A stretch of 64,000 nt of DNA. Source: Atherinomorus stipes (lineage: Eukaryota; Chordata; Actinopteri; Atheriniformes; Atherinidae). Shown one piece after another: positions 1-64,000 of this stretch; position 1 is the stretch's first letter, and each line of letters begins with the position of its first letter. The stretch spans positions 21,515 through 85,514 of the forward strand of contig JALJCO010008637.1 in the NCBI GenBank assembly GCA_023101725.1, given 5' to 3'. Below the pieces are notes generated by a model. The model saw only the letters and a program-made list of their open reading frames with translations, had not been told where the DNA came from and made no database searches. The position numbers and the translations under genes were made by a program.

Positions 1-317
1 TACACATGCATGTGTGCACATACACTCATGCTCTGTGAGTCTTGTTCTGTGTAATTTTGCACTGTTGCTCTACTTTTCCTGCTGTACTAAAATTTCTGAT
101 CTAACTCTAATCATAAACTTGAAACTGACGTCTCTCTTCTTCTGTTTTTCCCCTCTGCTTTCTGCCCAACTGCCTACATCTCACCTCCACAACCATACCT
201 TTTGTGCCCTCTTGTATTTTTTTTTTACCCTTACATATTTTCTGAAATTTATTCATTTTCCCAACCTAAATACCTGGTTTCCTCTCCTCACCTCCTGCTC
301 GACCCTTCTCACTATAG
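1..317 (+). other. dlg1: dlg1 intron end with 3' splice acceptor
   Basis: Pyrimidine-rich intron sequence running into an acceptor (TTCTCACTATAG) at 306-317, directly before the KYRYQ codons. An ORF that reads through it in another frame has no family resemblance. Nothing else is recognised here. Confidence 0.6.
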
Positions 318-767
318 AAGTATCGGTATCAAGAAGAGGAAGGGGCATCACCAGGCGCCCCAAGGCTCCACCAACACGCTTGCCATCAGCACCCGATGGG
401 AGTGACCAGAGAACTGAGGGATGGAGGGACTCTTGGGAGGGATGGAGGGACTCTTGGGAGGGATGGAGGGACTCTGGGTAGGGATGGAGGAACTCTAGGG
501 AGGGATGGAGGCACTCTGGGTAGGGATGGAGGGACTCATGGGAGAGATGGAGGGACTTTGGGGAGAGAAGGAGGCACCTGGAGGAGAGACAGAGGAAGCA
601 TTGGGACTATGGAACGAGAAAGGGATCGGTCACTTGGGAGGGACGGATCTCTTGGTCGCCACAGTGACCTGCATGGAGCAGAGCTGGTTCAAGTGGCAGA
701 GCGACAGCTGTCTCAGATTCAGCATGTTCATGGATACGTCACTCACACACACATCACACCTGCTCAG
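318..767 (+). CDS. dlg1: dlg1 coding exon (KYRYQ exon) between the L27 and PDZ1 regions
   Basis: Internal exon of Disks large homolog 1 (SAP97), a MAGUK scaffold that clusters channels and receptors at junctions and synapses. Seen: an acceptor AG at 316-317, 450 nt (150 codons) open in phase 0, and the donor CAG|GTAACT at 767/768. The product starts KYRYQEEE, matching the KYRYQDED found in DLG1, DLG2 and DLG4, and ends with GAELVQVAERQLSQIQHVHG followed by YVTHTHITPAQ, the counterpart of the GPELVHVSEKNLSxIENVHG segment of DLG1/DLG2. Between these lie seven RDGGTLG-like heptads encoded by a 21-bp minisatellite. The equivalent mammalian exon is about 55 codons, so the repeat accounts for the extra length. 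The ATG at 396 is internal, because the frame is open back to the acceptor. Family assignment is firm; DLG1 rests mainly on the 19104 and 56711 exons. Confidence 0.88.
420..587 (+). repeat. 21-bp coding minisatellite, about 8 units
   Basis: Tandem units of GATGGAGGGACTCTTGGGAGG, read in dlg1 frame as RDGGTLG. Units run 420-440, 441-461, 462-482, 483-503, 504-524, 525-545, 546-566 and a degenerate one to 587. Because the unit is 21 bp, changes in copy number keep the frame. Confidence 0.93.
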
Positions 768-1142
768 GTAACTATCTTTGCTTCTCTCTGTGGCTTTGGC
801 TCACTGTCAAAATGTCAAACAGATACAAATATGTGATTCTTTGACACTGCCAGTCTAGAGCCGTTTACCTTTTTGCCTGTTTTAGAGACACCCACACAGC
901 CCAGGGCTCACGCTTTTCTTATGTTCACTGTCAAGATTACCTGTGTGTCAGTCCATGTGTCAAAATGACATGTGACAGTGTGTATGTGGAGCAAGATATT
1001 GCCAGTGTACCCTGTAAAACATTGAATAATTCTTATATTTTGAGTCTAGAGATGATTCTCAGTGACTCAACTCAATCATTTTCAACAACTTATGTTTTGA
1101 TATACACATGATTAAAAGCATGGTGTCATAAACTTTTTTTTT

Positions 1143-1179
<37 letters not shown>

Positions 1180-1589
1180 GCCCATTTTTTTCTTTAAAAG
1201 AAACGGCATCGCAGGAATAATTCTGTGGCTTTGTTTTTCCAGATACTTTGCGTGGATTTGTGCAAGTTAAGTTTTTTCTTAAGTGATTCTGTCCTCTACA
1301 CCACCCATAGAAAGAAGGAAAAAATACACCCAGATCCATAACAAGACCGGTGTTCATATCCCATGCCTTGTGTGTGGTTAGATATGTGCAACTAAGCACT
1401 TTGCTTAAAGTTGTGGTGCAGCTTTGGTTTTGGTTTATGTTGGCTGATTTAACTCTGCTCAAAGCCAAAGTTGACTTTTTGTATCAATCTAAGGCCATCT
1501 TTTTCAGTTCTTATTCATATGGTGTCAGTAGGTTAAACTTGCTCACTTGGAAGCTTTATTATTCTTTCATTCCTATGTAATTGTCAATT

Positions 1590-1960
1590 TTTCAGTCAAA
1601 AATACACATCCAGCAAAACCATTTAGTCAAAAACAATACTGGCTGGATACTTGACCTTCCTGGTAGAACTAGAAAGGTTACATTACTCTTGTTGATTTTT
1701 GGCACAGGTACTGTGCATCCTCCCTCTTCTTTATTGAATAAAGTCTTTACCAGTTGACCGGTAACAAAACATTCCCAAAGCATGATGCTACCACCACCAT
1801 GATTATTAGTTGTGTAATGTTGGGCTTTACTCTTCCTAACATATATTTTGTGTTTATGGCCAAAGTTTTAAATCTTTTTTCACATATCGGGTGCACCTTA
1901 ATGGTGAACAAAAGATGGCCTTGTCAACCTGCTCCTGTTCCCCTTCAGTAATTCACACAT
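1590..1960 (-). mobile_element. Decayed Tc1-like transposase fragment
   Basis: On the minus strand the translation contains GGSIMLWECFVTGQLVK (near 1735-1790), which resembles the Tc1 transposase block usually seen as GGGSIMLWGCF...GTG. Neighbouring sequence (around 1800-1870) matches the preceding KNVWRKPNT-type region with many changes. No TIRs were found. It is a short, old, non-functional remnant in the dlg1 intron. Confidence 0.7.
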
Positions 1961-3121
1961 GTCAAAGTGGCTTAGTTGCTTACACACATCAAGCTGCCGC
2001 TGTTGACCCGACATCACTGGTTAGAGTGGTGAGTTCTGCAACACCATCTTGATGTGTGCAAATACATCAAGGCAGGGCTTTTATTTGGCCTGTGTTACTA
2101 TAGCCCGACTGATTTATCAACCGGCTGATTAAATCAGCAGATTATAACCCTTTTAAAAATAATCATAATTGGCCATAGTTTACCAATTATGCACCGATAT
2201 AGTCTTAATTTCAGTAAATGTACACTTAACAGTAAATGTTGTTAAATGTCAGTCGCTGATATTGATGCCGTTTCACCGTTTGCCCACTAGATAGAGCTCA
2301 CCTCTATCTGCCAGTCAAGACTGGCGTAATGTAAAAGGGCTTCTGGGGGACAGCATCTAGGGGTGTGTCCTATAATGAGATACCTCTCTCAGGTTTCAGA
2401 GAACCAGAGTTAATTTTGTTAACCCAAAGTCATCACTAAAATACACCAAATGTCTGGCAAAAATGAAGAACTAACTGTCTTTGCAAAAGTTTTAAACTAT
2501 TTCTTTACCAAATTTTAATAATTTACTGTAACAAGGTTTGCGTTTTATATTCCAGCATGCATTATCAGTTTTTAGAATTAGTCTGTCAGTTTATATTAAT
2601 GCACCGATGTCTGATATGACAAAATAACTTTTAGATCTCCAAATAACATACTTATAGGTTATCAACAACTGTGTAATGTTGCCAGTGCAGATGTTCATGC
2701 TTCTGTCCATGTCAGCAGATACAGGATAATCATGACAGGTCTGTGGCGGCGCAGCAAGAATGCGTAACACACAAAACTACCTCCAGACTTGTTTATACTT
2801 GTGTGTCTGTTTGCGGCCTTCCTTCTTTGTGTCTCAGTGTTTTGCCTCTCTATCACTCTCTCACACACACATTAAAAATCACAGCATAGCCTGGTAAGCT
2901 TTTTATTTTTGTTGATTGGACTGTATCTCTTCAGATTAGTGCTTCTTGTATCACGGTACTCGCATCTTTAACCGCACCTCTCTCATGCATTGTCTAACAT
3001 ATTTGCAACCACTCATGCACACTCATTCAGAAACACACAACCTCAGTCATGCACCATAATGTGTTTATCTTTTCTTTTTCTCTCTGTTATATTCATGTTT
3101 TTAAATTGTAGTCTTAACTGG

Positions 3122-3125
3122 TGTA

Positions 3126-3166
<41 letters not shown>

Positions 3167-3167
3167 G
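3122..3167. repeat. (TA)n microsatellite
   Basis: About 46 bp of TA/AT dinucleotides broken by one ACAT. The overlapping ORF encoding IYIYIY is a by-product of the repeat. Confidence 0.97.
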
Positions 3168-4825
3168 GATATGCAAATTAGCAATGATAAATGACTTCCT
3201 ACCTCATTAAATTACATGGTAGTAAAGAAGGGGATCAAAAGGCCATTAACCCAGTTGTTTTTCTCAGGAGACTTTCCATTTTTAACCAGCTATGCTCATC
3301 TTTCCTCAACTATAAGCTGTTTTAGATATAAATATTTTCATTTTTAAAGCTGACATTTTTCTTTTTTTTCTTCTTGATTCTTCCAACATTTCTTTTTTAA
3401 TAGTTTTGGCTCTGTCACCATCTTTTGGCCCACTAGCTCATCATCACAGTTTTTTTTTCTCCAATTGTGACATGTGTACTGTTTATTTTATCAAATCTAT
3501 TCTTACTTTGTCAGTAGTAGCATGTGTGCATCTTCGTGTGGCTAAGTTACGACAGCCCTCAGCATGTTGCTGGCAGTCAGAACAGAGTGTGTGTATTTGT
3601 GGTGTGTCAGCTCCAAGTCATTACACGCTGTCATGTGTTTGTCTCTGCACTGACTCAGTTGTCAGTCACCACAAGTTCAAAGTTTGTCCATTGGGAACTT
3701 TGGACAAAGCTGAAGCTGTTCGTTATGTCAGTAAGACAATGGAAAAGTTGTCATGTAGCTCCACCTTGTGACTGCATATCACCCCTTCATCTCTTCATAA
3801 CCACAGCGGCTTTGCTTAAATTGCACTCTGCACATTGCATGAAAATTTGAAATCTTAACATCACATAAATGACCAGTTGGTATGTTTTTCATCTGTCCAT
3901 CCATTACAACAAATGTGTAAAAAAACTACACACCACTGTATATAGTTTGTACTGCAATGAGGATTAAGTTTTCTGGAGTAATGAGGCCAAAAATGAGCAA
4001 AATGAATCACATATTCTCTCATCTATTTAAGGAGTCGGACCTTTAAATATTTTCATCTTCTTGCTTTTTGAGCACAGCTTAAAGGAATAGAGACCCTGAC
4101 CTTACCACACCACGGCGACATTATTATCATCGTTATTATCATTAATGTCAGTGCTGTCTGTAGACTGATTGTTCCAGCAGCTTATCACCTGTCTGTCCAC
4201 ATTAAATCTGGGATGAGAAACCCCTGTGTGTGTGGCCATTGTGTGTTTTGTATGTTTTGCTGCTGGGCTATTTGGGTATTCAGTTTATTTTGAGAACTCC
4301 TCCTTCCCAGATGGTGTGTGTTTTTGCAAATGTGTGTATGACCACAGGTGCTGGATCTGGCTTCCCTCTGTATGACAGATGGACCTGCCATCTTGTTCTC
4401 CCCATGTACATGTTCCCTTCTCTCTTTCTCTTCCCCTCTCCTCTTTGTCATCACTCTCATATTCATGTACAATCCCATTTCCCCAAAAACCCCATAAATA
4501 GGACCCTGTTTAAAACCACAAACACTTATTAATACTGTAATTGTGAAAGCAATTTCTTTTCCACCAAATGGTGGAAGATAACAGCATGGTTGTAAGATGT
4601 GCTGGATTAGACATCATCATGGTACGAAGCATGGGGGGCGAGGGGAGCTCTGCTCCCCTGAAAAGCAGATGAGTTTCTCTGAAAACACTCATGAGACACG
4701 AAGGGGATGCTCTAAAAATAGTCCTCTAAGAAACAGTTTGTAGGTATAAACAGATGGATGGAGCTAAGGGAAAAAAAAATCCTCACCACCATCGGGTTAT
4801 AGTTTATTTTATTTTCCATAAGTTT

Positions 4826-4960
4826 CCTAATGAATGAATGAATGAATGAATCTTTATTGTCATTGAACCAGCGTCCCAGTACAACAAAATTTCTTCCAAG
4901 TACAACCCGTCCAACACTGGAACCAGGAGGTATTGAGGGAAGCAGCATATGCACGCGCTC
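4826..4960 (-). mobile_element. LINE 3' tail, minus orientation, with (GAAT)n
   Basis: Read on the minus strand, this ends in ...GACAATAAAGATTCATTCATTC, the typical tail of teleost LINEs, preceded by a TTTTGTTGTACT-like 3'UTR segment. The (GAAT)n run at 4830-4851 is the short terminal repeat that such elements end in. It is 5'-truncated with no coding part. Confidence 0.65.
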
Positions 4961-5867
4961 CCATGATGTCTCTTGAATTAAAAAATAGCATTAATTTGTC
5001 AGCATTGCGTCTCCTAAATTTCCTGAAGAACTCAGGTGATCAATCTGTTTCTTTCAGTGCTTTGAACAGCTGCACTGTTGTTGTATGAAGAGCCAGCCAA
5101 ACCAGAACCACCAAAACTTGCTTCTTTTTGTGGTTGTTAAAATAACTTTCTGTCTCTATGAGATGTTGAATCAGCTGCATACAGTAGAAACAGAATGTTT
5201 TTGGCAATAACCCTGTTTGACTGCTGTGCTGTGTATACTGTATGCATAAGACTTGCAAAGTTTCTTTGCACACTCATTTATGAGGCTCAGTAAGTTTTCT
5301 GAAAACATATCTTTAAATGTGTTGCTCCCACACCTATTATATATGTTTTGTTTTGCATCAGTGGTGTCTTCAGAGATGTTCAAACTGCCCATATCATGCA
5401 CAGTACACTCTCATGTCATTATCAGTGCTGCCTTTGAAACTGTGTTAAGTCCATCATCTCTTTCATCCTGAAAAGAAACCGCCTGTGTTTTCTAAAAAGA
5501 ATTTTGCCGCTTCATTCCTCATACAACAGGACAACATGGCATGTTTGAGTTTGTGCCCAGAGAGGATGGTTGTGTTTTTCTGGGTCTTTGTTTGTATGGT
5601 TTTGTCTTTGCTTGGAAGAGAGCCTGGATTTGTGGGTCCAGTATTGAGTTGTCCTCAGTGACAATTTTCTGGAGTCTTTTTGAAGTTATTTCCATGCAAA
5701 GCTGCCTGACCTGATGACATGAAGATTGCAGCCACCCACTCTGGGATTTTCATCTTTGTTTTTGCACATAGAGATTTCTCTGTTTTAAAATAATTTATTT
5801 TGTTTGTTTGTTTGGTTTTTTGCTCCCACAATTTTGAGTTTGAGATATATTCTGGAATTGAAACACG

Positions 5868-6160
5868 TAACCTAAGTGGAAGAAGGGGTGCTACCGCAGG
5901 TCCTTCATTCCTACTGCTGTCAGACTGTATAATTCATCTGTGTAGCTACTTATGGGCAACGATCTCTTATATTTCATATATATTTATTCTTACTCCTCGT
6001 TTGCAGATTTTAATTTTTGTTTTTTATCTACTTATTTACTTTTCTTTTCTTTTGCACTTTCTAGACAGTATGCTTCCCTTTTTTTTAACCTTTTGAAGAG
6101 CTGATGTAATCAGTGAATTTCTCCAATGTAAGATAATAAAGTCTTATCTTATCTTAACTT
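5868..6160 (+). mobile_element. 5'-truncated LINE (CR1/L2-like) 3' end
   Basis: The codons from 5883 to the stop at 5943-5945 give KGCYRRSFIPTAVRLYNSSV, a C-terminus common to CR1/L2-type reverse transcriptases of fish. A T-rich 3'UTR follows, then GTAAGATAATAAAGTCTTATCTTATCTTA at about 6128-6156, the usual AATAAA plus short terminal repeat. The rest of ORF2 is missing. Confidence 0.75.
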
Positions 6161-6554
6161 GTGTAAGTTTCGGCAGAGTGTTAAACATACAGTTTCACAG
6201 CTTATCAGCAGTTTTACAAAAGGTGTTGTACACTCTTACTCTTTGATTTTTGTATTATGAGATCAACCCACGTGATATATGCTAACTTCTGCTTTAATGT
6301 CACAGACATAATATAGCGCCATTATTTGCTGATATTACTTGCATTATATATATTCAAGCTAAATACTGTATCTTGACACTGATCATCAGACATTCAGCAC
6401 TAACCAGTATCATAAAGAAAGAAGTACGTTAAATAGCATTCTTTTATGCACTATGTCACCAGTGCACTGATAAGCGTGTGGTGCACCTGACATTATTGCT
6501 CCTGGTTTTGTGTGCGTGTGTTGCACAACGTTGAGCTCTGTCTGTACATTGTAG

Positions 6555-6677
6555 GTAGAATCACCTGAAGTTCCCTTTGATGACGAGGCATGGCCTCACC
6601 CAGAGGGAGAGAGGCTGAATGACGTCCCAGCCCCGCCCTTTTCCTCTCTCTATTCACAAAGCCACATCTACTACCAG
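6555..6677 (+). CDS. dlg1: dlg1 cassette exon (123 nt, phase 0-0)
   Basis: An exon of exactly 41 codons without a stop, flanked by acceptor TACATTGTAG and donor CAG|GTAATC. It encodes VESPEVPFDDEAWPHPEGER followed by LNDVPAPPFSSLYSQSHIYYQ. It lies between the KYRYQ exon and the common ANPPP exon. Mammalian DLG1 carries alternatively spliced proline-rich insert exons at this point of the protein, ending in Q before ANPPPV. The symmetric phase, low-repeat sequence and flanking splice sites argue for a real, skippable exon. I do not recognise the peptide itself in mammalian DLG1, so it may be a fish-specific or strongly diverged insert. It is acidic with proline patches and no known domain. Confidence 0.72.
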
Positions 6678-8872
6678 GTAATCCCGCCTTTACGAGTATC
6701 GCATGCGTTCACGGCCGCCTTCATTTGTGTTCCATCTTTGGTTCTCATTCGTTTTCAAATCTGACGTTCAGATTTAACCGGCACGTTGTTCCATTTTCTA
6801 TGTTTATTTTTATTTTTTTTACGTACATTTGCAAATTTTCCAATATTCTTGGAAAATGTTTTGAATGCAATTTATTAACATTGTGCTTTTACAGAAACAG
6901 TTCCTGGGGTCCCATGTAGCATTTTACATCAATAAAGTGTTCACAACATTAACAGGGCACTTTTCCTCTGTGCATTTGGAGCTGAAGTGCCAGGGGTCTC
7001 AGTAGCAGATGGCAGAGGGAATCAAACGTAAAAGAAAAATAGCTCCAGACAAGTTTATATTTTTAGAGCAAGGAAACACAGCTGGAGGGGACGCAGCAGG
7101 GAGGGATGGGACAAGTGTATCAGCTTTACGATATGCCATGGTTTAATTTAAAGAAAGACTATAGGTCACTGCCAATGATGTTGTTTTTCTGGACAGCACT
7201 TTAGTCTGCCCTGATGCTGTTTTAAAATGTGCTTCATATATAAAGTCATTTGGTATGTTCTTTATTTCAGATAGTTACTGATTTTGATGGAAGTTTAATA
7301 CTTACAAAATGCTACATGTAGGACTTTAAAAGATAATATTCACTGTTTATTTGCCTGCATGATTTAGCATGGCAGTACTTCATTATATATATCTTACACT
7401 CATCTCCTAATCCCACTATCAAAATGTTGCTTTAATGGTTCTGTACTTTCTGGTTTTTGCTCTATGGACCATGTGCATTCAGAGCATGCAAGTATGTTTG
7501 TGTGATATGAGTAATTTGCATTGTTTTATTTCCGTACTTTTCATTTTTAATACTTAAAAGGTATAAATTGTTGCATTTGTATTCAACATCTTTTCAGTCC
7601 ATCTCTGTCAGTCTTAGTATTCATTAGGCCCGAATGAAGCTGAGAAAGTTTCAAATTTCATCCTCTCAGTTTGCTTGTACTGTAGTTGTGGTTTATAAAC
7701 TGAGGGAGGCAGCAGAGGCCAGAAAGATAATAGTATTTGATTCCATCAAATATGCTGAATGAAATCAATTCACTAGATTGTTTGGTGGCCAACACTGCAA
7801 CTTGATTACAGAAGCTCATTAATGAGAGTATTAGGAGTTATATTATTTATTAGTATTGATAGAGCTGCTAGTTAGTGGGAGACTGACTAAGGCCATCTTT
7901 TGAACTTGTATCAACATGTGTCCCAGCTGATTGGATCACAGGTGGACAGTGCTGAATACAGGTCTAAATGGACTCAGGACACTGAGAACTCATTCAGATC
8001 TGATTGCTCAGTCTCCATGTAAGCAGCAGGGCTTTTACAAGGTAACAATAAGCAGTTGTGAAACTGGATTTTGTGTAAATAATTACAGTCCAGGTAATTT
8101 TGAGACCTGATGATGTCCTGTTTGTTGCACAGCTGACTGTGTGATAACAAATATTCAATTAAAATGTCGTGCAGCTAATCTGGGATCATATGTGATTACT
8201 CAAGGTGCATGTAGGACACAATTTATTGCCAACTGTAAACAGATGTGCATGGAGATGTGCAATCACCCAGGACATGTTGATATCAGGTCTGAACCATGCC
8301 TTAGGGTAACAGCACAACCAATCTTTTAAATAACTCCCTAGCTAAATTTATGGCTGTTGCAGAGGCTGAATGAGGTGGAACAGTAAAGAGCAATCTGCTC
8401 TTTTTCTTTATAAATGCACACAGCAAGAGTCTTTAAGTCCACTCAGAGACTTTAGTGGCTTTTAGGCATTAAGCTAATGCATATAATTAGGAAGGAATAA
8501 AGACAGAGAGAGCCAGGGCGTGGCAAGAGATGGGATGAGGAGAGAGGCAGGCAGATGCAGAAACGGAGGAGATTTGTTGCTGGATGTTAATCATCAAGTC
8601 TCTCAGCTAATTTGCTCCTCACCAAACAATCCACTTTCCCTTTCACTGATTCAGTAATAGAAATCAAGAATGACTTATACATGTGCAGTGAACTTACTGT
8701 AATGTGATATTTGCTCTGCTGTATGGGTCCATTTGACTAATCAGTTTAACAGCTGCTGTTCAGACCACATTTAAGGAGGGACCAGGCTGTCTTATTGACT
8801 TAAACACAGTATGCAGATGAAATTCTTAAATGATAAGTTAAATTACACCATATTTTGTGCTAATTGAGTATA

Positions 8873-10418
8873 CAGGGAGTGCAGAATTATTAGGCAAATG
8901 AGTATTTTGACCACATCATCCTCTTTATGCATGTTGTCTTACTCTAAGCTGTATAGGCCGAAAGCCTACTACCAGTTAAGCATATCAGGTGATTTGCATC
9001 TCTGTAATGAGAAGGGGTGTGGTCTAATGACATCAACACCCTATATCAGGTGTATTAGGCAAACAGAATTATTCGGCAACTTAACAATAAACAAATATAT
9101 ACCCATTTCAATTATTTATTTTCACCAGGGAAACCGATATAACAGCTCAACATTCACAAATATACATTTCTGACGTTCAAAAACAAATCAATGACGAATA
9201 TAGCCACCTTTCTTTGCAAGGACACTCAAAGGCCTGCCATCAATGGATCCTGTCAGTGTTTTGATCTGTTCACTGTCAACATTGCATGCAGCAGCAACCA
9301 CAGCCTCCCAGACACTGTTCAGAGAGGTGTACTGTTTCCCCTCCTTGTAAATCTCACATTTGATGAGGGACCACAGGTTCTCTATGGGGTTCAGATCAGG
9401 TGAACAAGGAGGCCATGTCATTAGTTTTTCTTCTTTTAGACCCTTTCTTGCCAGCCACGCTGTGGAGTACTTGGATGCATGTGATGGAGAATTGTCCTGC
9501 ATGAAAATCACGTTTTTCTTGAAGGATGTGGTCTTCTTCCTGTACCACTGCTTGAAGAAGGTGTCTTCCAGAAACTGGCAGTAGGACTGGGAGTTGAGCT
9601 TGACTCCATCCTCAACCCGAAAAGGCCCCACAAGCTCATCTTTGATGATACCAGCCCATACCAGTACCCCACCTCCACCTTGCTGGCGTCTGAGTCGGAC
9701 TGGAGCTCTCTGCCCTCTACCGATCCAGCCAGGGGCCCATCCATCTGGCCCATCAAGACTCACTCTCATTTCATCAGTCCATAAAACCTTAGAAAAATCG
9801 GTCTTGAGATATTTCTTGGCCCAGTCTTGACGTTTCAGCTTGTGTGTCTTGTTCAGTGGTGGTGGTTTTTCAGCCTTTCTTACCTTGGCCATGTCTCTGA
9901 GTATTGCAGACCTTGTGCTTTTGGACACTCCAGTGATGTTGCAGCTCTGAAATACAGCAAAACTGCTGGCAAGTGGCATCTTGGCACTTGACTTTTCTCA
10001 GTTCGTGGGCAGTTATTTTGCGCCTTGGTTTTTCCACACGTTTCTTGCGACCCTGTTGATTATTTTGAATGAAGCACTTGATTGTTCGATGAGCACGCTT
10101 AGAAGCTTGGCAATTTTAAGTGCTGCATCCCTCTGCAAGATATGTCACTATTTTTGACTTTTCGGAGCCTGTCAAGTCCCTCTTCTGACCCATTTTGCCA
10201 AAGGAAAGGAAGTTGCCTAATAATTCTGTTTGCCTAATACACCTGATATAGGGTGTTGATGTCATTGACCACACCCCTTCTCACGACAGAGATGCAAATC
10301 ACCTGATATGCTTAACTGGTAGTAGGCTTTCGGCCTATACAGGTTGGAGTAAGACAGCATGCATAAAGAGGATGATGTGGTCAAAATACTCATTTGCCTA
10401 ATAATTCTGCACTCCCTG
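8873..10418 (-). mobile_element. Tc1/mariner element, DD37E (TRT-like)
   Basis: A complete element of 1546 bp flanked by TA at 8871-8872 and 10419-10420. Its TIRs start CAGGGAGTGCAGAATTATTA and run about 200 bp with near identity (8873 to about 9085; about 10205 to 10418). It encodes one transposase on the minus strand. The spacing between the second and third catalytic residues (QDN to PIE) is 37 residues by my count, the signature of the DD37E/TRT lineage. The high TIR identity suggests fairly recent insertion, though the coding sequence has begun to decay. Confidence 0.93.
9191..10193 (-). pseudogene. Tc1-like DD37E transposase, N-terminus broken
   Basis: The transposase cuts and pastes the element at TA sites. 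The open part (9191-9979) carries the DDE core: first Asp in LWTDEM, second in MQDNSPSH, Glu in DLNPIENLW, with the glycine-rich QGGGGVLVWAG between. The likely original start is the ATG at 10191-10193 (MGQKRDLTGSEK...), but that frame hits a TAA after about 25 codons, at ACTTAA. Further small deletions around 10090-9985 disrupt the helix-turn-helix region. The catalytic domain is otherwise intact, so this copy probably died recently and could be mobilised only in trans. Confidence 0.9.
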
Positions 10419-10489
10419 TAATGTGAGCCTCCCCATTGCTTTTAACCTACAGCTGGCCAAATGTGGTCGAATGTTCATTATTGTAATGG

Positions 10490-11960
10490 TCACACTTGTA
10501 CTGATTTACTAAAAGTTTGCGTGTACTAAGATTGCAAGTTTAATTGCGCACACAAAAGCCTCAGGGATTTACTAAGAAGGCGCAATGAGAATTGCGTTAA
10601 ACGTTAATCTGCCAGAACGTGAAAAACACTGGGAGGAGACTATGCAAACTGATCAGCTTTGCATAAGCAATGTGATTCATCAACCATGAAACAGATTGCG
10701 GGCACTATTTTTTGTTACCGACATGCCACATTGGGTCAAAATCATTTATTAAGAGGTCTGAGGGAAACGCTTAAAGTTTTCATTATTTAAAGGGACGAGA
10801 GGCAAGATTAAGAAACGAAACTCGCGACTGCTGCGACTGGCGCTTCAGGTAACTACAGCCACGAGCCAAGCTGTCACGGGAGCGTGCACAAACTGAAGCT
10901 ATAATTTTGTTTACTAACCTTTTTTCTTCGTAGTTACACTTTTTAGTGTCTTTCAGTTTATCTGGATCGTTTGCTGATGGCAGAAGAATCCATAACTATC
11001 GCTTACAGTGTTTGAATTTACCACGACCGTCTTCTTCTTGTATCAAAACTGCGGATGTAGCGTCATTTGACGTCACGTCTGCAGGGCAGCGCGGGAAATT
11101 CGGCCACCGAATTGCAGCACATTTTGCAGCACACAGCCTGTTCAAGGCAACGGAGAGAAACATGGGTGGAAACGTTATTTTTGGTATTTTGTGCTTCATC
11201 ACCCATTAGTAATAAAAAAAAAAATGGACATGCATGTTTGATTTTTTTAAATTCCTGCCTCTAGTCTCTTTAATTAAATAATACTGCTAACATGGCAAAC
11301 ATCACTATTTAACACAGGCTTATTCTAGACAAATAAATCCGAACATTTGCTATTACTGTAGCATGTTTTTTTTATTTAGATCAGCTCCTGCACGCGCCTT
11401 CTCTCCAGACCATGGCTGCTGCTGCTTTGCAACTGCTGGCAGACATGTAGCTACTGGCTGGTCTCCATGTCACAAGAGCAGAAATTTTGTGGCACGTCGT
11501 TTTGGCTGAACGAACAAGAAAATGTTCCGGACAGAGTTGAAGGGAGAGTGGGGCTGTGCTGACTTTTCCGCAATATTTCCTGATGTATGAAAGTGCCCGG
11601 GATGCAATAAGTCCGCAAGGAAGCGGCATGTTTGAAAAGACGAGTCTGTTTAAAGAGTGGATGGACTTTACTGCTCACGTTCCGCAATGCAAGTCTGAAA
11701 ATGGCTTTAGTGTGATCTTTATTATAAGTAGGTCATTCAGCAAAAGCTTAAATGGCCAGGGCTGCACCTAAAATAGCTTTTATTTTAATAATGGCTTTTT
11801 TTTTTTATAAATATCGATCGATACAGATTTTTTTTTTTTAGCAATAATCTTTTTTTCTATACTGTCCAGCCCTACGGTAAACTCAAAGCGTGCAATGTAT
11901 TTGTGCTGCAAACAAATGATCACTCTTTATTTGAGATCTTAGTAAATCAGGGTCTACTGT
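10490..11960. mobile_element. Composite non-autonomous DNA transposon block
   Basis: The left edge (about 10497) reads CTGATTTACTAAAAGTTTGC and the right edge (about 11935-11955), reverse-complemented, reads CCTGATTTACTAAGATCTC. These form weak terminal inverted repeats of one outer element. A second element ending CTGTCCAGCCCTAC at 11862-11876 is embedded in it. No transposase domain was found. The boundaries are approximate. Confidence 0.45.
11442..11876 (+). repeat. Interspersed repeat, copy 1 (partner at 46830)
   Basis: About 435 bp that recurs at 46830-47274 with roughly 95% identity by eye, starting at GACATGTAGCTACTGGCTGG and ending in an ATCGATA/T-rich tract and a CCAGCCCTA-like end. 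The end resembles hAT-type termini (TAGGGCTGG...). Both copies have an ORF ending KSLNGQGCT on the plus strand. No known domain is recognised. Confidence 0.8.
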
Positions 11961-12406
11961 AAGTGTCTTGGCGTTAAACTATTATACAGAATAAGGGTGT
12001 TTTCACACAGGACCTATTTAGGTCGACATAACTGAGTTTTGGTGCCGAATACAGCGCGACTTGGTCTGTGTGAACACACCACTTGCGCTCGTAGTCAACG
12101 TAACTCGCCTGTTCTTGGACCAGCTGGAAAGGGTGGTTTTGGAGCGGCTTGCATCAACCTGAAACGTGGTGCGAGTGGTGTGTGAACGCGCACCAACTTT
12201 AGCTTGTCCTAAATCCCAGATACTCCGCCTTTTTGAACTGAACAGGTATTAGTAGGCAGCTGTGCTATTGGGATATCCTTCTTATTGACAAATAATAGGG
12301 TTACACGGCATGCCTAAAAAGTATTATCTTGAGTTTGCTAGCTACTGATGTATTTTTCTAATGTTAACATCAATAGGTCTTCACAAACACCGGGCAATTA
12401 CCAACA

Positions 12407-12930
12407 AGGGATGTGCCCCAATGTCCTCCCTACTCCCTAACCCCACATTCACTACATAGGGCTGCACTACATTGCAGACCTAGTGCACTCATTCTGCCTG
12501 TGATTCGGACAGGAAGCTGACTACTTTTTCCTCGCTGCAAATCACATAATTACCAGCTGTCACTGTGGCAACCATGGCGGCAACCACTGTGCACGAAAAG
12601 ATGTCATTCTAAATCAAATCCATGATTTTAAGTGAAAATATTTTATTTACTTATTGTGTTTGTTTCCTTTTCTGTTGTATTTTTCTTTTTTTTCTCGCCG
12701 TTTGATGTTATCAACACCTCGCACCATTCTGCACTCATGACTGCAATGCATTGTGGTTTATATTGACCGGTCTAGGGAACATTGAAGCTTACTAGTTTTC
12801 AAAATGCATTATGGGTAATTTTGAGTGCACTACTTTTTTTTCTTTCTGGACATTTGGACACTGCTACAAAATGGCGTGATCCCTATGTAGGGCCATATGT
12901 AGGGAATAGGGTGTACATTAGGACACAGCC
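12407..12930. mobile_element. MITE-like element with degenerate TIRs
   Basis: The left end has GGGATGTGCCCCAATGTCC then CTCCCTACTCCCTAA. The right end, reverse-complemented, reads GGCTGTGTCCTAATGTACAC then CCTATTCCCTAC. Both ends also carry CTACATAGGG. It is non-coding and about 0.5 kb. The superfamily is not determined. Confidence 0.5.
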
Positions 12931-13358
12931 AAGGGCTTAGCAGGCATCACAAATGCCCATGTTTACTACTTACCGGTACCTGGCTTTTCGCCAATAATAT
13001 CTGCGTATGGTCAGGACTTTGCTGTTCAACAGAATCAATCTGCACCTTGCTCTGGTTTGTCTGGACATCCGCTGCCTCCAGCGCTTACCAACATTGTTCT
13101 CCACACGCAACCGTGTCTCGTCTTCAACGTGCTCCATCATTCAAGTGTGTTTTGTTTACAACTCAGCCAAGCTTCTTTTCTGGCTAGAATTATGCATCTA
13201 TTTCCATTTGGTTTGCATGGACATACAACGCTCATTCCATAGATCGACTGCTGGGCGTCGTGATAAAAAAGCATAATGTGAAAAGGAGCCGTATTAGCTG
13301 AAAATTGAAACATTGTATACTTTTCACTGCTGTGGCAGCACCTGGCTCGACCCAAATA

Positions 13359-13558
13359 CACTACTAACAAAAAGTTAGGGATATTCATCTTTCGGTGTTT
13401 AGAGAACAGAGTGATGCAGAATAAATATTTAACCATTGAACAATGTACATGTGCATTGAAAAGTTTAATTCAGTTCACCTGGAAAGGTTGAAGTGGATTT
13501 TAGATTCATTCTGACATCATACAAAAAGCCAAATATCCTTAACTTTTTGTGAGTAGTG
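13359..13558 (+). mobile_element. 200-bp MITE, copy A (inverted partner at 19923)
   Basis: Flanked by TA. TIRs are CACTACTAACAAAAAGTTAG and its complement at the right end (CTTAACTTTTTGTGAGTAGTG). The body matches the reverse complement of 19923-20134. The TA target and lack of coding capacity point to a Tc1/mariner-type MITE. Confidence 0.85.
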
Positions 13559-16500
13559 TATGTGTGAAAACTACCTAAAATATTAAATTGCATGACCTGG
13601 ATAGAAGACTTTTTCAGTAGGCTAGGTTTGGTTGATCTACCAAGACAAGGCTCTTTAAGAGTCATTGACAATTTTAAAATGACCTGTTAATTTTTTTCAA
13701 GTGACCAGCATTCCAGCTATGAACAAAAACTAACTTAAAATAGATTGATATTAGTAACACTTATGTCTTATGAAACTATACATGCATATAATGGTTATTT
13801 GATGATTTCTTTCTTCTCCTGTTGGGACTTCCCTTTTTTGCCTGATGCTGTGCTTGCTCTGCAGAGCAAATGTCAGTCCCTCAGCATGTCCATTATTTAC
13901 CAGGAGAGTTTGACATAGCTCTGCAAAATGGTCCTTACCATAATCTGAAAGGGATGTAATGGAAGGGCTGGGGTGGAGCCAAAATGGTTAGGAACTGCTG
14001 GAATAGACTGCACTATAGATCTGCTTGGTGATTTACAATGCTTCTCACAGCATCCGACCCCTCCTATGGATACTGAAAATGAGGAAAGACAATAAATCTG
14101 CATACGCTTCTCCATCAGTAATGAGCTTATGTTAGATTACAACTGAACACACATGATAGCATTATTTCTGATTTCTGTCTAGAGCTGGCTAAGCTGCAGC
14201 ATAAAATAAGTTGTAGCTCAGTCTGTATTAAGCACAGTAAGTCAGCAGTCAGTGCAAATAATTTGTTAAAGAAGTAAACACAGCATGAGAGACTGTCACC
14301 AGCCTGTTCCACCTGCAAAGGATAGAAGGGAAAATTTGGCTCTCTCAGTAAGTCAGTCATTAAACATTTATGATGTGTGCTTTTATTTAATTGGTTCTGA
14401 AATATTAATAGAGTTGGCATTCACTGGTTGACATTTGACTGTAGGGAGGAGGAAAAAGTGAAAGAGAGAGAGGTGCATTAAGGATGGTGATGTGGTCAGT
14501 GTACCACTGAATTGTTGCTGTGTCAGCTCACGTCTGTATATTGTATATTTTATTTTTTTATTTTTGCTTTGTAGTGAACTGCAGACAGGCTGCTTACAAA
14601 AGGGGACTATTAGACACCAATGGAATGACCCCAGTTGTAATTTTTACATAAATGGACAATAATATAGTGAGTGAGTGAGTTTGTTTGCTCCAACTTTGCA
14701 TTTAGTTCTCACTTTGCGCTTTTGAAGCACATAACGACCTTATATGAAAGGAGCACTATGTTATAGTCAAATTTTAGTTACAGCTTAAGCAATATACATC
14801 TGTAATTTGTTTTTATCATGAAGCTAATTGTCTCTATATCAAAATAGTTGCAGTTCATTTTATACATTTTAATGGCTAAAATCACCTGAAAATGACATTA
14901 AAATTGGGAAACGAGAAAAATTAAACAACTAAGAACTTGATATTAAAATCCTTAGTTTTAGTTGGACCAGATTAGAGAACAAAACTTTATTGATAAATTT
15001 CAGTCATGAATTAAAACATTCAACAGACAACCTTAATTTATCAATGAAGGAAGCTCGTGGTTGGTCAGTTACCTCCATTGTTTTGTGGGTTCATAAATCA
15101 AGTCAGTCACTATCCAAAAGACAATCTTTGAGTACTAATATATTATTAATCGTGGAATTATTTTCAGTGGTATCATCCGTACGCTGAATGGAAGGAGAGA
15201 AGCCGTTGCTAAGTGCAGTGCTTTCATGTGGTGCTTTTCTAATCTTGTTGAACTCTTCAAACTGTTTACACCATAGCTTAAGCGCATATTCCTACCATAA
15301 ATACAAATCTGAACAGTGATATGTAAATGGAACTGTGGCACATGATGTGTAAAAGGGAAAGACAAAGTAAACATTTAATTGCACAGTCAAAACAACAATT
15401 TGACTGTGTATATGACAATAAATCAATGGAATCTTGAACGCATCAACAATCAGGGTTTTCAATGTCTTGCCTAAACTGAAAAATGGGAAAGACAGGGATC
15501 AAACCCCTGCTGTGGATGACTGCTGTGAGCTGCCTCATGATAACATCTTGTTGACCTATGAGCATAAGGTTTTGACCTACAGTGCTTCTTTGTGATTACT
15601 CTTTTGAAAGTGGGGTTTTAAAGCCAAAAACGGTTTTGGACACAGTGCTGTGTATCAGCTACCAATGCAACACTGATGCTACTTCTGACACGCTATTTCC
15701 AACAGGTAAAGACTCCTGTGTATTTAGCACCTAAAGGTTATGTCCATGTTTTGCACAAGTCTATGGTTGCTTTCAAAGCTACGTCATCATACCAGCATGT
15801 TAATGCTCACAATGCTAAAATACTGATGTAACAATGATGATGTTGACATTACCAAATTGACATTAGGGCATAACACAAGGGCTTTTAAGTCCCATGCATT
15901 GAGCATGAGCGTTGGGCATTGGCCTCTTAACATCTTTATTTCAATGAGAAAAAACATGGAGTGATGGTGTTTGGTTCAAATAGCCTTTGTGAACATAAAT
16001 AAAGTTGAGTTGAGAAAGAGACTCATGCAGTTATCCATTTTCACATGATCGCAGTGAAAAGCACATTTACAACTGATGACATAACAGCATACGAAAAGGG
16101 GAGTTGTAGGCACACCTTTTCGTGTTTCTAACTTGGTAATTTTTCTCCCAGTGAGTCTCTAACAACAAATGCAGCAAGGTGCCAAACAAAGAATCATTAT
16201 CGCTGGCCTAAAATATTTGAGTCTAACCCACTGCAGGAAGCAACATTCCGTTAATCCTAACTTCACGATGGTAGATGCAATTAATGCTTAATCATTGTGC
16301 AGATGTTGTCAATAAAGTATTGTGATTTTGTCACATAATGCCAGATATTGTCAGAACTGTGTAGATAACATGAAATGCTCTGATAGTGAAAAAGGACTGA
16401 CATATTGTGTTGATGGGCCATTTTCTGATAATTGGCCCAGGCTTGTTTCACAGTCTAACAAAGAGACAGAAAAATATTTAAATCAGATCAGTTTTGTTGG

Positions 16501-18600
16501 GAATCTTGCTGTATTATTAGACAAAGTGTGAGCACACAGAGGATGAGAGATGCAAACAGATTCGGGCTTGGCACAAAGCAGGATGCAAATGCAACTTGAG
16601 AGCGCTAAAGTATTCTCTGGAGGCCATGATCATCTGCACAAAATGTCATCTAATTATTGCTTTGATTTAAAGTCTGAATTGAAGACCACAGACTGCAAAC
16701 CTGCATTTGACCAAATGTCAAGAATAATTTGTAATTAGTACTGCTGACAAATGCTGTGCTCACAGCCACAATCAAAATTATTTAGGTTTTTTATATGCCC
16801 ATTCTTGATTCAAGTTATCTGGGTGGTACAGAAGAAATAAATGGCAAAGGAACTTTGATATTTTTGTGGTGTGAAAATAGCGCCAAAAAAAAGAATATTG
16901 AAAAACCTCAAGATTTTTTGGGACTGTTTGTTGCTACTATTCATGGTATTTATTTTGAGAAGTCAAATGCAAATAAGTGTGATCAATGCCACTTTTAGAG
17001 GAGCACTAAAAAAAATTAGCCTGCTATATTTCCTCGTCATGTTGAATAAAATCTCTGATTAGCTGGCTTACAAAAAGCATAAGAAATTTAATCTATTCAG
17101 ATATTAGAAAACAACACATTAGTCAGCCAGTACCAGGTGTATTTTAGGCCTCTGCAAGCTGTTACCATAGAAACAGTTCCCAAGGAAACACAGGAAGAAG
17201 CTGTGACAGGGGTCCTGCTCCACCTGTGGCTAATCCTCCGGGAGGCTAAGATAGCAGTGCAGGCTAGCTGTATGACTCAAAAATGTATCCACATCGGTAA
17301 GGAGGTTTATTTGTCGTAGTAAGGGAGCAATTTACTTAGGGTCAGCCTTCGTTACCTGTACACAAACAGACTGCCCAGAGCTGGAAGCTAACTTAATGCA
17401 TGCACACGTAATTAGCAATGGAAGGATATTTTTAGGAAACTTACTAGCTTTGTTATCTCTCTCGTCTCTCCTCTCTTTTTTGTTCTTTTATCTCATTTGG
17501 AGCCCAGCAGCAGTCTGTTGGTTCCCATTCTGGAATCACACTCTTTGCGTGTGTGTCTGTGTATACTTCTGTGTGTGTGTCCATAAGAGAGAACAAGCTA
17601 GTGAGATAGAGTGTGTGGGAGAGCTGGGTGCTGCAGTGTCTGGAAACAGCCTCGGGAGAGGATCTCTCTCTTCCACACATTTGTACCAATACAAGCAACA
17701 TGTTAAAACAACAGACACATCGTCAACACACATGCACTTATAAGAAGCATACCTGTTGTATTTGCGCTTGAGCGTTAGTTACGTCCTTGCTTGTTTTCTT
17801 TTTCTCACGCATAGACAGCTCCACACACACACGCACACACGTTTATATTGTAATCTGCAGCCTTAACTAGCATTCACTTTCCATGTGCATGAAACAGCTT
17901 TTTGTTACCTTAACCTGCAACAGGCATTGTTTGTGTGCATGCATGTTTCAGGGTGTGTGCATTAGGAGGAGAGGAGGGGGTTAGTCTTATGTTATTGGCT
18001 TACTGGAATGTAGGGGTGGGGCTTGTGCCAGTAATGATATCTGACAGTGAGGGAGAGGGAAGCATCAGGTTGCAGCTCCAATAAGAGACTGGAAAAGACA
18101 ATTTGCTGAAAGACAGGCAGAGACAGGGAGACAGAAAGAGACAGGGTGGGTAGAGGTTAGAAAAAAAATAACATGGGGTACAAGAGACTGAATGATGTAC
18201 TGAGTGAAATAGACGGAAAGAGAGAATGAGACTTGGAGCATCAACAGACATGTAGACGGGAGGGGGAGGAAAAACAGAAGAGTTGCAGAATGATTCTTCT
18301 AACCATCCACCTACTTCAGATGATCTCCTCCTCGTCTGTATCCTTCCTCCTCCCTCCTTTTATCCGTTCAGCCACCCATCACTCCCTCCCTCCATCCTTC
18401 CATTGTTAATGGGAGCAGGCACAGTGACACGGGGGAGATTGACTGGTCATCTCCTTGGCTTCACAGAACAGGAGGTAGGGAGAAAGAGGTGGGGTGGGGA
18501 AAGACGGAGAGAAAGAGGGAACTCTCTTAAATAATCAATCCTCATATCCTGCCATTGCCTGGCCCTGACTCCCCCTCACTCTGTCTTCTCTCTAACAAGA

Positions 18601-19103
18601 GGCAAGGAAGGAGCTGTGGAGAGGAGATTTTGGACTCAGAGATGTGGATTTTGGACATTTCGCCTGGCTAGAAAGAAAATAGGATGATGGACATAAACAT
18701 GCAGGCTGATGGACCGATGGGTGGACAAATGCACCAAGACCCTGACCTGAAGTCTCATGCTCCATCTCTAAGCGGACTCTGTCTACCTGCTCTGGACTCC
18801 CTACCTCCTCCCTCGCCTTCTCCTCATCTCTCCATCTGCCAGCTGCTCTGTCATCCCTGAGGGAGCTGAAGAAGATAAAGAAAGAAGAAAAAGGAAAGAA
18901 TCAAGAAAAAATTAGGAAGTGAAGATAAAAATATCAACAAAGCAACGTAGTCATCAGAAACTAATGACAGAGATACGGAAAGGTGGACTACACATTTGAC
19001 AGCAACACAAAACCACAAAGGAGAGAAACTGGAAATGAAACAGTGGAGAAGGGCTACGACATAAACTCTAGCTTGCCGAAGGGACGAGGAGACAGCAGAG
19101 ACG
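18601..19103 (+). promoter_or_regulatory. dlg1: Probable 5' leader of the alternative dlg1 first exon
   Basis: Purine-rich sequence directly upstream of the MNYIFG start, without good splice acceptors between about 18.65 kb and the ATG. A 58-codon upstream ORF (18684-18860) sits in it. The transcription start is not visible: no clear TATA box, and the upstream 18.3-18.6 kb is pyrimidine/purine-skewed. The leader extent is inferred. Confidence 0.4.
18684..18860 (+). other. Upstream ORF, 58 codons, in the dlg1 alternative leader
   Basis: Starts ATGATGGACATAAACATGC and stops TGA at 18858-18860, about 240 nt before the dlg1 ATG at 19104. Read as MMDINMQADGPMGGQMHQD..., it resembles no family. 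If the leader is transcribed as one exon it could lower translation of the isoform. No conservation data were available. Confidence 0.35.
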
Positions 19104-19373
19104 ATGAACTATATTTTTGGCAACAACACCCTCTACCCCCGCAGTTCAAGGGTAGGCGGGGCATCTGGGGGTCAAGGGGCGGGTCTAGGAATCAAACAGA
19201 AGCTAGGGCCCAAGCGGGGCTCCTCAGAGGAGTTGGCACCTCCCCATACCTCGTCCCCCTCTACCTCCTCTCCTGCCTCCTCCTCACCCTCCACATCCTC
19301 TTCCCGCTGGCAGCAACTCCTTACTTTCTTCTCCAGGAGGAGCGCCTTCACTGATTGTATCAACTCTAGTCAG
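19104..19373 (+). CDS. dlg1: dlg1 alternative first coding exon (MNYIFGNNTLY isoform)
   Basis: Ninety codons from ATG 19104 to donor CAG|GTAACA in phase 0. The N-terminus MNYIFGNNTLYPRSSR, the middle KRGSSEEL and the end RWQQLLTFFSRRSAFTDCI match an alternative mammalian DLG1 N-terminus as I remember it (MNYIFGNNTL, KKGSSDEL, RWQQIVAFFTRR, FIDCI), which there joins directly to ANPPPVLVNTDS. This is the best evidence that the gene is dlg1 and not another DLG paralogue. The isoform lacks the L27 oligomerisation domain. A Ser/Pro/Thr-rich spacer (SSPSTSSPASSSPSTSSS) separates the conserved ends. No signal peptide or known domain is seen. The ATG at 19104 is chosen because the match begins exactly there. 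Confidence 0.92.
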
Positions 19374-19475
19374 GTAACACAGAAGTCACAGTGTGTGTGT
19401 GGGTGTCCTAATGTTTGAGGGATAGATGGGGATCAGGGTGGGAAGTATGTAACTCGACCAGAGTTTTTCGTTTAT

Positions 19476-19520
19476 TTGTGTGTGTGTGTGTGTGTGTGTG
19501 TGGGTGTGTGTGTGTGTGCA
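19476..19520. repeat. (GT)n microsatellite
   Basis: About 45 bp of GT repeats with one GGGT interruption, 100 bp after the donor of the MNYIFG exon. Confidence 0.97.
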
Positions 19521-19922
19521 GTTGATCAGCATGTCAGAAAACATTCTCTAGTTTCAGTTTCTAAGCCAAAACACGGATGCAGTCGGAGAAGCTTTTAAAA
19601 AAAGCTCAATCAGTTCTCTGTGGTTGAGATTTCTGATAATGTTGTCATGGAAATGAGCCCTGGCATAGAGTATAAGACCCAGTGTGTTGCCATGGCAAAA
19701 TTATAATTTAGCAGAGTAGATTTCATTGGAGGTCTACACCAAAATAATAAATATCACTATGAAAAGGTGTGTGACTGACCTAATGGCAGAGGGATTTCTA
19801 TCATCACATTTATATTTTCTGACATCACTGCATTTTTCCCCATAGGCATACAGTACTCAGAGTATCTACAGTGAGAATAACCCAGGTTTATGTTTCCTTA
19901 AATTAAAAGAAATTAATATATA

Positions 19923-20134
19923 TACTACTCACAAAAAGTTAAGGATTTTTCGCTTTTTTGTATGATGTCAGAATGAATCTAAAATCCACTACAACCTTTA
20001 CAGGTCAACGGAATTAAACTTTCTTTAACCATTTCAATGCACATGTACATTGTTCAATGGTTAAATATTTATTCTGCATCATTCTGTTCTCCAAAAACCG
20101 AAAGTTGAATATCCCTAACTTTTTGTGAGTAGTG
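19923..20134 (-). mobile_element. 212-bp MITE, copy B (inverted partner at 13359)
   Basis: Flanked by TA (19921-19922 and 20135-20136). Ends are TACTACTCACAAAAAGTTAA and, at the right, CCCTAACTTTTTGTGAGTAGTG. The body is the reverse complement of 13359-13558 at roughly 80-85% identity by eye. Confidence 0.85.
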
Positions 20135-20257
20135 TAATTGTTCAAACTACAGAAAGTATTAATGATGCTGTCATAACTCAAAAATATGTAATGCCATATT
20201 ACTTTTAAAGTTGTCCATCAAAAACATGGTTTATGATAAATCAATTTTAGCATTTAT

Positions 20258-20306
20258 TTATTCATTTATTTACTTACTTACCTACTTACTTACTTACTTA
20301 CTTATG
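20258..20306. repeat. (TTTA)n/(CTTA)n microsatellite
   Basis: Tetranucleotide run that changes from ATTT/TTTA units to ACTT units. Confidence 0.9.
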
Positions 20307-20970
20307 AGCTTCTTGTTACCAACTCCATATAAGAAGACGAATCACGAGAATGACTGAAGAGAATGTGAATAAATATTTAACAAACCTTTGCATACACATG
20401 TTTTTCATGTCCCAAGAAGATGGGGTCAGTAGGATTAAATTGAGGGCAGATGTTTTGTGTTGTGTTAATGAACCAGTGGTCAAACAATGAATACATATTA
20501 AATGAGGAGAATAAAATGAATAGCAGTCTTATCCCAGGCGATTTAGTGGTGATATTTATGAGCGGAATGCACTGATTAGATAAAACTCAATGCTTAACTG
20601 TTGAGGGTATGGTGAAGTGGAACTGCCACTGACCTCTTTGATCGACTAAACACTGTCTCATATCAAGGAAATTGTCCAATGAATCACCTTAATGAATTTT
20701 CATGCACTGATGCCTTGTTGGTTAAATATGTTGGGTGTTTTGCTGCTCAGTTTCTAGTTTCAACAGAGAACATGCTGTAAATATAAATTTCTCGACTAAG
20801 AACTAAAGTAAGGCTGCCCCGATTAGTCAGTTAATCATGCTCATGTGGACGATTAAAATATTTGGAAACTAATTTAATAATTGACAAATCGTTTACTGTT
20901 TTTAAGCTTTGTTTTTTCTCTCAAAATTGCCTTGTCTGTGTTTCTGTTTGTTCAGGTTTTCTTGGATTGT

Positions 20971-21016
20971 ATATTGACATATATAAACACACACACTACC
21001 AGTCAAAAGTTTTTTT
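20971..21016 (+). repeat. 46-bp perfect direct repeat, left copy
   Basis: ATATTGACATATATAAACAC... through CCAGTCAAAAGTTTTTT, identical to 22560-22605. The second half resembles Tc1-type TIRs (ACTACCAGTCAAAAGTTT), but the identity continues outwards past it. Confidence 0.9.
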
Positions 21017-21451
21017 CCTTCAGAATGAATAAAAAATGCTGCTGTCATTGTATCCGTTTAACATTAGAAGGTAACTCCGCTTTTTGTAGCACCCTCCCTG
21101 ATCACATAATATGTCATACACCCCTTTCCCACTCCCGCTAATTTCAGTGGGAAAACGGCAATAGTTATTTATGTATAGCTGCACTTTGCAAATTCCAAAA
21201 GTGCTGCACCCTTTTTCTATTTTTGCTATTTTTAAAGGTTGAATCTGTAACATTTTTATTAAATGCTATATTTAAAAGAAAAAAAAAACCTCCACGAGGC
21301 ATTTGGAGGGGTGCAGTATGAAAGTACATAATTTCCTTGAAAAATATGTGGCCTGAAAATAAATCTAAAAGAAATTTTAATGGGTTCGACAATGCCATTT
21401 TATTAACACCTAGAGGTCAATACAGGCCGCCATTGCGGGTTGCCAAATATG

Positions 21452-22120
21452 TGCTGTGTCCCAAATCGCCTACCTCCATACTCAATACTCAAAATCCCAA
21501 ATAAGTAAACTAACCATACTATGTACTCAGTGGCTTAGTACTTGATTTTCGAGTTTGCAGTGCTGTTCCAAATCGCATACTCCAGTGCGGAGTACTCATG
21601 GGAGATGAAAGCATGATGTCGACTTCTTCTACAGAAATTTTTGACCGGCTTACAGCCACAGTGCACTGCTGCCATTTTCTGCTGGCGCTTTTCACCTTTG
21701 AGTGTTATTTCTCATCATGTAAACATGAACATCCTTCGTGAAGCTTTACTCTGAAATCAATGTCCTCCTGCTGTTGGCTGCCTGAAGCTGAGGCTGTGCA
21801 AGCTGCCATTTTTCCTCTCGTGATGAGTGCGGCGAGAGTCTTCTTCTACTTCTTCTCTTGAGTTTTATGGCAGTTTAACCATTTCAGGGAGCATTACCGT
21901 CACCTATACTGAACTTTTTTTTTTTTTTTTTTACTGAACTGAATTCGGGACGAAGGAGTGCAGTAGTGTCAACAGTCACCTAGTCAAAATCTTGATGGGT
22001 TTAAGTACGTGATCCGGGTACTTTTGCATACTCAGTTTTCACATACTGTTTTTCATTTTGATGCAGCATGCTCAAAATTTTGAGTATTGAGTATGGAAGT
22101 AGGCGATTTGGGACACAGCA
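21452..22120. mobile_element. Non-autonomous DNA transposon, ~670 bp
   Basis: TIRs of about 45 bp: left TGCTGTGTCCCAAATCGCCT..., right end the complement (..AGGCGATTTGGGACACAGCA), extending through CCATACTCAATACTCAAAAT with one mismatch. It is flanked by ATG on both sides (21449-21451 and 22121-22123), a possible 3-bp target duplication. A TCCAAATCGCATACT sub-terminal repeat lies near 21570. No coding capacity. The 3-bp duplication is compatible with PIF/Harbinger; this is not proven. Confidence 0.8.
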
Positions 22121-22559
22121 ATGGTCTTATGTGGCAGTAGTATGTTTGGCACAGCTAGGCTGGCACTGGGAAAAATGGTAGCATCGGCAAGTCAAGCAGC
22201 TGCTTTAGAGCCCTGGAGATATTGTTATCTGTCTCTGAAGAGGAGTGGCCTGAGAAGAGCAAAAACTGGAGTAAATTTAAGTGAGGCCTACACTAGATGG
22301 ACCCACATAAACATTTTTCACTGCATCAAAACACGGAAATTGCGACTTTTCTCCTGGATCGGTAAACTAGCTCACTTGGTACAGTGGCTAAAGTTAGCTG
22401 TATTCCATATCCAGCCTTTAAGTTTTAAGATACAAAGATTAATGTTCACTTTCTTCTTTTCAAATAGTGCACAAGTGAGGAGTATAATCATTGCCAACTG
22501 TGCAATGCTTTACTTTAGTACCACTTGAAGTAGTCATGTACCTTCCAGTTCCAGTAATC

Positions 22560-22605
22560 ATATTGACATATATAAACACACACACTACCAGTCAAAAGTT
22601 TTTTG
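22560..22605 (+). repeat. 46-bp perfect direct repeat, right copy
   Basis: Partner of 20971-21016; together they bracket 1.54 kb that includes the 21452-22120 transposon. Confidence 0.9.
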
Positions 22606-24719
22606 ACTACAAATTAATCATATTGGCTAATGTCTTTGGTGCAGCTAAGACAAAGACAGAATGCATAACTTAGATAAATAGTTCCACTGTTCATCAATAC
22701 CATAACATAACCTGTGTACAAAAATTACGCAAACAACTGGAAAAGATGCATCCTAAAAACTATTTACAAACTTCCTGTGCATTTAGGCTACTCTTCTATT
22801 GCTATTCCAGAAGTGCATTCATGTTTTTTTTTGTACCAAGTCAATAAATGGGTTGGGCTCTTGTGTTTTAAAGGAAAAAGTTATATTTAGCATGTTGTGC
22901 TTTACAATGAACATCTCTTTGAAAAGACAATTTTTTTCTGAGGACATAAAGTCCTGAAATCTCAGCCCATTAGAGAACTGCTGCTGTGAGGTGATGTGAT
23001 TATCCATTAGTGAGTCTAACTCACCTGCTGATGCTGTTTACTAACCATAAATAAATCATCAGCTAAATTAAACTTCAGCCTTTGTTCAAAAAAATCATTT
23101 GCCTTTGTAACGAAATTGTGTGCTGATGTCATATTTATGTTTGAACCCAGTTTTTCAGAAGTAAAACTACGTATCTGAATTTTAACTCAACATGACTCCT
23201 GATAACTAATTCCTACATGTAAAAGTATGAATAAAATGCAGTGAGTAAATGCAATTTAATGTTTTATTTTAAATATCATTAAAAACATTTTAATGTAGCA
23301 GATATGGCAGACTTGGTGAAGAGGTTGAATACTGTACATCCAAAGAGGAAAGGATTACGTTCTTAAGAACTGAGGCATCCATTACCTTGGCAGATGACTG
23401 CACTTTAGTTTGCTTTTGAGTGTTTATTTTTTATTTATATATCTATTTTTCAAACATAAAAAAATTTCACACTTGTTGGACTGTAGAAGTTGAACAATGT
23501 TTCTGTTGCTAACTGTGCTCCACCCTGCAGCAGCTTTACAGATATCAGCAAATTCACAGCTCAGCCCATGGAAAAAGTCCCCCCACCCCCTTGTAGTAAT
23601 CATATTGGCTAATGTTTTCCTGAGGTATTGCAATATTCCTGTCTAAGGCACTTACTCTTTGACTGATTGGCTGTTAAGCAAAACATACACACACACACAC
23701 ACTCACATCTGTGGGGCCTGTTGATGGAAGCAGGAGCTGTTTTTGTCTTTGAGATGAAGAGGGTTTAAGTCAGCAGATTTGAAGCACACATATATACAAA
23801 TGGCATTATATAGGTTGATGTACAGTAAAATGTATTTTTGTTTTCTTTATTTTTGTGTGTATTAACTTGCAAGTGTTCAGGGTAATGGTAAATTTAGATT
23901 TGAAAATATAATTAAACACAACACCATCATTAAGAAGGCTTTGATGCTGACGTAACTCATAATTATGACAATCAAACAAACGTACTGTATATTGATTGTC
24001 TTTCTTTAACATCCAAATGATTGTGAATATCTTTCTGGTTAAAGGCAAGATGCAGACATTTTGTCTTTAGAAGTCTGATGCCAGTGAATTAACACCATTC
24101 TTTAAATGTTTTGTTATGTACACGGATAACATTTTTGTCTCATGTAACAGTTGATTGGTAAAGTATAGCAAAACTACCGTATAGAGGTCATCCCAGTACC
24201 CTAGAGCTCTAAAAGCTTTAAGGAGGTGTTTAGTGGTCACAGGAAATGGAAGTAAAGTGGGATGAACAGGAGTAGGGAGATGAAGAGTGGTATTAAGATG
24301 CTGAAAGAGTGGATGAATGAGTGATGGAGACTTTGAGAGGAATCTAATTCCCGTACCTCTCTGAGATAATGAAATCCTCACCCAACATTAGAAGCAAATT
24401 TCAAGTCAGATGACATGCAAAGAAATATAATGTTATAATATATACACTGTAGTAATCATCTATTATCTATGTACATACAAAGTGAATAGGGTGTCATTGA
24501 CATGCAACCTGTCTGATGTTCCAATTTAGCTGCAGAAAAGTTTTGAAATTATATTTAAAAAAAAAAAAAAAAAACCCTGTTTAATGTCTGATGACTTTGC
24601 TTTTGCTAACAATGACCAGTGTCATTATATCTGTGATTTGTCCACCAAGACTGCATATCAATGCACAGAAATTCTAAAAAGTTTAATTTTCATCATATGA
24701 TAGCAATATTTTCCAGATG

Positions 24720-25060
24720 ATATTTTGGTGAATGGAATCCCAGAGAGACATGGTCAAAAGCCTTCTACAAATCCACAAAGCACGTGTTGGCTGGCTGGGC
24801 TAACTCCCATGGCCCTTAAAAAGGGGTAGAGCTAGTCCACTTTTCCTTGACTGGGGTGAAAACCACACTGCCTCTCCTAAACCTGTGTTTTAACTTTCCA
24901 ACAGACCTTCCTTCCCAGGACCCTCCAAATAGACCTTTACAGGGGGGCTGAGGAACATGGCCCCCTGTAGTTGGAACACACCTTCTGGTCCCCCTTCTTT
25001 AGGGCTGGGACTACCATCCTAAGCTGCCAGGCCAGAGGCTCTGTTCAAGTTCAATTTATT
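24720..25060 (-). mobile_element. Degenerate LINE reverse-transcriptase fragment
   Basis: The minus strand reads FVDL-stop-KAFDHV near 24750-24790, equivalent to RT motif A (FVDLEKAFD). Flanking sequence continues the homology with stops and frameshifts. Too short to place in a clade. Confidence 0.6.
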
Positions 25061-25160
25061 TTTAGGCACACTAACAACATCCTTTTGGAACCGGAGGTGC
25101 TGTACAACCCAAATAAATGATTGGATACTTAATACAAGTCCCTGATGTCTCCCCAGTGCA

Positions 25161-25256
25161 GCTCAGTCCTCGAGAGCTACAATCCTGCAGCTTTTAGGTG
25201 TGTTGCAGAAGGGATGCATATAAAAGTTGCAGGATTGTGGCTCTTGAGGACTGAGC
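25161..25256. repeat. Imperfect 35-bp inverted repeat (hairpin)
   Basis: Arms 25161-25195 (GCTCAGTCCTCGAGAGCTAC...) and 25222-25256 (complement) pair with few mismatches around a 26-bp loop. Probably a small MITE remnant. Confidence 0.75.
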
Positions 25257-26590
25257 TTGGCCACCCCTGCTACGTCATCCAAGACAGACTGACAGCATCC
25301 ATCCACTCTGGGCAGATCTTGTCCACCCCCTTGCCACTGTGAGCTTTATAGCTACCTCAGTGGCCTGTTCTTGTATACAAATTCACATTTCCTTACTCAT
25401 GCTTTGTGTCCGACATGGATGATCTGTAGCCCCATCTTATCCCAATCTCAACAAACATGGGAAAAGGAAGGATGGATATTTTGGTGTACTACAGTGATTA
25501 AAGGTCTGATATTCAGCAAAAACCTACTGTAAATCATGGGTACAACAGGTATTGGACTCATGTATGCTTGTACACAGAAAACTCATCAAAGTTTAAGTTA
25601 CAATATGAGCGGACCCTGTGCAATAAGCTGAAGTAAATTTTATATTTGTGAGTTTTCTCACCTCAAGTGTGAATATCACCACCCACGAGTTTTTAGCTTT
25701 TTTCGTGCACTGAGAAAATACAAATCATTACAACTTAGAATTTGAAATGTTTGAGAGTATGGAATGAGTGGTGGATCAATTCTGATACTCATGCATGAAT
25801 TTTACTAACCCCTTTAAGACAAAAAAAACCCCACTTGTGTTTGAGAGCGTGGAAATTATTGTGATTTGTGCTGTCGTGACTGAATCATGCTCACATTATA
25901 TGAGAATAAATAGGATATATTGGATCAATTTAAAGATTATAAGCAATAACTAGGACACATGAACCTGTTTCTCAGAACTCTCAAAGCACTGAGAGTAACA
26001 TGCACTATCAGTCTGGTTCATTCTGATCATGTGCAGTTGCTTTTATGCTACAGTGTAGACATTTTCTCAGTAAAGTCCCTTTATTTTTCTTAAAAAATTC
26101 AACTGAATTTGAGTTAAAAAATGGCAAGCTCTGAATGTCTTCATATTTCATCTCTTAAGGAAACACCGGTTATATGGAGATGATGTCATGAGTGGGTGGA
26201 GCTGGTGTACATGTTTACAGTCTGGACCCTTGGTTTCCATGGTGACCTATCAGCTCCGCCTCTGATATTGGTCAAAGCTGCAGGTGGCATCAACTGTTGT
26301 CATGGTGATACTGCTATGCTCATCACCAAGCAGAGCATGTGTTCTTGTGTGGTTTTGCGAGTGAGAGAGTGACACAAGGAGAGAGAGAGAGAACAAAAAA
26401 TTACACAAGTGCGTGTTTATAAGTTAAAGTCTTGATACACAACTCTGTCACCCACTTATGCTCATACACATGCAAACCAATATGCACACACATTCTGCAG
26501 GAAAGAGAAATGCACTGGATTTGAAATGCTGAGTGTGTGAGGTGTTGCGTCATTTTCTGTGTGTAGGATGAAGCTTGCATATCAGCTCTC

Positions 26591-26613
26591 TCCCACACAC
26601 ACACACACACACA
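26591..26613. repeat. (CA)n microsatellite
   Basis: About 23 bp of CA repeats. A minus-strand ORF encoding VCVCVCV is a by-product. A short (GA)n run lies at about 26374-26392. Confidence 0.9.
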
Positions 26614-27404
26614 AACACGTCTCCACACTGGCACACTCCATCAGTCTCCTACTTCCAGCCTGTTCTGTCTGTGCTGATATAGTCAGCGCTGACCACAAGC
26701 AATCACTTAATATGACCACTAACTAATGAGGCTACTGTGATTACTGTGGAACAGTTTGCCAGGAGTGTGGGCTCCGAGTTTATAACTGGATTGAAGTATT
26801 TAGATTTATAGACATGAAAAGTTTTGCATTTACATGCTGTTGTTTTAAAAGAGCATGGTTTCCCTTTTACAGCAGCATATTAGTACCTTTGTCTTGCAAT
26901 GACATGAGACAGTGATGTGTCAGGTAACTTTATTATGACTCTGCTGACAAGACGACAAACACCCCACTTTCTAACATATTAGTGACCTGTGATGATTGCA
27001 CCAACAATGAGTTTATGTGTGTTAAAGGAACTCTATGTATCTATTTGTTCGGCTGTCAGGGGAAGAAAGATCTGTGTTGGCCTATTTGCAGTGCTGCTGA
27101 TACATGTCTGTTCACCAGTAGCTGATCTGTGGTTCATGGTTTTAATGGTATGGATGCTGTTGTGAATTAATTTTTAAATTCACATTGGATGTTTGTACAA
27201 ATGATATATTTAAAACCATCATAAATAACCAATGCTGTATTGTATTCCCAATTATTTGTAAATGTATTTTTGAGGACTCATGTTATTTATACAGTGCCTT
27301 TGGTCATTTCAAAAGGTAAAATATGAATATCAAAGAAAGTAAAAGTGAGGTTTTGGTAGTCTTAGGAGAACACTTTTGTATGTGCAATTACTGGATAACT
27401 ATTA

Positions 27405-27640
27405 GTGTGCAAAATTATTATTCTACAAAAAATGAAATGACAATTTTCCCATCCCACTTGATTACTTTTTATCTGTTAAAGTGATGAAACAAAGTTATTA
27501 TGAAACAAACATAATTTAAAAATAAACATGTCTTACAAAAAATAATAATTTTTGTATATGTATGTAAAATCAGTGGACAATATAGACAGCCTACTATTCA
27601 ATAACACCCATAAGCCTTGCATTCATGGATTCTTGTCACT
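27405..27640 (-). mobile_element. Left half of an old Tc1-like element
   Basis: Starts with a degenerate TIR (TAGTGTGCAAAATTATTATTC). At 27575-27640 it matches the end of the DD37E transposase seen at 9188-9260 (CAATATAG.C..., GCATTCATGGATTCTTGTCACTG). The right half lies at about 30710-30985. Confidence 0.55.
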
Positions 27641-27951
27641 GTCCGGGGGTCTCATTTTTAAAACTGTGTAAAGGATCCTTACTAAAAGTGTACGGACGCC
27701 CAAAACCAAAAGTTTGAGTACGCCAAAAAATATTCAGATTTATAAAACTCTGCGTACCTGCAGATCCAAGGAATTTCCCCTTTATAAATCACACTCTTCT
27801 TGGAAGTTTGCGCAGGTGAATTTGGCTCATATCCCGCCCACTACACACCCAAATTCTGCCATAAATGGTCAATGCAAAGCACCTTATGGATATTTCTGCA
27901 TATAAATGAGCCAGCTGATCTAAGGTATTTAGAGCTTAAACGTGGAGACCG

Positions 27952-28200
27952 AAAAGACAATAAAACGTAATTTCGTGGAAACTGAAGTGGAGGTGCTCGT
28001 TGGTGAGTTGGAGCCTCACAAAAACATTTCATTTGGGCATCACAGTGGAATCACAGATAAAGGAAAGCTTTCTGAGTGGCAGCAGGTTGTTTTGGCGGTG
28101 AATGATGTAACGGAGGTCTGTTTCAGAAGTCGCGCTGTGGAACTGTGGAGGAAATGCCGTGTCAGTGTGATTGTGTGGAGAATACAGAACACCTTTTTAG
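27952..28200 (+). pseudogene. Harbinger Myb/SANT-like protein, fragment
   Basis: The plus-strand translation includes KRNFVETEVEVLVGELEPHK, then GHHSGITDKGKLSEWQQVVLAVNDV. The pattern ETEVEVLV...GITxKxKxxEWQxVxxAVN is that of the Myb-like DNA-binding protein that accompanies HARBI1 transposases. Homology stops after NDV; the remaining codons to about 28200 are the antisense of the transposase remnant, so the C-terminal part has been deleted. Confidence 0.65.
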
Positions 28201-28498
28201 CGTAGTGCAGCAGTGTCCCCCATCGCGTCCATCTAAACATCTCCATCAGTCTTTGGTAAGGCCGCTCCACAATGGAGCGTGCTGTGGTTAGCAGCTGCTG
28301 ATGCGTCGAGGTGGGCACGATTTCAGTGGAGCGGTCTGTCTGGGTCCAGTTCTTAGACAAAAGCGCTGCAAAAATAAATCTGCTTATTAGCCAGTCATCA
28401 TCACTGGGCCAGGAAATCCTGGTGATCCCTGAAAAAGTGTTCCCTTCTAATTCTCCCATCCGTAGGTCCTCCAGCAGCACCGATGCATCCATGCGCAT
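28040..28498 (-). pseudogene. HARBI1-like transposase, internally deleted
   Basis: The minus-strand translation has VLLEDLRMGELEGNTFSGIT followed by RISWPSDDDWLISRF, the usual N-terminus of fish Harbinger transposases. It then jumps to ARSIVERPYQRLMEMFRW, resembling the C-terminal RSVVERxxGxLKxRW block. The DDE catalytic centre between them is missing, so this is a deletion derivative that cannot transpose by itself. Confidence 0.65.
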
Positions 28499-28592
28499 GC
28501 ATTACACACAAGTATCCCCACGCTGTTAACATGTTTTCATCAATCAGTCTGACTGCCGCGGACCTTGTCAGAATCTGTTTGTTAATGTGGTA

Positions 28593-28866
28593 CAGATCTG
28601 GGCATGAAAAAGTTCCCCTTTCAGCCGACTACCAACCACCTAGCGACTTGTCTGCTAATTCAATCGCACAGAGAAACACCTGTGTGCCCGGGGGAAACTA
28701 TTTCAGAGCATAAATGAATGCCCTGAACAAGGATGTTTCCACACGCCAAGTTTGGACACCGTACGTGATGACGTATTTGCGGGACAAATCGTTCAGCCAG
28801 TGATAGTGCAGTAATAGTGCACCACTTCTGGCAGAAAAAGGAGGAACCTTTTTATGCCCAGATCTG
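28593..28866. mobile_element. 274-bp MITE, copy 1 (partner at 39995)
   Basis: Flanked by TA. TIRs CAGATCTGGGCATGAAAAAG and complement (CTTTTTATGCCCAGATCTG at the right). The body matches 39995-40282 throughout. It lies inside the Harbinger remnant, so it inserted later. Confidence 0.9.
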
Positions 28867-28957
28867 TAAATGTATCACCCCGATGATCACTGGTAGAGGA
28901 ATATGATAATGAGAAAACTTTGATGTTGATTTAACATACAAGTTTGCTTACAGGCCA

Positions 28958-29345
28958 GTCAGTCATTTTCTGTACCACTTATCCAGTTCAGGGTCGCGGG
29001 GGTTGCTGGAGCCCATCCCAGCTATTATCAGGCGAGAGGCGGGGTACACCCTGGACAGGTCGCCAGTCTGTCGCAGGGCCAACACAGAGAGACAGACAAC
29101 CATTCACGCCCACATTCATTCCTAGGGGCAATTTAGAGTGATCAATTAACCTAGCATGTATGTCTTTGGACTGTGGGAGGAAGCCGGAGTACCCGGAGAG
29201 AACCCACGCATACACGGGGAGAACATGCAAACTCCACACAGGAAGGCCACAGTTGGAATTGTTCAAACCCCCTCCCCAGCCGGGAATCGAACCGGCGACC
29301 TTCTTACTGTGAGGCTGCGGTGCTAACCACCACACCACCGTGCAC
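28958..29345 (-). mobile_element. tRNA-derived SINE (teleost), minus strand
   Basis: On the minus strand it starts near 29345 with a tRNA-like head: A-box-like TGGTGGTTAGCACCG, B-box GGTTCGATTCC (29280-29292). The conserved teleost SINE body follows (GGAGTTTGCATGTTCTCCCC, CCACAGTCCAAAGACATAC) and the LINE-like tail near 28960-29050 (CTGGGATGGGCTCCAGCAAC). It is nearly full length. The head is too diverged to be a functional tRNA gene. Confidence 0.88.
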
Positions 29346-30624
29346 CGTTTTACTTATTTGAAAGGTTCTATAGTTTCAGCTTACCTGCAGCATAAATAAC
29401 ACTGCTGGTTTGAATCCTATAAAGTCAATTTATGATTAAAATTTGATATGAAGAGGGAATTAAATGTTTGAGTATGGCAGGACATAAGGAGAGTGAGGCC
29501 GGGGCTCGATCCCCAGTTTCCCATTTAAAAGTCATATGTGCTAACCAGTCTGCCAAAGGGTTACATCTACAGCCTCATCTCCAGGGCATATTATCACTTG
29601 GACGCAAGTGACAGGACCCCGCTCTGCCAGTAGAGGAATCATTCACAGTGTGGTTTCAACTGTTTGTCCAGCAGCCTCTCAGATGGTGTTCTGAGGTGGA
29701 GCATTCCTCTGTAAATTTCTCTTTTAACAAAAGGTAGACATCCCTGGTCAAGAAAGTAAAAGTCCTTTTCAGACATTGTTCTAACCAATCACTAAACCAG
29801 CTGAATTTGATTAGCACAGCTCCTCTTGTAGCTGCACAATCTATTCAGGAAGCATGATCCGTAATGTCAGCACATCTGCACATGTGCAGAAAAGAATACT
29901 TCCGGATTGCTGCTGAATATACTGGCTTTATGTCCTGAAAATAACTTCCATCCTTAAAAAAAATTGTAACAGATGTAGAAATTAACAATATTGATGTTGA
30001 GGTGATGAATAAGTCCTGATAAAAAACCGTTTCATTCCATGAAGTCATGCTAAATATCCATAAAATTCAGATCTAAGATGATGTTCTGACATAATTAAAC
30101 GTGATTTCAACGGCAGTATCAGCTGTGCACGTTCCGGCGATATGCTTGTTCTCAGCACATCAGCAGGTGAAGAGAAGCGCGATCGTTTCCATCTTCAGCT
30201 TCTCGGTAGAGTTTAAACTGATATTTGTATCTGAGTTTCAGCTGGTTGACGTGTTTTCAGGCGTGTGCGTCTGAGGCAAGTACCTCCGTCTGAGGCGCCA
30301 TGAGCACTCATCTCGTGGATGTGCGTGTGCGTCTGTGGGTGGTCACATCACAAAGAAACTCAGAGAGCAGTGACATGCTGTCATGTAAATTTGGTGATTA
30401 ACATCAGCTTAGTTTTTAATCCAAAGCTCAATATAAACCTGTTCTAGAGGAAATGAGACCTGAAACCAGTTTGTGAGCTGGTTCTGGATAGAAAACCAGA
30501 TAACAATAAATTAACCTGACTTTGTAAGCGGTGCTACTTGGCTGTGATGTTAAAGTTTAGTGAACTTGTTGATAAAACACAAGACAGTTGATATTTGTTA
30601 ATTTTTTCTCTGTTACTGCACCGA

Positions 30625-30698
30625 AGCAAAACCAAACCATGACCTGTGTACCTAGGTACATACCGAACCGTGATTTTTATGTACCGTTACAGCCCTAC
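30625..30698. mobile_element. hAT-like terminal fragment
   Basis: Ends ATACCGAACCGTGATTTTTATG then TACCGTTACAGCCCTAC, the complement of a TAGGGCTGTAACGGTA-type terminus common in fish hAT elements. The opposite end was not found. Confidence 0.5.
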
Positions 30699-30709
30699 TT
30701 AAAACGTTT

Positions 30710-30985
30710 GATGGTTCTGAGGTTACAGCCCAATATCTTAGCAATTTCAAGATAATTGTAACCTTTTGAACAATGTTTTTTTGTTAATCAGTTCAGTCAG
30801 TTTAGTCTCATTTTGGCCCATTTTCCTGAGGAAAGGAAGATGCCACATTCTCCATCGTTACGTTAATACACATCACCCGATATGCTTACACCACATAAGC
30901 ATCTGGATTTATAACACTTGGAGTTGGGAAATATGCATAAAATGATGATGTATTTAAAATGCCTAGTGTGCATGCAGTGTATACG
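30710..30985 (-). mobile_element. Right half of an old Tc1-like element
   Basis: Contains CCCATTTTCCTGAGGAAAGG and AAGATGCCACATTC, then CATCACCCGATATGCTTA and a degenerate TIR ending TGCAGTGTA. This matches the order of the DD37E element right end at 10186-10418 with many changes. It pairs with 27405-27640. Confidence 0.55.
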
Positions 30986-31572
30986 AAAGCCAGAGATGGA
31001 CATTCTAATTTTAATAGTTATAATAAATCGAGGTAAACCGCTACAGATGTACTGAAGGTACATCTGTAGCGTAATAAAATGTCTGCATCGTCAAATCTCT
31101 ACACTAGATATTCCACACAGCAGGTCACCGGCAGCCATCAGTGAAGTGAGTACAACAAAGCCAGGTCCCGATCAGGGTTCAGGACGCAGACTGCATCATG
31201 AAACTAGGTCCCGGTCAGGGTTCGGGATGCAGATGGTTTGTGAAACCAGGTTCTGATCAGGGTTCAGGGTGACTGCATGGGTGGAAGGTTTCCATCCCAT
31301 TTTTAATAAAAAAAATAAATAAATAAATAACCCATACATCATTATTCATTTTTAGAACAAAATGATTAAATAATAATAATAATAATCAAATAAGGAGTAA
31401 ATGCAACACACTAAATGCATTTTTGTGCACCATATGCTAAATCTCATTTCTGTATTGTGAATGAGCAAATAAAAAAACCCACTCTGCCACTGGAAAACTG
31501 GATTAGAATGAATTTGTTTAGTAACTTATGTGTGTTTTGTTATATCCTAATAATGGCTGCAACACTTTAAAG

Positions 31573-31600
31573 CTACCCATATGGAAAAGATATAGATAAA
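31573..31600 (+). repeat. Left TIR of the CACTA-like unit
   Basis: CTACCCATATGGAAAAGATA then TAGATAAA; agrees with the reverse complement of 43274-43301 at 26 of 28 positions. Confidence 0.85.
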
Positions 31601-32396
31601 TCTTATCTGTATTGTCTGAAACTTGTATGTAATGCATATGAGAGTGAAACCAGATATAAAATCTATAGAAAAATAGTATAAAAGAAAACTTATATGATTT
31701 GGGTACTTCTAAGAACAATATATGACCGTAATTCCGCATACAATATCCTTATAAGAAAAATTTAGTATCAAACTTATATGAGTCAGATAAATATAAGTGA
31801 AACTAAGCTATTGTAGTTAACATAGAAAACACTTACAAAATTTACTTGTGATGACAACTATAAGACATTCAACTAAGAATCAACACAATACAACAATAAA
31901 ATTAAGGAAAGATCTCAAATTCACTAAAAGCATTAAAAAAGTAAAAGTAATAACGGACAGTTTAAATATTTCTAAGTTTAGCATTTTTGCATATAGCCAG
32001 GCATATTCTTAATATAATTCTATGAACATAACTGTTTTCCTTAAGGGTAATGTTAATTGACATTCAAAGAACTAATATACCCAATAAATTTGACAAATAA
32101 ATCAACATAGCAAATATTTGAAATCCCTCTAAAAGAACAAATAAAAGTAGAAATAAATATTTGTAGAAAGTCTTTAATCTTGCACAAAATCAGCAGATCA
32201 AGAAATTGCACATTAAGATCTACAAAGAAAATAGTAAGATATGTCTTTACATGACCCAAATTCATTATGACAGTGCTGTAGGAACTGTTTTACCACCACA
32301 CCACTATTCTTTTGCAATGACATTGAAATACATAGTTGATATCATGCATAACATTGCAAAATGTTTCAAATGTTAGATGAACATTTTAAAATTTAA
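31601..32396. repeat. Left subterminal region with short repeats
   Basis: AT-rich and non-coding. Repeated motifs: CTTATATGA at about 31689 and 31772, CCTTATAAGAAAAA at about 31747, ATATAAG near 31791. Similar motifs recur at 42.9-43.2 kb. Minus-strand ORFs here (31518-31739, 32053-32265) are AT-driven. The 3' end of the transposase transcript should fall here; no clear AATAAA was seen on the minus strand. Confidence 0.5.
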
Positions 32397-34615
32397 TCAT
32401 TTACAGTAATATGTGTTCAATAGCTGACATACAATAGAGCTGGACTGTGGACACTGAATGTACATACATGGTTTAACTATCTCAGTGACATTTATGGCTT
32501 TGTAAAAGCCAGTGGGAAAGTGAACAGCTGACATATAGCTCAGTTCAGTTCGGATAAGAGAACCTCTGGCTAACTTTTGGACTGTGCAATTACCATATTT
32601 CCCAATGGCATATAGACACTGATCACCCATGTCAACGAAGTGCGAGACAGCAAAAATACTTCCATCCTTTAAGAGCACGACAGAGTTGTTTCTTTGTTTT
32701 GTTTTGCTGTAGGAATGACCATGAACAACATCTCCATTTACGACGATTCTCTTGTAGTAACTGACCACAGAGTTTGTGGAAACCTCTCTGACTGTGTGGA
32801 GAGCCACTTGGTCACTCTGAGATATTAATCTTACATTTGGTGGACCAAGGGCAGTCACCTCAGTAAACTTTTTATACCTCTTGCCATGCTGGTTTCCTTG
32901 TCTCATTTCATTGCAGAAATCTTTAACTTCTGCAGGTGCATCTGTTAAAAACTGCTTTGCTAAACGGGGGAAAGCACGGGACAATGCCACTCGTTTGCAT
33001 ATTTGTTGTGGTACAGCTTGGCTACTTTTTATTTGTTTCAAGAGGTACCCATTGAAATTTTCAAACATAAAGGCAGAGTGAGCCCATAAAGGACCCCATT
33101 GCACAACACTTTTACTCAAATGTACCAGTGAATGAACATTAAATGTCATGTGCTCTTTCCCATAGAGTGACTGTACACCTCCAACAAAGTACACTAGTAC
33201 ATCATGTGCATGGTTTATTGTTTCAATATTTAATTCTGTACCCAAGAGAATGCCTATGCCCTCTACCAGTAATGCCCAGTGAGAGTGATACTTCTGTGGA
33301 AGTATCCTTTTCAGAACTGGCAAGCTGTAGTACAAAAGCCAATGCTGCCACTCATGAGCTTTCCAGAATTTGCGTTCAGTTAAGGATCTTGGAACTCTAG
33401 CAACAATACCTGGAGGTTTAATAGACAAGAGGTTTTTGTCTATGCTGGCTGTTTGTGCACCAATATACCATGGTTCAGAAATGTTTTTAGAATCTATCCA
33501 TAGAGCAGCCATGTATCTGCACACACCAAGCAGCACACAGTGCATGTAGTCAGATCATCGATTAGATCAAACAATGGTAAATCTGCGAGAGGAGATGAGC
33601 CCTTTATGCCCAATATAATCTTCTGTTCTCTTTCAGCTATTTTTCCTATTTCGACTGTGGTTTTATGATTTCTATCACTTGGCTTTTCATCAGGACATGC
33701 GTAAACCCTTGTGTTTCCTTTCCCTTTCCTTGTTTGCATTCCAGGGTGAAGGCAAGCTCCGCAGCCAAACTCACCATTGAATTGCTTAAAGTTCTGTAGC
33801 AGCGGCCTTGCTACTGCATCACACACACAACACAAAGTGTGCACTTTTATGTGCCTCAGTGACTGATCACGAGGATCCTGCCAATCAAAACCAGCTTGAG
33901 AAAGATTTGTACACTCCTCAACAAACGGTTTAAAGAAGCAGGCCATGTCTGGCTTTTTGGATCCAAACCATAAGGCACATAAAAGTACATGTTTATCTCT
34001 ACTTTCAGGTGGTGTCTCATTAACACAACACAATATTGGCCAGATGCTAAATTTGGAGGACTGAAAAACTGGTACACCATCACAATTGAATGTGAGGGAT
34101 AGAAAATCCTCTTTGCAGTTTGACTTTAAGGTCTGATACAAGCTGCCATCACATATGTCCTTTATTACATGCCTCCCACTGACATCAGCACGAAAACATA
34201 AATCATGCATGCCGTGGTTCTCAAGAATATCTTTCAGCTGACCCTTTAATGGTATACTAATGAAAAAATGGCCTTCCTCTAAACTGGCTTTCACTGTAGT
34301 GGATAAGGAACATGGTACACATGTAAGCATTTCTTCAGGAGACAGTGAAGAACCAATGTACTTAGTACAAACTTTACAGTAATGATGTCGTTCAAACTGC
34401 TCAGTAATATCAGCAAATGGTTTCTCCAGAAAATACTTGCTTGTTGGAACTGCAGTAGTCCCAGCAGAATGCAACTTCAGTAGTTTCAGAAGGTCCTCCA
34501 TTAATACACCTGTAGTGTTGTGTCTCAATGCAAAGGAAAGAATCGAGATGATGCTTTGCTCTTCTGTTAGTCCATAGGAGGAGTGAACATCACCTTCTTC
34601 TTGAGGAAAATTCTC
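32397..34615 (-). pseudogene. Tnp2-type transposase, catalytic exon (exon 7), one frameshift
   Basis: Transposase of the EnSpm/CACTA superfamily, expected to bind and excise the element ends. The exon begins after acceptor CATTCAG (ENFPQEEGDVHSS...; first base 34615) and runs to a stop at 32397. Motifs in order: a cysteine pair cluster (CKVCTKYIG...), PLKGQLKDILENHGM, LTFNCDGVPVFQSSKFSIWP (Tnp2 first catalytic Asp region), CALWFGSKKPDMACFFKPF, GCGACLHPG, YMHCVLLGVCRYMAALW, HSLVHLSKSVVQWGPLWAHS and FMFENFNGYLLKQIK (Glu region). The frame breaks near 33530-33550, between PLFDLIDDL and DYMHCV: the two open stretches (34615-33494 and 33545-32397) overlap by about 50 nt in different frames. Both halves are otherwise free of stops, so the lesion is recent or a sequencing error. 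Confidence 0.88.
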
Positions 34616-36095
34616 CTGAATGGGTGAAGAAGCAATGCGTTACAACTGAGCAGATTTCACTTGTTTTGGCACACTGCACTTGGCGTAGAACATAACCCGA
34701 GATCCAGAGGAAAACATTTTAATTCTTTTTTTCACATGAACTAAGTATTAAGTTGGTAAAACACACATTGCAAGGACTATTTTGTTTTTACCTTATTTTA
34801 CAACACATGCACAACAGAACTTCAGTGAATGTAAGCAGATAACTTTAACACAGTTCAAGAACTGTTTATAAAATGACATGGTCCACTGAAATGTTACAGC
34901 TAATTAATACTCATTTAACATATTTACACAAAATGTTTATAGAAAAAGTGGTTTATGTATCAACTTATAACTCATTTACTTTTCAATAGCCATAGGCCAC
35001 TGGTCCAGGAGAAGCTAATTGAATCATTTCTATGTGTTACCAATTCTGATCAAAATAATAATAATAATAAAAATCCCAGAGTCAAATAAAAATCAATTGA
35101 CTTTCATTTCCCGAAAGAATGAAAATCTGAATATCTCTTCAAAATTGATTTCTGCCTCTTTTAGAGAGCTGTCCAGTTGAAAAAAGTGAAATAAACACGA
35201 ACAAAGTCCTGATGTGTAGTACAGTGTACATTAGGGCTGAACAATTTTAGGAAAAACATCTAAATGTGATTTTTCTGGTAGATGCAATTTCAATTCGATT
35301 CACAATAAGCTTCAGTGCAATATTGATAATGGACAGTTACATTTACAAAAGACAGAAATATCCATTATACCATCTAAACATCAAAAGCTGCTAATCTTAA
35401 TCAAGGATGAAAACTAAAGGTAAGACTTAGCTAACTTGCATGCATTTATTCAAAAAAATGTATGTGCATTCACTTGCGTTCCAAGGATTTTCAGATCCCC
35501 CTGCAGTCCTTACTCCCTCTACCACTTATTGTTGTTCATATCAGGAAGTCTGCATGTTACTCTACACAACTGAATTTCCCTCAGGATGAATAAAGTATAT
35601 ATGTATCTACATACCTATTTGTTTACTTTTAATACCACTACTTGAACAACTGTAAAAGTCCAGTGTAACTGGGTCATTTTTAATATTTTGATCATTCTAA
35701 TCACAATGCCCTGAAAAATATAATAAATTCATAATATCTTTTCATAATACACTTCCTATAACCTATGTAGGTTATTTTTAAGAAGTGAAAATTACAAACC
35801 AGGGAATTTATTATTTTGACACTATTTTGGAACAACATTAAAAGTAAAGTTGGCCAGGCCACAGCCTCACACATGTGAGGTCATCTTAAAGCTATGATTG
35901 CCCTCTCTAAGAAACTTGAGGAATTGGCAGAGTGGCATGTATAGAATGAAAGATATGAGCAGAAAATCAATGTGTACATGTAACAGCGCACAAAAATCCA
36001 TTGCTGTGTCTCAGGAGATGTTATAGCAACATTTTTAAATGTTCCTCCAATGATGAATGAATCAATGTTATAATGTAATTAACCTTAAATCTCAC
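34616..36095 (-). other. Transposase intron 6 with small repeat insertions
   Basis: From donor GTGAGAT (before 36096) to acceptor CATTCAG. It contains a hAT-like end (TTAGGGCTGAACAATTTTAG, about 35231-35250) and a LINE 3' tail at 35570-35620. No coding exon of its own was seen. Confidence 0.6.
35570..35620 (+). mobile_element. LINE 3' tail fragment
   Basis: CTGAATTTCCCTCAGGATGA then ATAAAGTATATATGTATCTA, resembling the common teleost LINE tail (..GAATTTCCC..GGGATNAATAAAGTATCTATCTA). No coding part. Confidence 0.6.
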
Positions 36096-36164
36096 CTGTA
36101 CCACTGTAGAAGGTCCTGCTCTTTGATCTTGTCTTTGCGTAGCACTAGCATCTTCATTTTTGTC
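36096..36164 (-). CDS. Transposase exon 6 (acidic repeat exon, 69 nt)
   Basis: Acceptor TTCTCAG, donor CAG|GTGAGAT. Encodes DKNEDASATQRQDQRAGPST then VVQ, phase 0-0. Last and longest of four similar tandem exons. Confidence 0.7.
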
Positions 36165-36252
36165 CTGAGAAGGATACAAATAAACCACTTGTTACAGAGA
36201 AAGGGAGTGATGGAAGGGGAACTGATTATTTGACAGTGAAGATTTGCCTTAC

Positions 36253-36315
36253 CTCTGGAATTGCAAGAGGTTCAGCTCTCTGTTCTTCTGTCTGACTATA
36301 GTCTTCCTCACTTCT
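36253..36315 (-). CDS. Transposase exon 5 (acidic repeat exon, 63 nt)
   Basis: Acceptor CATTCTTAG, donor GAG|GTAAGGC. Encodes RSEEDYSQTEEQRAEPLAIP then E, phase 0-0. The core EEQRAEPLAIPE parallels SELLAEPLTVPQ of exon 4. Confidence 0.72.
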
Positions 36316-36401
36316 CTAAGAATGAAAATAAAGAACAGATATGTTACTATAATATAAATATGACAAACATATAAAGGCTTTTGTCTGTAGTTTTGACTCA
36401 C

Positions 36402-36461
36402 CTGAGGCACTGTGAGAGGTTCTGCAAGCAGCTCACTTCTTCGGGTGTCATCTTCATTATC
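36402..36461 (-). CDS. Transposase exon 4 (acidic repeat exon, 60 nt)
   Basis: Acceptor CCTCTCAG, donor CAG|GTGAGTC. Encodes DNEDDTRRSELLAEPLTVPQ, phase 0-0. Most similar to exon 3. Confidence 0.75.
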
Positions 36462-36748
36462 CTGAGAGGTTCATAAATCAATTACAGAATAGATAAATAA
36501 ATTACTGATGTGACAGATGACCCAATAAAAGTATCAGGACTGACTTTGACAATTCACACAACTAAATGATCGACTATGCTTCTCATCTCTACATTGTAAA
36601 GTGCAGAAGAGCCTTGGTGTGCACATGTAACGAGAATGAAAGTAAGAGGGCCGAATCTGATCTCATTGTCAAAGAAAGAGAGCATTTAAATGTATTAATT
36701 TATTTTAATTTATACTAATTAATTTATTTTTCGGGCGGGGATCCTTAC

Positions 36749-36811
36749 CTGTGGACCTGTGAGACGAGTTTCTGCTCTCAGTTCTCTCTGGGTATCATCT
36801 TCTTCATTTTC
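36749..36811 (-). CDS. Transposase exon 3 (acidic repeat exon, 63 nt)
   Basis: Acceptor GATTTTAAG, donor CAG|GTAAGGA. Encodes ENEEDDTQRELRAETRLTGP then Q, phase 0-0. Confidence 0.72.
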
Positions 36812-36896
36812 CTTAAAATCATACAAATAAACGACTCGTTTCAAACAGACTTCACACAGCTGGGACATAAAGGACAAAGGAATAAATTGCACTCAC

Positions 36897-36970
36897 GTGT
36901 GGTTGCGTGTTGTGCTTCCCAATGTCAGTCAGAGCTTGCTTGATTTTTCTAATGAAACGATGAACAGCAA
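36897..36970 (-). CDS. Transposase exon 2
   Basis: Proposed acceptor TTACTGAAAG (weak pyrimidine tract), donor CCACAC|GTGAGTG. Joined to exon 1 it gives VAVHRFIRKIKQALTDIGKH then NTQPH and leaves phase 0, as the acidic exons require. Another acceptor a few bases downstream (CATTAG) would lead to a stop, so this one is preferred. Confidence 0.5.
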
Positions 36971-37037
36971 CTTTCAGTAACTTTCATAGCAGTGTCGACA
37001 ACACCAAACATTAGCTGCATTACAACAGTGCGCATAC

Positions 37038-37131
37038 CTTTTTTCCATCTGGTCAAAGTACGAGTAGGAACGTTTCTCCGCAGCCAGTCTCTTTCAGTTG
37101 TGTCGGATGTAACGAGTTTTCTTTTCTGCAT
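37038..37131 (-). CDS. Transposase exon 1 (start codon)
   Basis: ATG at 37131, then MQKRKLVTSDTTERDWLRRN and VPTRTLTRWKK, ending at donor AAAAAAG|GTATGC in phase 1. Basic and Trp-containing, it could be part of a DNA-binding N-terminus, but I recognise no domain. The ATG lies only 58 bp from an ATG on the opposite strand at 37190. Confidence 0.6.
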
Positions 37132-37460
37132 TGCCGTTTCAGTCAGTTGACTCTAGTTTCCCCGGAAAACGGATATTACCGCTAAAACCATGGAGGGTGA
37201 AGCAGTGGTCTTTGGTGTAGACGGCGTAGTCCATGAGGTTAAAGCATTTGCTTTGAGCTCCGAGGGCCGTGATTTGTTAAGAGTACGGTCAAATATCAGG
37301 AAACACCAATCACAGGTAAGGTAGGGCGGAAAATCCCACAACGTACCTGGCAGCTCAACGCGAGACCTTGAACGTGGTCACGCGAGAATATCGGATAGAT
37401 TGCGTAGAGCGGTAAGGTGGACCGTTAATGCAGCTTCGCCTTGTGTGCGTTTTGTAAAAG
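37132..37460. promoter_or_regulatory. Putative bidirectional promoter of the two transposon genes
   Basis: The only space between the transposase start (37131, minus) and the BEN gene start (37461, plus). It is noticeably richer in CpG than the surroundings (CGG, CGC, GCG at 37170-37440) and contains no TATA box that I trust. A shared, CpG-type promoter is inferred from the head-to-head layout. Confidence 0.5.
37190..37315 (+). CDS. Possible alternative first coding exon beside the BEN gene
   Basis: ATG 37190 in a good context (ACCATGG), 42 codons (MEGEAVVFGVDGVVHEVKAF then ALSSEGRDLLRVRSNIRKHQSQ) and a strong donor CAG|GTAAGG. It ends in phase 0, while BEN exon 2 starts in phase 1. It could instead join the ATG at 37461 through the acceptor GTAAAAG, or exon 4 or 6, which start in phase 0. 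No domain is recognised. Confidence 0.4.
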
Positions 37461-37497
37461 ATGGAAACTACGCTGAGGAATGCACCTAATGTTAAAG
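37461..37497 (+). CDS. BEN gene exon 1
   Basis: ATG then METTLRNAPNVK, donor AAAG|GTATGT, phase 1. The leftover G completes GTT (Val) with exon 2. Confidence 0.7.
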
Positions 37498-40400
37498 GTA
37501 TGTACATTTAAGTTTCTTCGTTATATTCAGTCTATGCATTACACATATATAGCTTGCTAAAAGTGGCTAGCTGAGTGCTAACCATATAAAAATAAATGAG
37601 GACCGTTAACATCCCGTGAGGAAAATTTTCAAATTTAATATGTGTAACCCTGTAGACACCGTATAAACACTGTAGTATAATACTGTTTTTTTTCCAAGGA
37701 TAAAGCAATGATTGACGTCTGGTGATATCAGTAATAGTTTTTTCTCTCTCTCTCAGTTACTTCGGAACACAAGGAGAGGAAGTTTGCAGTTGTGCGGTGG
37801 AGTGAGGGGGAGGATGCTGGGAAGCTTAGTGAGGTAAAAACTGATAACATACGGAGGTATGACGACTCCAAGATGGACCAACATGGGAATCCCATTTCCA
37901 CCTACTCAGCTGTTATCGAATGGCGCCATGGGAAGAAACAGCGAGGAGGGTGGCCTCACTACAGGGGCAGTGTTGTTTTTGTCTGTGGTAAGTCTGTGGT
38001 TCTAAATTAATATTGTCCTCTTTCTAGCTAAAGACATTTCTCTGAAAATTGGCTTAGTTTGGCCTGTTTGTTTTTTTATGTGCTTACTTTTCTTGCACAG
38101 TAACTGCAACTTTGCTATGTTTGACAATATACATGATGATGATTTCATTTGAAATGTTAAGACAGCTTGTCACCATTTTATCATTAGTTACTGCTCTTCA
38201 AAATGTTATAAAATTGTAATCTCAAAGTAAACTAAAGTGTGACAGTGAAGGCCCAGGCAACACTCTTAACAGAGTAAATCTCATGACATTTTAAAACATA
38301 ATTGTGGTAATCTGCATCACTGCATCCTACTCCTTTTAATACAAACAACTTAACTCATAAGATTATTGATCTTAGATGTTGAATAGTTTTATATTTAGTT
38401 AATTTTTATATGGATGGAAACTAAGTAAATTATCAATTAGTAGTACTTTGCTGACTGTACTATGTGTACTACACAAAACTATGCTGCAGTACTGACAGTG
38501 TGATAGCACAATACATGAAATGGGAAATGTTATCACACAGCATTTAGACACATACCTGTCTCTGTCTTTGTCTCTTTCTCAATCTCATTTACCACCATTT
38601 GTTACCTCTCGCTTTCACACATCAGAACCATTCCAGTGTACAATTGCATTTTTAGTCAGAGGTAGAAATGATAGTCATGACTGAAGTTGCTTGAAAACAT
38701 GACATGGTCTGGTGATGCAAAAAATGTTGGAGTAACAAGCAGATTATTATGATGTCATTTGTTTGTATTCCTCTTTTTGTTCTCTAGCTACTCGTTTTGA
38801 GGCAGCTCGTAAACTTAATGCATTACTGAGGGAAAATGAACCATCAGACCTGACGAAGAGGGCATCAGTTCACCCTAAAAACTATCAGGATGATTCAGAT
38901 GACTCAGATCCAGATGAGACTCAGATTCTGTCGCAGCCTTTGCAAGTCAAGGTAACATCAATTTACTTTGAACTTTTCTGTGGTGAAATTTTTTTTTTTG
39001 TTGTATCATGTTTAATTTGAAAGGCGAAACTCAGATTTATTTTTACAAACCTACTCCAGTGGTCCTACTATCATGCACACAAACATCATCTGCACGCAGT
39101 GAATTTTGTGATATGTTAAAAGATAAAGGATTAATCAGATGTAGCCTTTTAAATTGGGAAAAAGTTAAATGACTTTTTGGACTGCCTTCCAAGATGTCTG
39201 AACTTTGGAACAAGCCATGGCGTTTGGGGTTGTCAAATCAGCTTTTTAAAGTATGTGGCCTACACTTAGAGGCACAGATATTGAATCTATTGTCTTTACA
39301 CTTCAGATTCTAAACTCCACTACCAGCTTTTTCCTTGTTTCATCATGCCAGTTACTTTGTCTTAATTTCTGTGTATGTCCAGAAATCAAAGGCTCTTACA
39401 AGGAAAGACCCTGCAGAGGAATTCCTTGCAATGTACAGTCATTCACCGCTTTCAGTCACTCACTGTGACCAAAGTCCAAGAAAGACTGTGGTTGAGCTTA
39501 AGCGAGAGATCCAAGACCTGAAAGAAGAGAATGCCAAACTGAGGGAGTTGCTTGTCCAAGGTACTCTTTTAACAATTACACAGCTAATTTACTGTAAGAA
39601 GTCACTTGTTTAAACAATGAGTGTAACATCTTTTATTTCTGGTTTACTGTGTACAGATGTGCCAGAACTCATGAAGACTATGAAAAATGTGATTGATTTA
39701 GCTAAACCTCTTGAGAGATCCAGTTTGGACCTCCCCCAGACTTCTCCACAGTCCAGGCCAGGTTCATCATCTGATGATTCACAGCTGCCCCTTCCCAAAT
39801 CTGCTCCATCCTTCTCATCAGAGTCTGTCACTCCATCTACAAGAGAGTCCCAGTCGTCAAAGGTATTTTTAAAGGATAAATATGGTGTATAAATTGGATC
39901 TACTGTCTGTCAGGAAAATTTTTAATTAATACAGTACCAGTTCAAAGGTTTGGACACACTTTCTTATTACATTTAATGGGAAAACATGCCCATACAGATC
40001 TGGGCATGAAAAAGTTCCCCTTTCAGCCGACTGCCAGCCACTTACCAGCAATTTGTCTGCTAATTCAATCGCACAGAGAAACGTCTGTGTGCCCAGGGGA
40101 AACAATTTCAGAGCATAAATGAACGCCCAGAACAAGGACGTTTCCACACGCCAAGTTTGGACACCGTACGTGTTTGCGTATTTGCGGGACAAATCGTTCA
40201 GCCAGTGATAGTGCAGTAACGGTGCACTATGAGTGCACCACTTCTGGCAGAAAGAGGAGGAACTTTTTCATGCCCAGATCTGTACCTTTAACTGGTACTG
40301 TACATTTGACAGATTTAATTAGATTTTCATTCTTTACAGCCTTTGAAAGATCTGCTCCCAACACCCCCCAAAAATTACTAATCCAACATTTGCATTCTTG

Positions 40401-42250
40401 TCTCTTCTCTTGAGATCCCTTCGAGTCAGATCTCTTCTAGTCAGTAAAAGTCAGTTTAATGTTGACTCTTGTCTCATCTTACTGTATTTCATCTCTTTAT
40501 CTGATGTCCTCTTCGGTGTCTTTGCATTAGTATTAGCCATGGTGTGCCTTCAAAGCAGTTGCTGGCATGTGATGTCAAACACTAGCACAGGTTACAAGCG
40601 ATGTACCACAACAACAGAAAAAAGTAGTGAAGTGCTTTCTCTTAGCCTTAGGACACTGTAATGTATAAAAATGTCACAGCGCCATCAAAATGAATTATTA
40701 ACAAAGTTTTAAGATGAAAGTTATGTAGTGTTGCTTGAAGTCTCTGATCCTGATCCTAAATGGTCACAATGTTTTTTGTTTGATCAGGTGGAGATCCATC
40801 CTGGAACTGGAGTCATGATTGAGAAACTGGCGTGGGCCTACGCTATTAATGCAAATTCAGCTACAGTTTTTGTGAGGCATCTGCTCACAGCAGTCTTCCC
40901 TACAGAGATACTGCTGGTGAGCAATCTTCGAGGGGGAAAACGAGGCAGAGGGGATGCACGTTTACCTCTGGACAAAAATAAATTGGATGCCATCTACAGT
41001 AAGTTTTTTGTTTTTTATGGTATGTATCTTGAGCCATAATTTTTGTTTTTACAGATTACAGACAAGTTTTATTTTTTGTGTTTGTTTTTAATATTTCTGT
41101 TGAACCACAATTAAAAATCAATGTCATGATTTTCATAGAATGCTTTATTTATTGCTTTAGTCACTCACTGATGTTTTTTTCCATCTTAAATTGCAGGGTA
41201 TGAATAATTTTGAGGACGACTGTATCTATTTAACATTTTCTACATTGTATTATTATTAATGAAGAAATGCCACTACCAAATTGATTAACCTAATTTACAG
41301 AGTTCTGCTTGCTCTTCAATTTATTATATGCTGTATTTTAAGGTACAGTCATCCTCAAAATTATTCATACCCTAAAATTTACAGAAAATGCCAAATTCAT
41401 AATAGTAATTCAAATAACGAGAAATGAAAAAAGAAGTAATATGAAAACAATTATAATTTAGTAAAATAAAACATTGATTTTGAATTGTGGTTTAAAAAAG
41501 CAAACAAACAAAACTGTCCCAAAACAATTAGAGCACCTTGCACATGATGGTCAAAATATGATGGACATTAGAGAATGATTTATTGCAATGATTGTCTCAA
41601 AGGTGTTGCTCAACAAAATATTAGTTCAGGAGCCCCATCATGCTTGTTTACTTGTTTTTCTTTTTTGTTTTTTAATATTTAATTTGAACCACAATTCAAA
41701 ATCAATGTCCTGATTTTCACAATTTTTTATGTATTATGACTTTGTTCAGTTTTCAAATTATTTCACAGACAGGTGATTTTTTTTTCCCCCTTACTTATTA
41801 GGAGGGTATGGAAAATTTTGAGGATGACGACATATTATTGGCTTTCTCATGACATGTTATTTTAGGCTATTTCTCTGCTGTCTCTGGTATTATTTTTTGT
41901 CCACACCAAATAATTGAATGAACCATTTGATTAATTTCCTCATTAATAGTGATACACTGATGTTTTTCATTTTAATGAACCTCTCTATGCATGTCTTATA
42001 CACTACAAAGTTGGCACAATTAGGTGATTACAAAAATTATAAAAGCAGGATCATTGCAATAGTTTATTGGCTATTTTCAGATTATTAATTCTACTTAACC
42101 CCCCACTCCCCTTATTTTTGTACATGTATAGGTGCAACTCTTGAGAGGTGGCCTGGGACCCCTCCCTCCAGCATTGGTGTCACAATCAACGCCAAGATCA
42201 CAGAACTCCGAGCCAAAAGTAAAAATGTCTCTGTCACAGAATCCCCTTAA
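37461..42250 (+). CDS. BEN-domain protein gene, seven exons, 381 aa
   Basis: Joined CDS 37461-37497, 37757-37987, 38788-38951, 39383-39560, 39657-39862, 40788-40998, 42132-42250: 1146 nt, every junction GT-AG and in phase, ending TAA. Layout: a short N-terminus; a globular part (KFAVVRWSEGEDAGKLSEVK ... WRHGKKQRGGWPHYRGSVVF); an acidic stretch (DDSDDSDPDE); a coiled coil (VVELKREIQDLKEENAKLRE); a Ser/Pro-rich linker; and a C-terminal BEN domain from VEIHPGTGVMIEKLAWAYAI through FVRHLLTAVFPTEILLVSNL to the end. BEN domains bind DNA or chromatin proteins. It is enclosed by the TIRs and transcribed divergently from the Tnp2 gene, so an accessory role in transposition or self-regulation is inferred. 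A captured or host-domesticated gene is the alternative. Confidence 0.82.
37757..37987 (+). CDS. BEN gene exon 2
   Basis: Acceptor CTCTCTCAG, donor TGTG|GTAAGT. Encodes the KFAVVRWSEGEDAGKL to GSVVFVC block, resembling the N-terminal domain that precedes many vertebrate BEN proteins. Confidence 0.82.
38788..38951 (+). CDS. BEN gene exon 3
   Basis: Acceptor TTCTCTAG, donor AAG|GTAACA. Encodes ATRFEAARKLNALLRENEPS and an acidic DDSDDSDPDE stretch. Confidence 0.8.
39383..39560 (+). CDS. BEN gene exon 4 (coiled coil)
   Basis: Acceptor ATGTCCAG, donor CAAG|GTACTC. Encodes the leucine/charge heptads VELKREIQDLKEENAKLREL, a likely dimerisation coiled coil. Confidence 0.8.
39657..39862 (+). CDS. 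BEN gene exon 5 (Ser/Pro linker)
   Basis: Acceptor GTGTACAG, donor AAAG|GTATTT. Encodes DVPELMKTMKNVIDLAKPLE and a low-complexity Ser/Pro/Gln region. Confidence 0.8.
39930..40302. mobile_element. Small Tc1-type MITE split by another MITE
   Basis: Ends TACAGTACCAGTT (39930-39942) and AACTGGTACTGTA (40290-40302), with TTGGACACACTTTCT-type subterminal sequence. The 39995-40282 MITE sits inside it. All within intron 5 of the BEN gene. Confidence 0.75.
39995..40282. mobile_element. 288-bp MITE, copy 2 (partner at 28593)
   Basis: Flanked by TA, with TIRs CAGATCTGGGCATGAAAAAG and a perfect complement at the right end. Same family and orientation as 28593-28866, with a 14-bp insertion near 40225. 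Confidence 0.9.
40788..40998 (+). CDS. BEN gene exon 6 (BEN domain)
   Basis: Acceptor TTGATCAG, donor TACA|GTAAGT. Holds most of the BEN domain: VEIHPGTGVMIEKLAWAYAI, FVRHLLTAVFPTEILLVSNL and LDKNKLDAIY. Confidence 0.85.
41070..41222. mobile_element. Right part of a Tc1-type MITE
   Basis: Ends GGGTATGAATAATTTTGAGG then ACGACTGTAT. The body (GAACCACAATTAAAAATCAATG...) repeats at 41690-41829. In BEN intron 6. Confidence 0.75.
41344..41829. mobile_element. Tc1-type MITE, ~486 bp
   Basis: Left end TACAGTCATCCTCAAAATTA then TTCATACCC; right end GGGTATGGAAAATTTTGAGG then ATGACG. Same family as 41070-41222. Non-coding. Confidence 0.8.
42132..42250 (+). CDS. BEN gene exon 7 (last exon)
   Basis: Acceptor ATGTATAG; completes Ser with the last base of exon 6, then ATLERWPGTPPSSIGVTINA and KITELRAKSKNVSVTESP, stop TAA 42248-42250. 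This is the C-terminal helix region of the BEN domain. Confidence 0.82.
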
Positions 42251-42516
42251 ATGGAGCTTTAATGGCTTGTTTGTCACATTTTGTGTTACTGCTATGTAAT
42301 GCCAGGTTTTATGTAAAAGATAGAGATTGCTATACTGTAAATGGGCAGGTTTTTATCAACCCCTTGTTTTGCCCAAGTTGAAGCTTGAAAGTTCTATAAC
42401 TAAAGCAGCCAAAAACTATGTTGTCTAGTTTGCTCTTTTCACAAAAGAGTTGAAATAAGGCTTAATGTTTTGATATCAGTATTTCACTGTGATGTAAGTT
42501 CACTTCAAATAGACTT

Positions 42517-42522
42517 AATAAA
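42517..42522 (+). terminator. Candidate polyadenylation signal of the BEN gene
   Basis: AATAAA 267 nt after the stop codon, in an A-rich context; the nearest canonical hexamer downstream. Confidence 0.55.
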
Positions 42523-42799
42523 AAGAAAAAGTTAACCCAGCATTCATGTTTTCTTCAGTATTACAGTTGAAGTTGTTGAGGCATTTATAGACTGCAGAGC
42601 TGTAAATAATGCTATTAAGTAGTTCTGTAATCTAACTGGGTAGTCTATGAACTGCTAGTGTGTGATTCACTTTGGTACATTAATTTACAGTAGTAGAGGG
42701 ACAAATTTATGTGGTTAATTTGTTTCTTAAAGTAGTAATTTGAATCTGTATAAAATTATTAATTAAATGTATGTTTTATAAGTCGAGTTTTAAAAAAAC

Positions 42800-43273
42800 T
42801 TTAAACAAAAAATATAAATAAAATATAGTTTACCATGATATTGTATTGCCTTAACATGCAAAAATAAGACATGCAATGGTACAAATTCCTATAAATTTTT
42901 CTTAAATGACATATAATATGCTTATAAGAAAACATACAAAAAAAGGATAATGAACCTACAAAGTGCATTTATTTTACATATAGAAAACCTATTTACAACA
43001 GCAATTGTTTATATATGTAAAGCATATGTTTATCAGCAGTCATATAGTAAAAAAGTGCCGAAATTATATGGAACATCTATGGAAAATGTAAAATGACATG
43101 TACCTTCCTTATATACCACCTATATATTTTTCACATGATCCTTATCTTATCCTTTTTATTATCATGTATGAAAGAAATGCAAAAGTGGCCACTTTCAAGA
43201 GTAAACCATACAAGTCTTATATGATGCACAATACATGAAGCAAACTAATGGTTTCACAAATCTTTTACAAGTT
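42800..43273. repeat. Right subterminal region with short repeats
   Basis: AT-rich and non-coding. Motifs shared with 31.6-31.8 kb: GCTTATAAGAAAAC (about 42918), CCTTATATACC (about 43108), TCTTATATGATG (about 43215), plus several ATATGG and CATATAG copies. Confidence 0.5.
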
Positions 43274-43301
43274 TTTTTCTATTTCTTTTCCATATGGGTA
43301 G
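43274..43301 (-). repeat. Right TIR of the CACTA-like unit
   Basis: Complement of the left TIR; ends ..TTCTTTTCCATATGGGTAG at 43301. Confidence 0.85.
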
Positions 43302-46300
43302 GGCTGGCAATGTTGGAAAAACGGATCTAGCAAGTGACATTTAAAAAAAACAAACACCTGAAACCACAACTTCAGAGTGCAGGGACGTGTGCACCGATGT
43401 TTTACGAGCAGATTAACAATAACGGCCGAGTGGATAGCTTGTTCGCTTGCTAATAAACATCTGACAAACAACATTTCTAAAAGCTTAATCCTCTCACCTC
43501 CAACTCCTTCTGTGGTGTAAAAAGTCCACATTGCAAACATCAACACCTCCAAGACTTAATCCTTATCTGTTATTTTGTTTTGTGTTTTTTGGCACAGTAG
43601 CAGTTAGCAGTCCGTTAGCTATATTTGTTTACAGTGAGCAGCGCGTAGGGAGTACATGTGGGGGACGGGGAGAGGGGAGGGACTGAGACGAGACATAAAG
43701 GCATCAATTTGTTCTTTCTATACGTTGTGAATGACCAATTCCTGCCTTTCGGTGTGAATGGCAGGGGTTGGTCAGAGTTTTTACAGAACTACAGTTCTCA
43801 CAGAGGATGTATTGACTACGATCAGGATGGAAGGACCATTTCACCCTGTATAACAAAAGTGTTTCTGAACAGGATTACCAACTCTGGCTTTAAACTCTTC
43901 CAGTGTAAAGCGGCGGGCAGCATCTCCAGAAACTGGAAACAGTTTGTAATTAAGTCATGGAGGAACGGATGTCCAGCTTGGCAGACACAGTAGACACCCA
44001 GATAAAAAGTGGTAAACTCATCTGTAAGTGACACTGAGACCATTCTTTAAACAGAGATAAAATTACAACTGCAATACTTCACTGTGATGCTTAAAGTCAC
44101 AGTTATAGCAAGTCAACTATTAGGAGTAAAAGCTAGGTTTTCACCAGAGGGAGTAGAAGATAGATTATGACACACAAAGATCCAGAAAAAGAGTTTACTG
44201 TGTGCAGGGGATGGTAAAGGAGTCTCTTAGGTCCTATTGAACTTTGTGTGTCAACCTGAGGAAGTGATCTTACTAATCAGTCCCACAAGTAGAATCACAT
44301 CCTGAGGTCAACAGCAAGTGTGGTAGTGTTGACCCCACTATTCTGCCATGACAGCTTTTAGTATAATTGTCCTACTTATAGTATTTGAAATGACAATTGA
44401 ATATAATCACCCACTTGTGACTTGAATAGGATCAGAACACAGATTGTTGCACATCATCTGTTTTGTTGCATCTTTTGGCCAGTGATTGTGGAAAACCATA
44501 GCATAATGTTGTAGCACCAGTTATGCTTTATTGCGTATTCAGGAACTATTTTAAAGTTTACCAAGAAGGACGGAAAAATACTGACTGGACAATAAATAGA
44601 GCTTTGTGATAACTTAAATGACAACATTTTGTGCCCCTGATGTTAAATGGTGTAGTATTCTTGGGTATTATAAGGGTAATAAAATGTGAATATTGCCATC
44701 ACCCTCAATTACTTGTTGGCGGCTTACATAAAATATTTTCACTACATATAAATTTGACTTTATATATATGTACTATATATAAAGATAGTGATTTTGCAAT
44801 CACTGTTTTTCCTCATAAAATCCCCTAAAGATTACAATAATTTTGCAATAGCTTTGAAATGAATGGAAATTGTTCAGAGGTGTTTTGTTGTTTTTGGAAA
44901 TAGAAATAATGTTGTACCTTTTTAAGTCCTCACTACAACGCTCCAACATCCCCTGCTCTGATTATACCAGCCTCTGTAAATTATTACTGATTTATTCTGC
45001 CATGCAGTGTGTGGCTGCTGGTGTGATATATGATAATGAAGATCTCAGGCTGGAACCTCACATGTCATATCACACACTGAATCCATGGAGACTACAGCTC
45101 TGTTCTGCTGCGATGCAATCTTTATGTTTGTTTTACCCCTTGGATAATGGTAGTCTATTTGCTGTCATTGTACAATTATCTTTGTCAGTTACCGTAATAA
45201 TTAGATTTAAATCAGTGAGAAGCAGACACGTGTTGGAAAAAAAGGTTGTTTAGCATAAACAATAAACACATTTCTACATGGTTTCCACTCTATGATAATG
45301 TGTCTGCTAAGTCTCTGCTGTGATACCTGATTCCCTCTCACATTTGTGAAAATAGAAAAGGCCTAAAGTAGTACAATGGTTAAAGTGCCTGTTTTTAAGT
45401 TTAAAATTTGACTTAAGGAATGATAAGATGAATCCAAGCAGTCGGGTATTAAACAAACTTACAAGAAAGCACTTCATTTGAATTACAGCACTTCTTAACA
45501 GGCTGAGAAGTTTATCATTTTAATTAGGATTAAGCTCCTCTCTTATGTGCTTATATTTAGATCGCTATCATTAGCTGGTCTTTGAGTTTGTGGACCATTT
45601 CACTGAGATGTGGCTCTGGTACTCAGTAACAGTACTGTTAGACTACCTCAACAAATACCTTGGAGAGAATGATGAGACAGCAGCCCAGTGTTGAACTCCA
45701 TCATATCTTTGCTCCATTTGTCTGTGGAGTCAGAGGACCCCTGCTGGTCTCTTCCAGTATCACAATCTGAACAGGCCTACTGTTCAATGTTTTCTTTGTT
45801 GTCTTTTTTTTCTAACTCAAACCAAAATGTTATGACCATACAAATTTCCTTTTTTTCTCGACTAAACACGTGGCATTGCCATTAATATATTGATGAATTC
45901 GAGTATTATGATGCTCCGAGATACAAAGAAAAAAAAAAAAAACCTTCATTGGCTGACCACAGACAAAGTCATTGAGAAGAGGGCTAATGGCTTCACTCCT
46001 AAACAGAAAAGGACTGTCTGAATTACATTTATTCAGCAGATACTCCCAGCCTGAATCAAGCTGAGCTCTAAACCACGTTCTGCCTTTCAACTCATTTATA
46101 TCCATTATACAGAGGAAGAGCGGTTTTTTATACATTCCAGAGAGTTGGGGTTTGCTGAACATAAAATAATAATAACATTTGACAAACCATTTAAAAGAAC
46201 ATTAGAGGCAGTCTCAAGTGAAAGACGTGATGCGCCATAAGCCAGTGCTGTGTCAATGTATTTTAAACATTTAAAAGTTTCTCATGAATTTTGGTTTTGC

Positions 46301-46829
46301 ATAATTCAAACAATATTTGTAACAACTAGGATAATGAAACTCATTGTGGTTCATTTTCTGCTACAAACTACCAGATGCCAACAAGTAATGTCTATCAGAA
46401 CTCTTATTAGCACTTTGTAATCAATGATTCTAGTGCACTGCACAGATTTGTATTTTTTCTGAGCTGTGCATCAGTTATTGAGATAGCAGGTAGAAAGAAA
46501 AAAGCTTTTTTTTAAAAGGTAACTGCATCAGATCTGTTGAGAATTTTTCTTATATGTTTGGTGAGTTGACATTAATCATTTAGAGTGAGACGGGAGATTT
46601 GAGACAACATACTGTATATCGATAAAGTTCAATATAGAAGCACAGTTTTCCGCTGTAGCCCATCTGGTAGCATGATACTACAGTCACTCCTTCCGCCAAA
46701 CCAATCACAAACGCAGACCCAGGCAAAGACTTTCAGACTTGCACTGGAAAGCAATAATATTGTGGACTCTGTCCTTTATAATGTTTGCATTCAGACATGC
46801 ATACTGTGCTTTTACCTCGGAGATGTAGC

Positions 46830-47274
46830 GGACATGTAGCTACTGGCTGGTCTCCATGTCACAAGAGCGGAAATTTTGTGGCACGTCGTTTTGGCTGAAC
46901 GCACAAGAAAATGTTCCGGACAGAGTCGAAGGGGGATTGGGGCTGTGCTGACTTTTCCGCAATATTTCCTGATGTATGAAAGCGCCAGGGATGCGATAAG
47001 TCCGCAAGGAAGCGGCATGTTTGAAAAGACGAGTCCGTTTAAAGAGTGGATGGACTTTACCGCTCATATTCCGCAATGCAAGTCTGAAAATGGCTTTAGT
47101 GTGATCTTTACTATAAGTAGGCCATTCAGCAAAAGCTTAAATGGCCAGGGCTGCACCTAAAATAGCTTTTATTTTGATAATGGCTTTTTTTTTTTTTTTT
47201 TTTTATAAGTATTGATATCGATCAATACTGATTTTTTTAAATCGATAATCTTTTTTTCTATATCGTCCAGCTCT
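46830..47274 (+). repeat. Interspersed repeat, copy 2 (partner at 11442)
   Basis: Starts GACATGTAGCTACTGGCTGG and ends TATCGTCCAGCTCTA. Between 46600 and 46830 the sequence (TATCGATAAAGTTCAATATA...) may be the other end of the same element. The open frame here is longer than in copy 1 (46876-47160, ending KSLNGQGCT). Confidence 0.8.
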
Positions 47275-48597
47275 AAGAATAGCTATCGCAAGTGGCTCTA
47301 TGGCAATATCAAACAGGAGTTTGCAGGGCAGCCCTGCTGAGTCCCTCTGTGTAGCTTAAAATATTGTGAATAGTGGCCATTTGTCAAAACAGATACTGCA
47401 GGGGATGAATACAACAGTTTGATCCAGGAAGAAAAAAAGGGTGGTGATTTATTTAATCATTTTTTCATTTTAAACTTTTTTGTTCAATGTTTATTGTCCC
47501 AGCTCTGAGGGCTACTCCAACTGAGTAGTGTGGTAGCCAAAGCTAGCGCAGCATTTAGCCGTGGCCCAGCTAACGTTAATGAGGTCAGTTTGGTGGCAGT
47601 GTGATCCCATCCATCACTGCTCCTCTGACTTCGAAAAAAAGTCCACCGTCTTTTGAATCTTTCTACATGGCATGTTGGGTTATTTTGAAGTAGGTGTTAC
47701 CTTGTAGAAAGGTATTAACAGGCAGCGGTTTCGGAGGTGACCTATGACTCCCTATTTGTTCTCGTATTGACCATGAGATGTCGCCATAGCGCTTCAACCG
47801 ATTTGACCAGAAAATCGTATTTAAAATACATAAATGAATGACGCTTAGCCTGGCGAGATTTAAGTAAAGCCTGGCATCCCACCAGGCCTGAAACCCTAAT
47901 ATGACTGCTGTTGTTTAATAGCATAAAATTTGAAGGAAATTTGAATTCTTCACAGATTATTAAACAATTTCCTAACCTAAGATTGGGAGAAAACCCTGAA
48001 TCTACCCTTTAATGCACCTTTCTGAACTCCTCATTTCCATTGTGTCTTTACACTAAACCCCCTTCAGTTTGATTTCTGAGTAGCATCCACTACTTCCTAC
48101 CCCACCCTCTCTCAGTGTATTAGTGCTGGCTTCATTTAGCGCTGTGATGCTAACAGCCTATTCTTCCTGCTCATCCTCCCCCTGACTGAACGCTTTGCCT
48201 GCAGCAGTAGCAGCACTTTACACTGGGAGCAAACACACACACACATATATTTTCCCACTAACTTACTGAGCTTTGTCTCAGCACTGCAGTGCTGCTTTTT
48301 AATGTGCCCCATGTGTATCTGCCCCTCTTTTTTTTATGAGCTTGGTTTGGGGCAAGTTATGGCATATTTTAGTTGACATTATAAAAACGTGGACCTCATA
48401 GCTATAATCAGATAGGTATGAGTGAGTGCATCTCTCAAGCTGGAGGTTTGAACAAATGGCAGCTTTTGTTCTTTCCTAAATACCAGATGCTTGTAGCCAG
48501 AAGCTTTTTAGTGATGTACGTGAAAAACATTAGTTTTTCCCTTGCTTTTGTGTTAATGTAACAGATATCCATGTTTTTTTCTTGTTGTATTTTTACT

Positions 48598-48705
48598 AGG
48601 GGTGGGACTTTAATGTGTTAATTATGATTAGTTTATTAACTAATTAATTAATGCCTTAGAAAATTAATGCATTAAAAATTAACACATTTAATCACAGTTT
48701 GAATT
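48598..48705. repeat. hAT-like MITE fragment
   Basis: AGGGGTGGGACTTTAATGTG then TTAATTATGATTAGTTTATT..., like the TAGGGGTGGGACTTTAACGC ends of a repeat common in fish. The second end is not clear. Confidence 0.4.
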
Positions 48706-49729
48706 TGAAGCAAAGCTGAATGTTTGTCAATGCTAATTTTCTGGTAATCACGAAACGCCGACACATAGCAGAAATTAGTGTCTTGGTTGCTATATTTAGC
48801 AAGTTTTCAGACACCTCTAATACCTTTTCTTTGATAAAGCAGCTAGTGACAAGTCTAGCGACATTTTCTGGTGTTATTGGAGACTTTTAGAGACAGATGT
48901 GAAAGGACGTGTCATTCCGCAGGGCTACTCAGTTCGAACTGACAAAGGCTGCTATCCAGCAGGTTTTCAATCACTCGCTGCTGACTCAAATTAAATAGAT
49001 CCAGTAGCCAATCAAACTGCACAATGACTCATTAACTTGTGGTGGCGGAAGGAAACATGGAAAACCTGCTGGACTATGGCCCTTGTAAGACTGAATTGAG
49101 TAGGTATGCACTAGAGACTGCAGGGAGCATCAGCCTCCAGCTGCAGATAAAAGTAGATATTCACCTTTGCTCCAAGAACTGACTGAAAATAAAACTCAAA
49201 TCTGACGGACAGAAATATTTAAAAAAGTTAAAAGTACTGTAGACTTTTAATAAGACAGCAGCTAGTTTAACATTTAAAGTGGTACTTTAAATTTAGGTCT
49301 GTTAAAATGTGGCCAGAGATAGTTTTAATTTCTTTTTCTACTAAAACACTTCTATTCTATTCCTGGAAGCTTGCATCTATTTATGTGTTCGTGTGTTAAC
49401 TCCTGGAAAAAACCACAAGAAAGCACATGAGGACCTATGCACTCACACAGAGGCATGGTCTCTTAGGGAAGTAGGCCAATGCATACAGACATACACAAAC
49501 ACTGCATTGCTGACCCTGCCATGTAATATCTTAAAAGAACAAGACAAAGGTTGATGGAAGTGACTGCCTTCCACCAATCACAGCTCTCGCTCTATTGCAA
49601 ACACATACACTGTGAGTGAGCTCTGAATGTTGTATCACTGTCCCTGGTTGCCTATCGATTAGTCATGCCTGGCTGCTGTCATGTGCAGGAGTCCAGGGAA
49701 GTCCCTAATTGGCCAGTCCGGGAATGAAA

Positions 49730-50430
49730 GAGGCAGAGAGAGGCAGAAAGAGACAGAGAGGGGCAGACACTGTCAGAGGGAGGTAGTGTAAAAAGATGAG
49801 AGAAGCTGGGAGAAAGATCAGTGCATAGATATATGGACTGAAATCACTTCAGCTTTGGCATAGAGGCAAAACAAGACAATGATATAAGGAATACAAAGAA
49901 GATTCTCCTGACTTATTTATGCTGGATGGGGAAAAAAGAACTTTGAAATTTTCTATTGAAGCCCCTGAACTGACACCCAAACCGAGAGAGGACTGACTGG
50001 AACTTCAGCTTTTCTTTGGAGTTTTGCAGCCTCTTTCTAGGATGCATCTTTTATCTTTTTTATTGACCCCTATTTAAAGATTTTGACTGGATCAGTTGTG
50101 GGTATTGTTCTAAAGAAGGATGCTTTTCTGTTCAGAGCTAGCCAATGCTCTAGCCCACCAGGGAGAAGAAACAAAACCAATACCCATACAGGACCGGTTG
50201 TTTTATAATCTCATGATGTCCCACGGCTGAAATACCAACCTTGCACTGGAAATAAAGGATTAGCTCATCTTGAGAGGCATGACCTATATTATCCAGACAT
50301 AAGTGATTCTAAGGAGCTGCTATCTTTTGCCATCTCTGTAAAGACGACAATGTGGTAAGATCAAAATACTGAGATAAAATAAACAACCAGACGACCCCTG
50401 AGACTTTTGGGAATTCTTCATACTGTAGCT
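49730..50430 (+). promoter_or_regulatory. dlg1: Probable promoter and leader of the second dlg1 alternative first exon
   Basis: Purine-rich (GGCAGAGAGAGGCAGAAAGA) stretch followed by AT-balanced sequence up to the ATG at 50431. Several short upstream ATGs (for example 50104 and 50350) end quickly. No TATA box or acceptor stands out; the extent is inferred from the position of the exon. Confidence 0.35.
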
Positions 50431-51393
50431 ATGACCACATATTTCCACAGTCATGAGTTTTGCTGTAGCCCAAAAAAGCCCAGCAGTAGTTCCTCAAAGG
50501 GCAAATCTGGAAAAGGGAAGGCCAAATCAGGCAAAAGTCATTCTCATTTGAAGCATAACCAAAATTTGTTGCAGACGCCAAATCACCAACTGCAACCTTC
50601 ACCGCTTCACTCACCAAAGCAGCGTCCCCATTCAAAGCATAGCTGCCATTCTCCAAAACAACTACTTCTTTCTCCATCGCCTAGCTATTATCACATAGCC
50701 CCGCCATCTCCAAGTCATCAGCTAGCTCCGCCAGCACCAGCCTGCCAGCTGGCACCACAGTCTCAAAATAATCTTCTGCACTCACCAAGTCATCACCAGC
50801 TCCAGCTATCACCAAGTCACCACCAGCTCCAACTATCACCAAGTCACCACCAGCTCCAGCTATCACCAAGTCACCACCAGCTGCAGCTATCACCAAGTCA
50901 CCACCAGCTTCACATATCAGCAAGTCATCATCACTTGCAGCATACTCAGCAACAGTGCCATCTTCCAGCCTCACCCAGCCACTTCCTTTCTTCACCTTCA
51001 ACTCATCAGATCTACCACCACCAGCATTTCCATTCACCAAGTCACCACTCTCTGTTCCAGCAGTACCAACAGCACCACAGCTACCCTCCTCCTCTTCCTC
51101 ATGCCTCCCAGTCACTGTCTATACATCCTTTCCACTCACCGCAGCTCCCTTTGTGTTCGGGGCTGGGCAGTTATGGCTGGAGCACACTGCCTTCCAACCT
51201 GGCCACCAGGGGCTCAAAAGGGAAATTTCCAAACCTGAGGGACAGCGTGAAAAAGAGTCCGACAAAGAGCAAAGGCAAATTTGGCTGCAGGCCATGGCCC
51301 AATGACACGTATATCTGGACTGCACACTCTGTGGCTGCAGCCCCACATCTTCCACTCAGACACAACTTCCCACAAATACAGGCACATGTGCAG
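50431..51393 (+). CDS. dlg1: dlg1 alternative first coding exon, His/Pro/Ser-rich (321 codons)
   Basis: ATG 50431 to donor CAG|GTAGGT in phase 0, so it can join ANPPP directly. The product begins MTTYFHSHEFCCSPKKPSSS (basic, Lys/Ser-rich). It has a long low-complexity middle rich in SPSHHQLQ repeats and ends with LGSYGWSTLPSNLA, then KFPNLRDSVKKSPTKSKGKF, then GCRPWPNDTYIW. The last block resembles, from memory, an alternative DLG2 (PSD-93) N-terminus (GLGYSSQTMPS, LWDSVRKSPHK, KGKGNCG) and more weakly DLG3, which argues that this promoter predates the split of the DLG paralogues. The known relatives are about 100 residues, so the middle is a large expansion. The CC pair at residues 11-12 could be a palmitoylation site. 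An in-frame TTG 24 nt upstream is not used as the start. Confidence 0.85.
50782..50943 (+). repeat. 27-bp coding tandem repeat, ~6 units
   Basis: Units of TCACCAAGTCACCACCAGCT + CCAGCTA, read as SPSHHQLQL in the dlg1 frame. Five good copies (50782-50916) and a degenerate sixth. The antisense ORF encoding GDLVIAGAG repeats is an artefact of it. Confidence 0.93.
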
Positions 51394-53580
51394 GTAGGTT
51401 TTTAACGAAATGTGCCATTGTGGGTTGACAGCTGTTGCTAATGGGGAAAGTCTTGTGTGCATTTGATCATTTATTTCTTGTTCAAACCAAATACTTTCGA
51501 TTCGCTTTCAGAGAGCCCAAGAATAATGTGACTGTTATACAATGTTAGCGTAAAACATAAAAACAGTTTGGTCAAAATGCATTGTTAGACATCAGTCCCT
51601 GAACAACAGATGTAGATTTAAATAATTCAAAAGTAATAGTTTTCATGACCTAATTAATTGTACAGATATAAAAGAGCATTCAACTTGAACAAACAGATTA
51701 AGACACTTTTCATGACACCAGTCTTCATTAAAGTGGCAATATACAGTGTGAAGGGAAGTCTTCATACTGTAAATACTACTATGGTATACTGACTACTAAT
51801 AGCAAACCTGTAAGCATATATCCTTATTGTATATATTCATCAACAAACGTTAAGGGCATTTGTCAAACTGGCCTTTGAAATAAAGTACACAAACCTCTCT
51901 CTCAAAGTGCTTCTCTGATGATTTTCACACAAACTTAACTGTCAACTGAATTTACATCTAGCTGTATGTCGTGCAGGATGTGACTCCACGTTTTTGAACT
52001 GAGGAATGCTGAAAGCAAGAGAACAGACAGTAAATTAGAAGTTTATTGAAATTAACTTAAAAAAAAGTAGTGAAAGTGCCCAATGGGACATCATAACCCG
52101 ATGACATGATAATGATCAAAGGGACATTTCCAATTACATCATCAAGCATAATCATCCACATGAAACAGTGTTGTTTGAACAACAAACTATTTAACCTAGA
52201 AAAAGACCCGTTACTAACTATTAGTTCTGTAGTTATTGAGCTGTGGGGGCAGTGATTGAAGATAGCAGGTACTTATACTGTGATTAACATGATTAGCCTG
52301 GTTTTTCTGATTTGATCAGTCACGCTCCATCTGATTAAGTCATTACTCAAATTGAGTTTTATTGAACATTATGAGGACAAACTGGGTAGTCATGCTAAGA
52401 TAAGGTGTTGTGGGTGTGTGCACTACTTGTTAACATGAGCTGTTATTATTAAGAGGTGTAGACTGATGCCCAGTACCATGAAATCTGAAGCAGTGCAGCA
52501 AGTGTGATGTGATGTCTGGGAAACAAAAGTTGGAAAAAAAAGGATGTGAATATGGTAGATATTCTGCAACAATTTTGCTAGAAATTACCATATTGCTAGC
52601 TAATGATTTTCTTTTTTCACTTTGTTTTTTCATACATGCGAGTGTGTGAGTGTGTGTGTGCATGCATGCGTTTGTATTAAATTGATCAATTATTCAATTA
52701 AGAGCTGCAGTGCATTATTAAATGTCATAGGACTCTTGATTTTCACTTATATAATCATTAGTTATCTGGGAATCATTCAGCTGAGCAGAGCAGCCCAAAC
52801 CAATTGAAAATTATCTCCTCTAAGCACACAGTTACACATACATACACAGATGGAAACAAGCACTTTAACAAGTGTAAATAACCCCCGTGTACTGTGTGGT
52901 GTCTTGAGAGCTCTAATCACTTGTTTGACTTTTTGTCTCATCCTGATAAGTCAAACTACAGATTCCCCGAAGCTCTTCCTAAGCTGTGCTGGACTGAACC
53001 AGGCCATAATGCCATGATGATACAGCTGGTGTAACAGCATTTATGTAACAACTAACAATCACTTGCACAGAGCAACAGAACACTGTCTGGATAAAAATGT
53101 TGTGTATTTGCACGTTTGTTCTTTTGGCCTTTTGATGTAACACAACACGCCCCATGAACACACACACTTGCACACATATTGATGTTACATAATGGTGCAG
53201 CCTGATATGGCGTGTCAGTGGAATCACCAGCTGACTGACCAGCTGGATGTGTCGCTTTGTGAGTGACACACACAGTGTTGTTAAAATGGTGTGGGAGTCA
53301 GATAAGGTTGGGGTAAGACAACAGACTTAGAAAAGTGGTAAAGCGGGTAGCTGTCAGGTGTCAGCTTATAGTTTTAGCTGGGGTTACTCAATAAGTATTA
53401 GCTTTTATTGTCCAGGATGAAAGTTTTTAGTGTTTCATGGGAAATTATTTCATACATTATATAATGGTAATTTGTGTTGTTTTCTGAGAGGTGTACTGTG
53501 ATGCAAGTTCAGCATAGCCAAGCTTTTTTGTGGCTCAACAAAACCCAGGTCAGAGATAACAACTAGAGAGGAGCTTATAG

Positions 53581-53613
53581 TTTTTATTTATTTATTTATT
53601 TATTTATTTATTT
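53581..53613. repeat. (TTTA)n microsatellite
   Basis: Seven or eight perfect TTTA units. Confidence 0.96.
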
Positions 53614-55579
53614 CCTCTCTGGGCCCCAGCACATAATTTACAGCTAACCTGACATTTCATTCATAAGAAAAGCAGATTGCTTGAGTGGAAAGTTTTTTTA
53701 AAAAAAATACTATCAGCAGGCTTAGATAAATGCTAATTCTGCAAAGACGTATGACAATTTGTGTTAAATATGTCAGCTTAAAATTAACCTGTACTTAAGA
53801 AATGCACTGTGCCCAGACTTTCCCATAATAATAACCTAAAATATAACCTGGTCAGGGAAAAAAAAATTTTTTTTAAACCAATTGAGTATTTGGTTTGACT
53901 AATTTGTCCTAGATAAGGGGATATGGCCTATAGTTTGTTTTTAATATAACAGCTTGTTAACACAGTATAGCTTAGCAGCTTTCCTATTTAACATTTTTGC
54001 TAACTATAATGCAGCAATGATCTCTGGTCAAAAAGGATTATTTTTTCAAGCCAAGATTAAAGTCAGTCGTAAATCAACAAGTTAGAAGTAAATTAACTTT
54101 ATAATCAATTAAAAGCTAATTGAAATGTAATTGCTTTTAAAATATTATTACATTTAGTGATTGTGATACTTATGTTTCATTTTGAAATGAGGTGAATGGA
54201 CTAACTAAGATGATTTTCTGTCCGTTATTTGACGATTCACTTACAATGTTTCTCCGTTCAACTTCAGCACAGATTTAATGTTCCTCTCAAACAGTGTTAT
54301 CAACATTGTTTCTTTCTGATCTTTTTCTGCCTGAGATTTTATGTGAATAAGAAATACTGAAACATGGTACTTCTTACAGAGAATTCTATCCAAAACTCTA
54401 AGAAGTGCCATGCCATTACACATGAACAGCTCTGGAGAAAGTTGTGAGATCAGCGTAGGCTGCCATGGTGACAGATTAAAAGAGCCCCACCTTTGTGACA
54501 CTGAAAACTCTGATTTTAGGTTCAACATACCTTGCTAAGCCATTAATCCTACTTTGTAGTGCACCCCTCAGTTGTGAGCTTTTCAATGTGCCCTTCATTC
54601 AACACATTGTGGACAACTCTATTTCATTATTGCTTTGGTCTTAAGGTAAAAATAAACAAAGTAAGGAGGAAAAAAATACAACAGAAAGGTAAAAAATGAA
54701 TAAATAAAATCATTGTGTTTGTCTGCAAGTGTCTTGTTCTCTAAAATGTCATTTTATTTTTATTTTTTTTATTTTACAAGATTTTCAGAGAGACATGGGA
54801 GTGTTGCCATTTTTGTAAAATACTGAAATGCCTATTTTTCCTCATTTTTTATATATATATATAGCTGCATGATACTTTTGGGGTTTGAGAATGATCAAAT
54901 TTTGTGTGTCATCTTTTTCCTTGGTGTTTTCTGCTTCTGTGTTCATTCTAGTTATTTTGTTTTGGACTATAGAGGCCACTGTATACCAGTGAAAGTGAGA
55001 TGGTGTCTGTTAGAAATAGATTGTTTCTGTCATGTTTAAAACTCATTCATTTTGAGAGATTTATCTTTAAAAGCTATAAACACAGAATGTTTTAATGTTT
55101 CTAATATCATGTTGCAAAACATTAGTATGTTTATAATATTTAACACTCACGATTGTGCTTTTTATCGCTCTGTACTAACATACACACACACACTCCCCGC
55201 ACACACAGATGACAACAGCTGCAGCTGTCAGTATGTCCTCACAGTCCCAGTATCCATGAATTGCACCGCTACCCCCCTCACCTCCTCCCATCCCACTCCC
55301 GCATCCCCCTTGCTCTGAACCTTCCTCCACTTCTGCTCTCATGCTGTTGTCCTTTTTTTCATTCCTGTCTGTGTGTTTTGTTTGTGTGCATCTGTCTGCA
55401 CCCTCTGCTCTTCCTCGTTGTTGAGCAGGCAGATTTCACTCCTCCCACCATACCTTTAATCTCTCTGACCCCACCACCCCCACCCCTTCACTCTACCCCG
55501 TGGGATCAAGCATCTAGTCAGCTTGACTGACAGACAGTTGCACATGTGGCAAAGGGAGAGAAACATGGATTGAGATAAT

Positions 55580-55623
55580 GTGTTTGTGTGTGTGTGTGTG
55601 TGTGTGGAGAGAGAGAGAGAGAG
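55580..55623. repeat. (GT)n(GA)n compound microsatellite
   Basis: About 26 bp of GT followed by about 17 bp of GA. Confidence 0.96.
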
Positions 55624-56710
55624 GAGATAAAGCAGTACAACTGGGTGGATGTGAGGGAGGAGATTAGTGCCGGGGATAGATGCTGTTGTTGCTCTGTTGC
55701 TTATTCATACACTGAGTTGGTGGAGGCTGTCCAGTTGGTTTTCAAGATTGTTTGATTGTGGTTTAGCTGGCTTCTTTTGTAAACTTTTTTTTTCTACGTA
55801 CCAAGAGCTGGATCCCAGATATGGACTGGCACGCTCAAAGCTGATGTATTGGAGAGGACTAGAGCTGCAGACGGTGAACTTGCAGGCATTAGATATTTTT
55901 GGAGCGAGTTGATGTGGACTGAAGGCAAAAGTGTGGGGCAATAAGAACTGTACTTCCCTTGCAAATATGAAGAGAAAAAGACAATCTGTGACTATTTATT
56001 AAATGGTGCAAACTTTCTTATTTGCTTGCACAGAAACCAAAAGATTGTAAGTACAGTAATGGCAGTCACTGACAACACCTCCAATATTGACTCTTTTTGC
56101 TCTGTTATGTGAAGGCTTGGGCTCTAGAACGAGTCCTCTGAGAAAAAGGAGCTTAGGGTAAATTTACTTTGAAGTGGGGGTAGGGACAGGAGAGAAAGGA
56201 AAACTGCAGACAATTGCTTTCTAAAATTCAGAGAGAATATGTCAGCATAAGTCAGTTTGACTAACATATATTTGGAAAATGTGTCAAAATACGGTACTAT
56301 AAAAACAAACAGAGCAGCAGTGGTACATTATTCTGCTGTTAGAGTATTATTAGAAATTTACAATTATCGGGTGTTAGAGTGCTTCGTAGTGCAACACTGT
56401 ATCGCTAAGAGCACTTTATGGCACTGTAGAAGAGTTTTCATCAAAGTGTTATAGTGTGGTTTGCAGTGTGGTACATTGGTACTGTCCACTATAAGGGCTG
56501 TGCAGTATGTCATGCGGTGTATGCAGTCGCTTCATGGTGGTAATCCATAGCAGATGTACTCAACATGCTGTACCAAAACCTGAGACGAGTAAGTCACTAT
56601 CTCTGCTTTCCGTTTAAGTTTGACACTGTTTCTCAGCTGTAGAGCTGATTTCTCATCGTAAAATGAATGAATATGACAATGATTAACACATTTGCTGTTC
56701 TCCTTTGCAG

Positions 56711-56764
56711 GCCAACCCCCCTCCAGTGGTGGTCAACACCGACAGCGTAGACACCCCGCCATAT
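56711..56764 (+). CDS. dlg1: dlg1 common exon before PDZ1
   Basis: Acceptor TCCTTTGCAG, donor TAT|GTGAGT, exactly 18 codons: ANPPPVVVNTDSVDTPPY. Human DLG1 has ANPPPVLVNTDSLETPTY here (14 of 18 identical), against 11 for DLG4 and 10 for DLG2 as I remember them. In DLG proteins this peptide leads into VNGT...YEEITLERGNSGLGF of PDZ1. That next exon is not found before the end of the window. All four upstream coding exons fit its phase, so it is the shared acceptor for the alternative N-termini. Confidence 0.92.
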
Positions 56765-59130
56765 GTGAGTACTGTTTCAAATATTTTGACGTCAGAATTA
56801 ACAAACTGTGTGCTTTGCACCCTGAAGATACTACAAACTCTGTGACCAATTTGGGATTTTTCCCCCCCCCCAAGAGAAGCAGAGTAATATTTCTCTCCAA
56901 ACTGATCTAAGAGGAAAAATAATTAGATTTTACTAGTCCGAGTGGACTGATTTTGACCGTTGGTGAGGTTTAGAGCATGAGTTTGGGAATGCATTGTCAT
57001 GTTGTTATAACTATAGTGTAAATACATTTTGTATAACAATGGATTTGTACTTCATTTGTGTAACCTACTAACCTTCGAATATAGATGGTTTAATTGTAAA
57101 ATTCAAGTTTGCTAATGCAAATAGAAGCCTCTCTTGATGAAATGTATTTTTACTTGTTTGTACTTAAACCGAGACTGTACTATGGCTGACATTAATCTCC
57201 TTCATGTTAAAGAACCATCAAAAAAAAGCACACACCAATCACAGGTCAACTTGAGTGTTTAGAAATTTTTTTGAGGATTTAAACTGAGACAGGAACTCTG
57301 CGTGGGCAACATCTTAACAAAGGTTTGTAAGTGTCTGCCCCTGCAAAATATCTATAAAAAATTCTGTACACTGTAATCACTTATCTGTAATCTTGTGCTG
57401 AGCTTTTAAAAGCTACAGCAATTGTACAATTTACATCAAATCCTCTTTCTGAAAATAGTTCAAGCTGTCGCTTTTTTTTTTTTTTTTCTTGGTCACTTCA
57501 AGCATCTTAAAAGCTAAAGACTGAAAGTTCTTGAGGGATGAATCCAGATGTAATCTTATTGTCAGTCAGCTGTAGCAAAGAATCAGTGTGTTGTTAGATG
57601 AATTTCTTATGGAATTATTATGGAATAACTGAACTCTGCTGAACTGAAACTGAAATAAAGAACACAGAAAGAGAGACAGATTTATCAAGAAGATATGCAG
57701 ATATCACGTATAATTTCAGCAATGTAGCTGAACTTTTCACTGATATTACTTATTGAAACTCAAGGTTTTTGGGGGGCTAAAATTATACATATACAGAGAA
57801 ATAGATTTAATACATTTGCCTATCTGTAATCTTTTCTACAGACAACACAGGCTGTACTATATCAGTAGATTAATTTAAGAGCAAACAATTTTTTTTTTTT
57901 ACATCCATCTCAGCTACTTATTTTCTTCATATTTGTCATAAAATTATTTAAATAGTGAATTTAAATAGTGTGTTTTGTAGATAATTGCACACACAGTACA
58001 GTATGGTTGCTGATGGACAACTATGCCCTCAATTTAAAACAGCAGAAATTCAAAATCTAAACTAATCTGGCTGCACAGAGACACAGATTACAGCCAGACG
58101 GATTACACGGGCCACTGGGATGCCAGTCGTCCAAAGTGTTTGTGTGTGTGTATTGGTAGTGTGTCCGTGTGTGTTCCTGCTCACTCGCAGCAGCTGTATC
58201 TGAAACAGAACAATCTCCCAGTATAAACCGAGAGAAAAACAACACATATGATGGTCTGATCAGCTTTATATCCACACACTTTTTGTTCAGCCCAAAATGT
58301 AGATGGTAATGTGTTTTATAGTGAAGGCAGTCCAGGCAGAGCATTTTGATTGGCTCGACCAATTTAGAAGGGATGCTCTTAAATATGACATCAGAGACGC
58401 ATCATCATTAAGTGCGTATTACGAGTCTAATCTTTGGGGGGTATGCGTCATTCATGAATTATTTATAAACTCCTATTTCTAAATTTGTTGCAGCTTCTCT
58501 CTGTGTACTCCAACAACCTCCCACCCATCCAAAAACTTGCATGTTAGATTACCTGAAAACTATAAATTGATCCAAGGGTAGGTGTGAGCAAGCATGGTTG
58601 TTTGTCTCAATAGTCTCAGTGGCTGTGTGATGGACTGGCAACCTGTCCAGTGTGTTTTTCGCCTCTCGCACAATGGCAACTGGGACGGGTTCCAGACCTT
58701 GTGTAACCCTGCCTTGGATTTAGCTGGTTTTTCAAAAGGATCAAACATTTAAAAAACAAAATTAAACATCATATTAAATTAGCCCTCTGTAACTAAATGA
58801 TTGACTAGTTCAATAAGTCTTTAACTTTTTAGGCTCTAATGAAATATTAAAACAATAGAAGTGTATTCTGGGATCACTACTTAAAAGGAAAGATTTCCAG
58901 GGGTTTTGAATGAACTTCCAGCAAATTTGGGACAGAGGAACTAAGGGACTAAGTGAAAGATTTAATAAATCAGAAATGTTTTGGTGCACTTCTGTCATCA
59001 AAAATGTTTTACCAAGGCTTTAAAACAAATTCTAGGAAAAAAAAACAAGTAGTGTTTTTCTCTCTGACTATTCGTTTCTAAAGCCCATCAAGGCATATAT
59101 TTAAATAAATAAAAAGTACATTAAAATAAT
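56765..59130 (+). other. dlg1: dlg1 intron up to the gypsy element
   Basis: Contains a SINE/LINE tail fragment at 58610-58750 and homopolymer runs. No exon is recognised. Confidence 0.6.
58610..58750 (+). mobile_element. SINE/LINE 3' tail fragment
   Basis: GTGTGATGGACTGGCAACCT then GTCCAGTGTG... and GGACGGGTTCCAGACC, the same tail family as 28960-29050 (GGCGACCTGTCCAGGGTGTA in its complement). The tRNA-like head is missing. Confidence 0.65.
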
Positions 59131-59534
59131 TGTGTAGCGTTCCGAGGGGCAAAGGGCTTCTTAGACACTCTTTCTTCAGGCAAAAACTCGAGAACACAAT
59201 ACTCGTTTGGAGCTGAGCAAAACACACCCTCCTTTTATTTTCCAAACCAAAAACTCTTTTTTTTTCTTCCCTTATACATGTCGCCTTTTTTTTGACGTCA
59301 CCTCCGCATTCCACTCTTACATGCGTCCCCCTTACAGTAGAGAATGTCCTCATCTCTCAACACACATGCAAGTGAAACACAGGGTAAATAAGAACAAAAC
59401 AAACAAAAAAAAAAGCGTGCATACAAAGCACAACGCATACAGCCAACTGGCCATTAAGCAATTATTCAATAAACACAAGTGTAAAGTGTGCACCGTCTTG
59501 GCACCCCACACAGCAGATACACAACTTGAACACA
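59131..59534 (-). repeat. 3' LTR of the gypsy element
   Basis: On the minus strand it begins TGTGTTCAAGTTGTG right after a polypurine tract and ends CGGAACGCTACACA. It is about 404 bp. The outer boundary is inferred from the TG...CA termini, since the other LTR is not in the window. Confidence 0.65.
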
Positions 59535-59551
59535 ACCCCCTCCCCTTCAAA
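59535..59551 (-). other. Polypurine tract
   Basis: Minus strand TTGAAGGGGAGGGGGT directly next to the LTR; primes plus-strand DNA synthesis in LTR elements. Confidence 0.7.
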
Positions 59552-59586
59552 ACACAAAGAGTCAATAAACAGGACTACGTAAACAG

Positions 59587-60993
59587 TCACTCCATCACAT
59601 AGTCCCTAAAGCGAGCAGGGGGTCGTGACGACCTACCAACCCGAGAGAACCTGAGTGGGACAACTGTTTGGTCAGGGCAACCACCGGCACCTAAGTCGGC
59701 ATCACGACTCCAGTCCATGTCCCCATCACAGAGGGACCTGCTCATAGGGAACCCAGGTGTGGCAGCATCTTCCTGCAAAGCAGCGGGTGGAGAAGGGGTG
59801 AGGAGGTTCCCAGACGGCCCCCCCAAAGGAAAAGCCACAGGCAGGTTGTAGCGTCGCAGCCTGTCATAGTGGACGGTTTGAAGTGGGGGGTCCTCCCCGA
59901 ATGGGCTACTAATCTGATAGGTGACGCCAACCTCATCAGCCCTGTCCATTCGTCGTTGCACCAAGTAAGGTCCCTTCCAGTGGGGAGCCAGTTTACGGCG
60001 GCTCTCTGTGGGGTCATTCAACCATACAAGGTCCCCGACTTCATATGGTTCGTGCCTCACCTTGGCATCGTAGAAAGTCTTTTGTTTTTTGCTTGCCCCA
60101 ATGTTGTTTTCCTTTGTCCGAGTAAAAGCAGTGTTCAAACGTCTGAGGAGGGAGTTAGCAAAGTCTTCTGGGGACCTATCTACTGGCTCGCCCCGCACTA
60201 GCGGGCCCAGCACCACATCCACCGGCGTCCGGGCCTCCCGTCCGTGTGTGAGGAAGTAAGGTGTGAACCCGGTGCTGGAGTGTACACTGGTGTTGTACGC
60301 GAAAGCAACTTGCAACAGAAAAGAGTCCCACTCTCCCTCACATGACAAGAGTGTTTTAGCCAACTGGTCAATGAGTGTTCTATTAAATCTTTCTACCATC
60401 CCATCCGACTTCGGGTTATAGGGAGTGGTATGAGTCTTTTTCACACCCAGCAGCCCGCACAAATGTTTCACCATATCTGATTCAAATTGTCTTCCCATAT
60501 CTGTGTGCAGCGTTTCCATCACACCATGTTCCAGAATGTAGTTCAGAAAGAGACACTCAGCCACTGTTGAGGCCTTTTGATCAGTGATAGCATAGAGGTT
60601 AACAAACTTTGTGAAATAGTCCTCAACAACCAGAACATACCGGTGGCCCTTTGAAGTGACCGGCAACTCAAGTATGTCGGCCGCTACACGCTGGAAAGGT
60701 CTCTCTGCCTTCAAAGTCCTCATAGGAGCATGATGTTGAGGAACTGGGGACTTCCTACTTTGACAGGCGTAGCACTGGTCACACCAAGCCTTAACATCAC
60801 TGTACATAGTGGGCCAATAACAAACACCCCGGGCACGTGCCAAAAACCGTTCATACGCGAGGTGAGCTGTCAACGGAGTGCCTTGCAGATGTCTGAGGAT
60901 CTCGGGGACCAATACAGCAGGGACCACAACTTGTGTTGCTCCTCCCCGTCCCCCCCTCAGACTGCCACACAACCCTGCACAATAGTCCATCAA
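59587..60993 (-). CDS. Gypsy integrase (pol C-terminal part)
   Basis: Joins the cDNA to host DNA. Visible in order: the HHCC zinc-binding domain (HLQGTPLTAHLAYERF ... CDQCYAC); the DDE core with DILELPVTSKGHRYVLVVED, LHTDMGRQFES and YNPKSDGMVERFNRTL; and a C-terminal GPY/F-type module (GDLVWLNDP ... HWKGPYLVQRR). It ends after a Pro-rich tail (FRDYVME). The 5' edge of the open frame is not a natural start: the reading frame changes near 60960, where the preceding linker is in another frame (60851-61273). In the intact family, integrase is part of the pol polyprotein. Confidence 0.9.
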   Translation of the reverse strand: MMDYCAGLCGSLRGGRGGATQVVVPAVLVPEILRHLQGTPLTAHLAYERFLARARGVCYWPTMYSDVKAWCDQCYACQSRKSPVPQHHAPMRTLKAERPFQRVAADILELPVTSKGHRYVLVVEDYFTKFVNLYAITDQKASTVAECLFLNYILEHGVMETLHTDMGRQFESDMVKHLCGLLGVKKTHTTPYNPKSDGMVERFNRTLIDQLAKTLLSCEGEWDSFLLQVAFAYNTSVHSSTGFTPYFLTHGREARTPVDVVLGPLVRGEPVDRSPEDFANSLLRRLNTAFTRTKENNIGASKKQKTFYDAKVRHEPYEVGDLVWLNDPTESRRKLAPHWKGPYLVQRRMDRADEVGVTYQISSPFGEDPPLQTVHYDRLRRYNLPVAFPLGGPSGNLLTPSPPAALQEDAATPGFPMSRSLCDGDMDWSRDADLGAGGCPDQTVVPLRFSRVGRSSRPPARFRDYVME

Positions 60994-61273
60994 TGAAAGT
61001 CAGTCTGGGAAACTCGTGCCACAGTCTCTTCAAACCCCGACTGGTATCCTTCAGCCTCCACCTAGAGGGTCTCTGACCTTCCTCCAACCAGGTCAGTACT
61101 TGCCTGATGTCAGCGTCACTCCATTGGAGCTTCCTGACATTTGAGCCGTCGTGTGACAGAGTGAAGATTAAGGCTCGGTCCACACAAGCCTGGGAGAAGG
61201 CAAATGTGGGCCGTAGCTGGAGTAGGGGGCCACTGTAGGGGCTGTGGTGGAAGTGGGAGTCTCTATGGCGCAA
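60950..61273 (-). pseudogene. RNase H-integrase linker in a shifted frame
   Basis: The frame carrying RKLQWSDADIRQVLTWLEEG and LKRLWHEFPRLTFIDGLLCR belongs between RNase H and integrase but is offset from both neighbours. One shift lies near 61170-61270 and the other near 60960. Described only as found. Confidence 0.65.
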
Positions 61274-63594
61274 ACAGTGCTGGGGTCATGATCCATAACT
61301 GTTTGGGTACCTTTGTGCACAAGAGTGTGGAAAGCATCAGGGGAATCATTGTCCATTAGCTCAGCGCTGGGGTCGGGTCTGCGCGAAAGAGCATCTGCGT
61401 TAGTGTGTCGATATCCACTCTTGTGGACGATTACCCAGTCATAAGGATCCAGTTCCAGGGCCCAGCGGCTGCGGCGTCCCGTTCTGTCATTATCAATGGG
61501 GAGCCGTCGAAGGCCCAACAATGGCCGGTGGTCCGTGACGATGGTGAAGGGACGAAGACCCAAATAATGTCTGAAATGGCGGACAGCCCACACTATCGCC
61601 CATAGCTCCCTGTCATATGTAGACCATCGCCGTTCAGCAGCCGTGAGGGAGCGACTAGCATAAGCCACCACCTTCTCCAGACCGTCAGTATCTTGTGTCA
61701 ACACTGCTCCCACAGCAACCTGCGAAGCATCGGTGTACAGAATGAAACGTTGATTGAAGTCTGGGTGACTCATTATAGATTCAGAACAAAGAGCGTCCCG
61801 CAGGAACTCAAATGCCTCTTGGCAATCTGCAGTCCATTGAAATGGGACATCCTTCCCCGTAAGGTGACTGAGGGGGGCAGCACGCTGGGCAAAGCTTTTC
61901 ACAAACCTCCTATAGTAGGAACAAAGTCCCAGGAAGGCACGCACCTCAGTGGCGGACCTCGGCACAGGCCACGACTTCACCTTCTCTGTGTTCTTGGGGT
62001 CAGGGCGAAGCCCTTCAGCAGAGATGACGTGCCCAAGGAAGACCACATGATCCCGGGCCAGATGGCACTTCCTAGCATTCAACCGCAGCCCCGCTGCTCC
62101 AATCCGGGTGAAGACCTCCCCCAGAGCGGATAGATGATCCTCAAATGACTTGCTGTATATCAATATGTCATCAAGATACACCATGCAAATGTGCCATGGC
62201 AGCCCCTTTAACACCAGTTCCATAACCCGCTGGAATGTCGCCGGCGCGTTCGTGAGCCCCATGGGCATGGATCTGAACTGGTAAAGGCCCTGGCCGGTGG
62301 TGAAGGCGGTCTTTTCACGGTCCTCCTGCGCCACTTCCACCTGCCAATAGCCGTCCGAGAAATCCAGGGTGCTGAACCAGGTGGCTCCTGCTAAGGCGTC
62401 CAGCGTATCATCCACCCGCGGTAGAGGATGGGAATCCTTTATCGTCACAGCATTAAGGCCCCTATAATCGACACAAAATCTCCATGTATTATTCTTCTTC
62501 CTGACAAGAACCACAGGAGAGGACCAGGGGCTGCAACTTTCCTCAATGATGCCATCCTTCAAAAGTCGCTGGACCTGCCTGTTTATTTCCCTTCGCTTGT
62601 CAGGGGAAGTGCGGTAGGCCCGTTGTTTTATTGGGGGGTGATTACCTGTTTGAATTTGGTGTTTGAGCAGGTTGGGACTGCCTGTTCCCCCGTGCGCAGG
62701 ACTGAACACCTCCCGATGTTTCCCCAGCAGGGCCTGCAGTTGCTGCCTCTGGTCGTCGGACAGCGGACAATCATCTACATCAGGCAGGGGGGCATCCACC
62801 TGTTTAGAGTCAAAAACTTCTGCAGGAGCGCGTATGTCACAGTCATTAATATGGTGAAACACCCCCAGGTGGGACCCAGGGCGCAGTTTCAGTTCTTGGT
62901 CAGTCGGGTTGAGTAGCCGTGCCACAGTGCATCCATTTTTTACTTGCGCTACTGTGTGTCCGACCACCAGTCCCATGTTGTCACGCACCTCAGGTTCCAA
63001 ATACCCCAGATAAGAGTCAACAGTTGGACCAGCAACACAGGGAGCCCCCACCTGAACAGGGACAATCATTTCACTGAAAGGTGGAACAGTAGCATCAGTA
63101 GACATGGAGATGTTACAACATTCTGGAATAAAGTCCGTAGTTTGCAAGAGAGGAATGTCAATGTCTCCAATGCTGAGGAGTCCACGACCCACATCCATTA
63201 TAGCATGAGTCTGCCGCATGAAATCAAAACCCATCAAAATAGCCTGTGTAGCCCCCCGCACAACATGTACAGTTTGTTCAAAAGACCTGCCCCCCAGTTT
63301 TATTGGGAGGGCCACAGTACCTAGAGTGTCCAGTAACTGTCCGTTCACTGCACGTGCATACATGTACTGTGTATTCAACACACGCTTACGTAAAGCTGGG
63401 ATGGACATCCTGAACTCCTCTGAAATCAAAGAAACATTAGAGCCAGAGTCAATTAACACAGTCACATCAACTCCCTCCACCAGTCCTTTAACATAGGCCG
63501 TAGACTCGGACTCACCCACCAAACAGGAGTCCACTGTGTCTGGAGTTGCTGTTGCAGAGATGTCACCGTGACCCTGTGGCGGTAACACTGGCAT
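61168..63594 (-). CDS. Gypsy pol: protease, reverse transcriptase, RNase H
   Basis: Order on the minus strand: aspartic protease (VTVLIDSGSNVSLIS, DSG active site, about residues 46-60); RT with LVRKKNNTWRFCVDYRGLNA, LDFSDGYWQVEV and the catalytic YLDD in MVYLDDILIYSK; the connection SAEGLRPDPKNTEKV; RNase H (LYTDASQVAVGAVL, RELWAIVWAVRHFRHYL, TDHRPL, HTNADALSRRP). About 808 codons without a stop. The 3' end of the open frame is artificial, because the linker to integrase continues in another frame. The upstream gag ends 18 nt before it, so pol probably depends on readthrough or frameshifting. It lies antisense in the dlg1 intron. Confidence 0.93.
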   Translation of the reverse strand: MPVLPPQGHGDISATATPDTVDSCLVGESESTAYVKGLVEGVDVTVLIDSGSNVSLISEEFRMSIPALRKRVLNTQYMYARAVNGQLLDTLGTVALPIKLGGRSFEQTVHVVRGATQAILMGFDFMRQTHAIMDVGRGLLSIGDIDIPLLQTTDFIPECCNISMSTDATVPPFSEMIVPVQVGAPCVAGPTVDSYLGYLEPEVRDNMGLVVGHTVAQVKNGCTVARLLNPTDQELKLRPGSHLGVFHHINDCDIRAPAEVFDSKQVDAPLPDVDDCPLSDDQRQQLQALLGKHREVFSPAHGGTGSPNLLKHQIQTGNHPPIKQRAYRTSPDKRREINRQVQRLLKDGIIEESCSPWSSPVVLVRKKNNTWRFCVDYRGLNAVTIKDSHPLPRVDDTLDALAGATWFSTLDFSDGYWQVEVAQEDREKTAFTTGQGLYQFRSMPMGLTNAPATFQRVMELVLKGLPWHICMVYLDDILIYSKSFEDHLSALGEVFTRIGAAGLRLNARKCHLARDHVVFLGHVISAEGLRPDPKNTEKVKSWPVPRSATEVRAFLGLCSYYRRFVKSFAQRAAPLSHLTGKDVPFQWTADCQEAFEFLRDALCSESIMSHPDFNQRFILYTDASQVAVGAVLTQDTDGLEKVVAYASRSLTAAERRWSTYDRELWAIVWAVRHFRHYLGLRPFTIVTDHRPLLGLRRLPIDNDRTGRRSRWALELDPYDWVIVHKSGYRHTNADALSRRPDPSAELMDNDSPDAFHTLVHKGTQTVMDHDPSTVCAIETPTSTTAPTVAPYSSYGPHLPSPRLVWTEP

Positions 63595-63611
63595 CCGGGT
63601 CCCGATGCCAG

Positions 63612-64000
63612 CTACTGGAAGTTTCCCCGCTCCTCTCTGTGCGGGGATGGTGACCGTCGTGAAGGAGAGAGAAACCTCACGCCCCGCCGCGGCTGACGTT
63701 CCTCTGTAAAACGCTGCTCCCTCTGGCCTTCACTGCCCAGCTGGCATGGTGAGAAGCCAGCAGTGGTGTCTTGGATCCCCCGCTCTCGTGGAGACCATTC
63801 CCTGTCACGGAATCCTCCCTGGAGCCTGCGCTGTGGAGACCGGCCTCTCACACCGTCGTCCATCCTGAAGTCCCTGGAGGTGGACCTGCAGCCGAACCCA
63901 CCACAAGCGCAGTGACAAGCACGCCGTTGCCCCCCCCTGGGCTCTGGCGACGAGCCCCTGGAAAAGGGGAGCCACGACCGTCAAATTCAGACTCACGGGT
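63612..64000 (-). CDS. Gypsy gag, C-terminal part (cut by window end)
   Basis: The open minus-strand frame from the window edge to the stop at 63612. Arg/Ser/Pro-rich (RGRSPQRRLQ ... SPSRRSPSPHREERG) with a Cys/His cluster CHCACGGFGCRS, reminiscent of a nucleocapsid zinc knuckle though not the classic CCHC spacing. The N-terminal capsid part lies outside. Confidence 0.6.

Follow-up and report, generated by a model that had tools for sequence, protein, structure and literature searches.

Results

Two divergent genes lie between inverted ends

The window analysed here, a stretch of 64,000 nucleotides from the fish Atherinomorus stipes, contains an element with inverted ends that encloses two genes arranged head to head (Table 1), namely a gene for Tnp2 (Transposase_21) and a seven-exon BEN-domain gene, as an earlier note on this DNA had claimed. 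The two are divergent, and in the gene models their start codons are 329 bp apart.

Table 1. Features of the element (window coordinates).
Feature	Position	Strand	Basis or remark
Whole element, 11,723 bp	31576..43298	.	ends set against other copies
TA target duplication, left	31574..31575	.	flank comparison
TA target duplication, right	43299..43300	.	flank comparison
Left terminal inverted repeat	31576..31600	+	23/25 match the right one, first 15 identical
Right terminal inverted repeat	43274..43298	-	partner of the left repeat
Left end kept in short derivatives, ~150 bp	31576..31726	+	
Right end kept in short derivatives, ~130 bp	43170..43298	-	
Tnp2 main exon (Transposase_21)	32397..34615	-	frame broken near 33555 in the window copy
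Tnp2 small repeated-type exon, approximate borders	36096..36164	-	reading frame, splice-like signals
Tnp2 small repeated-type exon, approximate borders	36253..36312	-	same basis as 36096..36164
Tnp2 small repeated-type exon, approximate borders	36402..36461	-	same basis as 36096..36164
Tnp2 small repeated-type exon, approximate borders	36749..36811	-	same basis as 36096..36164
Tnp2 first coding exon, approximate borders	37039..37131	-	start resembles Sparus aurata P0002
Region between start codons, presumed two-way promoter	37132..37460	.	inferred from gene models
BEN exon 1	37461..37497	+	splice borders; start near-identical to P0122
BEN exon 2, N-terminal beta domain	37757..37987	+	
BEN exon 3	38788..38951	+	
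BEN exon 4, coiled coil	39383..39560	+	
BEN exon 5	39657..39862	+	
BEN exon 6, BEN domain core	40788..40998	+	Pfam BEN; borders common to the C1458 exon
BEN exon 7 with stop	42132..42250	+	

Tnp2 scores 38.4 bits against Pfam Transposase_21 (PF02992; cut-off 28.6), and its small exons resemble repeats near the N-terminus of Sparus aurata P0002; DUF4218, a domain that goes with Tnp2 in CACTA elements of the plant En/Spm type, reaches 15.7 bits, below the cut-off of 27. A small deletion disrupts the frame in the window, and two other copies are open. Across an alignment of 12 Tnp2 sequences, the candidate D-D-E residues D396 and D483 are invariant and E738 is nearly so (P0002 numbering); we take these three to be the catalytic triad.

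The BEN gene model joins its seven exons, with splice borders in place, into a frame of 381 residues. Its BEN exon narrowly exceeds the cut-off of Pfam BEN (PF10523; 23.4 against 23.2 bits), and all five relatives tested lie between 23.2 bits, the cut-off itself, and 29 bits. Weak profile matches to the structures of BEND6 (E 0.035) and NACC1 (E 0.13) are not significant alone. No phage record matched the BEN relative P0128; a search of the genome for the BEN-like domain DUF4806 gave no match either, and its controls likewise gave none. No RNA family sought in the window matched. The proposed setting in a dlg1 intron could not be substantiated: a rough scan with PDZ/GK motifs returned no match.

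Element ends and target duplications

The inverted ends begin CCCATATGGAAAAG..., and the arms 31573-31600 and 43274-43301 match at 26 of 28 bases. The earlier note had recognized these inverted repeats correctly but began them at 'CTA', 3 bp too far out: the flanks of the copies diverge directly outside CCC, so the true ends, CCCATATGG..., are at 31576 and 43298. Outside them, 'CTA/TAG' consists of the TA target duplication and a C/G that pairs by chance.

The 14-bp end motif, CCCATATGGAAAAG, has 55 exact occurrences in the genome, compared with once for a reversed control pattern; 32 of these places were inspected, and 29 continue like element ends and three do not. The suggested check for a target duplication of 2-3 bp revealed one of 2 bp, TA, at the window copy. 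Of 12 end pairs, 9 have the same two bases on both sides (p = 2.7e-9 at a chance of 1 in 16 each), the exceptions being C2063, C2924 and C3841. As candidate subterminal repeats, eleven seven-letter words occur four or more times within the two 850-bp ends but no more than once elsewhere, which none of 300 random placements equalled; the top single word was equalled in 37 of 300. The element end also contains the palindrome CCATATGG, and CTTATATGA-like words are likewise among the candidate targets of the BEN protein.

Copies and short derivatives in the genome

Copies were sought in the window's own genome (1.18 Gb). Among the matches listed, the BEN exon is found at six places, and on each of the six contigs the opposite strand encodes the same Tnp2 and at least one end motif is present. 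The expected family of several copies with both genes and the same ends is thus present, and the contrary finding named in the earlier note, a BEN gene by itself at a conserved place, did not turn up within this genome. The copy on C3841 is 99.0% identical to the window element across 10.9 kb and has both ends.

Among four copies, the BEN exons vary at 10 of 1146 sites and the introns at 66 of 3611 (p = 0.022). Four of the codon differences change the amino acid and six are silent, too few to prove selection; in the C3498 copy a single base is inserted into exon 2 of BEN. Four short derivatives of 264-288 bp consist of only the two ends (~150 bp left and ~130 bp right), as would be expected if these ends were the sites used in trans. 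The element appears to be a recently active fish DNA transposon.

Related Tnp2 families and other fish

On C1458 and C1924, a second Tnp2 family (40-43% identical to the window Tnp2 in the parts that align) is accompanied, at the corresponding divergent position, by a BEN exon that is ~30-35% identical to that of the window; the C1458 exon, read directly, has the borders of window BEN exon 6. From this related exon, the Tnp2-BEN pairing probably predates the window family. At a further BEN locus of the second family, on C6617, no Tnp2 was among the matches listed. A Tnp2 relative on C2710 (69-87%, with stops, older-looking and well inside its contig) was without a BEN match, as were the 6 kb upstream of the C6100 Tnp2 family when searched with the BEN profile. 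That profile also had no match at 18 further Tnp2 loci, comprising other or older copies; the sequence covered there reaches only ~1.5 kb past Tnp2, so this absence carries little weight.

A third Tnp2 family (C3969, C1149 and C2408) looked promising as a BEN carrier and is counted as unproven. It has an upstream divergent exon that by eye is like the N-terminus of BEND5, and C3969 has a weak BEN-like match (E 2.6) on the same strand as this exon. The BEN N-terminal profile misses the exon (1240 of 2000 shuffles score equally high), the full BEN profile had no match in the 6 kb upstream of the third-family Tnp2, and the exon recurs on C1189 and C1886, where no Tnp2 was among the matches listed.

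Relatives of both proteins, including full-length BEN relatives, occur in many ray-finned fish, and in Platichthys flesus Tnp2 (LOC133956257) and BEN (LOC133956255) are apparently on the same contig. A search of the open-access (PMC) literature found no published pairing of Tnp2, or of a CACTA element, with BEN.

Discussion

A possible role for the BEN protein

We read the element as a cut-and-paste transposon with two genes, belonging to the animal CACTA/EnSpm branch, in which Tnp2, as a DDE transposase, would cut at the CCC ends. The product of the divergent second gene is predicted to have a BEN DNA-binding domain as well as an N-terminal beta domain and a coiled coil. Most plausibly, it would bind as a dimer to the element ends or to the promoter between the two genes, load or steady Tnp2 there and tune expression, as TnpA does for maize En/Spm. 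We lean modestly towards this reading of the BEN protein as a TnpA-like helper or regulator of a two-gene animal CACTA transposon; its DNA binding, its contact with Tnp2 and the need for it in transposition are what we infer from sequence. In favour of a helper stand the six of six paired copies, the nine of 12 duplications, the end-only derivatives, the second family, the Platichthys flesus pair, the low exon variation and the end-rich words; against it stand a top end word that is not unusual, the few BEN changes, the C3498 insertion, the near-cut-off Pfam scores and the unpaired loci.

It is somewhat unlikely that the BEN gene, although a constant part of the element, acts outside the cutting step by regulating the element's own promoter or by countering host silencing in the manner of chromatin-boundary BEN proteins. 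The starts lie ~330 bp apart, head to head, an arrangement in which a single promoter factor could govern the two genes. BEN proteins in published papers, as far as the accessible text goes, are chromatin and transcription factors. However, this alternative overlaps with the helper reading, as TnpA has both roles in the accessible part of PMC1636069, and the word-rich ends implicate the ends at least partly.

That a host gene of the BEND5 type was captured once and persists as a roleless passenger appears improbable, although the BEN exon of the second family shares 38% identity with a BEN exon of host-like kind on C7148 that we presume to be BEND5-like. Passenger genes normally decay, whereas the BEN exons vary less than the introns; moreover, BEN accompanies two Tnp2 families that are only ~40% alike, and its full-length relatives are spread over many fish. 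An artefactual pairing, through unrelated repeats or a Tnp2 element that landed beside a BEN gene, is refuted by the six copies, which lie on separate contigs, agree in gene order and strands and are all accompanied by an end motif, and is further opposed by the near-identity of the C3841 copy and by the target duplications. As for evolutionary direction, BEN may be the regular partner protein in an ancient line of animal CACTA transposons from which some host BEN genes (BEND5-like) were domesticated, and not the reverse, a scenario that we consider doubtful.

Plant members of the superfamily require a second DNA-binding protein, a role that the animal description of 2006 left unfilled in its accessible part because the extra proteins there, PrA and PrB, were without recognizable relatives (PMC1636069). 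A BEN gene that accompanies Tnp2 in two or more element families is a concrete candidate for this protein. The two open Tnp2 copies and the defined 150- and 130-bp ends provide a ready two-component test system, and the transposon is a possible source or destination of the BEN domain beyond DNA viruses and the chromatin factors of hosts.

Comparison with known systems

Host BEN proteins (BEND5, BEND6, Insensitive, NACC1 and BANP) have a C-terminal BEN domain, some with a coiled coil, and are chromatin factors, whereas here BEN is encoded by a transposon with several near-identical copies. Maize En/Spm has subterminal repeats and a single, alternatively spliced transcription unit, and differs from the present element in this unit, in its CACTA ends and in its 3-bp target duplications. 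TnpA is not known to be a BEN protein. Both systems combine a Tnp2-type transposase with a separate partner that binds DNA (TnpD and TnpA in maize) or is predicted to (Tnp2 and BEN here), and TnpA is described as a promoter regulator that is also required for transposition (PMC1636069, accessible part); by analogy, the BEN protein may be the animal counterpart of this plant-transposon helper. The 'CACTA-like' label of the earlier note suits the transposase and the superfamily's animal branch, but the termini are CCC rather than CACTA: with ends CCCATATGG and a duplication of 2 bp, the element departs from the plant En/Spm pattern of CACTA with 3 bp.

The accessible part of PMC1636069 proposes CCC ends as a hallmark of animal CACTA elements and reports 2-bp target duplications in 7 of 14 copies. 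Because CCC ends and 2-bp duplications are reported there for TRC elements, assignment to the animal branch of CACTA/EnSpm is firm at the sequence level. SmTRC1 and other animal TRC elements also resemble the present one in Transposase_21 and in encoding extra spliced proteins; the second proteins described there are PrA and PrB, with no BEN domain named in the accessible text, whereas here the second protein has a separate, divergent BEN gene (PMC1636069).

Ends of the element and target duplication

The 1.18-Gb genome contains 55 copies of the 14-base end motif CCCATATGGAAAAG, as against one of the same pattern read backwards, and 29 of the 32 sites examined among these 55 continue like the ends of the element in the window, the exceptions being the loci L010, L029 and L032. 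Among copies of the motif, the flanking bases diverge immediately outside CCC, and the element therefore runs from 31576 to 43298. The inverted arms, which the earlier note had drawn out to 31573 and 43301, are present with 26 of 28 bases complementary, but their outermost CTA/TAG is not part of the element: it is a TA duplication plus a chance C and G.

The exact-match list contains 12 cases of two facing motifs on the same contig at most 25 kb apart (contigs C741, C1060, C2063, C2320, C2924, C3122, C3841, C4212, C4498 (the window), C4936, C5492 and C7345). The adjoining two bases are identical in nine of these end pairs (p = 2.7e-9 at a chance of 1 in 16), bearing out the proposed search for a 2–3-bp target duplication at a length of 2 bp; the mismatched flanks are those on C2063 (CG/TG), C2924 (TA/AT) and C3841 (TT/CA). 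The sequences of five short end pairs were read from end to end. Four measure 264, 277, 285 and 288 bp and consist of ~150 bp of left end and ~130 bp of right end; the fifth, on C2063 (1,023 bp), shares these ends and carries a different sequence between them.

Features of the window and of related loci
Position	Strand	Feature
9191-9997	minus	269-residue frame, Tc1/mariner transposase in appearance; a very similar piece lies upstream of the C6100 Tnp2 (L080)
28426-28710		contains a stretch similar to the inverted repeat at 39933-40300
31573-31600 / 43274-43301		inverted arms
31576-43298		CACTA-like element
37190-37316		between the two genes: 42-codon frame with a donor-like site, out of phase with the BEN frame; upstream small frame or alternative first exon
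39933-40300		BEN intron: inverted repeat with 26-bp arms (39993-40018 / 40259-40284, 100%), probably a small nested element
50383-51402		340-residue frame, rich in Lys and Ser at its start, containing a 27-bp tandem repeat of about five units (50782-50927); perhaps a repeat-bearing host exon
59590-63980	minus	long frames that include stretches resembling protease, reverse transcriptase, RNase H and integrase; by eye, a Ty3/gypsy-type LTR retroelement
C741:11163-34335		23-kb element copy with matching AA flanks
C3969:7401-13500 (L079)		set of divergent exons lying upstream of the Tnp2 of a third family, one that was copied recently; also on C1886 and C1189

Two divergent genes

The head-to-head arrangement of a Tnp2 gene and a multi-exon BEN gene, as first described, is upheld, with start codons 329 bp apart. 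A long minus-strand exon scores 38.4 bits against Transposase_21 (cut-off 28.6), and small exons upstream of it resemble the repeated N-terminal units of a Sparus aurata relative (P0002). The DUF4218 profile, expected in plant elements, stayed below its cut-off on the element. The main Tnp2 frame is disrupted by a small deletion in the window copy and is open in the copies on C3841 and C3498.

The plus-strand BEN gene has seven exons encoding a 381-residue protein, the start of which is near-identical to P0122 from Cyprinodon tularosa and the last exon of which agrees with the relatives P0123, P0124 and P0128. With 23.4 bits, exon 6 scores just above the Pfam BEN cut-off of 23.2, and all five relatives tested reach it, one of them exactly. 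In the predicted structure of P0128, from Phoxinus, an N-terminal beta domain is modelled with confidence and is followed by a coiled coil (residues 154–197) and a helical BEN region (255–356); the whole-chain scores of this model are low (mean pLDDT 67, pTM 0.31), and trust is therefore restricted to the domains.

Copies in the genome and relatives in other fish

The six BEN exon matches lie one on each of six contigs (C741, C3468, C3498, C3841, C4498 and C4774), all of which carry a same-family Tnp2 on the opposite strand together with one or more exact copies of the end motif, so that the several copies anticipated by the earlier note, with the same gene pair and the same ends, do exist. 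The Tnp2 on C741 is full of stops and that on C4774 is cut by the contig start. C741 holds a copy about twice the normal length, which therefore probably contains nested insertions. The C3841 copy aligns with the window in two segments, 10.9 kb at 99.0% identity and the last 0.85 kb at 97.8%, separated by a low-complexity insertion of ~1.1 kb; C3498 and C4774 show 98.1–99.0% identity, the C3498 copy missing ~200 bp at 36470-36672, having no match for the outermost left end and carrying a one-base insertion in BEN exon 2. Across four copies, variable sites number 10 of 1146 in BEN coding sequence versus 66 of 3611 in introns (Fisher p = 0.022, copies being treated as unrelated), and four of the ten variable BEN codons alter the amino acid. 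On C185 and C5045, Tnp2 pieces are 97–99% identical and a contig edge lies within ~1 kb upstream, placing the BEN part outside view; a weaker Tnp2 relative well inside C2710 (69–87%, with stops) has no BEN match.

At least 159 proteins are related to Tnp2 at E up to 0.001, scoring being limited to candidates sharing most words; the best 120 of the 159 were inspected, and relatives at 55–87% include Sparus, Platichthys, Merluccius, Triplophysa, Brachyhypopomus and Acipenser. For the BEN protein, 48 relatives were found, a number that rises to 55 when an alignment serves as query, and those listed with an organism name all come from ray-finned fish. In Platichthys flesus, the only such case noticed by eye among the matches listed, Tnp2 (LOC133956257) and BEN (LOC133956255) have near-consecutive gene numbers and contigs of equal size (28,160,870), strong but indirect evidence that they are neighbours.

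Pairing beyond the family

With weak matches allowed, Pfam BEN exceeds its cut-off at 13 or more loci of the genome, the three C2242 domains being counted once and the number being a lower bound because 20 candidates were scored. Eight of these 13 have a Tnp2 match no more than 10 kb away, namely the six element copies, C1458 and C1924, the chance of a random locus being so near ~0.0008 on the assumption of 45 Tnp2 loci; C2242, C7148, C6617, C6388 and C5671 have no listed Tnp2. The minus-strand Tnp2 on C1458 and C1924 is 40–43% identical to the window family over aligned pieces, and the plus-strand BEN exon starts 6.5–6.7 kb from it, the window distance being ~6.2 kb. The C1458 exon, the sequence of which was read, is ~30–35% identical to the BEN family of the window and, like exon 6 there, opens with V-x-x-x-P-G directly behind an AG and ends just past KLDAI, before GT. 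C6617 has a third copy of this exon type.

Upstream of the C6100 Tnp2, the BEN profile found no match within 6 kb. C3969, with the third Tnp2 family, failed two tests as a BEN partner case and is suggestive only; the exon set upstream is possibly a BEND-like partner. This family has an open 766-residue frame on three contigs.

Comparison with known CACTA elements

The initial CACTA-like identification holds for the animal branch and fails for the plant CACTA-ended type, to which the element does not belong: by its transposase, CCC ends and 2-bp duplications, it falls within the animal CACTA branch described with SmTRC1 (PMC1636069). Full-text searches of the open-access literature listed no description of a BEN gene inside a CACTA element, and an unpublished or repeat-database-only record may exist. 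Eleven seven-letter words are concentrated in the two ends to a degree reached by none of 300 random placements, the top single word being equalled by 37 of 300. Candidate binding sites would be the palindrome CCATATGG, present in both ends, and the word-rich flanks; for the BEN protein, binding to the ends, contact with Tnp2 and a need in transposition are putative. According to PMC1636069, both TnpA and TnpD are essential in maize, and the extra proteins of SmTRC1 have no detectable relatives yet must fill the part of TnpA. The BEN gene makes a good candidate for such a role.
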